From: Diadema setosum | Lineage: Eukaryota; Echinodermata; Echinoidea; Diadematoida; Diadematidae | DNA length: 64,000 bases | Direction of reading: 5' to 3' | NCBI RefSeq assembly: GCF_964275005.1 | Contig: NW_027307663.1 | Span: 186,001 to 250,000, forward strand | Part shown: positions 1 through 64,000 of the stretch, piece by piece | How the letters are laid out: each line of letters begins with the position of its first letter | Position numbering within the stretch: position 1 is the first letter of the stretch | Notes under the pieces: generated by a model | Seen by the model: only the letters and a program-made list of their open reading frames with translations | What the model was told of the DNA's origin: nothing | Database searches by the model: none | Made by a program: the position numbers and the translations under genes

Positions 1-1610
1 GATTTTCAAGAGGGGTAGTAAGGCAGATGGAAAAAACTATAGGCCAGTAAGCTTAACCAGTGTGGTGTGTAAGTTGTTTGAAAGCCTGCTGAGAAAGCAA
101 GTTGTTAATCATCTCCAAAGGAATGATCTTCTTTCTGATCATGAGCATGGTTTCATTGCTGGGCGGTCATGCATGACAAACTTGTTGGAAGTGTTGGATG
201 AATGGACACAAATACTAGAAGAGGGTGGTACTGTTGATGTTGTGTATATGGATCTAATGAAAGCTTTTGATACCGTTCCCCACCAGCGCTTGCGCTGTAA
301 ATTGGAGGCATATGGCATTCAGGGCAAAGTCCTTGCTTGGATTAGATCTTTTTTACTTGGCAGACGCCAAAGGGTCGTGGTCAGTGGTCAGAAATCAGGT
401 TGGTCAGCTGTCTCAAGTGGAGTACCACAAGGGAGTGTACTTGGCCCGATTCTGTTTGTAGTGTACATAAATGACCTCCCAACATGTGTTCGGTCTAGCT
501 CAAAACTCTTTGCAGATGACACAAAGTTGTATGTGCGCTCAGATAAGCCAGGAGCTACTGAGCAGCTGCAAGAGGACTTAGAGGCACTTGAGTCATGGGC
601 AGATAGATGGCAGCTTCGTTTCCACCCTGACAAATGTGTTGTAATGAAAATTGGTCGGTCATGTTCAGACTCCCAATATGTCATGAAGAAAGGGTCTGAC
701 ACAATTGTCTTGGCTCAAACAAAAGCTGAGAAGGATTTGGGTGTTTTAGTGGACTCACAATTGACATTCAAGGACCATATTTCCCAAGCTGTTGCAAAGT
801 CAAATAAGCTGTTAGGAATTATTAGGAGATCCTTTGTATATTTGGATGAGGATACTGTTAAGCTCTTGTTTAAAGGCATTGTGAGACCCATCTTGGAATA
901 TGGTCAAGCTGTGTGGTCACCTTTCAAGCTAGGTGAACAAAGAAGACTTGAAAGTGTTCAGAGAAGGGCGACTAAAATGATTCCGGGGATTAGGCATTTG
1001 TCCTACTCTGAACGTCTACGCCACCTTTCACTGCCATCTCTCAGTTACAGGCGAAAAAGAGGGGACATGATTGATGTGTACAAGTATCTACATGGACACT
1101 ATCACACAAAGGTTGACATGTTCTCTCATAATAGTAATGGACGAACACGTGGTCATTCTATGAAACTGGGAAAACGGTTTGCAAGGTTAGATGTCAGAAA
1201 GTATTTCTTTGCTAACAGAGTTGTTGGTATGTGGAACTCTCTCCCAGAAGAAGTGGTCTCTGCTTGTTCCATAAATGCCTTTAAGAATAGGCTAGACAAG
1301 CACTGGAAAGGTGTTGTGTTTGCTTATGACTGATTGGGATAGTCATTACATGTATGTGTATTGGTACATAATACTAGTACATGCTCTTGGTCTTCAGTAG
1401 CTGTCAACTCCTGCCATACACTGTAGGTCATTTTTGGTAATAACACAAATACGCAATAGAAGTTGAGCTGTTAATAAATAGAAGGGTAACAGCGCTGGAC
1501 AATTGCTTGATTGGAAAGAGAGCATCAAGAGAGAACTCTACCTGATCGATGAACAGGCTCTGTCCTACACCATCGTTCCGGAAAAGTAAAGTAAAGTAAG
1601 TAAAGTGTGT
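1..1610 (+). mobile_element. CR1/jockey-type LINE, 3' part
   Basis: The window opens inside a non-LTR retrotransposon. The reading frame is open from base 2 to the stop at 1331-1333, followed by about 250 bp of 3' UTR. The copy ends in a short run of GTAAA/AAGT units at about 1583-1610, which is how CR1-like LINEs end instead of a long poly(A). The 5' end, endonuclease and any ORF1 lie outside the window. The exact clade within the jockey/CR1/L2 group cannot be set by eye. Confidence 0.85.
2..1333 (+). CDS. LINE ORF2, reverse transcriptase and C-terminal region (partial)
   Basis: This is the C-terminal 443 residues of a LINE ORF2 protein, which copies element RNA into DNA at the target site. 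The visible part begins with the NYRPVSLTS block of the fingers, continues through YMDLMKAFDTVPH (catalytic Asp), GVPQGSVLGPILF (motif B) and KLFADDTKLY (the FADD catalytic box), and ends with the thumb and the usual C-terminal MWNSLPEEVV segment. There are no internal stops or frameshifts over 1.3 kb, so this copy is young or was recently active. The frame is already open at base 2; a GTG at 62 is not a real start. The endonuclease is upstream of the window. Confidence 0.9.
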   Translation: MFKRGSKADGKNYRPVSLTSVVCKLFESLLRKQVVNHLQRNDLLSDHEHGFIAGRSCMTNLLEVLDEWTQILEEGGTVDVVYMDLMKAFDTVPHQRLRCKLEAYGIQGKVLAWIRSFLLGRRQRVVVSGQKSGWSAVSSGVPQGSVLGPILFVVYINDLPTCVRSSSKLFADDTKLYVRSDKPGATEQLQEDLEALESWADRWQLRFHPDKCVVMKIGRSCSDSQYVMKKGSDTIVLAQTKAEKDLGVLVDSQLTFKDHISQAVAKSNKLLGIIRRSFVYLDEDTVKLLFKGIVRPILEYGQAVWSPFKLGEQRRLESVQRRATKMIPGIRHLSYSERLRHLSLPSLSYRRKRGDMIDVYKYLHGHYHTKVDMFSHNSNGRTRGHSMKLGKRFARLDVRKYFFANRVVGMWNSLPEEVVSACSINAFKNRLDKHWKGVVFAYD

Positions 1611-1614
1611 AGGT

Positions 1615-1740
1615 CTATATGACTAGAAATGTGATTGTTATCTTGTTGAAGTCAGACATTTGTACCGAGTACTGAATTTAATAAGAATTATCTGCTGGGT
1701 GTCGAAATCTGGGTCCTGTCGAAAACTGGTGCACTACTTA
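1615..1740 (+). repeat. dispersed repeat, copy 1 (partner at 35611-35738)
   Basis: About 125 bp beginning with ACTAGAAATGTGATTG and including CTGCTGGGTGTCGAAATCTG matches 35611-35738 in the same orientation with few differences. The copy here runs on into CTTAACAGTTCTTCC. The copy at 35.6 kb is interrupted at the same place by a LINE 3' end. It begins directly after the LINE tail. Family unknown. Confidence 0.75.
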
Positions 1741-2942
1741 ACAGTTCTTCCAAAGCAAAGCAAACAAAATCAATTTTTATCGTAACGAGAGAACTTAAAT
1801 GAAACCCTTGCAAATATATTTTGAACGTTGTAGCCAGCCTCCATGTAGACTCTACTGTCTATGGAAATGGATTAACACTGAAGTTTGTTTCTGACTTCTG
1901 ACGCGCACAAGTTTCACATCGCGCGTGTGATAAAATATTGCACGCTTCTTCTGGTTGACAAATCATGAAACAAATCGCTGAATTCTGCTTTAGAAAAGTT
2001 ACGGTACCTCAAAAATTGGTAGAAAATATCTATTCAAAAGCCATTGTATTTTATGCTTATTTCATGGGATTTTATTGTGTTTGTGGAAGAAAATTTTTAG
2101 TCTGGTCCCACAACTTGTCCAGTCCCACAACGCTTGTGATACTTATCGGAATCTCAATGATCAGCACAAGAACTGGGTCCCACAAAGGTTGATACAATGA
2201 CAACTCCCGGTGGAATGGCATTGTCATAGACCAATGACAAGAATCCAGCTTCCTGATTGCCTGTTGCTATTGAAAGTTGCCATTCCAGCAAGAGTTGCCA
2301 TCCTAACATCTTTAAAAACGGGGCCCAGATCACCAGTCGCACTTAAGTCCTCAACTAAGAACAGCTTTGTAAAACACCTCCCTGCAAGGAAGTAGGCCTA
2401 GGCTAAGTTTATAAGAACTTTTTAGCCCTAACTTAGTAGGCCTAGGTCCTAGTAGTTGTTTGTAAAAATCGGGGTTGGGGGGAATAGACGGATTTTCGTG
2501 TCTAGAACACCTAGAAAACAAATTAGGATGGATGGATCCCCGTTAGGATAGGCCCTAGAATTTCTAGAGAAGTCTAAGATAGTTGGGTGTCCAACACATC
2601 AATGTGTGTTTTTCCCACACATCAGTAGCCAGCTATCAAATGATTGACAATATGTTTTTCTATCAATAAATTTAGGCCTACTGACAATAGAAACGCGTGG
2701 AAAATCGGGGTTTTGTAGTTTAAACTCAGTAATTTAGATTTGTCAATGTTAACATGAAACACTTTAGCAGGGCTTGTTTTTCCATTGTAGACCTAATCTC
2801 GAGCAAGATGCTCAGCTTACATACCTGTCATAGTCATTGCTAGCAAAGCTAGTGTCGTCAGCAGTGTAAATAAGCAAACAATGGCACTATCGCTGTGATG
2901 AGATGAATTGAACTCCATGATACATCCACCATCTTGCGTCGT
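1741..2942. other. no gene seen
   Basis: I see only short random frames, AT-rich sequence and the motif TAGGCCTA, which is scattered through the whole window. There are no convincing exons, RNA genes or terminal repeats. Confidence 0.6.
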
Positions 2943-2965
2943 CATGATCAAAGATAGGGAGCTTT

Positions 2966-3700
2966 CAAAGAGATTTTTCTCCTCCCCACCACTAGAGGGC
3001 GGACTCTACAATGGAGTCAGTGATTTCATGGGGGCCGCCCACAGAACTCTTACACAAGAGTTCTGTGGGGCCGCCGCGCGCCATAGCTCACTTAACAATG
3101 GCGGACTTTGCGTACTATGTATACATTTCTACAGCGCGTATTACGCGAACTTCTGAACTTTTACGCGAGTACCAAAGAGATTTTTCTCCTCCCCACCACT
3201 AGAGGGCGGACTCTACAATGGAGTCAGTGATTTCATGGGGGCCGCCATAGCTCACTTAACAATGGCGGACTTTGCGTACTATGCATACATTTCTACAGCG
3301 CGTATTACGCGAACTTCTGAACCTTTACGCAAGTACGCACTTGATTTTGGCTGCTCCTTGGTTGCTCGTTTGCTAGCGTGTTAGCAAGAGGGGTGAGCCT
3401 ACCGTTGTACCGCCTCGTTGTCATCCAATGCTCCCCTTGCGCTCACAAAACAATAGTACAGGGCGTATGAAGACTCCGCACTCTAGCAGTCACTGGGGAA
3501 AATCTCTTTGGCGAGTACGCACTTGATTTTGGCTGCTCCTCGGTTGCTCCTTTGCTAGCGTGTTAGCACGAGGGGTGACTTGAGCCTACCGTTGTACCGC
3601 CTCGTTGTCATCCAATGCTCCCCTTGCGCTCACAAAACAATAGTACAGCAGGGCGTATGAAGACTCCGCACTCTAGCAGTCACTGGGGAAAATCTCTTTG
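2966..3700. mobile_element. hAT-type MITE (outer copy)
   Basis: The ends are CAAAGAGATTTTTCTCC and, inverted at the right end, CAAAGAGATTTTCCCC. They are flanked by a perfect 8-bp duplication GGAGCTTT at 2958-2965 and 3701-3708, which restores an uninterrupted foldback MITE when removed. The 8-bp duplication and CAAAG termini (the hAT pattern YARNG) point to hAT. There is no coding sequence. A second copy of the same family sits inside it at 3173-3510. Confidence 0.9.
3173..3510. mobile_element. hAT-type MITE inserted into its own family member
   Basis: This is a complete 338-bp copy with CAAAGAG...CTCTTTG ends and an exact 8-bp duplication GCGAGTAC (3165-3172 and 3511-3518). The outer copy resumes in frame with its consensus on either side. 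This explains why the 2.97-3.70 kb stretch first looks like a double tandem duplication. Confidence 0.92.
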
Positions 3701-4154
3701 GGAGCTTTAGATTTTAGACGCACGCGCGGACGTTCAAAGAGATAAAAAAAAAACATGATCTGAGCGTGCGCAGCAACTTGATCCGCACAGATAAATGTTT
3801 TTTTTTTCTCTTTGAACGTCCGCGCGTCTAAAATCTAAAGCTCCCTATTAAATGATAGAGCGCCGCCAAGCGGCGCAAGATCAACCGAAAACACCACCGA
3901 ACTAAAACATAGTGGAATGCGTGTTCACCCAGGAAATACGCAGCCACCAAAACTTGCTACCACCGCCATTTTGATAGGGCAATTTTTCCTTATATGGAGT
4001 GCACGCTATGTGGATCCAACCACTCTCTCATTTTCGATTGTTCATGCACGCGTCATATCGCGCACCCCACCCCCACTTCCTCATCAATCGCGCACGCACT
4101 GGTAACACGGGAGGTATATGGTATGATCAAGGAGGTATGTTCAATTCGGTGTAA

Positions 4155-4403
4155 TAATGGCATAGATAAAAATGGCAGTGGTAAAAATGGCAGAGGTAAA
4201 AATGGCAGAGGTAAAAATGTCAGAGGTAAAAATGTCAGAGGTAATAAAGGCAGAGGTAAATAATTAAGACAGTGGTACAAATGTCAGAGGTAAAGTTGTC
4301 AGTGGTCGAAATGTCAGTGGTCAAAATGCCAGAGATAAAAATGTCATTGATAAAAATTTAGTCGTAGAAATGCAAGATGACGAGGTTAAAGTGACAGAGA
4401 TTT
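4155..4403 (+). repeat. 15-bp tandem array (AATGGCAGAGGTAAA)n, left arm
   Basis: There are about sixteen increasingly degenerate 15-bp units. The best units are at 4170-4265 and they decay inward. Because 15 is a multiple of three, the array stays open as a GRGKN-like peptide, but this is a simple-repeat artefact. Its inverted partner is at 5920-6066. Confidence 0.88.
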
Positions 4404-4919
4404 TATTTTCCTTCATGTTTCTGACACTTTTCTAGCAATACGCGCTTTTCGTGCCTTCTCCTGAAATAATTAAAGCACGGGGGAGACCGGGCAGAAATGG
4501 GACACGGGGAGAAATATAAACTCATGTATATAAGTTGAAAAATGGTCGGCAAGTCAACAATCCAATTATATCAGTATGAGCCTCGGTACACCTGAAAAAG
4601 GACATATTGACTACCATACAGCTCTACAGGTATCTTGTCAGTAAAATATCAAACTTAGATCTCGTAGGTCCTATACTATGTTAATAGGTATTTTAATAAG
4701 TGTGCAAACTTCTGAAAATAAAATTGCTTGATAACAGACATGCAGGTATGAAAAATTGGCAGGGATCTTTTACTGTTTTTGTTATCACTGGGAGAAATTC
4801 AATAGGGCATAGTGTTACATTTCTCCCCGCAGCATATGTAAATCCTACTTTGGTCATGATGGTTATCTAATTTCTCTCCAGGTTGTCTCATTTCTCAGCG
4901 CTTGATGTTCCGTATTCCC

Positions 4920-5190
4920 CCCCCCCCCCCAAATTAGGGGTTAAACAAATCATTAATTACACGAAAATGTTATATATATATATATATAGGGGTATCACAA
5001 AATGCTCTACTAATGTTCCTACACTCCTGTGCTACATACTCTCTCTAAAAAAAAATTGAGTGAAAATATTCACTCTTAAAGGAGTGAATACAAAAAATAG
5101 TGAATTTAGAGTGAAATTGGAGTGAATTTTGAGTGAAAATGTTCATTTTCACTAATTTTGGAGTGACCTCAGGGATCACTCCTAAATCTT
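4920..5190. repeat. C-run, (TA)n and GAGTGAAT-rich segment
   Basis: This holds a run of about 13 C at about 4919, a (TA)n tract near 4971-4987, and at 5053-5180 a cluster of GAGTGAAT/ATTCACTC motifs in both orientations that can pair locally. Nothing is coding here. Confidence 0.6.
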
Positions 5191-5544
5191 TGAACAATGT
5201 AATGAAATATTTTACCAGAGCCTACTGATGTCTGCCGATACATCTAGCTATAGTTTGTTTTTTGCGTTTTGTATTTTTACTTCTATCATGCAGGCCTTGT
5301 GAGAAAGATATAGGCTCCTACGAAACCTGAATGTGAGAAAATAACATAGAACAGGTGAAAAATTAGCGGTTCGCTTCGACAATGTCTCTTTCACTTCTTT
5401 ACACTAAACAGTTCAAAAAATGAAAAACAATGACAATATACTAGCCTGGAAGTGAGCGGAATTCGTTTGTGTAAGAGTGTGTATGTGAGAGTAAATGTTG
5501 TATATCTGCGTATAGAAGTATATATTTATACCAAAAGTGGGTTC

Positions 5545-5548
5545 GTGC

Positions 5549-5580
<32 letters not shown>

Positions 5581-5598
5581 GTATGTTTGTGTGTGTGA
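5545..5598 (+). repeat. (GT)n microsatellite
   Basis: A GTGTGTGT tract with few interruptions lies in the middle of the foldback element. The valine/cysteine and histidine/threonine frames over it are not genes. Confidence 0.9.
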
Positions 5599-5919
5599 TA
5601 ACTTCATTGGGCGAAACAACTTATAGGATTATACTGTTTAAGGGCTATGCAGCATTGTTGAAACCCCCTTCAGTAATAATAATAATAATGATAATTTCCC
5701 ATAGGCCTATACTAGGCTCTTTTTTAGCTGGTTTATTATTCCTCTGAACAGACAGATTACGCCACTGCACTTGAATCAAAATCAGAATAATGAGAGTGCT
5801 GTCATCTTTTTAAAACATAATTCAATAAATATTCTTCAAATCTGCAATTTGGATTTGATAATTTGATAAATACAGTTTGCTCTGGCTAAAGGTCATTATT
5901 CAAAACCTCTTCATACGTT

Positions 5920-6066
5920 TACCTCTGACGAAATCGCTCTCATTACTTCTGACATTTTACCTCTGCCATTTTTTCTTCTGCCATTTTTACCTCTGCCATT
6001 TTTGCCTCTGCCATTTCTACCTCTGCCATTTTACTATGACATTTTTACCTCTGTCATTTTTACCTC
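5920..6066 (-). repeat. 15-bp tandem array, right arm (inverted)
   Basis: About nine units of TTTACCTCTGCCATT form the reverse complement of the array at 4155-4403. Together they form the outer arms of the foldback element. The right arm is shorter, so the arrays have changed length independently. Confidence 0.88.
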
Positions 6067-6930
6067 ACAATTAATCATGTATTTGTAGCCTGTTTGAAAA
6101 ATTCCAGGATATTCTTGTAAATTCCGGGAGTTTTTAGTGTCGATTTCAGGAGGACTGACCTTGAAAAGTGGAAGCACTGATGATATGAAGCAATAAGACA
6201 GACGCAGGATCTTGCCTGCTTTTGATGAGCAACTGAAACTCTGGGCCTAACTTCTTTTAGTGGCGAGTATTATGCCTAAATTAAAGTGCTTATTAATGAA
6301 GAAACTTGATTTATTTACGGTGCATATGTAATTCTAGATTTGATAAAGCAATCTAGAAATTCAACAGCAAAAAAAAAAAAAAAACAAAAAAACAAAAACG
6401 CCGCAAACATGTTAAAAGAACTAATGTGAGTCCTCCGCATAGCCGCCATACAGCCTACACACAGCGCCCGTGCACACATGATTTCGTCGAGCTCTAGACC
6501 CTTTTTATCGACTTTGTCAGACTGGCAAAAGATCGAGAAGTTTAACTCGAAGTTTTGCCAGTGTGACCGCAAACTTTCCACGTAACTTTCCGCCAAACTT
6601 CTCGATCTGTTTGCGGGCTATGTCTCCGAAGCGCAAGGCCATTGTCATGTACAAACGTGCATTGTTATGTCATAATCACTAGCCACTGGACGGCGTACTC
6701 TTGCTTGCGCGCGTACCAGTGGCCCAGTCTGACCGCGCCTAAGCGTGCACTCCATATAAGGAAAAATTGACCTAACAAGATGGCGACGCAACACGGTAAA
6801 TTTGGCTGCACGGTCTCGTGTATGTTGGGAATAGGGACACGCATTCCACTATGTTTTAGTTCGGTGGAAAACACGTACATTAGGGTGTAGTACGCAATGG
6901 AGAGGAACGTCCGCCATTTTAGTAAGCAAG

Positions 6931-9502
6931 TGCCGTTGATCGAGCAACACAGGCGAAGAGGGCCTACAATGCTGCTCGGTGATAAAGTGCGCTCTCTCTC
7001 CATGCTTCTTTTTTTATTTTTTTTTCTCTTGAAGCCTGGCAATTACCTTCTGGACCCATAGTCCAATCCCAAAATAATTGTTAACTTGGTGCCTTTAGGC
7101 TTTAGTGAAGTTTGCATGAAAAGGTGATAAATTTCTGCATGTACATGTATGTACCTTCACTGGCTTTGGACACACAATTTTGCTTGCTTTATAATAAAGT
7201 GTACGTCAGTCATATAATTTTCATTATTTTCACATTTGATTTCAAATTACAACAGATTTTATAGGTCTGATGATGTGATGTGTGGCAGTATGAATGATAC
7301 AGTGTATAAATCACTAATATTATCAGTGAACAGATGTAGTGTAAGTTCAGGACCTTGAAGACCTTGAGTTTCATCGTTGACTTTCATGGTTCCTCGAAAC
7401 TCGCATCTTATCTACAGTAGTTTTTACATTAATGCTTCATGACTGCATGCAACCAGTAGGACTTACAGTGCTCCAATTTGAAAGAAGGTGCATATGTGTT
7501 GACAAGTTACATACAGTAATGTATGACAGAACATCCAGGTTTTATTTGAATGCGTACACATTATGAGTTCATTTTTTTTCTGATGCTGTTCTCGATATCA
7601 TGCCCATTCCAAGTATTTCCATTCCTTTTTGATGTATATCTTAATGGTGTTAAACTTCTCAGCATTTCTGTGTTGAGATCGGGATGAAAGAAAATGTATT
7701 TTCAAAACCAGTTTGAATCAATTTATTAAAAGTAACAAGTGTATGTACCTGACTTTTACTTTTACTTTTGCAATCCAATTGATTTCTTGAAATTTTTCTG
7801 ATGGATTTTGTTGAAGTGTGTGTGTGTGTGTGTGTGTGTTGTGTGTGTGTGTGTGTGTGTACATGTATGTGTGTGCATGCATGCATGTGAGTGTGTGTGT
7901 GTGTTTCCCTAACTTGTTAGGGTATCGGCATTCAACTTTTTTTCCTGGGAGCAGGGTCAATTACAAATCTCTTGCATGTTTCATGATCCAGGGTAATCTA
8001 AGAAAATGAACCAGTAACTCTTCTACAAATAGCACAACACCCCCTCCCAACTACTTGGCTTGGCCAGGGTGGAGTGAGAGGGTGGGGTGAGTTTCCAGAA
8101 GCAGGACAACCTTGCGAGCTGCCTAGCTGGTAAGAAAAAAAAAATTAAAATGGTCGCAAGCAGAGAACAGGTCATAAAATGGTCCAACAATGTTAACTCG
8201 GGGGGGGGGGGGGGGGCGGGTCTTTATTTGTAGTGAGAATTCATTAAAATAGTGGAACAAAGTGATTTATGTATTTATTGGGGGGCAGTTCCCCCCCCCC
8301 CCCAATGACACAAGTTTTATTCATACTGTTAAGTTGGTAAAACTTTAACTAGCAATTTATTAGTGAGAAATAGGGTACAAGACGTGATGTGACTGTCTTC
8401 AAAATTCACCATGTTGCACACTGCAAAACGAATCTGCATACAGTGCATATTATACATTGTATGTGGATCAAGAAGCAATGCAAAAATATATTTGGGACTG
8501 TGCAACTTAAACTAACCTGTATATCAATTGTGCCAACAACAAATATTATAAGGTTGAAGACGTTATCTATTGCGGTATATGGTATTTATAATAGATATTA
8601 TGTAATAAGAATTAACTGAACTTGACATTTTCATACAGTATGTGCGTAAATCTTAAAACAGGACTTTCATACTGGAAAAAGAAACATTTATGCAATTCAT
8701 AGGGCAAAGTCAACATACTGTACTAGTAAATATTATCTTGATGTTGTTACTGTACTTATACTGTTATCCTCCATGTTCAAACAGATTTGTTTTTAGATTT
8801 CCCATGCACAATATGGAGATGTCAATGATATTACAGACTTCAGAAACAAGGTATACATTGCATTGATATTACATGCAACTTCATTACTTGACTGTGGAGC
8901 AACATGTAAGGATGTACATTTTGGGTCTCAATTTCAATATCCTTACAGTCCAAAAACAATTACAAATCGAGAAGTTTCTTTCAATCTTTTTCCATCAAGG
9001 GAAAACGTGGACATTGGGTAAATGTAAACAAAAAAAAAAGAAACAAACTGAACGAACATAATGTACACAATATTTGTTGCGTCATGTTGAAAAGGTGCAG
9101 GAAAAAATAACTGCACAGTGAAAATTGGTGAGTGTTTGCACAACAAATGTTATTTTTCACACATACAGTGGAAACTTCCAAGCTATTAGGCAATCTTGAC
9201 GCGAGGAATACAACTGTTGCAGAGGCAGGCATGTAGTCTCTCACAAACTCTTGAATATCTATGTTATAAGAGGGATAAATGTCAATGTCATCTCTGCATA
9301 CACATGAAGCTTGTAACCGTTCGAGGTTTATCAGCACACATAAATACACCTGTCTGTATAATCAGCCATTACTATAACCCTCAATATGTGAAAGACATTT
9401 TTACATATCAACCTTTGCCCTCAGAAGAAGTGGCATACATCGAAAATTTACATCTGTACAAATATTTTCAGATTCATGGCAAGATAGACTGACGCAACAG
9501 AG
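6931..9502. other. no gene seen; microsatellites and G/C runs
   Basis: This would be the 3' flank of the P-type transposase gene inside the element. It holds (GT)n at 7818-7905, a G18 run at about 8201-8218, a snap-back ATTGGGGGG...CCCCCCAAT at about 8277-8305 and plain AT-rich DNA. No exon or RNA gene is supported. Confidence 0.6.
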
Positions 9503-11805
9503 TTATTGTAGTTTTACTTGTGTGACACTTTTTGTAGTTTCCTGCATTTCCTTTTGATAGTAATTTCTTGAAGTTTTCTGTTCTTGAATTTCAGAGCGTA
9601 ACTGCACACGCACATTTACAAACACAGTTACGATTCTGGACTTAACTTTTTCATGACATGTAGCAAGTGCCTTGCAGGAATCAAGCTCACACATACTTTG
9701 CCTAAGGAGATGGCAGATGTTTTCTCTTGTCATCTTGGCATCACCGAACTCTGTGCGAAATACTTCTTCACATTGAGAACAGAAAGCAACAAACTCATCT
9801 GAAGGTACCTTAAGAGCACCAAAGTCCGACTTGGAAGTGTCATATGCCTTATTATGAATGAAGAGAAGGCACGGGTCATTCAGCTCAGGATCACTTGCTA
9901 GCAGAGCTGATCTACACACGTGACATGATGAAAGCAGTTCATGTCCACTAAGAACTCTGTGACACAGATAACCGGCAATGTACTGCAAGGTATTCTGTTC
10001 TGGTAGATCAAGCTGAACATTAAGGGCACCAATGTTTCTTTTTGGACATGATATGCTGGAAGTCTGTGGCATACAAATCCGTTTCCTGCTTGTCAAGTTC
10101 TGAAGTGTTAGTACAAATTTATCTGAGTCGGATGAGCAATTGGCTCCACTTGCTGGCTTAAGGAGTTCGGCTACCATGACCATTCTCAGTGCACAACGGA
10201 ACTCTTTGGAAGAGGGATTATCCCTGCAGCCACCTTTCCTCCGCACAACAGAGAATAAGTTCTCAGCGATGTCCTGGTTGAGGCGAGAAGTGAACAGGTA
10301 CTTCACTCCCTCTTCTACCTTTAGATGCTCCCACAACTGTGTTACACAGGAAATAGCAAGTTGCCATCCCTTGATGAATAGGACATTTCTTGATTCCAGC
10401 ACCTTCAGATTTGCGAGCACCGGAACACAGGTTTTGAAATATTCCATGTGCTCCGATTTGGATGAGATGGGTCGTTTCATTTTCTTTGTATCCTTGAAGA
10501 ATCTGCTATTCAGGCCATCAAACAGGCTGTCTATGGTTTCAATCATGGACCTACAACGAACTCGGCGGTGTGAACTGCTTCAGCAGGAAGTTTTCCTAAT
10601 GCTGAGTAAGTGTATATACCAGCTGCAACGGTACGGCTGATAACTTGTGCAGCCTTATTCACTCTCATCTTTGAGAAGCTTGTTAAATCAAAGTGTCCTT
10701 TAGTTAGTTTAGTTGCCTTTCGGATTGGTAATTGTGAATCAAAATCATAAAATTGTCGAATGTAAGACCACTTGATGTGCTTCTTAACGCCTTCTGTGTC
10801 GATGCAGAATACATACTTCTCTAGATTGGAACGAGTATTTTTCAAAAGGTGGGGTGGTTTATGCAAGCAGAAGACCTTGTTACTTCCATGATAAAAGAAA
10901 GGTTTCTCTTCAGTGACATTGAGACGTTTATATAAAGCAACATTGCTTGAACCCTGGTCACAAACTGCCGCTTTGGGTACAAGTCCTATTTCAGACACCT
11001 TGCTGAGACACTCTTTCAAAAGTGATTCAAGTTTGCCTGTTGGGGTTACATCTTTAGACAAGAAGTAGCCAATTGGCTGCTTCCATTTCCCGATTAGTCC
11101 TCGAACCATAGTGCATGGTTTGCCGGTTTCTCTGTTCTCCCCAACGATCCAAAATCTTCGAACCCCTCAACAGCATCCTCTGTAATGTTGTAAGAAAAGC
11201 CTGCTCTGAGGCTCATTTCGTCAAATGTTACGACACACAGTTTGTCCTTATCACTCATGCAAGCCACTTTGTCCTTCAACAAATCAAACACTCTCTGTGG
11301 AAATCCAGGCCGAACCTTTATGTTGCTGAGCCAGCGGCGTAGTGACGGAACAGAAGGGAGTGTAAAAACCCGTTGACAGAAAATGTATGCCTTTGGACTC
11401 TGATGGTACAGCGACAGGGCAAGAACTTTGTCATCATTTATGACCACCTCCTTCCCTTTGCTTTACGACGGTGGGTCGAATTACGAAGCTGTGAAGCAAA
11501 GAATGACATGGCAGGCTCATCAAGGAATTGTTTTGCACTTTTAATCAATTCCTCTACAGATTTTGATTCTTTTGCTGCTGTTTCCATGGATTTTTTGAGT
11601 GATGCCACCTTTTGTTTCAAACGAAATGTTTTCTGTCGTTCTTTTCTGAGAGGTTTACTCTGTTTCCTGGCTGAAAGTTGCTCGAACGGTTCAGGCGATG
11701 GCGTGAATGATGAAGGAGCGGGTGTAGAATTTCCTGGGCTTTCAGAACTGGGGCTGTCCACCGTTGGTTTACTGTATGCATGTTCAGTCAGGACAGAGTA
11801 GGTCA
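9503..11805 (-). CDS. THAP9/P-element-like transposase, exon 3 (catalytic part, three frameshifts)
   Basis: This is the main exon of a cut-and-paste P-superfamily transposase. It starts at 11805 after a pyrimidine tract and CACTGTAG, in phase with exon 2. In order it holds a basic coiled-coil with KTFRLKQKVASLKKSM, then GRRWS, a helix-turn-helix-like ALSLYHQSPKAY...SLRRWL, the RNase H-like core VTFDEMSLRAGFSYN (first Asp) and AVCDQGSSNVA (second Asp), a HLLKNTRSNL block in the GTP-binding region, LNQDIAENLFSVVRRKGG (Asp and Glu of the last catalytic motif) and the YIAGYLC...CHVC C-terminal domain. With exons 1-2 the product is about 890 residues, close to human THAP9 (about 900). Apparent 1-nt-class frameshifts lie near 11440, 11103 and 10545. 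All catalytic acids are kept. It is a recent pseudogene or carries assembly indels. Confidence 0.9.
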
Positions 11806-11903
11806 CTACAGTGAACATAAGAAAAAAAAAAAAAACAATCATTAATCCATGTGTCAATTTTTCATTCATCACAATACTGAATCACTTTTGGAAATTGAAC
11901 TCT

Positions 11904-12431
11904 AGGGGCGGTATTCTAAAAAATTGTTTTATCTCTAAAATGCTTTATCTTCTGCCTTTAAACAAAATCAGTATTCTGAAAACTGTGTTACCTTTTGTTA
12001 TAACTGTTGTTTTATCTTTCGTCCCATCCTCCTGTCTCTTCCCGTGCTTAAATTTTGAGTAATATATTACCATCCACACTCTAATGCGTAAACTGGCAGA
12101 AACATGGATATAGTGCAGCAAGACAGAATATTAGATGCGTACATTAGTTAAACATGCCCGCAAGTAGATACGCGCAATGCGAAGACATATATATATGCTT
12201 TGGCACAAGCGATGTTTTCATCGGTTGACTTACAAACATGAATCAATTGTGAGTCGTGGACTCGTTAGCTCCCAACAAATGGGTATGGCAAAGATAAAAT
12301 TAGGGGCGGTCTTCCAGAGGTAAACAATTTTCAGAAGACCAATTTAAAACAATTTTAGCGATGTTTTATCTCAGGAAGATAAAACAAAAGTTAGAACAAA
12401 CGACAAACAATTTTAAGAATAACACCCTCAA
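11904..12431. repeat. MITE-like inverted repeats in intron 2
   Basis: The left end GGGGCGGTATTCTAAAAAAT and the inverted right end (reads GGGTGTTATTCTTAAAATTG) share a GGGYGKTATTCT start. An internal third copy, GGGGCGGTCTTCC, begins at about 12303. It may be two MITE fragments rather than one. No clear target duplication. It lies in the intron between exons 3 and 2. Confidence 0.5.
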
Positions 12432-12842
12432 TCAATGTTTTAAAATGGGTACATGTATTTTCTTACCATTTTTCAGCCTATATAGAATAAATACATTATG
12501 ATTATACTTCTTTTTTTATATTTTTATTTCATCTCATTTGAAGTTTAAAATACAGCCTGGGGCAGGTGGTAATTCATAATGGTGACTTTGTAATTTCGTA
12601 TATCTGTGTGCAAGCGCCATTCTACTCATATATGAAAATTATTTGGTAATGTAATTGTGCTTTTAAAGATAAGTTGGATAAAGTACTTTTCAGTTACTTC
12701 AGTGGGCTAGTCCCTATTCAACTATATGTAATTATTCCATGTAAATGAACAGAAGGCTCCATTCAACAACATTAAGAAGTGCTCTTTGGCAAACAAGATA
12801 AAGAAGAAGTTGCCTCGATGCAGAATGGGCATGTACACTTAC

Positions 12843-13108
12843 CTTTTCTTTGCTTCACTGTTGTATGAGAGTCATCATCAGTGCACTTCCTTTTGATAGG
12901 ACGGCGTGGTGTGGACTGAGGTTTGGGGGGATTGGGAACTTGAAAGACAGTCGGACCTGCATTCCACTTTAGCCTGTTTTTAATCTGACGGTTAGAGAAC
13001 TGGTCATCTGTGAAGTGCTCTGAACATAAGCGGCAGTTGTTTGAGAGGTAAAGAGTCGTCCGATTAAGGAGGTCTTCGCGTCTGGTGTTTTGTACCCATC
13101 GCTGACAT
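12843..13108 (-). CDS. THAP9/P-element-like transposase, exon 2 (second half of THAP domain)
   Basis: The acceptor CTTTTACTCCAG precedes 13108 and the donor AAAAG/GTAAGTG follows 12843, both consensus. The exon gives CQRWVQNTRRED, then CRLCSEHFTDDQF (the C-x2-H half of the C2CH zinc site) and the end of the fold, WNAGPTVFQVP. A Pro/basic linker with a KRKC nuclear-localisation-like patch follows. It enters in phase 2 and leaves in phase 1, and both match the neighbouring exons. Translated past its donor the frame soon loses similarity, so this is a real splice rather than a gap. Confidence 0.9.
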
Positions 13109-13439
13109 CTGGAGTAAAAGATAAATAGAGGAAAGAAGTAAATTTCCATTAAAGTAAGACATGGAAGTTCTCCATCTCCCTTTCCTTCCTATCTGACCTC
13201 TCTTTCTCTAATACTTAAGGCTTTAAAGCAAGTTAATCACAGACAATCACCTTTTTTAAGTAAATGAGTTGAATTTAAATGAGGATTTGTTTTTCTGACA
13301 TAATCTGAAAAAAAGTGCGCATGCGTGGCATCGGGCAGCATGGAGTTTTGATTTCTCGTGCCGCAAATTTTCTTACATTACTCTTTTTACTGGTTTTTCT
13401 GATCATTTGCTGATTATTTTCAACATACCGGTGTTCTGA

Positions 13440-14416
13440 TGTCTCCTGAACTCATGCCTTCATGGATTCAGCTTATTTTTCACCCTACTGAGTGTTTTTT
13501 AACAGCTAAAGATGCAGATCGAGACTCCAACTCTCCCGTTTTCGACGGGAGATCTCCCATTTTTGCACAATCTCCCGTTCTCCCGTTTGAGATTTGATTT
13601 CTCCCGCCCTGGCTCTGTGTCTCCCGGTGGAAAGGATTTCTTACTTATTTCTATCGTATGTTGAAAAAATAAACCTTAGATAGCACCAGAGAACATCTAG
13701 AATCCTAAGGAACTTCGCGCTTCGCACACATCAACTTGGTGTCTCCCGTTTGCTAGGAGTTTCGGGCGGGAGAATCTCCAGATCAGAAGGTGCTTGGGGT
13801 TGGAGTCTCTGAAGATGTCTCCTCCACGGCGTTTGCTGTAGTACCTACCGTCCTGTATTGTACTACGCGTGCACTACTACTACTACAGCCATACTGCATG
13901 CTCGCATGCTATCACCAGCGTCACGTTCTGTATGTATAGCCGATTCTGTCAATGAGTAACTGAGTGATGAATGACGAGTGACCTTATCACTGATTTTTAG
14001 TACAGTTGCTTACCTCGAATTTGCATGTGCATGATTGCTTCATTACCTGCAACTTACATCATTGTCTATAAAATACATCATGATGTATGATGAACTCATG
14101 GATTCAGCCTGAGTGTTTGTAACATCTAAAGATGTCTCCCCCACGGCATTTGCTGTAGTACCTACCGTCCTGTATTGTACTACACGTGTACTACACTAGT
14201 ACTACCTCTATGTACTAGGCCTATACAGTCATGCTGCATGCTTACATGCTCTCACCAGCGTCAACGTACTGTATGTATAGCCAATTCCGACAATGAGTAA
14301 CTGAGTGACGAGTGACCTTATCACTGATTTTTTACTACAGTTGCTTGCCTCGAATTTGCATGTGCATGATTGCTTCACTATCTGCAACGTACAACATTGT
14401 CTATAGTACATCATGA
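13440..14416 (+). repeat. tandem duplication of a ~330-bp block upstream of the 2A LINE
   Basis: Unit 1 (about 13440-14088, minus a 303-bp MITE insertion) and unit 2 (about 14089-14416) share long stretches: GAACTCATGGATTCAGC, TTGCTGTAGTACCTACCGTC, GAGTGACCTTATCACTGATT and CTCGAATTTGCATGTGCATG. They are in the same orientation as the LINE and directly precede it. They may be 5' promoter monomers of the LINE. Confidence 0.8.
13515..13811. mobile_element. 297-bp TIR element inserted in unit 1 of the duplication
   Basis: The left end is CAGATCGAGACTCCAAC and the right end inverted is CAGAGACTCCAACC. AAGATG lies at 13509-13514 and 13812-13817. The second tandem unit has the empty site CTAAAGATGTCTCC. 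Inside it are repeated CTCCCG/CGGGAG motifs that can form several small hairpins. Family not clear; a hAT-like origin with an 8-bp imperfect duplication (TAAAGATG/TGAAGATG) is possible. Confidence 0.8.
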
Positions 14417-14669
14417 AGTTTCACTGTGACTGTGTTCTACTATGACTGCTTCACAAATGCTCTAGTTAGTTTTGCTACTGTCAGTGCAGGAGTTCAACAG
14501 GTTACTGCTCTTGCATGTGCATGACTCTCACCCATAGCACATCCTCCTGGCACATATTAATATTAATGTTGTTCTTTTGATTACAATACACGAGTGACTG
14601 TGTCAGCATTGATTAGACGTGTTCATAACTGTTCAACATGTTCTTAGACTTAGACTTTCTATCATCATT

Positions 14670-17600
14670 ATGAACATGCACGCACAAGTGACTATACTCA
14701 AGAGTGCATACCTCCTGATTGCCTTGAACTATTTCACCCAGAGTAATCTCTTGCTTTCTGGTGACATAGAATGCAACCCTGGCCCTCGCAAGCCCAAGTA
14801 CCCCTGTGGGGAGTGTAATAAAGCTTGTACCAAATACAAAGGTGCAAAAGCCAGTATCCTGTGCGAGTCGTGTAACACATGGTTTATACTCGGAGTGTGT
14901 GGGCCTGTCAGATTCTGCGTTAGATAACCTCGGAAGAAGTGATCTTCCATGGGAGTGCTGTCACTGTGGATTACCTAACTTTTCCTCAGGGCTCTTTAAC
15001 TCTACAGAACTTGATGGATCTAGCACTATGGACACTTCTAACACTTCTCACACTCACCCCTCAACAAGCTCCACAAGTTCAAGTCAACTCGGTTCCCCTC
15101 TCGCTAAATCATCTCCGAGCTCCAAGACCAAATCTCATCAATCCTTTCAGAACCTCCGCTTTCTCGAGGTTAATTTCCAGAGCATTTTCGGGAAGCGTGA
15201 AGAATTCTGGAGTGTTTTGGATGCAGTCAAGCCTGATGTTGTTTTTGGTTGCGAAACGTGGCTTAAACCAGGGATTTCAAATGGAGAAATCTTCCCTCCT
15301 GGATTTGATGTTTATCGCATTGATCGCCAGGATGGTTACGGCGGTGCGCTACTTGCTGTCCATAGTAGCTTGAATAACCACCAGATCTCAATCAAGACTG
15401 AAGCTGAGCTAGTTGCTGCTAAGATTGTCAACAACAAACAGTCTATCGTTGTTGCCTCTTTCTACAGACCAACTAACAATAATGTTGACTACATGGTAGA
15501 TCTGTGCAGTACCATCAGCCAGCATTGCCAGGACAATCCAGGTGCCGCAGTTTGGTTTGCTGGAGACATAAATCTGCCAGATATCAACTGGGAAACCTCC
15601 AGCATCATCTCGCATCAGTACCGGCGTACCATCAATGAGACTTTCTTGTATCTACTGGAGTCGGCAGGTCTTGAGCAAATGGCTGATTTTCCAACCAGAG
15701 GGGATAACACACTTGACATCATCTTGACAAACAGGCCTTCCCTCACAAATAGATGTTCAGGTCTTCCTGCTCTAAGTGATCATGATCTTGTCTTCATGGA
15801 TGCTAACGTACAAGCCAGCAGAAGAAAGCCCATTCGACGCAAGATTCTTCTATGGAATAAGACCGATTTTGACGTCATCCGCTCAAGGGTACAACAGATG
15901 TCAACCAGCTATACCTCCAGTTTCAATACTTCTACATCAGTCGATGACCTTGCCGACGCTCTGCAGCAGGAACTTGATTTGATCATCAGTGACTGTGTTC
16001 CTTCCAAGATGACCTCAACTAGAGTCAATCAACCGTGGTTTAATTCCAAAACCAAACGCATCCTGAGACGCAAACGTCGTGCCTTCAAAAAGGCCCGCCA
16101 GACGAATATGACCAGGGACTGGGACCGCTTCAAGCTCCTCAAGAAAGAAGCCCAAAAAATGTGCCGTAAATCCTACAACAATTATGTGCACGACATCATC
16201 CACAGTGTACCAGCTGGCTGCAGAAACAAGAAGTTGGGTGCTTTAGAGAAAGCTAAGCGTTGCGACCACATAGGTGTTGCTCCACTGAAAGATGGAGGTT
16301 TCCTTCATTCGGACCCAAGATCTAAAGCCAACATCTTGAACAGGCAATTTTCATCTGTCTTTTCAATTGATGATGGAGCCCCTATCCCAGACCTTGAGGA
16401 CAAGGAGTACCCCACTATGGATAACATCCAAGTCAGTGAAAACGGAGTGATCAAGCTTTTGAAAAATCTCAAGTCCTTCACTGCCTCAGGTCCTGATGGG
16501 ATACCAACTATGCTTCTGAAACAAGCAGCCGTGGATATTGCACCAGCAGTGACTTTACTTTCCCAAGCTTCTATCAGAAAGGAAAAGTGCCTTCACAGTG
16601 GAAGAAGGCTCAGATCGTTCCATTGTTCAAGAAAGGAAGTCGCTCTGATGCTGCAAACTACAGACCCATTTCTCTAACATCCGTACTGTGTAACCTGTGT
16701 GAACACATAATTCACTGTGCTGTAATCCGTCACCTGACTGACAACAACATCATTTCGGATGCCCAGCATGGTTTCCGCAAACTGAGATCGTGCGAAACAC
16801 AACTCATCTGCATGCTGGATGACCTTGCCAAGGGTTTAGACATGAAGTCACAAATTGATGTGGTCCTTCTCGATTATGAGAAGGCTTTCGATAAAGTCTC
16901 CCATCGACATCTCATGGAGAAGGTCCAGCACTATGGAATCTGTGGTAAAACAGCAGATTGGATATTTGATTTCCTCCACTCACGCACACAATCTGTTCTT
17001 GTTGATGGCTAGGAGAGCAGGGAATCCCCTGTTACATCGGGAGTCCCACAAGGAAGTGTCTTGGGCCCCCTGCTCTTCCTCATCTTCATCAACGACCTGC
17101 CGGACTGCATCTCAAGTTCATCTGTCAGACTATACGCTGATGATAGTGTGGTTTACAGGCACATTTCTTCACCTGCTGACTCAACCCGCTTGCAGAGGGA
17201 CTTAGATGCAGTTCAAGAATGGGAAGCGAAATGGCTGATGCGATTTAATGCTACCAAGAGTCAGGTCTTGCAGGTCACCAACAAGAGGAATCCCGTTCCT
17301 GCCTCCTACACCATTCAAGACCATGTACTACAAGTTGTCCGCTCAACCAAATACCTGGGTGTCCATATCGATTCAAGATTGAATTTCAACAATCATGTGG
17401 ATACCGTCACCAAGAAAGCCAATGGTACTCGAGCCTTCTTCTCACGCAACCTACGTCATAGCAGCCAAAAAGTCAAAGAAACTGTCTACACAACACTCAT
17501 CCGACCAACTGTCGAATACGCAGCGACTTCATGGGATCCGCACACACAACGGAACATACACAAGCTTGAGCAGGTTCAGAGAAGTGCAGCTCGATTTGTC

Positions 17601-17938
17601 ACGGGCGACTTCGAAAGATCTAGCAGCGTCACAGCCATGCTGGATCATCTCAAGTGGCATCCACTGCAGGAACGTCGCTCCCAAAATCGTCTGTTGATGA
17701 TGTATAAGATCAGACATCACTTGGTTGACATCCATTGGCAGACTTACCTGACCCAGCTCCAACATCTACCAGAGGACACTGTTCCCGATTCACTATCCCC
17801 CACACCAGTACTATAGCGTATGCCAACTCATTCTTCCCACGCACCATCCGGGACTGGAACAGCCTGCCTGTTGATCCTGCCACATACCCATCCCTCATCG
17901 CCTTCAAAACTGCGCTGAGGGAACTCTGTAGGATGTAA
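14670..17938 (+). pseudogene. LINE polyprotein: 2A-PHD-endonuclease-reverse transcriptase
   Basis: The first ATG that fits is at 14670. Residues 1-39 are a hydrophobic leader running into LLLSGDIECNPGP, the 2A ribosome-skipping motif. A Cys-rich PHD finger follows (CGECNKACTKYKG, CESCNTWF, SECVGL, WECCHC), then a Ser-rich linker, and from about 15160 the endonuclease (FLEVNFQSI, CETWLKPG, FYRPT, GDINLPDINW, LSDHDLV). The reverse transcriptase has DAANYRPISLTS, LLDYEKAFDKVSH, SGVPQGSVLGPLLF and RLYADDSVVY. The end is FPRTIRDWNSLP. Breaks: a frameshift within the PHD near 14885, a frameshift near 16565, an in-frame TAG at 17010-17012 (probably CAG before), and a frameshift near 17750. The coding order is otherwise complete. 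Confidence 0.9.
14757..14786 (+). other. 2A translational-recoding site (SGDIECNPGP)
   Basis: The codons give S-G-D-I-E-C-N-P-G-P and fit the D(V/I)ExNPGP 2A consensus. In known 2A peptides the ribosome fails to join the final Gly and Pro and continues, releasing the upstream product. The break would fall between 14783 and 14784. Here it would separate a 38-residue leader from the PHD-endonuclease-RT body. Confidence 0.92.
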
Positions 17939-18815
17939 CTCTTCATCCAGAGATTTTTTACTCGCACCTGTAAATATTTTTCACCTGATTTCAAATTTCT
18001 GTTGCCCCGGTGCAGCGTATGCGCATGTTCTCGCAGTGCGTTCATCCTCGACCATTTGAGGGCAGCACTTTATCGGAAGAAGAAGAAGAAGAATCACATG
18101 GTCTAGACCAATACAAGGTAGCTTACACTGCACAAAGTGCACATATTCCATTTAGGGTTATGTATCGGCTCAATGAACATGAACATTCAATGACAATTGT
18201 ACACATAACATCGACAGTTTATTAGACCAAGCTGAAAGTCTTTAAGACTAGAGTAGACTATACACTTTTCGACGTCAACCAGTTCTCGGCAGTCATGCTC
18301 TTTACTATTTTAAACTTTACAGACTATTGAACATATAAAGTTCAACTACTGCGTGAAAATCCTTGCACGCAGATATTTCAGTCAGTCCATCGACAGTGCA
18401 CAAAGATTGAGTGTGAAGAAAACAATTAGGATATTTCTTCGCCATCTGAGCCGAGTCTGACTTCAAATAAGTTTTGCCACTGTCACTTGTCTGTTGTCAG
18501 ACAGTGTGAGTGTCACTAATTTCAGTTGAGGGAATTTGACTTTGAATTTATTAATTCACCAGATCATTAAATAAATGAACTTACACTACATGACTGAGCT
18601 ACATATACGTGTGTACCTGAACCTGTTTTTGACACTTGACAGAATTTTACTTCTTAATTTCTTCACCTTTTTACCTGCTCAGACAGTGCAGCTACCTTCT
18701 TTCAACATACAAACATCACTATTATGCATATGGGGGACTACAATGAGTGCTAGCGTTTCGTTGACATCCCAGTCTATTTATAAATATAAAACATGATATA
18801 TAGAGGTCCACATAC

Positions 18816-18916
18816 CTTTCTTTGTTTTTCGGGAACCTGAAAAATGACAAATCTGGCCTTTTGGACTGTCGATTTGAACAGTTTATAGCTGAACAATGAG
18901 CACATGATCGCGACAT
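18816..18916 (-). CDS. THAP9/P-element-like transposase, exon 1 (first half of THAP domain)
   Basis: The exon starts at an ATG at 18916-18914 and encodes MSRSC...CSAINCSNR...FFRFPKNKE, the N-terminal half of a THAP zinc finger: the C-x4-C pair at residues 8 and 13 and the invariant Pro of FRFP at 29. The donor GAAAG/GTATGTGG follows 18816. Joining to exon 2 completes an Arg codon and gives FPKNKERCQRWV with the invariant Trp. THAP domains bind DNA in a sequence-specific way and in P transposase recognise subterminal sites. The exon lies 5.7 kb from exon 2 because of the LINE. Confidence 0.88.
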
Positions 18917-18974
18917 CTTTGAAGTCTTCGACGTACCAGAAGAGAATTAGGTCTTCATGTAGACAGAATTCGTA

Positions 18975-19098
18975 AACACTAAACTTGCTTACTAAAATGG
19001 CGACCGCCCGCACCCATGACGTACTACGCTTTTTTGGGAGAGTGATCTATCTTGCGCCGCTTCGCGGCGCTCTATCATCTTTGGTCATGATCACGTGA
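18975..19098 (-). repeat. right terminal module of the P-type element
   Basis: On the minus strand it reads CATGACCAAAGATGATAGAG, the hairpin GCGCCGC-GAA-GCGGCGC, GTAGTACGTCATGG and CGCCATTTTAGTAAGCAAGT. It is the inverted partner of the split module at 2943-6930. It ends about 60 bp upstream of the exon 1 start codon, so it should overlap the promoter. CGCCATTTT is a YY1-like core. Confidence 0.7.
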
Positions 19099-19193
19099 TG
19101 TCGTCAGTCATTATGTAAATGGGCATCCGTCCCGCTTCATTATGAATATTCATCAGGCAGTAAAATACCGTACTAGAATGTAACGGGCCCGCC

Positions 19194-19340
19194 CGTTGCA
19201 TAAAAGTTACAATTATGGTAACTTTGCCATCCAATGGTAACTACCATAGCAACAATACTCAACAGCCAATCACAATCAAGAATTCCATGGAAGTTACCAT
19301 TGGATGGCAAAGTTACCATAATAGTAACTTTTATGCAACG
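19194..19340. mobile_element. 147-bp palindromic MITE
   Basis: The arms start with CGTTGCATAAAAGTTAC and continue with ATGGTAACTTTGCCATCCAA. They are nearly perfect over about 50 bp, with a central loop near 19250-19290. No clear target duplication was found. Confidence 0.8.
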
Positions 19341-19383
19341 CTCAGCTCCCGAAGGGAATCACATATTTATGTTCGATACCAAC

Positions 19384-20106
19384 CAAAGAGATTTTTCTCC
19401 TCCCCACCACTAGAGGGCGGACTCTACAATGGAGTCAGTGATTTCATGGGGGCTGCCCACTGAACTAAAACATAATGGAATGCGTGTCCCTATTCCCAAC
19501 ATACACGAGACCGTGCAGCCAAATTACCGTGTTGCGTCGCCATCTTGTTCGGTCAATTTTTCCTTATATGGAGTGCACGCTTAGGCGCGGTCAGACTGGG
19601 CCACTTGTACGCGCGCAAGCAAGAGTACGCCGTCCAGTGGCTAGTGATTATGATGTAACAATGCACGTTTGTACATGATAATGGTCTTGCGCTTCGGAGA
19701 CACAGTCCGCACTCCGTATAAGGAAAAATGGACCTAACAAAATGGCGGTGGTAGCAAGTTTTGGTGGCTGCGTATTTCCTGGGTGAACACGCATTCCACT
19801 ATGTGTTAGTTCGGTGGGGCTGCCCATAGGGCTGCCATTGTACCACTTAGTAATGGCGGACTTTGCGTACTAAGTATACATTTCTACAGCGCGTATTACG
19901 CGAACTTCTGAACTTTTTACGCAAGTACGCACTTGATTTGGCTGCTCCTCGGTTGCTCGTTTGCTAGCGTGTTAGCACAAGGGGTGAGCCTACCGCCTCG
20001 TTGGTCATCCAGTGCGGCCCCGTCCGGGCCCCGTGCGGTCACAAAACAATAGTACAGGGCGTATGAAGAGTCCGCACTCTAGCAGTCACTGGGGAAAATC
20101 TCTTTG
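19384..20106. mobile_element. hAT-type MITE, third copy, interrupted
   Basis: This is the same family as 2966-3700 (CAAAGAGATTTTTCTCC left end, CACTGGGGAAAATCTCTTTG right end). The 8-bp flanks are ATACCAAC and ACACCAAC (7 of 8). Without the nested element the copy is about 356 bp. It is inserted beside the AT-rich array. Confidence 0.88.
19458..19816. mobile_element. 359-bp short relative of the TU-like foldback element
   Basis: The ends CACTGAACTAAAACATAATG and, inverted, CACCGAACTAACACATAGTG match the 3895-6866 element. The right half also carries the subterminal CGTATTTCCTGGGTGAACAC block. The 8-bp duplication GGGCTGCC (19450-19457, 19817-19824) is exact. It lacks the 15-bp arrays and the middle, and reads as two terminal domains joined directly. 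Confidence 0.9.
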
Positions 20107-20136
20107 ACACCAACTAACTAAAAAACTATTTCATCA

Positions 20137-20735
20137 AGTAAATATTCATTCAACAAAAATATATTCGACAAAATATATATTTGATAAAAGATATATTCAA
20201 CAAAATATGTATTTGACAAAAATATATTCAAACAAAATATATATTTGACAAAAAATATATAGGTATGACGAAAATATATTCGACAAAATACATATTTGAC
20301 AAAAAATATATATTTCACCAAAGTACATTTGACAAAAAATATCTTTGACCAAAATATATTCGACAAAATATACATTTGACCAAAAAATATATTAAATATA
20401 TTTCACCAAAAATATATTTGACACAAAACATATTGTGTCAAACATATTTTGTGTCAAATATATTTTTGGTGAAATATTATATATATATATATATATATCT
20501 TTGGTCAAATGTATATTTTGTCAAATATGTTTTTGGTCAAATATATTTTTTGTCAAATATATTTTGGTGAAATATATATTTCTTGCCAAATATGTAGTTT
20601 GACCCAAAATATATTTGACAAAAAATATATTTGACCAAAAAATATATCTGACCAAAATATATTCGACAAAATATATATATATCTATATATATTTCACCAA
20701 AAATGTTTTAGACCCAAAATATATTTGACAAAAAG
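20137..20735. repeat. AT-rich ATATTTGACAAAA array with an orientation switch
   Basis: Degenerate 13-18-bp units of ATATTTGACAAAA run forward to about 20430, as the reverse complement (TTTTTGTCAAATAT) to about 20590, then forward again to 20735. A (TA)n tract lies at 20478-20498. The repeats explain the long Phe/Tyr/Ile frames here; none is a gene. Confidence 0.88.
20398..20477. repeat. 31-bp perfect palindrome at the centre of the AT array
   Basis: Arm 20398-20428 (ATATTTCACCAAAAATATAT...ACACAAAA) is exactly complementary to 20447-20477, with an 18-bp spacer. It can extrude as a cruciform and marks the orientation switch of the array. Confidence 0.9.
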
Positions 20736-21415
20736 TGTTTTACATACATGGCGTTCCATACTTACGAAAAGAAAGGTAAGCACTATTTGGGCACCATAGA
20801 GCTCTATTATACGTAATAGAGCTCTATTATACGTACTAGAGTTCGGACTCGTCATATACATACGCGCGCACGTTAAGGCTTTGTGATCGCATGGAGCACG
20901 TTCCGCCATTACTAAGAGTGGCAAAACTTCAGTGCAGTGCGAATCGCTTGTATTAGCAATGTACTGTTGCGTTGACAACCGGGGTTGACAACGCCGGATT
21001 GACTCCTTTGCAAGACGTACACGCGATGAAAATCAACGATTTGAGTGATAATTTGATAATCTCATTCACAAAACCACGCGTTACGCAATATAATTGCTAT
21101 TTTTAACGTAAAATAAAGCTAAATAATTATCTCCTCAGTAGTGTATCAATTTTCATACGCTGAGCGCTGATTATTCATCGCGGACATTCAAGTGCAGCTA
21201 CGCATGCATAGCTCTGATTGATCGAGTGGTGAACGCGACTTGGAGATAACCCCGGGGGCGGGAATCAGTGGCATAGCTAGCATTTCTCCAGTAGGGGGCA
21301 CTGTGATGGGGGCCTCGCAATTTTGTAGGGGGCACCCTGAACTGCTACTGTGATTATTTTTTTATTCAGCATATTTTTTTCCAGGGGTGGGGTGGGAGGC
21401 ACATTGTGGCATACA

Positions 21416-22003
21416 TTTTTTTTTTTTTTTTTTGGGCGGGGGGGGGCAGGTCTCCAATACCTCCACTGGGGACACTGCCATTACAAGTGTGTAAAAGGGG
21501 CTGTTTTTCACGGACGGGCGATGTACGCGCGTATGTGAAAAGGGTAGCAAAATCGCTGAAATCAGAGGAAAAGGCCATACTTTTACAGAAGTAGCTAGGC
21601 TACTTGAAAAAGGTAGCTTCAGGGTGAATTTGGTGTATTTTGAGATCAAAGGATCATTACTTGTACACACACACGCGCGCGCGCGCGCGCGCGCGCACGG
21701 GTGACACAAACACACACACACATACCTAACAAACATAAATACACATACACATCCATATAGTACATCCATAACAAGCACAAGTAGGCCTACATACACACAT
21801 ACACATCCATAACACATCCATAACAAACACAAGTAGGCCTACACACACACACATACACATCCATAACAAACACAAATACACACACACACACACACACACA
21901 CTTACTGAAGGCCCCACCTCAACCTTAATTAGGAATACAATAATTTGAATGGGACATAGTGAATATGCCTGCACACACAAACACACACACACACACACAC
22001 ACA
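21416..22003. repeat. T18/G-run junction, (CG)n, and CA-rich minisatellite
   Basis: A T-run (21416-21433) passes directly into a G-rich run. (CA)n/(CG)n lies at 21667-21697, and at 21720-21905 there is a loose minisatellite built on ATACACATCCATAACAAACA and AAGTAGGCCTACA. (CA)n follows at 21973-22003. No gene. Confidence 0.85.
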
Positions 22004-22279
22004 CAATCTCTCTCAAGTCTCTCTCTCACACAAACAAAGTCCTGAACATATCACACAAATGAATACATGTACTACAGAGCATATATTCTATGCATTTAAT
22101 CTTGTCATGGGATATCAATTCTCAAATTATTCGACATAAATCATAAATGGTTGTTAGAAAATCTGTGATACAAAATACAAAATTATTTAAAGCCCATGTA
22201 CGCACTGGCAATATCGTCTGCATGCACAATTTTGGCAGATGCAGTGCGCGTGCATATGCACTTGCCACTCTCACTTGCC

Positions 22280-22397
22280 ACTCTTAGTAATGGCGGCGAG
22301 CTCTCCATGCGATCACAGCGATTTAAATGAGTACGCCCACTCTTAGTAATGGCGGCGAGCTCTCCATGCGATCACAGCGATTTAAATGAGTACGCCC
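22280..22397 (+). repeat. 59-bp exact tandem duplication
   Basis: Two adjacent units begin ACTCTTAGTAATGGCGGCGA and end GAGTACGCCC with no difference seen, which suggests a recent event. They lie in the right arm of the inverted repeat above. Confidence 0.92.
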
Positions 22398-22773
22398 TCT
22401 AGCGATATGTAAATACAGCTCTATGTTGGGCACCCGTCCCGCTTGCGAATATTTTTTTTTTTCGTACATGTACATGGAAACGGTACAGGACATGAATTAT
22501 TCATAATTTGAGCTGAAATTTTGAAGTGCGCAAGCGCGTGGATTTTAGTCAAATGCGTACGCGGGCGCACGGCGCAAGTTTCTTATAGAGACCTACGCTA
22601 TCGACTTCTCTTTGGCGCTTACGCTTTGGCCCACTTTCCCGAGTCCGAAGAAGTCCAATCAGTGGTCCGATCACAGTTCGGCTCATGAATCGGCTGAGGG
22701 GGATGACAACTTTAGCAAACTTCTTTTGTGATGTCACAATAACAAGCACATATATGCACGCACCCTGACAATA

Positions 22774-24025
22774 GGGACTTTTCGATTTGCACGTTGAGCC
22801 AGGCGTCACCCTGTTATGACGTAGTTTTTACGTACTGCGCATGCGCGAGTGTCGACCCTCGGCTCATCGCACAAATTTCCAAGGCGTTAAAGGGTGTGTA
22901 CAGTTCTGGTCGAGGTGAAGATTTAGCTTTTAACGTTTTGTGAGATATTCAGAAACCACTCTATGAGATGTGAAAGAGCATGCAGTTCCAAGGGGTATCA
23001 AAAGTTTATTCGATGAAAATCGGTTTTGAAATGGCTGAGATGTCCAAAAACAAGGTGAAACAAAGAGATACTAATAAAGTTGGGGCATGTCGCCTTTTAT
23101 TATTAGCACTTTTTGGGATATCTCAGCCATTTGAAAACCAATTTTCATCAAATAAATGTTGAATCTTTCTTAAAATTACATGCTCTTTCATATTTCATAA
23201 GAGGCTTTTCATTATCTCACTTAGAAATGTTCAAAACATGAATCCTTACCTCAACCAGTACTGTACAGTCCCTTTAACCCCGGTTATCACCGTCCACCCA
23301 AATCGGTTGCGCCGCGCTCAACCCACCTTGCTATGACGTCACACTCCTCTCGGGTATCGTGCGAAAGAGCACGATGACTCTCGGGAAATCCGTGCTCAGT
23401 TTCCCAGTTCACCAGTTTTCCTTTTTCTTTCGAGAGAATATTTATATTCTAATTACATGAAAGCTTATGATCTTGATACGTCACAGCAGCAGCGCTGACA
23501 TACGAACTACAGCCTCTGGTACCCACTTTATTTGTCCGTTTTCACTGTTTCGCACTTTGCGACTGCCTACCGTAGTCCCACACATGCATTTACACGTAAT
23601 GCTTTACGCAAACAGATCTTGGTGCTTTTGGCCTAACCCCGTCGCGGGGCGCTGTTTACGGTACGTATTTGTCCGTATGGGGTCGCTGCTGCGGTTACTT
23701 TTGGCCTAGCTGATAGTGCAGCAGTGCATTTGCCTAGTAGTCTTACCATGCATCATGTTTTAAAATCCACATAATTCCTCCCAGAATACGCATCTAGTCA
23801 AAGACAAAATAAATATTACAAGTTCAGAAACGAGTCACAAATTCCGCATACTAGTATATGCACGCAAGGCAAAGGTTGCCTCCTGCACACGCCACGCACG
23901 AGACGTGACGCCGGCGCCCGAAATCGAAATGTGTTTTAGCAGCGGGTCAACGTACAGACGTGACGCCTTGACGTACGGTTGCGCTCGGCGGCACGTCCTT
24001 CTCGATCACCCAATCGAAAACTCCC
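22774..24025. mobile_element. 1.25-kb TIR element with TA target duplication
   Basis: The left end is GGGACTTTTCGATTTGCACG and the right end inverted is GGGAGTTTTCGATTGGGTGA. TA lies at 22772-22773 and 24026-24027. The GGGAS-TTT start and TA sites recall the foldback MITE at 2957-3845. It contains no coding sequence and hosts a TTAA-flanked MITE. Confidence 0.65.
22891..23273. mobile_element. 383-bp MITE with TTAA target duplication (piggyBac/Kolobok-like)
   Basis: TTAA flanks both ends (22887-22890, 23274-23277). The ends read AGGGTGTGTACAGTTCTGGT and, inverted, AGGGACTGTACAGTACTGGT, continuing YGAGGTRARGATT. Secondary inverted blocks (GAAAATCGGTTTTGAAATGG and its complement) lie inside, so the whole element can fold back. 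A TTAA site fits piggyBac-like or Kolobok MITEs. Confidence 0.85.
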
Positions 24026-24189
24026 TATTACTACACACTGCGCGATGCGCAAAGAAGACAACAAAGGCAACGTTACTTAATTAGCAACACCTACCCACTT
24101 TACTGTTGATGACAGCTCAACTTCGGTAATCTTCGTATCAATGCTAACGATGATTGGCAGTATCATCAACAGCGCCATCTACACTACCT

Positions 24190-24470
24190 ATGCCCCGTTT
24201 GCGATTTTTTTTTTCCGTAACCCTAACGCGTCGAAATTGCCAATTGTGTCACTTGAGCAAAGACTATCAGGGTACTGGCTGGTTTTGTACGCATGCGCTT
24301 GGACTTGGTTAGGCATACTGTACTGCTATACAGTATATGTACACATAATACCAGTGGCATGGTCGTCTGCTAACACAGAATCAGATTCGAATGTGAATGG
24401 CACGCCCTTCAAACATAACAACGTGTTTGTGTGTGTGCATGTGTGTGTGTGTGTGTATTTAAAAAAGAAG
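24190..24470 (+). repeat. dispersed repeat including a GT tract (inverted partner at 34440-34725)
   Basis: This stretch and the reverse complement of 34440-34725 share GCCCCGTTTGC, CCGTAACCCTAACGCGTCGA, GTGCCACTTGAGCAAAGACT-like sequence, CGTCTGCTA and the terminal (GT)n tract. The copies differ at many sites. The open frame through it is not conserved and is not a gene. Confidence 0.7.
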
Positions 24471-24954
24471 GTGATTCAGCAGCACAAGTGGTTTGCATAT
24501 AAGGCAGATATGGATTGGCTTGAAGTTACTAAGTAATCAGAGAGCCTTTTCTGAGATATTCATGCAGAATTCTATGTCAAGTAATACGCATGTTATGATT
24601 TGTATACATATAGGCCTATATTGTACTGTGTGTTAAGAAAAATATGGTTTAGAAGCACAAGAGATAAGAATTCAGCTGCTTATTTTTGTTCAATTAATTT
24701 CATTGTAAACATGCAATTATGGGCCTGATATCGATGAAATTCTAATAAAGAATATCATTTTTTTTTAAGTTTTTTTTTTGGTGTATTACTCTGTTCGTAC
24801 TGCAAGTATACACTCAACAGTAACACGTTCCCATTAATCAAAGTTTCAGAGGAAACTGAGAAGTGAGGACACAAGTCGTACATTCGAAGATGTTTCACAT
24901 GAGCAAGCCGTTTAGCAAGTCATCATTTTACAAAACTCAGCACTCAGTATATCG

Positions 24955-25175
24955 TGTACAACATAAGCAGGGAGGTGACTCACCTTGCTGGTATATTAGC
25001 AGGGAAGAGAGATTATAATTCTCTCACCTCCCTGGTACACGGAAGGGTGCCTTTTTCAATCAAAGTTACAAATCACTGGTCACTTTCACTGACAGCGATC
25101 ACTTGTGTTCAGATTATTTATGGGCTGCCTTACGCGGCAGCCTCAAAAGTGGAGTGAGCGTCAGGTGGTGTCCGC
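24955..25175 (-). repeat. dispersed ~210-bp repeat with hairpin end (inverted partner at 45135-45335)
   Basis: The reverse complement starts TTGTCAGCGGACACCACCTG, passes GAGGCTGCCGC and CAGTGATTTGTAACTTTGA, and ends in GGGAGGTGAG-type palindromic sequence. 45135-45335 has the same landmarks in plus orientation. Both copies keep an end rich in GAGGTGA/TCACCTC. A solo LTR or MITE origin cannot be decided. Confidence 0.65.
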
Positions 25176-25192
25176 TGACAAGCCATGAATGA

Positions 25193-25223
25193 TTTTTTTT
25201 TTTTTTTTTGGGGGGGGGGGGGG
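25193..25223 (+). repeat. T17-G14 junction
   Basis: A pure T-run switches to a pure G-run. Similar junctions lie at 21416-21447 and 41360-41380. Confidence 0.9.
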
Positions 25224-25276
25224 AATAGGATAACAGTGCTGCATGATATAATGATGTGTACATATAGGCCGTGAGG

Positions 25277-25730
25277 GAAAAGAAATTTCATTTCAATTGA
25301 ATTGAATTCGATTTTATTGTCCGTTTCTGGAAATTTGTTTTGTTAGCATGCATACAAGTTACATCGATACATACATACAGAGCACACGTTTAACATGGAT
25401 ACATAGACATGATAAACACACAAGAAATATACAGCAATACAATGTCAATGTCATTGTCAGAAATACATAACATTAAAGTAATATTAATCTGTATAAATCA
25501 ACGTTGTGTTGGGTGTGGTGTGCATTAACATACAGAAATGTGTAAATATGTATCAGATTTATAATAACTATATAAAACTTTTAAACAATATAAATTAATA
25601 CAATTTTATGTCTAAATAAGTGATTGTATATATAAAAATCTTGAAGGCAATTATATATACGTGCGTGTGTGTGCGTGTATGTGTATATGTGTGTGAACGT
25701 ACAAAAATGTAAGTCAATGTTTTTTGACAA
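25277..25730 (-). mobile_element. LINE 3' end, truncated, (TTGAA)n tail
   Basis: Read on the minus strand it ends AATTTCCAGAAACGGACAAT followed by AAAATCGAATTCAATTGAATTG. The same 3' UTR lies in plus orientation at 54030-54375. No coding part remains. The inner boundary is approximate. Confidence 0.8.
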
Positions 25731-27119
25731 AACCGTATAAATCACATCCATACGATTGTTCTTTTGTTTTTGTGTTACAACAGCTAAGATACTTTATAGT
25801 AATTTGCTAGTCAAGTGTTAGGATGGCGTTAACAGCTGTCTGTGAAGGGTTAGTGTATAGGATCGCATTTGTATAACATCAAAAATCTACGGTATAATGA
25901 TGTTAAAAGCAATGACAGTATTCAGTGAAACATTGTGCCAACATCCATGTGACGTTTACATGAATGGTTAGTCCAGCGTGGCACGACATACTAGCAACTA
26001 TGTGCATGTATAAGGTTGAGTCAACATTGGTTCGAAACCAAGATGGCATGACTCCACTAGGCACTAATCACCTACACAGTGTTCAAAAATGATGTTTTGA
26101 TGTGCTCGTCACTTAATTTATGAGGAGTATTTTGATAATGTTCTCCTTCGTAGGCATTTGTAAAGATATCATTGAGAAATTTATTTGAAATGTATTTTTC
26201 ATGATGTTTGAATGAAGTAATAGAACTGATGTCAGAGAGGTTATTTGTAAAATATTTGGAGTGATTACTATAGAGGGTGAATTTAAAATGGAATACAAAG
26301 ATGTATTTTAAAGGTCCTGTTAACCGTTGAGAACAGTGATTTAAAAAATGATCAAGATATCACTTTTGATGGATATTATGTGTAGGTCATTTCGTTGTAT
26401 CACAAAACATCCTACCATATAAAACTATTTCAATAAAGCATGAAATATGAGGAGATATCACTATTTTTCTCACTAAACCATAACCGTAGACTGTTTAATC
26501 TGGAAACATTTTTATTATAACTATTGTACACATTTTGTATATCTAAAAATACATAACATCGATGATAATGGTTCAATTATTTACATTGGTTGTTTCTATC
26601 CCTAACGCACATTTAAGAACTATTTTGAAGCACCATGCAGTGCTGGGTTTTTGTTTCATATACAAAAGGTAAATGATGCCTTTACGTTAGAATATGAAAT
26701 TTTGCATAAATGTACTTTCTTTTCTATTCTCTTGTATGGAAGTTGCTGGAAACGTCATAGATTGCCTGATTTTCTTGATCGATTATAATTTGTTGAAAAT
26801 TAGAATGATGCCTATCTTAAGAAAGTTTCCCTCAAACTTTAACCAATCATATTTTTTCTTTTTCCTTTTTTTTATAAAAGAAGTTATCTTTAGTTTGGAC
26901 TTCCCCTTACTTTAAGTTTCAAATACAGACCTGTGAATTCATCTATTTCAACGTTTGACGTTATATCTCAGATCAGCAAAAGTTGTCGATTTCTACAGCC
27001 TGGATGCATTAGGATGTGTGCAGAAAATGCACAGAAATTGGTTAGGAAAGACATATAACACTAATACTAAAGTAGATGAGCGGTTGAATTGGCAGAAAGG
27101 GATGGAACAAACGTTATGA
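25731..27119. other. no gene seen
   Basis: AT-rich DNA without convincing frames, repeats or RNA genes. Confidence 0.55.
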
Positions 27120-28275
27120 ACATCCCAGCTAGCAGACGGAGGTAAAAAAGACGTCTTAATTTGGTCGCAACTACATGGTCAAAGTGGTCGCAAGTCTGAA
27201 AATGACCAGGAAATGACATGATTTCAACGTCTTTTTGAAACGAATTTATCACGTCATGTTATGGACCTCCTGATGTGTTACGTCAGTTTTCCGACATATT
27301 TATTACCTAATATTGGTAACATATTGATGACGTAAAATTTACGTCAATTTTGCAACGTAATTTTTACGTCATAAACACGTATTAATGACGTTGGTTTGCA
27401 ACGTATTCATAGCGTTATTTAAATGACGTCTTAATACCGTAATATATACTTTGTTTTACAACGCCTTTATGACGTCATATGAGCGACGTATTAACGTGAA
27501 ATTTTCTTCAGATTTGCGACGTATTTATAACGTTGCATTAGCGACATATTAACGTTATGTTCACGTCAATTTTACGACGTCTTTATGACATCATTTTATT
27601 AGGCCTACGAATAGAGTTTTATAGAGTTATATCGGTTTGCTTTGCAACGTATTTATCACGTCATATTAATGACGTATAATAACGTAAAATTCACGTTGTT
27701 TTGCCACGTATTTATGACGGTATATTAACGACATATGAACGTTATGTTCACGTCAGTTTTGCGACGTCTTTATGACGTCATATAATTAGGCCTGCGAATT
27801 ATAGTTTTGTAGAGTTATATCAGTTTGTTTTGCAACGTATTTATCACGTCATATTAATGACGTATTATGACGTTAAATTTACGTTGTTTTGCGACGTATT
27901 TATGACGTTATATTAGTGACATACTAACGTTATGTTTACGTAAGTTTTTCGACGTCTTTATAACGTCATATAATTAGGCCTACTAATTATAGAGTTATAT
28001 CAGTTTGCTTTGCGACATACTGTCGTCAGAAACTGTCAACAATAAGACGAATTTTTACTCAAATGGAAGATATAAAAATGACGTTATTATTTAGACTTCA
28101 GAAAGGCGCAAAAATTGTAGTTTGTTTAACGTCAATAAGCAAAGAAAACAGACATCATGTAGACGTCTTAGACTGACGCCAGAAAGTCGTATTTCTGCTC
28201 AAATGGATGACGTTTAAAAGACGACATATTTGTGACGTCTTTTTGACGTGATTTTGACGTCATTTTGGAGTCGTG
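27120..28275. repeat. ACGT-phased minisatellite rich in TGACGTCA, with ~188-bp higher-order units
   Basis: Motifs such as CAACGTATTTATGACGTCAT and ATTAATGACGTATTAACGTT recur every 12-18 bp. Two long units of about 188 bp (27604-27788 and 27789-27978) repeat the order TTTTGCAACGTATTTATCAC ... TATAATTAGGCCT, and a truncated third follows. The flanks (27120-27250 and 28020-28275) share GACGTCTTTTTGA and GGTCGCAA/GTCGTGGCC. No coding potential. Confidence 0.85.
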
Positions 28276-29765
28276 GCCAGTTTGTTTATCAGTATTTTAG
28301 TTTAAGATCTAATAAAAGCGCCCAGGAGCACCTCAAGGTACAATCATAAAAATCTAACCTACCCTACTCCTGCAAATGTCCTAAGCCTTATATCTACGTA
28401 TACCACCTATTCATATATAGTTGCTAGCACTGTTGTATCACGTTTTTATATAAGGGGAAAAATTTGTAATGCTTAATGACATGGTTACTAAACTAGGTCA
28501 CAATAGGCTCAATCTTGAAATATATAAATATGTGTTCATAAAACACGCTGAAGTTTGAATAACAAACATTTTTTTTTTTACAATAGAGTGCACAATTTCT
28601 GACACTTTTATGATTATGACCAGAATATTTACTTTTTCAGACGTGAACAACGACCAGTTGTGACCTCGCTTTCATTTTCTTTCAGAATAACTCTTGATTA
28701 CGTTTTTTACCTTAGCATACACGAAACTTTGCAATTGTAACGATATACTGCACACCTACCACACCCACACAAACACATAACACACAAACACATAACACAC
28801 ATTGCACGCACTCGCACATACACACAAAGACACACACACGAGTTTTCGGTACAAAGAAAACACACACACACACACACATTGCAACATTGCTGATAGATTC
28901 CGTACTTTTGTCCAGGCTTGGTATGGAGCTGTATAGGACACCATAATATGATGGCTATCATCGTTCAAACGTATAGTGATATATCAGTTTCCTATAAATG
29001 CATATCATAAAAACGCGTAAGTAGCGTCTGTGACTCAGAACAGATGCTTGATGTTCCAATGAAAAGACCTTAAATTTGGCTAATATCGGGTAGATTAATT
29101 TTCTTTTGGTTATCCTTCACCATTAGAATAAATGAAATTAATTTGTACCAAATAACAACACGTCGTTTCAAGTCGCTTCCACAAATGTGTATTACTCATA
29201 AACTCATGAACCCACCTGGGAATCTGATACCAGTTAATGCCAGGTGATTGTTTCTATAATCGATCATGAAGTTTCATAAAAAGTTATAACGAGTATAACA
29301 AGAACTCGAGTTTTGGAGCGCGCTCGGTAACCAGCTATAACACGTGTGAATGCGGCTAGTGTTCTTACAAACAAACAAACAAACAAACAAACAAATCAGT
29401 GTTTTAATATTCAATCATTTATCTTCATTTCATTGAATCGACTTACAATAAGGGTGCTAGGCCATGTGGGCATCGAAGGGAGGATCGAGTAGGAATACAT
29501 GTATATAGTCGCAATGCTTATTTGGACTGATGATAATGATGAAGCTGAATATATGCAAGAGATTTCGTGAAGTTGTTGATGGATTGGTGACATGAAAAAA
29601 AAGTATCGATAGTGCGATATGGTGGAGGATAGATTGCTTGTGGTAATATGTATACGATGGTAATACGAGTAGCAATCATGATGAGGAGGTACGTGATGAG
29701 GAGAACTTATAGGGTTGGCAATGATAGAGTGAACATCAAAAAAATATAGACCTATATATTTCTAT
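28276..29765. other. no gene seen; CA repeats
   Basis: Contains CA-rich microsatellites at 28755-28880 and an (ACAA)n tract at 29367-29394. Otherwise AT-rich and unstructured. Confidence 0.6.
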
Positions 29766-29767
29766 TA

Positions 29768-32700
29768 GTGGAGCGGCATAACTTGAAAAATTAAAGGAAT
29801 TGTGCATTTTATGATAAAAGCACCAAATTTCGCACACATGTTGACAATTGCATTTGAAATAAATTCAGATATTGGGCCATCGTAAATAGCACCCTCAACG
29901 GCCATGGCAGCCATATTTCAAAATGGCCGCCATAGATGCCATTTTTCGTAAAAATTTACAAATTTCAGAAGGGAAAATCAATAAGATTTTGCAAACGAGT
30001 GGGAAATAATATTCAAAATAAATTTAGATATTGGGCCACCGCAAATTGCGCCCTCAACGGCCATGGCAGCCATTTTCCAAAATGGCTGCCATAAATGCCA
30101 TTTTTCGCAAAAAAATAAAAATTTCAGAAGGCAAAATCTGTAAGATTTTGCAAACGAGTGGGAAATAACATTCAAAATAAATTCAGATATTGGGCCATCG
30201 TAAATAGCGCCCTCAACGGCCATAGCAGCCATTTTTTTTCAAAATGGCCGCCATAAATGCCATTTTTCGTAAAAATTTACAAATTTCAGAAGGGAAATCA
30301 ATAAGATTTTGCAAACGTGTTGGAAAAAGCATTCAAAATAAATTCAGATATTGGGCCATTGCAAATTGCGCCCTCAACGGCCATGGCAGGGCTTTTTCAA
30401 AATGGCCACCATAAATGCCAGTTTTCGTAAAATTTTACAAATTTCAGAAGGGAAAATCAATAAGATTATGCAAACGAGTGGGAAATAACATTCAAAATAA
30501 ATTTAGATGTTGGGCCATCGCAAATTGCGCCCTCAATACCAATGGCGGCCATGTTTAGAATTGGCTGCAATAAATACCACCTTTTCCTTTGAATTTACTA
30601 ATTCCAGAAGAAAAAGTCAATAAGATCTTGCACTCAATTTAAAAATTTCGTTTGAAATATATCTTGCGCCCATGTATTATATTATTGTAAATAGCGCCCT
30701 CAATGGCCATTGCAGCCATTTTTCAAAATGGCCAACATGGATTCCATTATTTTTTATTTCTTGATTTCACAAAAGGAAAAGTCAATAGGATTTTGCACAC
30801 AATTTAAGAATTATGTTTGAAATAAATATTTGTATTAGATTATTATAATACTGCCCTCAATGGCCATGGTCGCCATATTCCAAAATGGCTCCCATTGTCA
30901 TAATCATGTTGTTTTAAAAAATGGTAATTTCAGAAAGAAAAATCAACAAATGTGTACATAAACTGAAAATCATGTGTAAAATCAAACAATATATCTAGAT
31001 TGCATTAACTCTAGAAATTGTTCCTTTGCAAATTTTCAAGAAGAAAAAAATTGCTAATAAAGGTAATTGCAGCCATTTTTTAAAATGGCTGTCATAGATG
31101 CCATTTTTCTTTTATGAAGATGTCCTAATACTGGAAGAAGACAATCAACATTTTTTGCGCAAGTTGACAATTACATACAAAGAAGTTTAGAAATTGAGCC
31201 ATCATAAGCTGTGTTCTCAATGGCTATTTCAGCTATTTGGCAAAATGGCTACAATACATTCTTCTTCTTTTTTTTTTGTCTTGAAAATTTGCTTAACTTC
31301 AGAAGGAGAAGACAGTAGAATACTCACAGAGACATTATATAATCTGAAATATGGTGTTAAAGAAATCATTTGAGGAACAACTAAAATAAACAAGGCAAAT
31401 GCTTAGCGATTATATCTCACCAATGATGAATGCATATTTTAGGTGGCAAACATGAAACATTTCCGAAAAAAAGAGTAATATGAATATCCAGGGATAATGG
31501 CGCCATGTATTAACTTTGACAGTAGCAACATATCATTGAATATATGGAACTATATGACATGTATCTATTCTAAAATGTAACTTCCTAAATATTCTTAAGA
31601 CAGATACGAAAAAATGGCCTTCCATTTTACGAAAAAAGTTTATTTACTTGCTATGCTTCCATAAAAACACATCGTTTGATATCCATACTGTTAGTCGTCA
31701 CACGCGAAATACTGCAATTAGAACTAAACTGAAAACATAAATTTAGAACTAACCTATCAATGAAACCTTTTTTAGAATTTAAATTTCTTTGAACACCAGA
31801 TTGTATTAGATATAGCGGCTGTTTAGCAGCATTCTATTGCTTTCTCCTTCTGGAATAAGGAAATTAAAAAAAGGAGTGTGTGGAAGCCATTTTGACAAAG
31901 AGCTGCCATAGCCATTGGGGACGATGTTTAAATGGTGGCTCAATATCTTCATTTCAAATTCAAATTCAAACTTGAATTTATTTGAATGTCTTTTGTCAAT
32001 TTGCACAAGAAGTTGTATTGCCTTCTTCTGGCATTATCATATTTTCAAGAAATGAATAGCATCTATAGTGGCCATTTGGAAAATGGCTGCCATGGTCGTT
32101 GATGGTGCTATTTGTAATTACCTCATATATTATTTTCTTTTGAACATGATTTTCAACATATGTACAAATTTTATTGATTTTCTTTCTGAAATTAGCAAAT
32201 CTTTCCCAAAAAAAAAGAAAAAAGAAAAAAAGAAGCAGACATCCATGGCGGTCAGCATGGCCCTTGAGGGCGCCTTCTAAGAAGACCTTATACTTAAATG
32301 TATTTTTGAGCATAATTTTCAACTTGACTTTTCCTTCTGACATCGGCAAATTCTTGCCAAAAAGGGGGGGGGGGGGCATCCATGGCAGCTGTTTTGAAAC
32401 TTGGCTGCTATGGCTGTTGAGGGTACACTTTTGGATGGCCTATTATCAAATTCAGTTTGAATGTAATTTTCTGCCTTTTCGGAAATTCTGATTGACGTCT
32501 GCAACACTTTACGAAAAAAAGACATTCATGGTGTGGAATGGCCATTGAGGAGGCAATTTGCAATGGCCCAATAAGTTTACTTTTGAATGTAATTTCCCAC
32601 CTGTTTGCAAAATCTCGTTGGCTTTCCCTTCTGATTTTAGTAAATCTTTTGAAAATATAGCATTTATGGCGGCCATTTTGAAAAATGGCTGTTATGACCG

Positions 32701-33652
32701 TTGAGGGTGCAATTTCCGATGGCCCAATATCGAGGTTTATTTTAAATGTCATTTCCCATTTATAACCAAAATTTCATTGACTTTTCCTTTTGAAATTAGC
32801 ATTTATTTATTAAAAAAGTGGCAATTATGGTGCCCACTAAAAAAAAAAAAAAATGGCTGCCATAGCCAATGAGAGCGCAATTTTCAATTGCCCAATACCT
32901 GGATTTATTTTGGATGTAATTTCCCGCTTGTTTGCAAAAAAAAAAAAAATAAATAAAAAATAGAAAATGGCTTTCCCGTCTGAAATTTGCATTTTTTTAA
33001 CAAACAATGGCATTTATGGCGGCCATATTGAAAAAAAATGGCTACCATGGCCGTTGAGGGCGCAATTTCCGATGGCCAAATATCTGGATTTATTTTGAAT
33101 GCAATTAACATTTATGGGCGGAATCTTATTAACTTTTCTCTTCTGAAATTTGGAAAATCATCGAAGAAGTGGCACATTCGACAACCATTTTGAAAAATGG
33201 CTGTCATGGACGTTGAGGGCGCAATTAACAATGGCCAAATATTTAAATTCATTTTGGATGTAATTTCCCACTTGTTTGCAAAATCTTACTGGCTTTCCCT
33301 TCTGAAGTTAGCAAATATTTTGAAAAAATGGCATTTATGGCGGCCATTTTGAAAAATGGCTGCCATGGCCGTTGAGGGCGCTATTTACGATGGCCCGATA
33401 TCTAGATTTATTTTGAATGTAATTTTCCATTTGTAACCAAAATCTTATTGACTTTTCTCTCCTAAAATTAGCAAATTTTACGAAAACATGGCATTTATGG
33501 CAGCCATTTTGAAAAATGGCTGCCATGGACGTTGAGGGCGCTCTTTACAATGGCCCAATATCTAAATTTAATCTGAACGTGATTGTTAACCTGTGTACGA
33601 AATTTGGTGCTTTTATCACAAAATGCACAATTGTTCGGCTATGCCGCTTCAC
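29768..33652. mobile_element. 3.9-kb foldback element built of inverted arrays of ~159-bp units
   Basis: The outer ends are inverted: GTGGAGCGGCATAACTTG at left and, inverted at right, GTGAAGCGGCATAGC. Both then run through TTGTGCATTTTRTGATAAAA and GCACCAAATTTCG. TA flanks each end. The left arm holds head-to-tail units (TTGGGCCAT at 29872, 30031, 30190, 30351, 30510, then decaying to about 31250). The right arm holds the same units inverted, from about 31850 to 33600. Each unit has a palindromic CAAAATGGCxGCCATtTTTCG core and CCCTCAACGGCCATGGCAGC. The centre (31.3-31.8 kb) is unique and non-coding. TA ends suggest a mariner-like source. Confidence 0.85.
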
Positions 33653-33654
33653 TA

Positions 33655-35610
33655 TATTGATAGATCAATTCAAACCGTACGTGATATTAGAGGAATTTTA
33701 CATGAAAATGAGTTGCTGTTTGCTTTATAAATACTGTTTCAAAATGCCTTTATAAAGCTGATTGAATTAATATATTGATATAGAGATTTTATCGATCGAA
33801 ATCGATGATTACTCTCCCCCAGCTTCTCTTCCCTCCCCCATCTTCATCTTGAATGTTAGTGCATGAGAATTTAATAATATAACTTGATCTACATGAACCT
33901 GAACTAAAAAGGAGCCTACTACGCCTTTCTCAATCATTTTTTTTTTTAACACAATCATCGTGAGGTTGGAGAAGTATAAACCCAAATTAACCAAGTAGTG
34001 TATTCATGTTACCCAATTAGACCTGATGCCCTCTTCGAATCTGATTCTGCGTGGCTTAATAAACATGATCAATGTTAACAATAGCAATTGCTGCAGCTGT
34101 ACGCCTATATAGGCCTATATAGGCCTATATAGTACTTATATCATAATTCAAAAAGCTTAGATTTCAAATTTACTTTTGCAAGATACTGATGAAAACTTCG
34201 AGTTTGCATCTTAACAACAATTTGTACTCCATGACTGAATTTCTCTCTTCTTATTTTTTCTTCGAGACGCTCAGCGCTTAGAAACATTGTAATAAGCGCT
34301 TTATGAATGATACTTATTATTATTATTAACAACGTAAGTCTTGGCAGGCAAGGGAAAAGTGTCAGCAGACGGCGAACAAAACCACAGGAATACCAGTAGT
34401 GTAAGCAGACGGCAAAGCAGAACGCGATGCCGATGGCGAACACGCACACACACATACACACAACCACACACACACACAAACCCGTTGTTATGACAGTTCA
34501 CAAGGCGGCGTGCCATTCTCACATTCTAATCTGATTCTGTGGTTTATAGCAGACGACCGTGGTACTGTATACAAGAAAGCAACACAGTATGCCGAACTCC
34601 ACGCGCAACCAACTAGTACACTGATAGTCTTTGCTCAAGTGCCACAATTGGCAATTTCGACGCGTTAGGGTTACGGAAAAAAAAATCGCGCCCCGTTTGC
34701 TAATTCTACAGCTCGGCCAATTTGTACACAAATGAACGGACTCGCATAACAGTGTACATTAGCATTACATACAGTACATGTAGTGTATACGATTCGCAGT
34801 GCTTATGAGCGCCCTACGTAACCCCGCTGGTAATATGCGGAGAGCAGACAGCATCGTGATTGTCAGCGCAGCCAGGGCAGCCGGCGTGGCAAGCATTAGC
34901 GAGCATGCAGGGTTCGAAGAAAGTGCAGTCGATTGTTGGAAGCAGGTACAGTAATGGTACCGGTTTTCGACACTTTAGCACATTTCCTTGTTTACCATCA
35001 ATACTGCACCGTTTTACCTCGGAATTTCGATATGAAGTTGAGCTACAAAGGCCAATAATAATATGCCTTAAACGAATTCCCATTTGAATGCACTCGCGTT
35101 CAATTTTTAAGCGATTTCCGTCACGCCGTCGCTGGCATCAGATTTCGATACCCAGCATCGTTTTTCGACACAATCACAGCGCGCATCACACAGAAATCAC
35201 ATGGCGCGTACAGTACGCGTACACTGCATGGTGGACGCAAACTAGCAATCATACCGGCGCAAGAACTTGTTGTTTGTTTCCTCTATAACGTGTCTTCTTA
35301 TGGGAATGTCGAAATCTGGTGCCACATTCTCAAAGCCAACTCTTTCTACGTCAGTTTGCTCATTTATCACGAATTCAGCCATGAAATTACTAAAGACGAT
35401 TATGAAATCAAACATCAAGATTTGGCAAACAAACTGATACTAAAGCAAGATAACCGGCTCGGGTGAATTTGATTTTACGGCGATGTATACAAAATGCGTC
35501 ATATTGTTTGAACCCCTAAAAATGGCTGACATTAACATTTCTGCTGACACTGTGTGCTTTTCTCCTAAATATTCTACCGTCGGATTATGATGACAAGTAA
35601 ACGGTGTTCA
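33655..35610. other. no gene seen; dispersed repeat partner at 34440-34725
   Basis: Contains (TAGGCCTATA)n at about 34110-34132, the inverted partner of the 24.2-kb repeat with an AC tract at about 34440-34478, and plain DNA. No exon supported. Confidence 0.6.
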
Positions 35611-35738
35611 TATAAGACTAGAAATGTGATTGATAACTTGGTTGATTGCTGAAATCAGACGTTTGTATTGAGTATAAAATTTTATAAGAATTATCTGCTG
35701 GGTGTCGAAATCTGGGTCCTGTTGAACACTGGTGCACT
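35611..35738 (+). repeat. dispersed repeat, copy 2 (partner at 1615-1740)
   Basis: Same orientation as copy 1, sharing GACTAGAAATGTGATTG and CTGGGTGTCGAAATCTGGGT. It is cut off by a LINE 3' end starting at 35739. Confidence 0.75.
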
Positions 35739-36060
35739 AAGTTTCAAGTTTCAAGTTCTTCAAAGTTTCCACAATACAAAAATTTACATAAAAACAATAA
35801 TATGTAACAAGGAATACATTGTTGAATATATGCGTTTAAAACAATTTGCAGAATATTTGAATATAAATTGACGATGCATTTAGATGCATTATACAAATGT
35901 AGATGTAAAGTGGAGGGGTCTTAGAAAAGCAAGCTTGTATAATAAGACCCCTGAAAGGCAAGTTAAGACATGTGATATAACAACTCACAAATATATACAA
36001 ACATATTAAAGCCACAGAATAATTTTAGTGAAATCCCTCAAGAAGCGCAGCAACCACACC
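35739..36060 (-). mobile_element. LINE 3' end, truncated, (GAAACTT)n tail
   Basis: On the minus strand it ends ...AACTTGAAACTTGAAACTT. The UTR includes AAGCTTGCTTTTCTAAGACC. It has the same style of end as the LINE at 48023. No coding part. Confidence 0.7.
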
Positions 36061-36065
36061 CCAGA

Positions 36066-36124
36066 GACCAAAAAAAAAAAAAAAAAAAAAAAAAATGACA
36101 CCAAATTTATTGCCCCCCCCCCCC
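36066..36124. repeat. A-run followed by C-run
   Basis: An A-run of about 26 bases is followed by about 20 bases and then a C-run of 12, in a non-coding stretch. Confidence 0.85.
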
Positions 36125-36569
36125 TCGAGTCAATTTAAAAAATTATTTTATCGGTTAGTGATATATGACCACAAGAGGGAGCAGTAATTTTTTTTTTTTT
36201 TTTAACTTTGTGGTATGGTCTCAGAACCCTCACTTCTCCACAGGTAAGGACCCTTTCAAAAGGAGAGTTTCTAATTTTTACCATAGACCAGAATTATACA
36301 GTGGCTTTAATACACATGGATGGATTCTAAGTGCACACACACACACACACACACACTACCTATGGAATTTTAAAGCAAAACATAATTGGCATTTAGACTA
36401 CGTGGTACGTACGCGCGCTAGCTTAAAATTGCGATTTCGATGTCGATCTAGCTCAAGACTTCACGCATGGGCCATGGCTTCCAACTCTTCTGAAATGATC
36501 CCGATGGCTTTATGCAAGAGAATCAGCTCCGCCATTGCTAGTGAGATGGCGAGCGCGAGATCGGAATCA

Positions 36570-36751
36570 GGGGGGGGGGGGCATTTCATGAAGGAACTTG
36601 TCGGATAAAATATCTGACAAGTCAATTATATCCGACAAGTTTTTAGAAATTCTTTAGTCAGATTGGCTGATTTCTCTGAACTTGTCGGATATAATTGACT
36701 TGTCGGACATTTTATCCGACAAGTTCCTTCATGAAATCCCCCCCCCCCCCC
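36570..36751. mobile_element. 182-bp foldback MITE bounded by G12 and C14 runs
   Basis: The arms read inward G-run, CATTTCATGAAGGAACTTGT, CGGATAAAATnTCyGACAAG, TCAATTATATCCGACAAG. They pair almost perfectly over about 75 bp, with a spacer containing TCAGATTGGCTGATTTCTC. A related half-copy is at 42905-42982, also ending in a C-run. Confidence 0.85.
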
Positions 36752-36849
36752 TCCCCGGCAGCTGGTCGCCCGGTCGTGGACGTACTTGGAGACTAAGCAC
36801 GAGCGCGAGCAGAGCAACATCAGCGGTAACCGCAGCAGCGACCCCAACA

Positions 36850-37300
36850 CGTTACTGATTACAGCGCCCGGCCCGCGAAATTATTTTTCCCACTTAATTT
36901 CCGGACCCCAAGTCTACATCATCATACTATAATTTGAGCAACGTTTGTCTGTTTGTCTCTCTGTCTGTTTGTTCCTCTACTCCTCCCAGATCTTAGGTCC
37001 GATCTCCATCAAACTTAGTGGGTGGATGCAGGTTGACCACGAAATTGCCCTTGAGGGGTTCATTTGTGAAAAGGTCAAGGTTACTGGGGTCAAAGGTCAA
37101 ATAACTTCTAATCTTCGTCAGCTGCAATTATCAAACACCAGATAGAGGGCGCTATATAGGCCTACTTATACGGGGATTCCCCCAGAAATATAATCAGACA
37201 CCCGATAGAGGGCGCTATGTAGTCCTACTCATCAGTGCCGCATATTAATATACGGCACTGCTACTCATATGGGGATTCCCAGGTGTACTCCTACTTATAA
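36850..37300. repeat. dispersed repeat with GTCTGTCTGT, GATAGAGGGCGCTAT units and a 28-bp palindrome
   Basis: 36850-36910 is found inverted at 52235-52290 (ACTTGGGGTCCGGAA core). At 37142-37225 the block GATAGAGGGCGCTATRTAG repeats twice. 37233-37260 is a palindrome (CAGTGCCG...CGGCACTG, one mismatched pair). GGGGATTCCC occurs repeatedly and recurs near 44035. AAGGTCAAGGTTACTGGGGT is typical of non-coding invertebrate dispersed repeats. Confidence 0.7.
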
Positions 37301-37511
37301 TAAATGCTTTTATAAAATGGGTTCAAGAATGTAGCCAATTGGAAGCGCTGAAATGAGTCACGTGTGCTTGTATTAATCTCTCACTAACATCCGGATCCAC
37401 GGCCGACGTCACAATGTTTGCACTAGCAGTGCGCATTCAATCAGTTGTTACAAGTGCGTCGCGCGCTACTATACGCGCTGTCAATCCTATAAACAACTTC
37501 TAGTTCGGGCT

Positions 37512-37580
37512 GCCGGTGTAGCGGCAGATAGCGTTCCGCGGCGTTTTTTTTTCTAAAACAGTATCCGCCGGCAGTTATCG
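37512..37580 (+). repeat. dispersed repeat end (inverted partner at 43612-43675)
   Basis: GCCGGTGTAGCGGCAGATAG, CGTTCCGCGGCGTTTTTTT and AAAACAGTATCCGCCGGCAG are found as the reverse complement at 43612-43675. Two facing copies 6.1 kb apart could be ends of separate MITEs or of one composite. Confidence 0.7.
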
Positions 37581-38675
37581 TTTCAATCGGCAGTTATCGT
37601 TCCGACATGGGCTAAAATCTGCCGCGATTAGTCACGGCAGATAATGTACAGCGGCGGATTTTGTACGTACAGGCTACTACGTTGTAATAGCGTTGATTAA
37701 CCTGCCGCGTGCACGTGATCTTCGTTAGGGACTGTCAAAAGAGTTCCGCGCTGCGCGGATTAGGTTCCAAGTGGCAACTGTATGGCTACCAATAGTTGCG
37801 CGAGCTTTACGGCAGCCATTTTAGTAAGCAAAATGCTGCATGAATCGTCACGAGATGGAGTGAATTCTGCCTCCCTATGAATACACAACAGGGACTTATG
37901 CCTCTCTTTGAATACGCTACAGGGACTCACGGTTGACATTTTTATAATCTGTTGACATTTTTATAATCTGCGGACATTTTAGTAGGCAAACTGCTGCATT
38001 CACCGAGGCATGATACCTGCACCATGTGCACTGGAGTGAATTCTGCCCCCCTTTCATTTTCTCGTTTGAGGGGGAGCCGAGGGGAGGGGGGGGGAGGGAG
38101 GGGGAGGGATCATAATGTTATTCAAAAGCAGCATTTCTGCCTCCTTATGGAATAGAATTAAAGATTGCTCTTTATTTTTTTCATTTGTAATCTTTACAGT
38201 TATAAAGCTATATAAAAGAAATACACCTGTGTTCATAAAAGCGTTCTTATCCCATTTGTATTTTTCTCTCTCCCTACAGATCTCATCACAATTTTGTACA
38301 AGGCACCCTTTAGGTTTCAAGAAATCTGAGACTTGCTCTTCAGCCATGTGAAATTGTCCCAAAGTTATATCAATCGAGATATCTAATGCACAATTGTGGA
38401 CAGCCCCCAAATTACTATTTTTCAATAATATGTGAAGAAATTTGGAAGCTTTATGAGAGTGACTTTGCACAAACTCTCCTTGGTATTTGACTTAGAGTTT
38501 GCTCCTCACATTTTCACTGCCCAATGCTCATGCATGGCTGCTTCCTATCTTTTATTATATTTATGCAAATGTTCAGTTAGCTAATACATAAAAATATTGA
38601 TCTAAATTGCTGAATTGCTGCCATATGTAAAACTTGAATTCTTCACTTTACAAGTGTACATAAGAAAGCTTTTAT

Positions 38676-41195
38676 GGGCCATTCTCAGATTAAGTGTTCA
38701 ATTCCATGTGAGTAAAACCGAAAAATCAACTACAAAGTAATACATTCAAAGATGTGTTTTCGGAAACTTCAAAACCGGTCAAATACGAAACAAAAAGTGG
38801 AACATTCTAAATGATGGCCATTTATTGAGTAAAAATGAATTGAAATAGAGCATCATATATGATTTTTGATCACCAATCAGATACGTTACCGCAAATTTAC
38901 ATGTTGTAATGGACTCCTAACTCTGAATTAAATTTATTGTTTTGATCCAATTTTTGTTCAGGAAAAGACATCTGTCCCCCCTAAAGATATTGGGGTTTTT
39001 CAAGAGGTAAAGATGTTGTCATCCCTTGCTAATTGGTAGAAATTATTTCTGTGTGGTAGGTTGAAATATGCTTTTTGCTGAAATGAAATATAACCTTAAG
39101 ATTCACTTTGTATTTTTAGCAAATTTCGCTTACAAATAAAGTTTCGAAGCCCACAAATCATGCAAAGGGAACGATCCGATCTGGAATTTCCACAGGAAAC
39201 AAATATGAATTGCTTTCCTGGGGAAATAACTATTGAAAAACATCAAATCACCTTTGGTAACGTATCTGGTAAAATATAAGTAATAATTCTAGTTGTGTAT
39301 GAATTAATGAATATCACCTGTTTAATTATTTACCTCATGAATTGATGTAAAAATGAATGATGTAAGCCCAAATTAACCATTTTAAACATTGTACGTAATA
39401 TTTAAACTATGAAATGTAGTGGAAAAGAGCCCTAAATGTGAAAGCTGAGTTTTTCATTCACAGAATATTCTCATCTTACGTCTGAATGTATTTATCCATC
39501 TGACTGTAAATATTCATTAAGTTTTGATGGATAATGCAAACAAGGTTTGAGAAATATATTTTTGCAGGCACATAGAAGGAAGTAGGTACAGTCTCTATGA
39601 ACTCGATATGCTAAACAGTTGTTTGACCTATGGTAACGTATTTGGCTCATCCCTTTTAATGAAAATGAATAAATAATTGTTCAACTTATCAATGAATCTT
39701 GAGTAGTTCTTCATATGTTGAAAAACACTAGAATAAATATGCAACAGAACACTGAAACTTTTCTCGGAAGCGTTTCATAAACTACTTTTTACTCTTTCAA
39801 AGTTTGGTAACGTATCTGGCGTACCGTAAATGAATCTGTCGGTGAAGTTACAGAGCGATTTCTACTGAATATTCTTCATTTGAACATAACTTTAATTTTT
39901 TATGGAAGCGTCATTCTATGCAGAATTGTTTTATGAACACTTTGTTTTACATAACATTATTTGTCACCGTGGGTGCCCTGAATTATACGTAACGTATCTG
40001 CTAAATCTGAAAAGCAAAAAACTGATATGCTGAATCTTAGCTTCGTCTTGTAAAATAAACGTTCAAAGTTGTTGCATAGAATATGAAAGTGGCTGGGTTT
40101 TATAGAATAGAACTTTGGAGTTTATGAGCACACAACGATTTGTTTGTAAAAACATTTACAATTTCTTTTCAGCATTTTGATTATGTGGTAACGTATCTGT
40201 CGGAAAACTTGGCATTAAGTTGTGAGACACTGACGCACAAAGAAAAATCATGTGGAAGTGTTGCTCTTTTTCACCTCTCTGTCCTTTTGGTGTAAGAATA
40301 TAATCCTGAGGTCCAACAAAACGAAGCATGTAATGTGTAGGCATGAATTTTGACCAGATTTGATCCCCTAAAAAGCACAAGACCAATGAGCAAAATTCGG
40401 TCACGTATCTGGGGTAACGTATCTGTGGTAACGTATATGGTCGATCATACTATTATGAGAGCGATATCTACCAAATATTTCTCACTTGTACTAAACTTTA
40501 ATGTTGAATCGATGCGTCATTCCGAGGAGTAATGTATAATATACAATTTGTCTGACATTGCAATATCTGTCGCAGTGGGTGGCGTGAAAAGTATGTAACG
40601 TATCTGTCCAAATAAAAGTGTAGAAAACCGATATTTCAAACATTATACCGTATTCTCAATAAAGAGCTGTTGCACAAAAAATCTAAGTACTTGCAGTGTA
40701 TGAAGTATATCCTCAGGGTTTCATATACACAGGGTCATTGCATAGTCTTGTTATTTTCCCAATGCTGTAACACTAAAGAAACTGGTAACGTATCTGGCGG
40801 TGAATTTGGCGACAGGTTTCAAAAGGCTATAAAAAAAGAAGTCAATAAAAATTTTGGAACTTTTTGAGTATTGTGATTAGCACATATGATATGCTCATCG
40901 TCCATGAAAATGATATTTGGAAAGTGTGTTTGTGGACGGAGAGGAGCAATAAAACATAATTCTGAAATAGCCGGCGACACTGCGTTTTGGGGGTCTTTAC
41001 GAAGTTTAACAGCAAAATTTTATACAAAAAGGCAGACAACCGCATTTGATCGTGTTTATTTTTAACAAATAAAGTCCTCGTGATATATTATAAACATTTA
41101 AATAGTATCTAATATGTTTCAGTGAACCGCAAACTGTCATGGAATGTCGGCGACACCAAAATTCCGTATTTGAACGCTTTTACTGAGAATGGGCC
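38676..41195. mobile_element. 2.5-kb unclassified TIR element with a repeated 13-mer GGTAACGTATCTG
   Basis: The ends read GGGCCATTCTCAG and, inverted, GGCCCATTCTCAG (12 of 13), with TTAT on both sides (38672-38675, 41196-41199). Inside, GGTAACGTATCTG or a near match occurs at 38878 (inverted), 39256, 39632, 39806, 39988, 40187, 40400, 40413, 40427, 40594 and 40783. The spacing is mostly 174-226 bp. A longer unit of about 607 bp is visible (39806-40412 against 40413 onward: AGAGCGATWTCTAC, GCGTCATTC). There is no open frame. The superfamily is unknown; TTAT could be a 4-bp duplication. Confidence 0.72.
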
Positions 41196-41359
41196 TTATA
41201 TGGCTTGTAAGACTGTACGTAACTAATAGTATAAAGAAACAAATCTGAAATGGAAAAACAAATTGCCATAGTCAAAATAAATACATATAACACAAAATTT
41301 AAAACCACTGCTTTCACACAGAACATCAGTATAAACTCAGAAGATACTTTTCATATCGG

Positions 41360-41380
41360 TTTTTTTTTTGGGGGGGGGGG
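41360..41380 (+). repeat. T10-G11 junction
   Basis: Poly(T) switches to poly(G) as at 25193 and 21416. Confidence 0.85.
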
Positions 41381-42297
41381 TAATATTATTGAATTGTAGA
41401 TTGTAGATTGAAAACATAATTTACATTCAAATCATATATACCACAATACAGGTCCAGTATACCGTACCGGTATGGAATGTTTATAGACTTATCGTTTTAA
41501 TGCAGGGTAGGGCCTACTTAATGTGCCAATGCCACATGACTAATGTGCTCAAGGCGAACTGGGAAAAAAAAATAGTGATGAAATGCCAAAATCATTACGT
41601 GCACATGAAAGTGAGTCCAGTTGTTAATCCTCAGTTCCACTATGAAGTGTTGTAAGATTTGTAAGATGTTATTAAACTCTGCCGACGCCCGATCGGGAGT
41701 ATGACAGTCTCAACAAAAACATTTACAATAATGAATAAGTGTATATTAATGAGCATATTTTCACATAATGAATATCTCCTAAAAATGAAGATATAATTTA
41801 AAAAAAAAACTGGAGCTATAACAATTGCTGTGTTTAGCAAAATCACATTGTAAACGCACTGGTTGTTTAACCACGCTGCCGCTCACCAGTGTGATAACTG
41901 TTGTATTATTATCATTAAAAAATAAAAGGAATACTCTCATCCCCGATTTAAAGACTACAACATTTATTGTAGTGAATCTCACTTTTGTTTATTGCACCTT
42001 TTATCGCCACGCAAAGCAATCTATCCATTTGATATAAGCTAGAAGGTTAGATGAAATATTCTGTTGGTATAATGTACAGCGACTGTCTTTTTCTAGTAAA
42101 GAAAGAGCACACAAATGAATAATGGAACTCTACTCTACTCTTCATTAAATCTTCATTCACTAAACTCCAGAAATCGATTGTTAGTGAAGGGTAACCTATT
42201 AGACGTGCATTTGAATTTTACACATTGTATAGTTGCATCGAGCAGTATGACTTAAAAACTGGAATTACGTCTCAAATGTCAAGTAATTTTTAATTAA

Positions 42298-42660
42298 TTC
42301 AATTCAATTCAATTCAATTCAATTTATTTTCATATTTCTCAATGAAGAAATGTACATCACTAATAAAAACATAGTGAATCATAAAATCGGGCTTTGATGC
42401 ACAGTAAATTAATGTGAGCATGTAAAACATACCGGTCAATCATTGTGCGTTTGGTTCTATGACGTATAACGCTATAAGAAATATGATGGAACCTACACGT
42501 AGATCCCAAATTCTGAACGGTGTAAAGCCTGGAGCACGGATGCAACGTAGGACCAAAATAAAGAAAAACAAAAATGAAAGGCAAAAATACATGGGACACT
42601 AACAGAATCTTGTCAATACAAATCATCTTATAATTCGAACAAAGACGATTTGAACATGTT
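42298..42660 (-). mobile_element. LINE 3' end, truncated, (TTGAA)n tail
   Basis: Five TTCAA units on the plus strand followed by TTTATTTTCATATTTCTC match the way the 56.7-61.25 kb LINE ends when inverted. Only 3' UTR remains; the inner boundary is uncertain. Confidence 0.65.
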
Positions 42661-42904
42661 GCTGCATGCCAATCTTGTTCTCATGTATCCTTTAAAAGAA
42701 AATTCAAAGCTGCTTTCCCTAGTATCTCAAGGCATATGTAACTCATCCACTATTTTGACGTGAACTACATATTTTGATCTTTTTTGCATATCAAAAATAA
42801 AACCACGATAAATCAATAAAATGTGTTGCCCTCCTGACCTTTCACAATTCTGAGCCAATATCCTGTCATTTACATCTGACAACTGTTAAAAGCTAATGAA
42901 ATCC

Positions 42905-42982
42905 TTGCGTCTGATTGGCTGATAGCAAATTTGTCGGTGAAAACTCCGACAAACTCGTTGATGAAATGCCCCCCCCCCCCCC
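42905..42982 (+). repeat. half-copy of the G/C-run foldback MITE
   Basis: TCTGATTGGCTGATAGC, TTGTCGG...CCGACAA and TTGATGAAATGCC followed by a C-run of about 14 match the right half of 36570-36751. Confidence 0.7.
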
Positions 42983-43780
42983 TTGGAGTACGTATAATCC
43001 TCTATTAAACGTGTCAGTGAAAATTTTCAAATTTAGCAATATCTTCATAGCCTTATACTTCACACCCGTATATCAGTATCACGTGTATGAAGCTCCATCG
43101 CTCTACCATGGAGGTACAATCATCATTGCCCAAACCGCGGAAGAGAACTCTTACTTCCAGAAAACAGATCGCGGTTGGTGCAGACAGCTACAGTGCCAAA
43201 TGATTTGTACACGCGTACACACACACACACACACACACACAGGGATACGGCGCAGAACTAGACGTATTCGACGAAAATCGAGGCTTTTCCTGCTTGCGTA
43301 ATGAATATTTCTAAGATAATTTCTCGCATGGCTACGAAAAAAAAAAAAAAAAGATACGTGCGGACCAGAGCTAGCTGCTCCACATCAACCACGGAATACC
43401 GGTCTGGAGTGTAAGTGGAGGCAGCGAAACAGCAGCAGCGAGGGGCGGAAGCAGCAAATATAGAGGTATTGTACGTGAAACTCGAAATGGAAGCAGCGAA
43501 CAAGCAGGGGCGCATTGGCAGAAGCAGCGAAAAGAAGAAACCACAGTGAGAAGCAACGATATTAACGATACCTGCGCTTCAGAACAGTATCCGCCAGTGT
43601 TAGGACACGATCTGCCGGCGGATACTGTTTTAGAACAAAAAAACGCCGCGGAACGCTATCTGCCGCTACACCGGCCGGCCTTTCTTGTGTGCATAACATG
43701 TGTGGCGTACGTATACTCTTTGTACATCTTGATCCACAAAGGTACGTGAAAAATGTTAGTTTTCGACCCATTTTATAATA

Positions 43781-43943
43781 TGATGCACAGGATTATTTCG
43801 TGGCGTTAGTGGAGACGCAGCTCACTCTCGGGTATTTACAATGTAGTGAAACATGCACTCGGCTTCGCCTCGTGCATGTTTCACAATTATAAATACCCTC
43901 GAGTGCGCTACGCCTACACTAACGCACTCTATCCTGTGCATCA
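43781..43943. repeat. palindromic element around a GCACTCGGCTTCGCCTCGTGC hairpin
   Basis: The outer arms TGATGCACAGGAT...CGTTAGTG and the inner arms GTGAAACATGCACTCGG / CTCGTGCATGTTTCAC pair around a small loop near 43865. It looks like a short MITE. Confidence 0.75.
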
Positions 43944-46900
43944 TTTGTATACCAGCAAGTTTGGTCAAGATCGGACCAAGGAGTAGCGCAAAATAGTTAT
44001 TTGACCTCCGTTGACCCAGTGACCTTGACCATTTCTGGGGAATCCCCATAGAGGATTGATGGCACTCGATCCACGGGTACATTGACTAGTTATATGAATA
44101 TTCATATGACTTGTGTCTTCAAAATAATGAATAAAATGTCGACATCCAACATTGTGTTGTGCTCGCATACAAGTTGCCCCAGCACAACTACACTATAGTA
44201 GTACAATTGTACTGTGATTTCTTACGCGCGTTATTGTGATATCGATCTCCTCAGAGAGAGTGCGTGACGATATCTGTTTACCTAGTGACGTGTCGAATTA
44301 CGTTAGTGAGTGTGGCGTGACTTCTCTAGGTGCGCTTCCCGTCCATTTCTCTTTTTTTTTTCTCTCTCTCTCTCTTTTGCTTTCGTATCATTCTATCTCT
44401 TTCATTCTCAGAGTACAATCGTACTTCTGAGAGTGTTTTGTTCATTTTTTTTAAAGTGATTATCTCGTTTGCAGCAATTTAGAGGTGAGTTTTTTTTTTA
44501 TTATTATTGAACACGGTGTAGATTATCTAGGCCTACGTGTGTGCGAGAACATCGTACTTTGTATGGTACCCACTCGTATGTTTCCGTGTAAGCATTTTTA
44601 CCGTAAAGTGTCTTCATCGTTCGTCTTCCAAGCATCGGGGTTTCACCTAGTTTTCCTCATTGTAGTTTTTTACCTCGATTTTTTTTCCCGGTGCAAGATG
44701 TTCTGTGTATTTTTTATTCTACGGTAAAATGCCATCGTTGATAGTCTTCGTGTATTCATTACTAGGTTCTAGTTTTCCACCTCCGTTTCATTTTGTGTAC
44801 AATTTCTGTCTAGCTAGGTCTGCGATGTCTGTAGGTATCGTTTGCTGATGTGTTTTGCGAGTGACTATGGTGGTGTAGCAGCTCAACTTTTCTCTGCTTC
44901 TCTCTCCTCCTCAATCTCCTTCTCTCCGCTCTGATCTCTCTGTCTTTCCCACTCTTGATCTCTCCTCCTCTCTCTGTGGATCATTCCTCTCCGCTAGCTG
45001 GTTCTCCTTAAACAATCACTTTCTCTATCCTGTATATTATCTCAGCAAACTCTCTAATGATGATTTGCGAGCCTCTGCTCGCCAGAGTGTCTGACAGCAC
45101 ATACAAATTCTTAGTATTAATTCTCTCCTGTGGTTTGTCAACGGACACCACCTGACGTCCACTCGTCTTCTCAGGCTGCCGCTGTATAATGTACAAAAAT
45201 AAGGCCGCCCATTGATAACCTCAAAACAAGGTAATCGCTTCTCAACACTGACCACTGCTTTGTAACCTTTGACACCCCTTGTTTTCCTGCCTGAAACCAG
45301 AGAGGTGAGTGATCACCTCTCTGCTGTTCTACATATATGAATAGTCAATACCGACTGTTCTTTGTGTGAATATGCAGAGTGTGTTACAATTTCATCATGA
45401 GCTACTTGCCCCGACAACTCGCCACGGCGCAGAGCACCCAATAAAACCATCCAATCTACAATGTACGCCCGGAGTGCCTGATGTCTCATTTTTCTGTACA
45501 ACTTTTATTAGTGAGTAGGTGTTTTGGTGGAGTGTATACTTGCAGAACTGCAATACGAACAACACAAACACACACACACATTCATACCACTCACTAAAAC
45601 GGGAGTGATATTCAGGGTTTTGTTGTGGTTGAGATGATAATGATGATGATGATAATGATTCTGATGATGTTGATGTACGAACCCTTATGATGATGCAATT
45701 TATTTTGTGTGACCATGACGTTGACGATGGCGAGTGCGACACGATCTGCGAGTAGCCTAGGCCAATGACGAGAGTGACACTGAAACGGGGGCTGTGCTCG
45801 CTCGTGCACAGGAGTGGTCTAAAGACCTGCATTTTATCATTTTTTTTCCTTTGGCTTGTTCACTCGGGTTTAGTGCTACCAAAATTCGTGTCTCTGAAGA
45901 AACTCAACCAAAAGCTTGACAATAAGTTTGCATCAGGTCTATTCTGTTCTAGTAAATATTAGATCTAATTGGCGATGCTAATTTAGTTTTCATTTAGAAC
46001 TCAATGAAATCCAATTTTCTTTGCTCATTTTTCAACTAATAAATTCTGATGTACTACGTTCACCATTGTGTTAAATCAATAAAAAAAAAAAAAGAGCCTG
46101 CTGAGCACGTGTTTCATTCTATCCTTTTCATTTCCTCCCTATCCTATTTGTTTCATTTCTGTCACTTCCTTCTTTGACCCTGGATGAAAAAACAAAATCA
46201 CATCTTGCCATGTAAAGACAGAACACATACCATCATGAAATATTACGACATTAAACTAATAAAAAAAAAAGATATGTAAGCGTGAAATGTCTTGTTTGTG
46301 AAAATAAATCATAAATCAAAGGTGGATGTTTGAATATGTCTTTTTTATTGTATAGGGCTATAAAACTAGACGCCACCGCTAAAATCACAATCGCTCTCAA
46401 TTACAATCTAGCAGAAGCAGTAGGGTAGGTACAACTCTGTAAACAGCTGATTACTTACGCATCGTATCCATGGGCAACTGCGGGGTAACTGCAAGAAGGC
46501 GCTTGGAAGTTAGACTTGAGTCAAGAACTATTATTTATTATGACTTTTTTATTCAAAATATTTTTTTCTTGGACTGAAAAAACCGAAATATTTCATATTA
46601 CGCTTCTAAAACATATGATGATTATATGAAGTATTTCTATCGTGATTTTATGAAGAACAGAATTATTATACAAATATGAATACTGGACGGGCTGAACAAT
46701 GAAGGCTAATATCGCCCCAAGAATTTGCAGCACACCGTACCTGGTGCATTCCTAGCGTTCTTGCCGCATGTAGTCACATGTTCTATACATACAGTACACG
46801 TTGTATGAGTAGCTAGTTCACCGATCTCATTCCTGATCTCGTGCGAGGAAAACCTTCAAAGCGTAGAAAATCCTCTCAAAACTAAGGCAAACATGATTTT

Positions 46901-47888
46901 GGAACATACATTACAGTGTCAAGACCTTAATTTTCAGTGGACTTTGATTTCGCCATTTGTCTGTTTTAGCTCTTGAATGTACGACTTCTTACGTCCGATT
47001 CGTTTGTACCATGGAGCTACTAACAGAGTACTAGCTCCATGTTTGTACCATGCCAAGTGCAAGTTGCGTGTTTTTTGTTTCAGCCCAATGCTTCCCCACA
47101 CGTACCATAGTACCACACGCAAGCCATATCGCATCGCGATCGAAGTTTGAGCGATAGCGACAACACGTGCGGAGCAGACATGCGGATTTCAGCACAGGGT
47201 AAATGAGTAGTTGAACGTATCACGATTGTAAAACAATAAATCCTTTTCTATGTCTCTGCAAATTTGAATCAGGTTATCTAAGCATAGATAGATTATGATA
47301 CATTATAAAATAGATTAGCCATAGCAAGAACTTGCTTACATGAGAGTTATTTGATAACGTTGAAAAATAAAAAAAAAAACCGTCATTGAATGAAATGTCC
47401 CAGAGCTATCTCGGGGGGTTCGAGGACGTTATGGACACGTCGATTTGCAAGTGGGTAAGATGTGATTACAAATGGGTTGAAATGAAGAGGATTTATGAAT
47501 AAAATACCCAAAAGCATAATGTTTTTTCATAATTTATTCACAGTTCATTATTTTCTTTCATAAAATTCACATAAACTAGTGCTGTATTGAGGTAACTAAG
47601 TGTACATTTGCATGAGTGTACACGCATTAACCCTCCTGCCTAGTGGGAATGGCACACAGTCAGTTTTTTCGATGACGTATGAATGCTCTTCCCGTGTAGA
47701 TCGCGCCGTAGGGAAGATAGCGCGCCCAAGTTCACTGCCAACTTACTTAGACAGGCACGAAATTACAGATTACATAGAGGCCCATAGATGGGTTAAAATG
47801 AGCACAATATTAATATAATCAATCCATATAATTGATATCAATGTCATGCGCATCATCACTGCTACCACCACCATCACCAAAACGTCAA
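43944..47888. other. no gene seen; CT-rich DNA, repeat partner and a SINE-like tail
   Basis: Contains (CT)n at about 44357-44375, a CT-rich stretch at 44880-44995, the plus-strand partner of the 25-kb repeat at 45135-45335 with a perfect GAGAGGTGA-GTGA-TCACCTCTC type hairpin near 45300-45322, GAT/TGA triplets at 45632-45680, and at 45995-46095 a tail similar to 52330-52380 ending in poly(A). No exon could be supported. Confidence 0.55.
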
Positions 47889-48020
47889 GATTTTAGATTT
47901 TAGATTTTATTCGACTCTTCCGACCCCATTGCGGGGTATGAGAGTACAACACATAAATACAAGACATGGTCATTACAATATAAAAAGAATACATGTTTGT
48001 GATATATTACAATGATGTAT
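47889..48020 (-). mobile_element. LINE 3' end fragment, (AAAATCT)n tail
   Basis: On the plus strand it begins AGATTTTAGATTTTAGATTT, followed by TATTCGACTCTTCCGACCCC. Read inverted this is a LINE UTR ending in heptamer repeats. It abuts the tail of the next LINE. Confidence 0.7.
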
Positions 48021-48022
48021 AT

Positions 48023-49690
48023 GAAGTTTGAAGTTTGAAGTTTTTATTAGCAACAATATTTGAACATGTACATTTCAATTATTATACAATTGTATTTACA
48101 TACATGTATGGAAAAAATACTTATCTACTCCTTTACAATAACATGATTAAATGAAAACATTTGAGATTTAAATGTGATACATGTAGCAGTAATTCTACAA
48201 AGTTGTTGTTGTTAACAAGGAAACCAAAAGTTAGCAAACGTGCTAGTCGAGATTGGTCACCTTGATCTTCATACTAAAAGCTAAACGCAAACGAGAAATT
48301 ATTACATGGTTGGTTGAAACGGCAGTTGATATTTAAATACAATGTACATCATATATTTTATAACATAGAAAACTAATTATACTTGATACAGTATATAATA
48401 TCTATTAGAGAAGGAAATCTGCAAGGCATTTACGAAATGTGGATCTTTTGCTTTGTTCACGCATTTCTCGTGGCAATGTGTTCCAAAGTTTTGGACCTAA
48501 GTAAGAAATCGCAAATTGTCCCTGTGTGGTTCTAAATTTTGGTAAGTACAACATTCTTTTTTCATTTGTTCTTGTCCTGTAAGTATGTTGCACAATTTGG
48601 CAATAGTCATACAAAGGGTGCGGAATAGTTCCATTGCACAGATCGTACATAAATGTTAAAACTGAGAACTTATGTAACCTAACAACATCTAGAAGTTTGA
48701 ATCGTTAGAACAATGGTTCTGAATGTGTTCGTAAAGTCGAAAATGTTATAGCTCTCAGAGCCATTTTTTGAGAAATATGTATACAATTTAAATGAGATTT
48801 ATAAGTACTGGCCCATACCTCAGTGTGGTTGTATAAAAGATTTATACAAAAGCACAAGAATGCGCTGCGGAACATACTGTCTTAATTTATACAATACACC
48901 TACTTTCCTTCGAACACATTTATTTACCAATTGAATGTGAGGTTTCCAAGTGAGATGACAATCAATCTGAGTTCCGATAAAGGATGCAACACTCACTTCA
49001 TCAATGTCTGTGTCAGATAGTTTTATTGCACCCCTCATCGCAACTAACTGGCGTTTTCTTCTGATTACCATATAATTTGTTTTCTTTAAATTGATTGTAA
49101 TTTTATTGGCATTACACCATGTTTGAACTCTGTGCAGGTATTCATTTACTTCATTCACATCTATTTCTTTTTGTCGAGCAGCATAAGTATGAAAAATATT
49201 TGAATCGTCGGCAAACAATCTGAATTCAAAGAAAGAGCAAGAGCGTGGCAAATCATTTATAAATATCAAAAAGAGTGTAGGCCCCAAAACTGACCCTTGC
49301 GGGACACCACAAGTTACAGTCTTCGGTGTCGAGACCATTCCTCTATAAGATAGCAGCTGAGATCTGTTGGACAGATAATCAGCAAACCATTGAAGTGGAA
49401 TTCCACGAATACCATAATGAGCCAGTTTACATAGAAGAATATCATGATTTATCGTATCAAAAGCCTTTTTAAAATCTATAAAGATACCAAGTGTTACATT
49501 TCCTTCAGCAAGTGATGTCATTAGTGTATTTACAAGATCAATTAAAGACAATTTCGTACTGTATCTTTTACGAAAGCCATACTGGTGTTTATAAAAATTA
49601 TCATTGGACTCATAAAAATCAACCAGTCTATCATTTACAATTTTCTCTAAAACCTTTCCAATTATTGGAAAATAGTCTATACCTACTAAA
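48023..49690 (-). mobile_element. 5'-truncated LINE (CR1/L2-like)
   Basis: It ends (minus strand) in AACTTCAAACTTCAAACTTC after a 3' UTR of about 380 bp. Coding similarity stops at about 49680, inside the reverse transcriptase fingers, so the 5' end was lost on insertion, the usual LINE outcome. It abuts the 3' side of the next LINE. Confidence 0.85.
48405..49690 (-). pseudogene. LINE reverse transcriptase, C-terminal part
   Basis: The order is GKVLEKIVNDRLVDF, KHQYGFRKRYST, IFIDFKKAFDTINHD (catalytic Asp), TCGVPQGSVLGPTLF and RLFADDSNIF (FADD box), then the thumb and, at 48650-48405, the typical end YLGPKLWNTLPREMREQSK. It is close in style to the 59.4-60.9 kb reverse transcriptase. There is a frameshift near 48838 after YKSFI and an in-frame stop near 48706; otherwise the protein reads through. 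Confidence 0.88.
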
Positions 49691-49734
49691 CATAAATACA
49701 GTGATATACAAATTGGCAAGCAAGGTTAACTAAT

Positions 49735-52145
49735 CGTATGAACCATACGACCAAACAATCGTGACATACAACAACAAAATATGTACTAGAGATCGTGTAT
49801 CACTGGATGCTTAGTTTTTCTACCACTACGAGTTACAATATTTTCTTTCTTGACTACAGTACACTCAACTTGTTCAGGCTTCTGCAAACTTGCAAAATAT
49901 GACATGATCAGCCTCACAAATAATACTAATCTTTTAAGCTGTCCTAAATGCAAGCATGAAAATAGTCTGGACATGTGTAATGAGCAAGGACGTTTAACCA
50001 AATAATGATTGCTTAAATATAACTTTCTTTCCTTTTCAAAGAAGGGGCAAACGAAAACATAGTGAAATTCATCACCCGTTTCATGTCTATCACAACAAGG
50101 GCATTGAACATCCCTTTCATCAAATGACTGTACAAATCTTCTATTATTAACTGGCGACTGATTTGACCTACATCCAAAACGGCTCATTGAAATTCTATCC
50201 CTCTTACTCAACTGGACTAAATACCTTTCAAAGAGACTATTCGTCTTAAAAATCCTATAATTTAAACATACTCTATTTGACCAAACATTTGCCATCAAAT
50301 CCTGTTTAGACATATCACTTATCTCAGCTTCAAGGTGCTAATATCCAGTTATTACTAAATCCTTCCCCTTTTCTTAGCCATACAACACCAAGACCAGCAT
50401 TGTTTAAAATTTCCTCAATATGAGATATCTACTTAAATACAAAGGTCGTGTCCTGTTGACTTATTAATCTTTGGAGTGTATAAAACCTGAATGAATATTT
50501 AGCAGAAGAACCCTTTATGATCCTCAGCCAGAAGCTATCATACGATATTTAACAGTATTAGCCAGTCGTGTTCTCCCGGTTTCTGCATATACCATACAAT
50601 CTGGTGTAAATTTATTTACACATAACAACGATTTCAAGAATTTCCTATGAAAAATTTCGATTTGACTCAAATCCTCAAAACCCCAAACTTCACAACCATA
50701 CAATAGTATTGGTAACACTAACTGATCAAACAGTTCGCTTTGAATATCCACAGGAAGCTTGAGTTTCTGAACCTTTAGTGACATAGAAAAAAGTGCTTTC
50801 CTTGCCTGTGTCACCTGTTTAGAAATAGCCTTCTTAAAACTTCCATTGTAATTTATTGAATACCTAAATAAACAAAATCATCGACTACATCAAGTTTGTC
50901 TTCACCAAAACTGAACAATGGAAAGTTACGTACTTTGCCTCTTGAGAAAATCAGGACTTTAGTTTTTGTAGTATTGACACTTAACTTCCAATCTATACAA
51001 TATCGATGCAATGCATTCAAAGCCAACTGAAGCTCTTCTGCACTGTCGGCTAAAATAAGAGTGTCGTCTGCATACAACAATGTATATAAATGTATAAAAA
51101 GATCCTCATTGACTTCTTTGTCTAAAATATCAACACAAACTTTTTCAAACAAAAACTGTAGTCCCTTGAAACGGCAACTCAAGAACGATTCAAAATCATT
51201 GAGATATAATGCAAAAAGCAGAGACGATAAATTTTCACCCTGCCGTACACCAACATTACACTGAAAAGCCTCAGAATGTTGACCATCTACTAATACACAA
51301 GATTTGGCTTGAGCATACATATTCTCTATAACTGTAAACACCTTACCATCCACCCCAGACCTCAACATTTCATGCCAAAGTGATACCCTATCAACCATAT
51401 CAAAGGCTTTCTTAAAGTCAATGAATGCACAATAAATTCGTTTGCGTTTAGACAAATAAATATCAATTAAAGTTTTCAAAACGAAAGCCAGCTTATTCTT
51501 CTCCAAGCATACCTTGATTATTAAGGTAAGTTGTTATCCTATGATTCAAAATAGAAGTGAATAACTTCCCCAAACAGCTTAAAAGTGTTATTCCACGATA
51601 ATTATCTGGGTCTATATCCCTTCCCCTTTTCTTAAAAATTGGTACTATAGTACCGAGACACCAGTCTTTTGGAACTAAACCACTTTCCAAAATTATATTA
51701 AAGTACATTGTAATACAATCCAAAACAGGACTTGAACAATGTTTTAAAAATTCATTCCTAATCAAATCAATACCACATGCCTTATTATTCCTTAACTTCT
51801 GAACCATCTTAATGACTTCATCAATTACAATTGGTGCATGTAACTCATTATTACCTGTTGATCCATCCAAATCATACTCTGGAATTGAAATTAAATTTCG
51901 AACCGAATTCAGTTTACTAAAATGACGCACAAAATCAACCAAAGGGACCTTTGCCGCACAGGAGTCACGCTTACGGCCATTCAGTAACTTCCAGTACTCC
52001 TGCGGGCTATCCTTTTTAAGTATACGAAGATGATCATGCAGTGATTTACTATAGGCCTATGCCTTCTTCTTTCTTCTCAACAATTTCTTGTAACTACTAG
52101 CAACAGTCTTAATGTCAGCCAGCATTTTCTCCTTCTCTCTCGTAG
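49735..52145 (-). mobile_element. decayed LINE with C-terminal zinc knuckle
   Basis: The reading order on the minus strand is 52140 to 49786. The 5' edge is near 52145, where a basic helix region (KKLLRRKKEE-like) begins, so the endonuclease is missing. The 3' UTR is short. The clade is uncertain: GVRQGENLSS in motif B and a C-terminal CCHC-like motif differ from the CR1-type elements elsewhere in the window. Confidence 0.82.
49786..51942 (-). pseudogene. LINE reverse transcriptase with C-terminal CPCC-H-C motif
   Basis: Parts in order: KLRNNKACGIDLIRNEFLK and DPDNYRGITLLSCLGKL (fingers), AFIDFKKAFDMVDR (catalytic Asp), VGVRQGENLSSLLFALYLND (motif B), LLYADDTLILADS (YADD box), a thumb with LYGCEVWGFEDLSQIE, and CPCCDRHETGDEFHYVFVCP near the end. 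Breaks: a stop just before AGFR near 51508 with a small deletion and frameshift after it, a frameshift near 50860 after YLGI, and another near 50530. This is an old copy. Known relatives are ORF2 proteins of non-LTR elements; the zinc motif probably binds nucleic acid. Confidence 0.85.
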
Positions 52146-52234
52146 GTCAATGTCTTATGAATTGTCAATACTAAAAATAACAGTGGCATGCACGCGCATG
52201 CGTACTCTTATTCCGAAGACATAAGTCATGAATA

Positions 52235-52385
52235 TTCATATCATGTAGACTTGGGGTCCGGAACTTATGTGGGAAAAATAATTTCGCCACCGGTCTAGCA
52301 ATCCGGAGGTCTCGGGTTCGACTCCCGATGGAATCCCATTTTCTTTGCTCACTTTTCCACTAATAATTTATAAATTCTTTCTGGT
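52235..52385 (+). repeat. tRNA-like SINE fragment
   Basis: GGTCTCGGGTTCGACTCCCG contains a B-box (GGTTCGANTCC) and a T arm with a TCGGG/CCCGA stem, preceded by an imperfect anticodon-like arm. The body CCATTTTCTTTGCTCACTTT continues and is matched at 45995-46060. There is no A-box or complete acceptor stem, so it is not a functional tRNA. 52235-52290 also overlaps the inverted copy of the 36.85-kb repeat. Confidence 0.6.
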
Positions 52386-52935
52386 CAGTTTATTCTGTCT
52401 TTATTTGTTTTAACCAAATTACCAGTCAGTTCACAGCACGTATGCTAATGAGCCGATCCGGCAAGATTTATTCAGCACTCTCGTTGACGATCTTATCGTT
52501 CGAAAGGTGTCTCGTCGTGCGAGATTTTGCGAGACTTTGATAGGGCTATGGTTTTCACAGTGTAGCGACTTGTACATACATTCGTCATGGCTACAAGTCA
52601 CGGTAAATTGTTCTCCAGACTTTGATCTTTATTTTGATACTAAATTTGCGTATAACATCGGATCTTATCATGACTATATAATCAGTTGAATTTGCGAAAA
52701 TTTTACCTGCTTTTCACGGAAGATTTTGTCGTCTAAAGTTCTTTTTTGGTTCCTGACCGGATTAAGAAACTGTTGTTTCTGATTTTGGCTTTTTCGTAGA
52801 GAGGAAACTTAGATGCTCATCATATATTGGAGTCAAGGAGATGCAAGCATGATTTATACTAGTTTTTCCGTTTTGAAATGTCTGTAAAGTTCACTCCTAA
52901 GCCGGAAGTATGCTCCACACAAAGTGTATAGTGGC
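52386..52935. other. no gene seen
   Basis: Ordinary AT-rich DNA without supported exons. Confidence 0.5.
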
Positions 52936-53105
52936 GCGAGAGAGCTCCTCTCATTGGACAGTGCTTGCATCCAGCACTTGAACTTGGCTTGAACTATACC
53001 CGTGCCAAGAAACCGCAAGTGGCATGAAACCGTTATGTAGCAGCGTAATAACGTAATGCAAGCGCTGAATGCAAGCGCTGTCCAATGAGAGAGCTTACTC
53101 TTGAG
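52936..53105. repeat. short inverted repeat with TCTCATTGGACAG arms
   Basis: CTCTCATTGGACAGTGCTTG at left is matched inverted by CAAGCGCTGTCCAATGAGAG at right, with a GCAAGCGCTGAATGCAAGCG duplication inside the right arm. Probably a small MITE. Confidence 0.65.
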
Positions 53106-54029
53106 ATTGCACGGTTTCAAGCTGATCAGCACTGACATCGATGTCTATTTTACTGGTTCCTGACCGGATTAAACAACAAATTGTCAAGATATTTACATGG
53201 ATACAAAGATTTGGAGACGGACTACCAAATAAAGCATTTTCATTGAGACGCAAGGTGAGTTTGGTATTTTTTGAACGTCTTGAACGTGTACTGCACGAAT
53301 TACTTTTTTCATCATTTTTTCAAGCTCAAATTACGCTATGATATTTTTCATTTACAATAACATGTGACGATAGTTTACATATTTTCCTTGAATTTGATAT
53401 CAAATTTGTGAACATAAGGTGTATTTTTGTTGCCGAAAGCCCAAGGACAAAATCCCCTTACGCAGCTCATTACGTATGCAAGCCTAGAGCGGGCTTGCAT
53501 ACGAGTTGAATAAATACGAGCGAATTATCGGGTGCTGCGGACTGACTGTTACGTACAGAGCAATCATTCCAAATTGTCTTCATTCCCGATACACTTTCCC
53601 AGAAAAACCTGTTATATACTCCTTCTTGTTTGATCAATGATTACAAGAAATAACTTGATGTTACTTCAAATAATTTTTTAACATTTTTTTTTTCCAAATT
53701 TTTAAATGTGGGGTACAAATTGATAAAATATTCTGCTATCTGTCGGTAGATATTTGTGTCAACCAGATTTTCGGTACAGCCTCTAGCAGTTTCGAATAAT
53801 AAAAAAAAATCCCTTATTTTACTATTTCTAAATTTTGATAATAATAGGTAGAAGGTTAAAGTCGAGCGAAAATATCAATTCAGGATAAGAATAATTACTA
53901 CCGTGGTGATATAAATTTTTGCAAAAATACATAGACCCACGTTTTTGTAAGTTCTCAGACATACACACATACACACACACGCACGCAAATAACCTTCAAG
54001 ATATTTATACAGTCATTTATTTAGACATA
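53106..54029. other. no gene seen
   Basis: Includes a small palindrome TATGCAAGCC...GGCTTGCATA at about 53487-53512 and otherwise unstructured AT-rich DNA. Confidence 0.5.
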
Positions 54030-54375
54030 AAATTATATTCACTCGCATTGTTTACGACACGGTATAGTTATTACTTTGACACACATTAACACACCTGTAC
54101 ATGTTATCATGGTTATATGCACATCACATCTAAGACAACGTTGACTAATATACAGATTAATATTTCCTTTGATGTTTGGTATTTTTGACAACAACATTGA
54201 TATTGTATTGCTGTATAACTCTTGTATGCCTATCATGTCTATGTCTCTATGTTATACGTGTACTTTGTATATGTATGCAGATAATCGATGTAACTAGTAT
54301 GCATGCAAACAAAACAAATTTCCAGAAACGGACAATAAAATCGAATTGAATTGAATTGAATTGAAATTGAAGTGA
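54030..54375 (+). mobile_element. LINE 3' end, truncated, (TTGAA)n tail
   Basis: Ends AATTTCCAGAAACGGACAAT, AAAATCGAATTGAATTGAAT. It is the plus-strand relative of 25277-25730 (also TGCATGC and TGTCTATGT blocks). No coding part. Confidence 0.82.
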
Positions 54376-56699
54376 GTTGAAAAGAGTTCTTCCACCGTTG
54401 TGTGTTTCATTCCCAATTAGATGTCTTCTAATCAGATAATAACTCTCACACCATTCTTTGTAAAACAGAGGATTCTTTTTGAAAACGATATTTTGGTTGT
54501 GGCATAAAACATTCTTTTCTACAGAGGTCTTCTTTCCCAATAACCCTTTGTCCATCAATGACCAGGCGCACATCATTGTAATATAAAACGGAGACATGTT
54601 TTTACCGAAAATAGATGTAAGATTTTACTGCTGGAAGTCGCTATTCAATAACACATCTAAACCTCCAAAACGTTTGAACCAATAATGAGCAAGGGTTTCC
54701 ACATGTCGTATTATCAACCGTCCTCCTATCCACCTTAACCTAAAACTTAACTCCAGCTTTTCCACATCCACCATTTTGATCCACTATTTGAATAATCTTA
54801 GATGACATCACCTGCACGCCTTCTTACTTTGTTCTTTTGTTTCTTTTCTGTGCCATTAAAATCTGTGAAAGTGATCATATCTAACCCCATAATCATAAAA
54901 GGAAATGATTCAAAAGCAAATGCACTAGTTGACTAACTACCAGAATTTTCAATAATATCACTCTCCAAAAGAGAGTCAAGCTTCTTTTCTTGCAGTTATC
55001 TTGGGGGCGTTGCATTTTCCAGCTTATTCTGCCAGTTTGCTTTACATGGGATCTTCCCACTTCGTGAAATAAAAACCCCAAGGTATCGTATCTTCTTTCT
55101 GTCCATGTTAGTCATACACCTGACAGATTCTATCGATTTTCTCTCTGACCAACCCATAACAAAAGTTTTTTTTTTTTATTTATTTATTTTCGGTCCTGCC
55201 ACTTTTCCGGCCAAACTTGATGCACATCTAATTCTTTTAAAATAGCTTTTAGGAACGTTAGACCTCGAACAAAAAAAGAAAGGTCGTTCGTTTGTGTGAT
55301 TTATTTTCATCGTTCATCGGCATAATGTAATAACTTCAACTCATACTGACAGTTACAATCCCTAAAACACACTCCTCTTATATCATCGTGTTTACTCGTT
55401 GTCACAGAATTTGCCCGATTTCCATCCTTTTATATGGAAATAAACGGAACAAAGAAATTTTCATAACCTCTGAGAACTGTTGGCAGGCTGTAACTCATAC
55501 AAGACGAAACGGAGGAGACAATGTGCATTCAGTTAACTCAAATATTTTAATTGTCTATAACTGACTATTGGTTTTACAGCAAATTATAAAAAGGGAAAAA
55601 CGAACATAAATTATTCCTGCTCAGTGGCTTTCTGGCTCTTAGGACTTTATTATGTTTAACTCAAATTGGATTCATTTCACCTCGAATGGCTGTCACGGGT
55701 GTACGTTGCGTGACGATGGCTTATGACGACGATGTATGACGATGACAATGCAGGTCGATGACGATGTCGGTCGACGACGGGGCCCCGTTACGCTGGTGCT
55801 GGTATGGACTGTCGCGTGGTCTGTCGTAGCAACTCTTCGCGATTCCCGTTCGCGTGGTCGCTCTCCCGACGGACGTCTTCGCGATGTCTCCTCAGCATCC
55901 AGGAACGAAGTTCAGTCGACAGTCTATGCTCCCTTACTGCCTCGGAGCTGGTCGACAGTCAACGACTTTTATGTGCCTGCCTCTTGCAGTACCAGTGGGT
56001 CCTTGACCCTTCGGGAAACCCGGAAACCCTTCAAATATTAAAATAATCACATTACTTCAAGCCAGAGCACTGAAGCACATTCATGTTACATTCACATCCT
56101 GATTGACGTTCGAATTACCTCATTATACAAATATATTCAGGCTCATGCAACTACACATAACAACCCTTATATATTCTATATCACATATTAATTGAAGTAT
56201 TTAACAATAACCATTATATCTATACATCACATATTAACTGAAACCTTTATCACAATCCACTCTCAATTCGGATATCCATTACACAAACGAATTATGCCAA
56301 TTACATACATAAACATTTCAGATATATCATAAGATATGCTAAATCTTATGAGGGAGAGCAACACGAAGGTGGTATAAATTGTGTAATTTGACTCCAATTC
56401 GCTGACATTTACTGTCTCTTGTGAACACTTGACTACAGTTATCATGGGATAACACAACAAGGATCTACTTGGGAGTCATGTACACCAGTTTGTGTGTTTA
56501 TAGTACCTGAATTTGTGATGCTGAAATCTGAACTGTGAGTATATCTCTGGTAGCCCGAGGATAGCTCAGTCCCAAACACTTTTTTTCTGTGTACCTCTGG
56601 ACTTGACTGTGAAACTGGTTGCTTTGCCTACGTGTTATACATTGTTAGCCTGCACACGACATCGGGTCAATAGCCTAAGTAGCCCTTTGTTTGCAGTTT
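54376..56699. other. no gene supported; a GACGAT-rich stretch at 55710-55790
   Basis: GATGAC/GACGAT triplet-like repeats at 55710-55790 and a GC-rich patch to 56000 hold two overlapping open frames with no recognisable domain. These could be part of an older inserted element. TGTCACGGGTGTACG at about 55692 resembles an LTR start but has no partner. Confidence 0.45.
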
Positions 56700-56811
56700 G
56701 TCACTAAACAGGTAATCCCCATTCACTCTGAGTTTTAGCCTGGAGCTGGGCTAGGTCGCTAAACTCCAAACAAAATAGACTTTTCTGGACTGCTTACGGA
56801 GACCACTGAAA

Positions 56812-57525
56812 ATGACTGCCAGGTCGAACAAAAAGCTGATCAGGGAATTACTTGAGGATGACGAGTTCCTGAATGCTGTTGCTGGCTTGGTGTCAAATGC
56901 TATTGATACCAGACTAGCTGAATTGAGGTCAAACATTGAAAAACAAGATGGCGTCATTCATGACATCCAGTGCGAGCTCGATGCTGCCCAACAGCAGGTA
57001 AAAAAGCTTGAGACTCAACTGCAGTCCAGCACTAACAACACCAGGAAACTCTCCTTTGATCTCAACAAGCAGGAGCAGTACTCCCGTCGGAACTGCGTGA
57101 GGGTCTATGGAATCAAGGAGAGCCCGCACGAAGACACTGACTCCCTAGTGTGTCAGATGGCGAGGGAAAAACTCAATGTTGATCTCCAACCACATCACAT
57201 AGATCGCAGCCACCGGATCGGAAAGCAGAGGAATCCCAAGGACTCGGGTGGACCCGCTCCTCCACGGCCTGTCATCGTGAAGCTCACGAGCTACAGGTAT
57301 CGTCAGATGCTGATCACAAAAATGAAGTCGCTGAAGAATACCGGCATGGGAATACAGGAAGACCTCACCGAGTACAACAGCAAACTCCTGAAGGCGGCAC
57401 AGCAACATGTGAAAGTTCAGGCTGCATGGTCTGTGGATGGACGCATCTTCGTCATACTGCATGGGAATGGCCAGAAAACAAGGAAGAAAATCATCAACTG
57501 CACTGAAGACTTAAGCTACCTATAA
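56812..57525 (+). CDS. LINE ORF1 protein (coiled coil plus RRM-like, transposase_22-type)
   Basis: An intact 237-residue frame from an ATG at 56812. An acidic/basic start (MTARSNKKLIRELL) leads into a coiled coil (about residues 25-85, heptads in NIEKQDGVIHDIQ...VKKLETQLQ), then the RNA-binding fold with QEQYSRRNCVRVYGI, VDLQPHHIDRSHRIG and RPVIVKLTSYRYRQMLI, and a C-terminal domain ending KKIINCTEDLSYL. L1/L2-type ORF1 proteins trimerise, coat element RNA and act as nucleic-acid chaperones. Base composition is near 50% GC, unlike the very AT-rich ORF2 that follows. Confidence 0.88.
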   Translation: MTARSNKKLIRELLEDDEFLNAVAGLVSNAIDTRLAELRSNIEKQDGVIHDIQCELDAAQQQVKKLETQLQSSTNNTRKLSFDLNKQEQYSRRNCVRVYGIKESPHEDTDSLVCQMAREKLNVDLQPHHIDRSHRIGKQRNPKDSGGPAPPRPVIVKLTSYRYRQMLITKMKSLKNTGMGIQEDLTEYNSKLLKAAQQHVKVQAAWSVDGRIFVILHGNGQKTRKKIINCTEDLSYL

Positions 57526-57975
57526 CTTACCTGCTATACTTACCTGTCTCTTGAACTGAAGACCAGTCAGCCTGTTGAAACTGAACACACATGATGTATA
57601 TCTACACAAGATAAAAGCTCTTTTATAATAACATATAGGTATTACTTTTGAAAATTTAAATGGATATGGATTACAGAGTTAATAATTTCAAAATGTGTAC
57701 TGACTCCAACATCTCTCTTTGCACGTTTCACTCGCTCTCCTGTTTTTTTTTCTGTAAGATTTCTTTTGTATGATTTCCCTTTTTTATGTGTGTGTTTTCT
57801 TCCATGTTTGTTCACGTTGAGGATGGTGGATGTGTTGTTTGTGTTATGATTCTTGAATCGGTATATAACGTAAAGTGTATCAATACTATGCTTTTTCAGC
57901 TTATTGCCAGAACAACAATGCTGTCGTATGTTTATTTCCGCTCATTGGAGATATACCAACTCAATCTTGTGCGAC

Positions 57976-60949
57976 ATGAATAATCCATTCACTAGCATCG
58001 ATCCTGATTTTCACTTGTTTAATACCCACAGTTCATTTAATTGTTTTACCTCTGATGAATTTAATGTGCAGTGCAAATATATCTCAGAACTTAGTATGAT
58101 TCATTTTAATGCCCGTAGTCTCCTGAAGAATTTTAAAGATATATCCATATTTTTGTCCTCACTGAAGCACTCTTTTAGTATAATTGCAATATCAGAAACG
58201 TGGATATGTAAAGACCCTGTGATTCCATTTAATTTACCCGGTTATACTTTCATTCATTCAGGTAGAGTTTTTGGTCGTGGAGGAGGTGTTGGTCTCTTTA
58301 TAAAGAATGATTTTTTTTTTTTCATATTCGATCAGATATTTTGCTTTCAAGTGAAATTGATAAAGGTATTTGTGAGTATTTGTTTATTGATTTTGTACAT
58401 GATAACTCCAAGTACACTGTTGGTGTCATTTATAGAAAACCGGACTCAAATGTTGACAATTTCATAGAATTCTATTCTGAAGCCCTATGTACTGTAACGA
58501 AGGAACATAGAAATATATTTATAACAGGTGATTTTAACGTAGACCTCCTTAAATATTTAGAAAATCAAGGTGCTTATAAGTTTTTAATTGCTAATTTTTC
58601 ATTTGGGTTTGAACCCCTTATAAAGAGTGCAACTCGCGTTACTTTAAACAGTGCAACTCTTTTGGATAATTTTTTTCACAAATGTTTTGAATTGTCAATT
58701 ATGTTGTGGTACATTTAGTAATGATATTACAGACCATTTACCTATATTTCTAATGTTGAATAAGATAAGGAAAAACAAAAACATTAATCAGAATTATTCC
58801 CGTGAAATAACAGATGAAGGAATTTGTTTATTGAATGAGAAACTGATTAGTGCAGATTGGTCAGCAGTATATGATACTTCCAATGCAACTGCAGCATATG
58901 ATATATTCATTGCGAAATTGAATTTTTTATATGATGCTATATTTCCCTTAATGAAAGTAAAAAAGAAAAAGATTCGCAAACCGTGGATAACTCCTTTTCA
59001 TCTTCGGTGTATAAATAAGAAGCATAAATTATATAAGAAATTTTTATGTAATAGATCTTTGACAAATGAAAAGAAATATAAAGACTATAGGAATAAAGTA
59101 AATAATTTATTACGACACGCCAAGAAAAAATTTTATTGTAGTAAATTAAATGAAAATAGAAATAATGTGAATAAAACTTGGTCTGTTATAAATTCACTGC
59201 TTAATAAATCACCAAATGAAATGCCTACATTTTTTCTAAGAAATGACGAAAAAATAACAGGTTCTCAAATGATTGCAAACAATTTTAAATCATATTTCAC
59301 AAATATTTGTAATGAAACATTATTATCTTTATCAAAACCTAGTTCTGATATGCATTTTAAAGATTATCTCCAATGTGATTTTTTTCCATTCTTTATTTTT
59401 TAACCCTACCACAGGGAGTGAACTCTTGGAAATTTGTAATGCTTTAAAAACAACGTATTCTTGTGGTTTTGACAATCTAAGTTGTAATATTTTGAAACAA
59501 ATAATATTTTCCATTGTTAAACCTCTTGTTTATATATTTAATTTGTCTTTAAGTTGTGGTGATGTCCCAACAAAATTGAAAATTGCAAAAATTATTCCAA
59601 TATACAAGAAAGATGACCCGCATTTATTACAAAACTATAGACCTATATCAGTTCTCCCTGTCATATCAAAACTACTTGAAAAGTGTATATATAACCGTCT
59701 GTATTCTTTTCTAATAAAATTTGATATACTTTCTAATTGTCAATATGGCTTCAGACGAAATAATTCAACCACTCATGCTGTTATAGATTTACAAGGTAAG
59801 ATTATTTCTGCTCTAACCCTTAACAAATATGCTATTGGAATATTTATGGATTTGTCAAAAGCTTTTGATGTTGTTGATCATACTATTCTTTTATGCAAGT
59901 TAGAACATTATGGGGTACGTGGGACACCTTTACTCTGGTTTAAAAATTATTTGTCTGATAGATTTCAATATACATCATTTAAGAATTGTTCCTCAAATTA
60001 TTCATTAATAACCCGTGGTGTTCCGCAAGGTTCTATTTTAGGTCCTTTATTGTTTTTGATTTATATTGATGATATTGTTCAAAGTTCTACTATGTTTAAG
60101 TATGTGATGTATGCTGATGATACTACTTTGTTTTACACTCATCCAACTTCGATTGATATTGAGATTAAAGTTAATCAGGAGTTAGATAAAGTTAGTAATT
60201 GGTTTAAAGTAAATAAATTAATTGTTAATCTTGTTAAGACAAATTATGTTATATTTCACCGTACTGTTTGTGATGATAATTATATTTTTGATGATGTGAT
60301 ATGTTCTATTAATTCTGTTCCTCTAAAGAAAGTTGATTCGGTAAATTTTCTTGGTGTTTATATTCAGAGTAATATGCATTGGGATGTACATATAACGAAT
60401 GTAGCAAATAAGGTATCTAAATGTGTAGGTATATTATATAGATTGAAAAATATTCTTCCAGAGTTTGCACTTTTTTTGCTGTATAATACATTTATGCTTC
60501 CGTATCTTAATTATTGTGTACCTGTATGGGGCAAATATAATAAAACCAAGATAGAAGTTTTACATAAATTGCAGAAAAAAGCATTACGAATATGCTCTGG
60601 TAGTCATTATCTTGCTCATTCGGCTCCTCTTTTTCGTAAATTTAATACTTTGAATATATTTGATTTGTATACTTATAATACCGCTGTGTTGGGATTTTAT
60701 TATTTCAAAGATATGTTACCTCATAATATTTCATGTATGTTTTCAACTAATAATGAAATTCATAAATACAATACACGAAATTGCAATAGATTTCATATGT
60801 GGGTAGTAAAAACAAATCTGGTTTCAAACTCCGTACGTCACCAATTTCCGTTAATCTGGTATTCAATTCCTAGAGATATTTGTTCACGCAATAGCCTGTC
60901 TTCATTTAAGAAATTTTTGAAAATATACCTTCTAGCAAATCACACATAG
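57976..60949 (+). CDS. LINE ORF2: AP-endonuclease and reverse transcriptase (three frameshifts at T-runs)
   Basis: The start is the ATG at 57976 (MNNPFTSIDPDF). The endonuclease has SMIHFNARSLLKNF, ISETWI, GGGVGLFIK, GVIYRKP, TGDFNVDLLKY and ITDHLPIF. The reverse transcriptase has QNYRPISVLPVISKLLEK, FMDLSKAFDVVDH (catalytic Asp), TRGVPQGSILGPLLF and VMYADDTTLFY. The end is FPLIWYSIPRDIC. Three breaks are needed: in the T13 run at about 58311, in a T7 run at about 58670, and in T-rich sequence at about 59380-59400. All are homopolymer length changes with no other damage. Codons are strongly A/T-ended. Each may be a real slip or a sequencing indel. Confidence 0.9.
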
Positions 60950-61254
60950 TCATAGTCAATTTATCATATCATTTGTCTTATGTTTTTGTTTTGTTTTGTT
61001 ATGTTATGTTTTGTTGTATTTGTTGGTTTTCTGTCCATGTCTACACTTTGTACCTTAAAAATCAATTATTTTGTGCATAATCGTAAGGGAACTTACTTCA
61101 CAAGGCCTTTTGGCTTTTCTCAAGTTCTCTTTTTTCATTTTCACTGTTATATGTAAATGATTGATTATCCTTTTCTGTATTGTAAAATCCAATACTGTTG
61201 TATTGTTTTATCCGAAAATGAGATGAATAAACGAATTGAATTGAAAAAGAATTA

Positions 61255-61573
61255 ATGCACTTACCACTATCTGTGGGTATCTCTAGTTAATACTGACTGG
61301 GGTGGCGGCCCCTGTCACCGTTACCGAGTGGCCATTCACATACGCTGTGTCACGGAGACAGCTCCACAGCGTGATGTCCCCTTCACGGCCTGATGTCATA
61401 CTGCCGCTCCTTGCCACACATAGCACTACCGTGGCTCTACCGAGAGCGGTCTGGAATTTCTTCTATTGAAATACTAAACAATTTGCATCAATTTGCATGC
61501 TTAAGTGCTTATTTACAAATTCTATGCAAATTGACCTCAGTGGAGGAGAGCGTCTGTCACTCCACTCGTGACA
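61255..61573 (-). repeat. candidate 3' LTR of the Gypsy fossil
   Basis: On the minus strand it would start TGTCACGAGTGGAGTGACAG just after a purine tract (AAATGGGGGG at about 61576-61585) and end in CA next to the LINE tail. The other LTR is outside the window, so this rests only on the purine tract and the TG...CA ends. Confidence 0.35.
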
Positions 61574-62337
61574 AATAACCCCCCATTTAAGATGACAGTC
61601 GCTCTGAAACAATAGCCTCGTCTCTCTAATAAAAATCAAATGTCTGTAGCAGGTAAGTACTTTCTCACCATTACTCTTCTAAATCAAAAGCATTATACTC
61701 CTGATAACAATTCACTGCTTCATAACTTCACTTGTCATGATACATGACAGACTACTGTTCCAAATATCGGCTGCTGTCCATGGAGACAGTTTATAAGTGT
61801 ATTCTATCAAACCAACAAACTCCACAGTATACTATACAATCTGATCTACTCAATCAATTGGATAACATATAAACTTCATCATAATTATCTCTTTTAACGC
61901 TCTTGCATTATTATACCAGCCACAGTTCAATAATAAAATTACCTTTTTTGCACCGCACAATACAAAATTGACACTTTCGGCACAATTTCAACAGACTCCT
62001 CTCGTTGGCCAGTATAACATTGGAGAATATTATGATACCTGTGATAATCGCATATTATGTGCATTAGCTGTTGCTACAAAATCAAATGTAATGTGCAAAA
62101 CCTTCTTATGCACGGTATTTACCGGGGTGTCTGATTCAGAGCAGTCAAATAATTTAAGAGATGTATGAGTCAACTGCCTATCTTACCTCATACTCAGCGT
62201 ACATAATGTGTGTAGTACTATAGCTTTCCACTATACCTCCTAGCATACAATGTATATAACGATAAATTCATTGCAAAATTACATTCTGAGTAACCCACAT
62301 ATAATAGAGATAACATGGGCTGTTTACACCTCTATTT
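61574..62337. other. non-coding interior of the Gypsy fossil
   Basis: Between the RNase H region and the purine tract I see no frame longer than about 65 codons and no recognisable domain. Confidence 0.5.
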
Positions 62338-63979
62338 CTACTCAGTAGGGCATCTGCTGAGGTAATCAGCCCCAACATTCTCTGAGCCTTTGATTACCTG
62401 TACACGATACTGGTATGCCTGCAGTGCAAGCGCCCAGCGCATGACTCTTGGGTTTTGCATTCGCGCGTGTGTTAAATGAGCAAGCGGGTAGTGGTCAGTT
62501 TGCAGCTGGAATGCTCGGCCATACAAAAAGTACGAGAACTTTCTGACCGCCCACGCAAGAGCTAGACACTCGCGCTCAGCGATTGGGTACACGCGCTCGC
62601 GTTTTAGCAGTTTTCGAGAAGCGTTTCGTGAAGAAGTATTCGATGGCGTGCTCGATGATGTCGGCCCGTCCTGAGACATCGGTCATGACATCCGCGAACT
62701 CCAGCAAGAGGGATTTTACCTCCTTCATCTTCTCCTCGTCTAGCTCGTCGCCGCACTTCACGTCATGCACGCTTTCCGACGCTTCGAGGCAGGGAAATGA
62801 GAGGGGCACCGATCCGTCATCATCTACCTGGTCGTCCACGACACTGACGTAGTTCGCCTCCAGTTGTCCCTGGTCTTCGCTCTCGACATTGTTGACTTTC
62901 ACTTCTTCTCTCCCAATGTACCGTTTCATGAGATTGGCGTGGTAGGTCCTTTCCTTGCCGTTCACTAGCAGTCGGTAATCGTCTCTGGCGATTCGCTGCA
63001 CGACTTCGAATGGACCTCGCCATTGCATTTGCAGCTTATTCCTCGTCGTCGGTAACAGGAGTAGCACTTTGTCGCCGCACTCGAAGCGTCTCTCCTTCGT
63101 CTTCACGTCGAAGTGTTTCTTGTACTTCCTTGATGCTTTGGACAGCTCCTCTTTGGCGAGTTCACACGTCTGTTCGAGTCGGTTTTGGAGATCGATGACG
63201 TACTGGTACGTAGTCTTCGTTTCCTCCTCGGGGATCTCCTTGGTCCACAGTTCTTTTAGTACAGTCATGGGTCCTCTCACCACTCGGCCGTACATGAGTT
63301 CGAAAGGAGAAAAGCCAAGGCTTTCGTGAGGCACTTCTCGATATGCAAAGAGAAGAGCTGGCAGGAAGCGGTCCCAGTCGCTAGGTCGCTCCTGGCACAT
63401 TCTCCTCAGCATCTGCTTCAGAGTGCCGTTGAATCTCTCGCAGGCGCCGTTCGCCATCGGGTGGTATGGTGTCGTGTGAAATTGCTTCACTCCCAGGAGT
63501 TGAGCTGCCTCTTTCATCACACCTGAAACGAATTGAGTGCCGTTATCAGAGAGTATCTCATTAGGAATACCTAACCTCGAGAATACTTCAACTAACGCCT
63601 CTGCTACCCGTTCAGCTTCGATTCGTGGTAGCGCTACTGCCTCTGGGTATCTAGTTGCAAGATCGATTATCGTCAGGATATATCGATTCCCTCTTTCAGT
63701 GATCGGTTCAAGTGGTCCGATCAAATCGACCGCCACTCTACGGAAACATGTATCAATCAACGGGGGGATGGTCAGGGGTACTTTCCCTATCTTACCCTTT
63801 GGCGTAGTGCGTTGACATAAATCGCATGATGCACAGTAACGCTTGACATCGGCTTGAATCCCTGGCCAATAGAAGTGGGCGAGAATCCGGTCAGCCGTCT
63901 TCTTCGTCTGCAGGTGACCTGCTAGAGGGGAGTCGTGAGCTAGTCGGAGTACTTCACTGCGATACGGCTGGGGCACCAC
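62338..63979 (-). pseudogene. Gypsy pol remnant: integrase and RNase H regions
   Basis: Fossil pol. The integrase region (about 62960-63970) has an HHCC zinc finger (HDSPLAGHL with CASCDLCQR), the DDE-type core (AVDLIGPL, DNGTQFVSG, ACERFNGTL) and a basic C-terminal domain (WRGPFEVVQRIARDDYRL). The RNase H region (about 62340-62600) shows YPIAERECLALAWAVRKF, FQLQTDHYPL and GADYLSRCP. The domain order is integrase then RNase H. The pol is not whole. It lies antisense to, and next to, the LINE that ends at 61250. Confidence 0.88.
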
Positions 63980-64000
63980 TAGCTGCGTGAATGTCTTTCC

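Follow-up and report, generated by a model that had tools for sequence, protein, structure and literature searches.

A probable inactivated P-superfamily DNA transposon with a THAP finger split between two exons in Diadema setosum

Introduction

The window considered here, a stretch of 64,000 nucleotides of the Diadema setosum genome (C37:186001-250000), very probably holds, from about 6868 to 19083, a single inactivated copy of a cut-and-paste DNA transposon of the P superfamily. An earlier note on this DNA had described a spliced P-element/THAP9-like transposase whose THAP finger is divided between two exons, a description that the sequence supports. It had also pictured a continuous gene of about 890 residues, which the sequence does not support: exon 3 lies in four overlapping frames and the joined product stops after 244 residues. 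The evidence comes from the gene model, from the transposase domains and the frame breaks that run through them, from a close copy on another contig (C8) and from the ends of that copy. The genome searched comprises 912.7 Mb in 102 contigs, and the counts of copies given below are lower bounds. The coordinates of the features are collected in Table 1.

Table 1. Features of the element and of its surroundings (window coordinates).
Feature	Position	Strand	Basis or comparison
High-copy repeat piece adjoining the shortened 3' end	6612..6867	+	Inverted partner at 19457-19711, outside the 5' end
3' terminal region, remaining part (~48 bp of outer repeat missing)	6868..7084	+	82% to the 3' end on C8 (L041 4230-4475)
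Exon 3 frame 4: C-terminal part of RNase H (D528, E531 matches), C-terminal tail	9503..10579	-	Pfam, PDB match
Exon 3 frame 3: remaining N-terminal part of RNase H (D303 match), GTP-binding insertion domain	10543..11166	-	Pfam, PDB match
Exon 3 frame 2: P-transposase HTH, start of RNase H, residue matching D230	11094..11462	-	Pfam, PDB match
Exon 3 frame 1: Lys/Ser-rich linker, ends at stop after first break	11438..11805	-	No Pfam family over cut-off
Exon 2: second THAP half, basic linker	12843..13108	-	254/265 aligned bases identical in C8; acceptor and donor unchanged
LINE (endonuclease, reverse transcriptase, GAA-repeat tail, broken frames), opposite to the gene	13306..18093	+	Absent from the C8 copy
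Exon 1: start codon, first THAP half	18816..18916	-	97/100 aligned bases identical in C8; donor unchanged
5' terminal inverted repeat, element end at 19083, first bases CAAAGATGATAGAGCGCC	18983..19083	-	C8 homology; matching repeat inverted at the other C8 end

Gene model and THAP finger

Read at base level, exon 1 opens with an ATG at 18916 and ends in a GTATGT donor, exon 2 is framed by a CTCCAG acceptor and a GTAAGT donor, and exon 3 starts at 11805 behind a pyrimidine tract and GTAG. Since exon 1 measures 101 nt and exons 1 and 2 together 367 nt, the phases join, and the first split falls within codon 34 (phase 2). The three exons stand as first proposed, with their coordinates, donors, acceptors and matching phases, and the splice signals at both joints are identical in the window and C8 copies. 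The same is true of the idea that joining exons 1 and 2 rebuilds the finger: the exon 1 peptide scores 23.9 bits against the Pfam THAP profile and the exon 2 peptide 44.2 bits, while the spliced product reaches 70.9 bits over the whole profile (1-87/87) and thereby carries an N-terminal C2CH THAP finger, as P-superfamily transposases do. In the PDB, the joined finger is related to human THAP1, THAP2 and THAP11. When the three minus-strand frames of 13109-20000 were scanned with stops read through, the sole THAP match was exon 1 (profile positions 1-30), which in so long a stop-blind scan is weak (16 bits, E 0.021, below the cut-off of 23.9).

The long distance between exons 1 and 2 is due to the insertion of a LINE in intron 1. 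This LINE, already noticed earlier, is real: the C8 copy covers window positions 11580-13305 and 18094-19085 unbroken, and the 4.8 kb between them (13306-18093) are therefore an insertion in the window copy. Its domains (Pfam Exo_endo_phos_2 and RVT_1) are spread over three frames. Once the LINE is subtracted, about 0.9 kb of intron 1 are left.

A finger divided in this manner recurs among the relatives. In three of the six that were examined (L020, L021 and L022) the THAP halves join in an open frame, with the split in the same codon and phase as in the window; a fourth, L027, has a donor at the matching place and a TTCAG acceptor that keeps the phase, the latter read by eye as it lies beyond the range of the script, and the script, run over all six, found no open THAP join in L024. 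In a distant family (L010) the THAP domain is split about seven codons earlier. Human THAP1 is reported to consist of three exons, the first of its introns following coding base 71 (PMC4049367) and so lying in codon 24, phase 2, which by alignment is about seven codons before the split in the window. Given the three relatives and human THAP1, a THAP domain divided over two exons is not unusual, and the split finger of the window appears, by these alignments, to be ordinary.

Transposase domains and frame breaks

In searches with THAP and P-transposase models, of the kind that the earlier note had envisaged, THAP, the Tnp_P_element HTH and the TNP-like RNaseH_N, GBD and RNaseH_C domains lie on one strand in the expected order, and all reach their Pfam cut-offs. 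For three of the exon 3 pieces the best PDB match is the Drosophila P transposase 6p5a, whose D230, D303, D528 and E531 align to D, D, D and E in exon 3; the catalytic residues of P transposase are given as D230, D303 and E531 (PMC7776569). The RNase H domain is split by a GTP-binding insertion, and its D-D-E residues are kept, as in the P superfamily, although they stand in separate frames. Viral contigs searched with one exon 3 piece (9506-10579) yielded no relative.

The frame breaks in exon 3, which the earlier note leaves unmentioned, number three. Every one of them is bridged in a single frame in the relative L020 on C22, where the coordinates that flank the breaks (4776/4590, 4590/4227 and 3982/3688) differ by multiples of three. 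None of the four frames has an internal stop upstream of its own break, and the spliced product of exons 1 and 2 and the first part of exon 3 is open as far as the stop at 11438, that is, over 244 residues.

Small indels are a typical error of long reads, and four frames that stay free of stops up to their breaks are also what one would see if the element, or a gene, were intact and the breaks had been introduced during assembly. We consider this very unlikely, as (i) the copy carries independent damage, in the form of the LINE insertion and of the lost 3' repeat, (ii) relatives in the same assembly are broken too, namely, the C8 copy, L032 on C5 (which carries in-frame stops), and L020 and L022, each with a break of its own elsewhere, and (iii) the window and L032 both deviate in length from the C22 copies at the second break, but not to the same extent, and the lesions therefore look independent. 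A second break common to the window and the C5 relative was entertained and rejected for that difference in length. Broken relatives and differing lengths are consistent with decay, although an error-prone assembly would fit them also.

A second copy and no sign of codon constraint

Searched with the DNA of exon 3, the genome gave three matches (all three candidates scored), which are the window itself, about 226 bp at 96% identity on C8 and a match at 65% on C5. The stretch from intron 2 to intron 1 gave seven: besides itself and the C8 copy, at 93%, these are five short pieces. The genome search found a close copy on C8 only. At the protein level, the translation of 10546-11166 has at least 28 matches at E ≤1e-3, counting itself (all 39 candidates were scored), and open frames of 600-925 residues contain nine of the 28. 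THAP has at least 131 matches genome-wide, with 150 of the 221 candidates scored.

The C8 copy is itself damaged: its start codon is gone, its exons have single-base gaps and most of exon 3 is absent. Window positions 7183-8370 are present in it in inverted orientation (85% identity). Mismatches between the two copies amount to 3/100 in exon 1, 11/265 in exon 2 and 9/226 at the start of exon 3, the only part of that exon compared, and to 31/902 and 47/1013 in the introns. In total this makes 23/591 (3.9%) for exons and 78/1915 (4.1%) for introns, an equal divergence that gives no sign of codon constraint.

This equality bears on what the open first part of the frame might still do. Truncated P-element proteins act as repressors in Drosophila, and the locus could in principle still yield a protein of 244 residues, made of the THAP finger and the linker, that acts likewise, given that the reading frame runs uninterrupted through exons 1 and 2 into exon 3, as far as the stop at 11438. 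Codons free of constraint since the split from C8 argue against it, and we hold such a product to be very unlikely; no better are the chances that this protein, still spliced, binds and represses the ends of related P-like elements. Were it to do so, it would be an independently arisen parallel to the KP repressor of Drosophila, and the nine P-like matches in long open frames could be its targets.

Element ends and target duplication

The inactivated transposon that we favour should have ends, and these are best seen on C8. The window and C8 can be aligned as far as 19085, two bases beyond the element; these two match by target sequence. The two ends of the C8 copy read CAAAGATGATAGAGCGCCGC inward and are inverted repeats, identical at 20 of their first 20 bases and at 76% over about 115 bp; the element has a CAAAGATGATAGAGCGC end. 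The C8 copy is flanked on both sides by GTGAATAC, an apparent 8-bp target-site duplication, seen at one insertion. A duplication of 4 or 6 bp had been the first guess and was dropped once the 8-bp match was seen. Terminal inverted repeats and an 8-bp duplication, both properties of the P superfamily, are thus present on the C8 copy, a single insertion that is itself rearranged. Of the repeats in the window, the 5' one alone is whole.

At the other side, the 3' end on C8 extends about 48 bp beyond the homologous part in the window, which starts at about 6868; these last ~48 bp have been replaced in the window by a piece of a high-copy repeat. The end motif does not recur elsewhere in the window at up to 5/19 mismatches. 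An end related to that of the element occurs at two more loci, on C3 (76% identical) and C16 (74%), for which no opposite end was found within the 3.1-kb loci. The window element thus measures 12.2 kb (~6868-19083), or 7.4 kb without the LINE.

Two other repeats were set aside as candidate ends. The inverted pair of 256 bp (6612-6867/19457-19711) is not a pair of long terminal repeats: it belongs to a high-copy repeat with at least 49 matches (40 scored of 584 first-look candidates), of which 13, the window's own among them, are listed at 100%, and one arm of the pair is situated outside the 5' end. The palindrome at 22883-23281, considered as a common end of P-like copies, turned out to be a dispersed repeat with TTAA flanks; of 32 loci tested, 8 contain it (L009, L020, L022, L024, L025, L026 and L031, and L028 with a piece of 55 bp).

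These ends weigh on whether the locus could instead be a domesticated host gene of THAP9 type with a long intron. The order of the domains and the catalytic residues, both like those of P-type transposases, would suit such a gene, and paired repeats are not found within the window itself: a search for paired repeats with a duplication of 7-9 bp, 5000-9502 against 18917-24000, returned three low-complexity matches, where each of 20 shuffles gives 0-3. A host gene would, however, be expected to keep an intact frame under purifying selection, and there are three frame breaks and exons that have diverged from C8 as much as the introns; it would also be expected to have no flanking terminal repeats, and the C8 copy has such repeats together with the 8-bp duplication, while the window has one of the repeats. 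We regard the host-gene reading as strongly disfavoured, to the point of being extremely unlikely, and the locus is very probably a decayed mobile element rather than a host gene of THAP9 type.

In its intact state, this transposon would have been transcribed and spliced over exons 1-3 to give a transposase. The THAP finger of this protein would bind close to the ends of the element, and cutting and pasting would fall to the RNase H domain with the GTP-binding domain inserted in it, leaving an 8-bp target duplication.

Significance

If the element is what it very probably is, it (i) adds to the P superfamily one family that has both terminal repeats and an 8-bp duplication, (ii) shows an intron-split THAP finger in a mobile P-like element, besides a host THAP gene, and (iii) holds a warning for annotation, namely, that P-like elements may pass for THAP9 genes unless frame breaks are checked.

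Comparison with known systems

The closest point of reference is the P element of Drosophila melanogaster (PDB 6p5a and 6pe2), which has in common with the window/C8 family a THAP finger, an HTH, an RNase H domain with GTP-binding insertion and the D-D-E residues, and which likewise leaves an 8-bp target duplication. P elements have CA at the tip of the terminal repeat, as does the window/C8 family. Unlike the Drosophila P element, this family has an intron within the THAP finger and, on the C8 copy, a terminal repeat of ~115 bp at 76% with its first 20 bases identical; the window element, at about 7.4 kb without the LINE, compares with 2.9 kb for the Drosophila P element (PMC7776569).

Zebrafish Pdre2/THAP9 is described as a mobile P-type transposase gene with terminal repeats that begin CATACC (again with a CA tip) and with 8-bp duplications, which are stated for P elements and Pdre2 alike (PMC10983969; PMC7776569). 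It differs in its 13-bp terminal and 12-bp subterminal repeats and in the sequences of these repeats. Human THAP9 has, as the window/C8 family does, a THAP finger followed by a whole P-type transposase, and is described as having neither flanking terminal repeats nor multiple internally deleted copies (PMC7776569), whereas the window/C8 family does have terminal repeats, seen on C8, and neither of its two close copies is intact.

Within the same genome, the P-like families on C22, C1 and C5 (L020-L022, L027 and L032) are distinct from the window/C8 family. Exon 3 pieces are 34-80% identical in L020, L022, L027 and L032, with the highest values over short stretches, and similarity at the DNA level is slight (129 bp at 74% in L027, ~600 bp at 65% on C5). 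Further afield, three THAP9-like genes with a P-transposase domain are reported from a sea cucumber genome (PMC13228809), and THAP genes with parts of P transposase from Hydra (PMC10027918), so that a gene uniting P transposase and THAP is not surprising here.

Mobile elements in the window and P-like copies elsewhere

Mobile elements are densely packed in the window (table below). The repeat found there as an inverted pair is abundant, with 584 first-look candidates in a genome search, and apparently young; identity was 100% in at least 13 of the 49 matches, the window's own included (40 of the 584 candidates having been scored), and contig C22 holds five copies spaced about 1.8 kb apart.

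Repeats and retroelement frames in the window
Feature	Position	Remarks
Inverted repeat pair	6612-6867 and 19457-19711	96% identical
Palindromic repeat	22883-23281	about 395 bp; TTAA at flanks; AAAGGGTGTG-type ends
Reverse-transcriptase frames of other retroelements	1-1333, 48820-49725, 59273-60949	
Integrase frame	62576-64000	

About 110 bp beyond the 5' end of the inactivated P-superfamily transposon sits a short palindromic element (19194-19340; arms of 54 bp, 96% complementary). An AT-rich array of about 36 imperfect copies of a 16-bp unit (20153-20733) contains numerous inverted pairs.

Three P-like copies, L020, L021 and L022, lie inside about 150 kb of C22 (about 10.73-10.89 Mb), and L020 and L022 likely arose by segmental duplication, since their sequences are 99.5% identical across 10 kb. 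More P-like transposases are present in the same genome (G000 C10:36435677, C2:19576907, C6:40661557 and others), with 22-31% identity to the piece of the window's transposase used as query; nine of them fall within open frames of 600-925 residues and possibly represent intact families.

Several fetched loci hold copies of the TTAA-flanked palindromic repeat, and in the C8 copy, the sole close relative of the window transposon found in the genome search, one such palindrome lies in the TTAA equivalent to window 7081-7084. This repeat resembles a piggyBac-type MITE.
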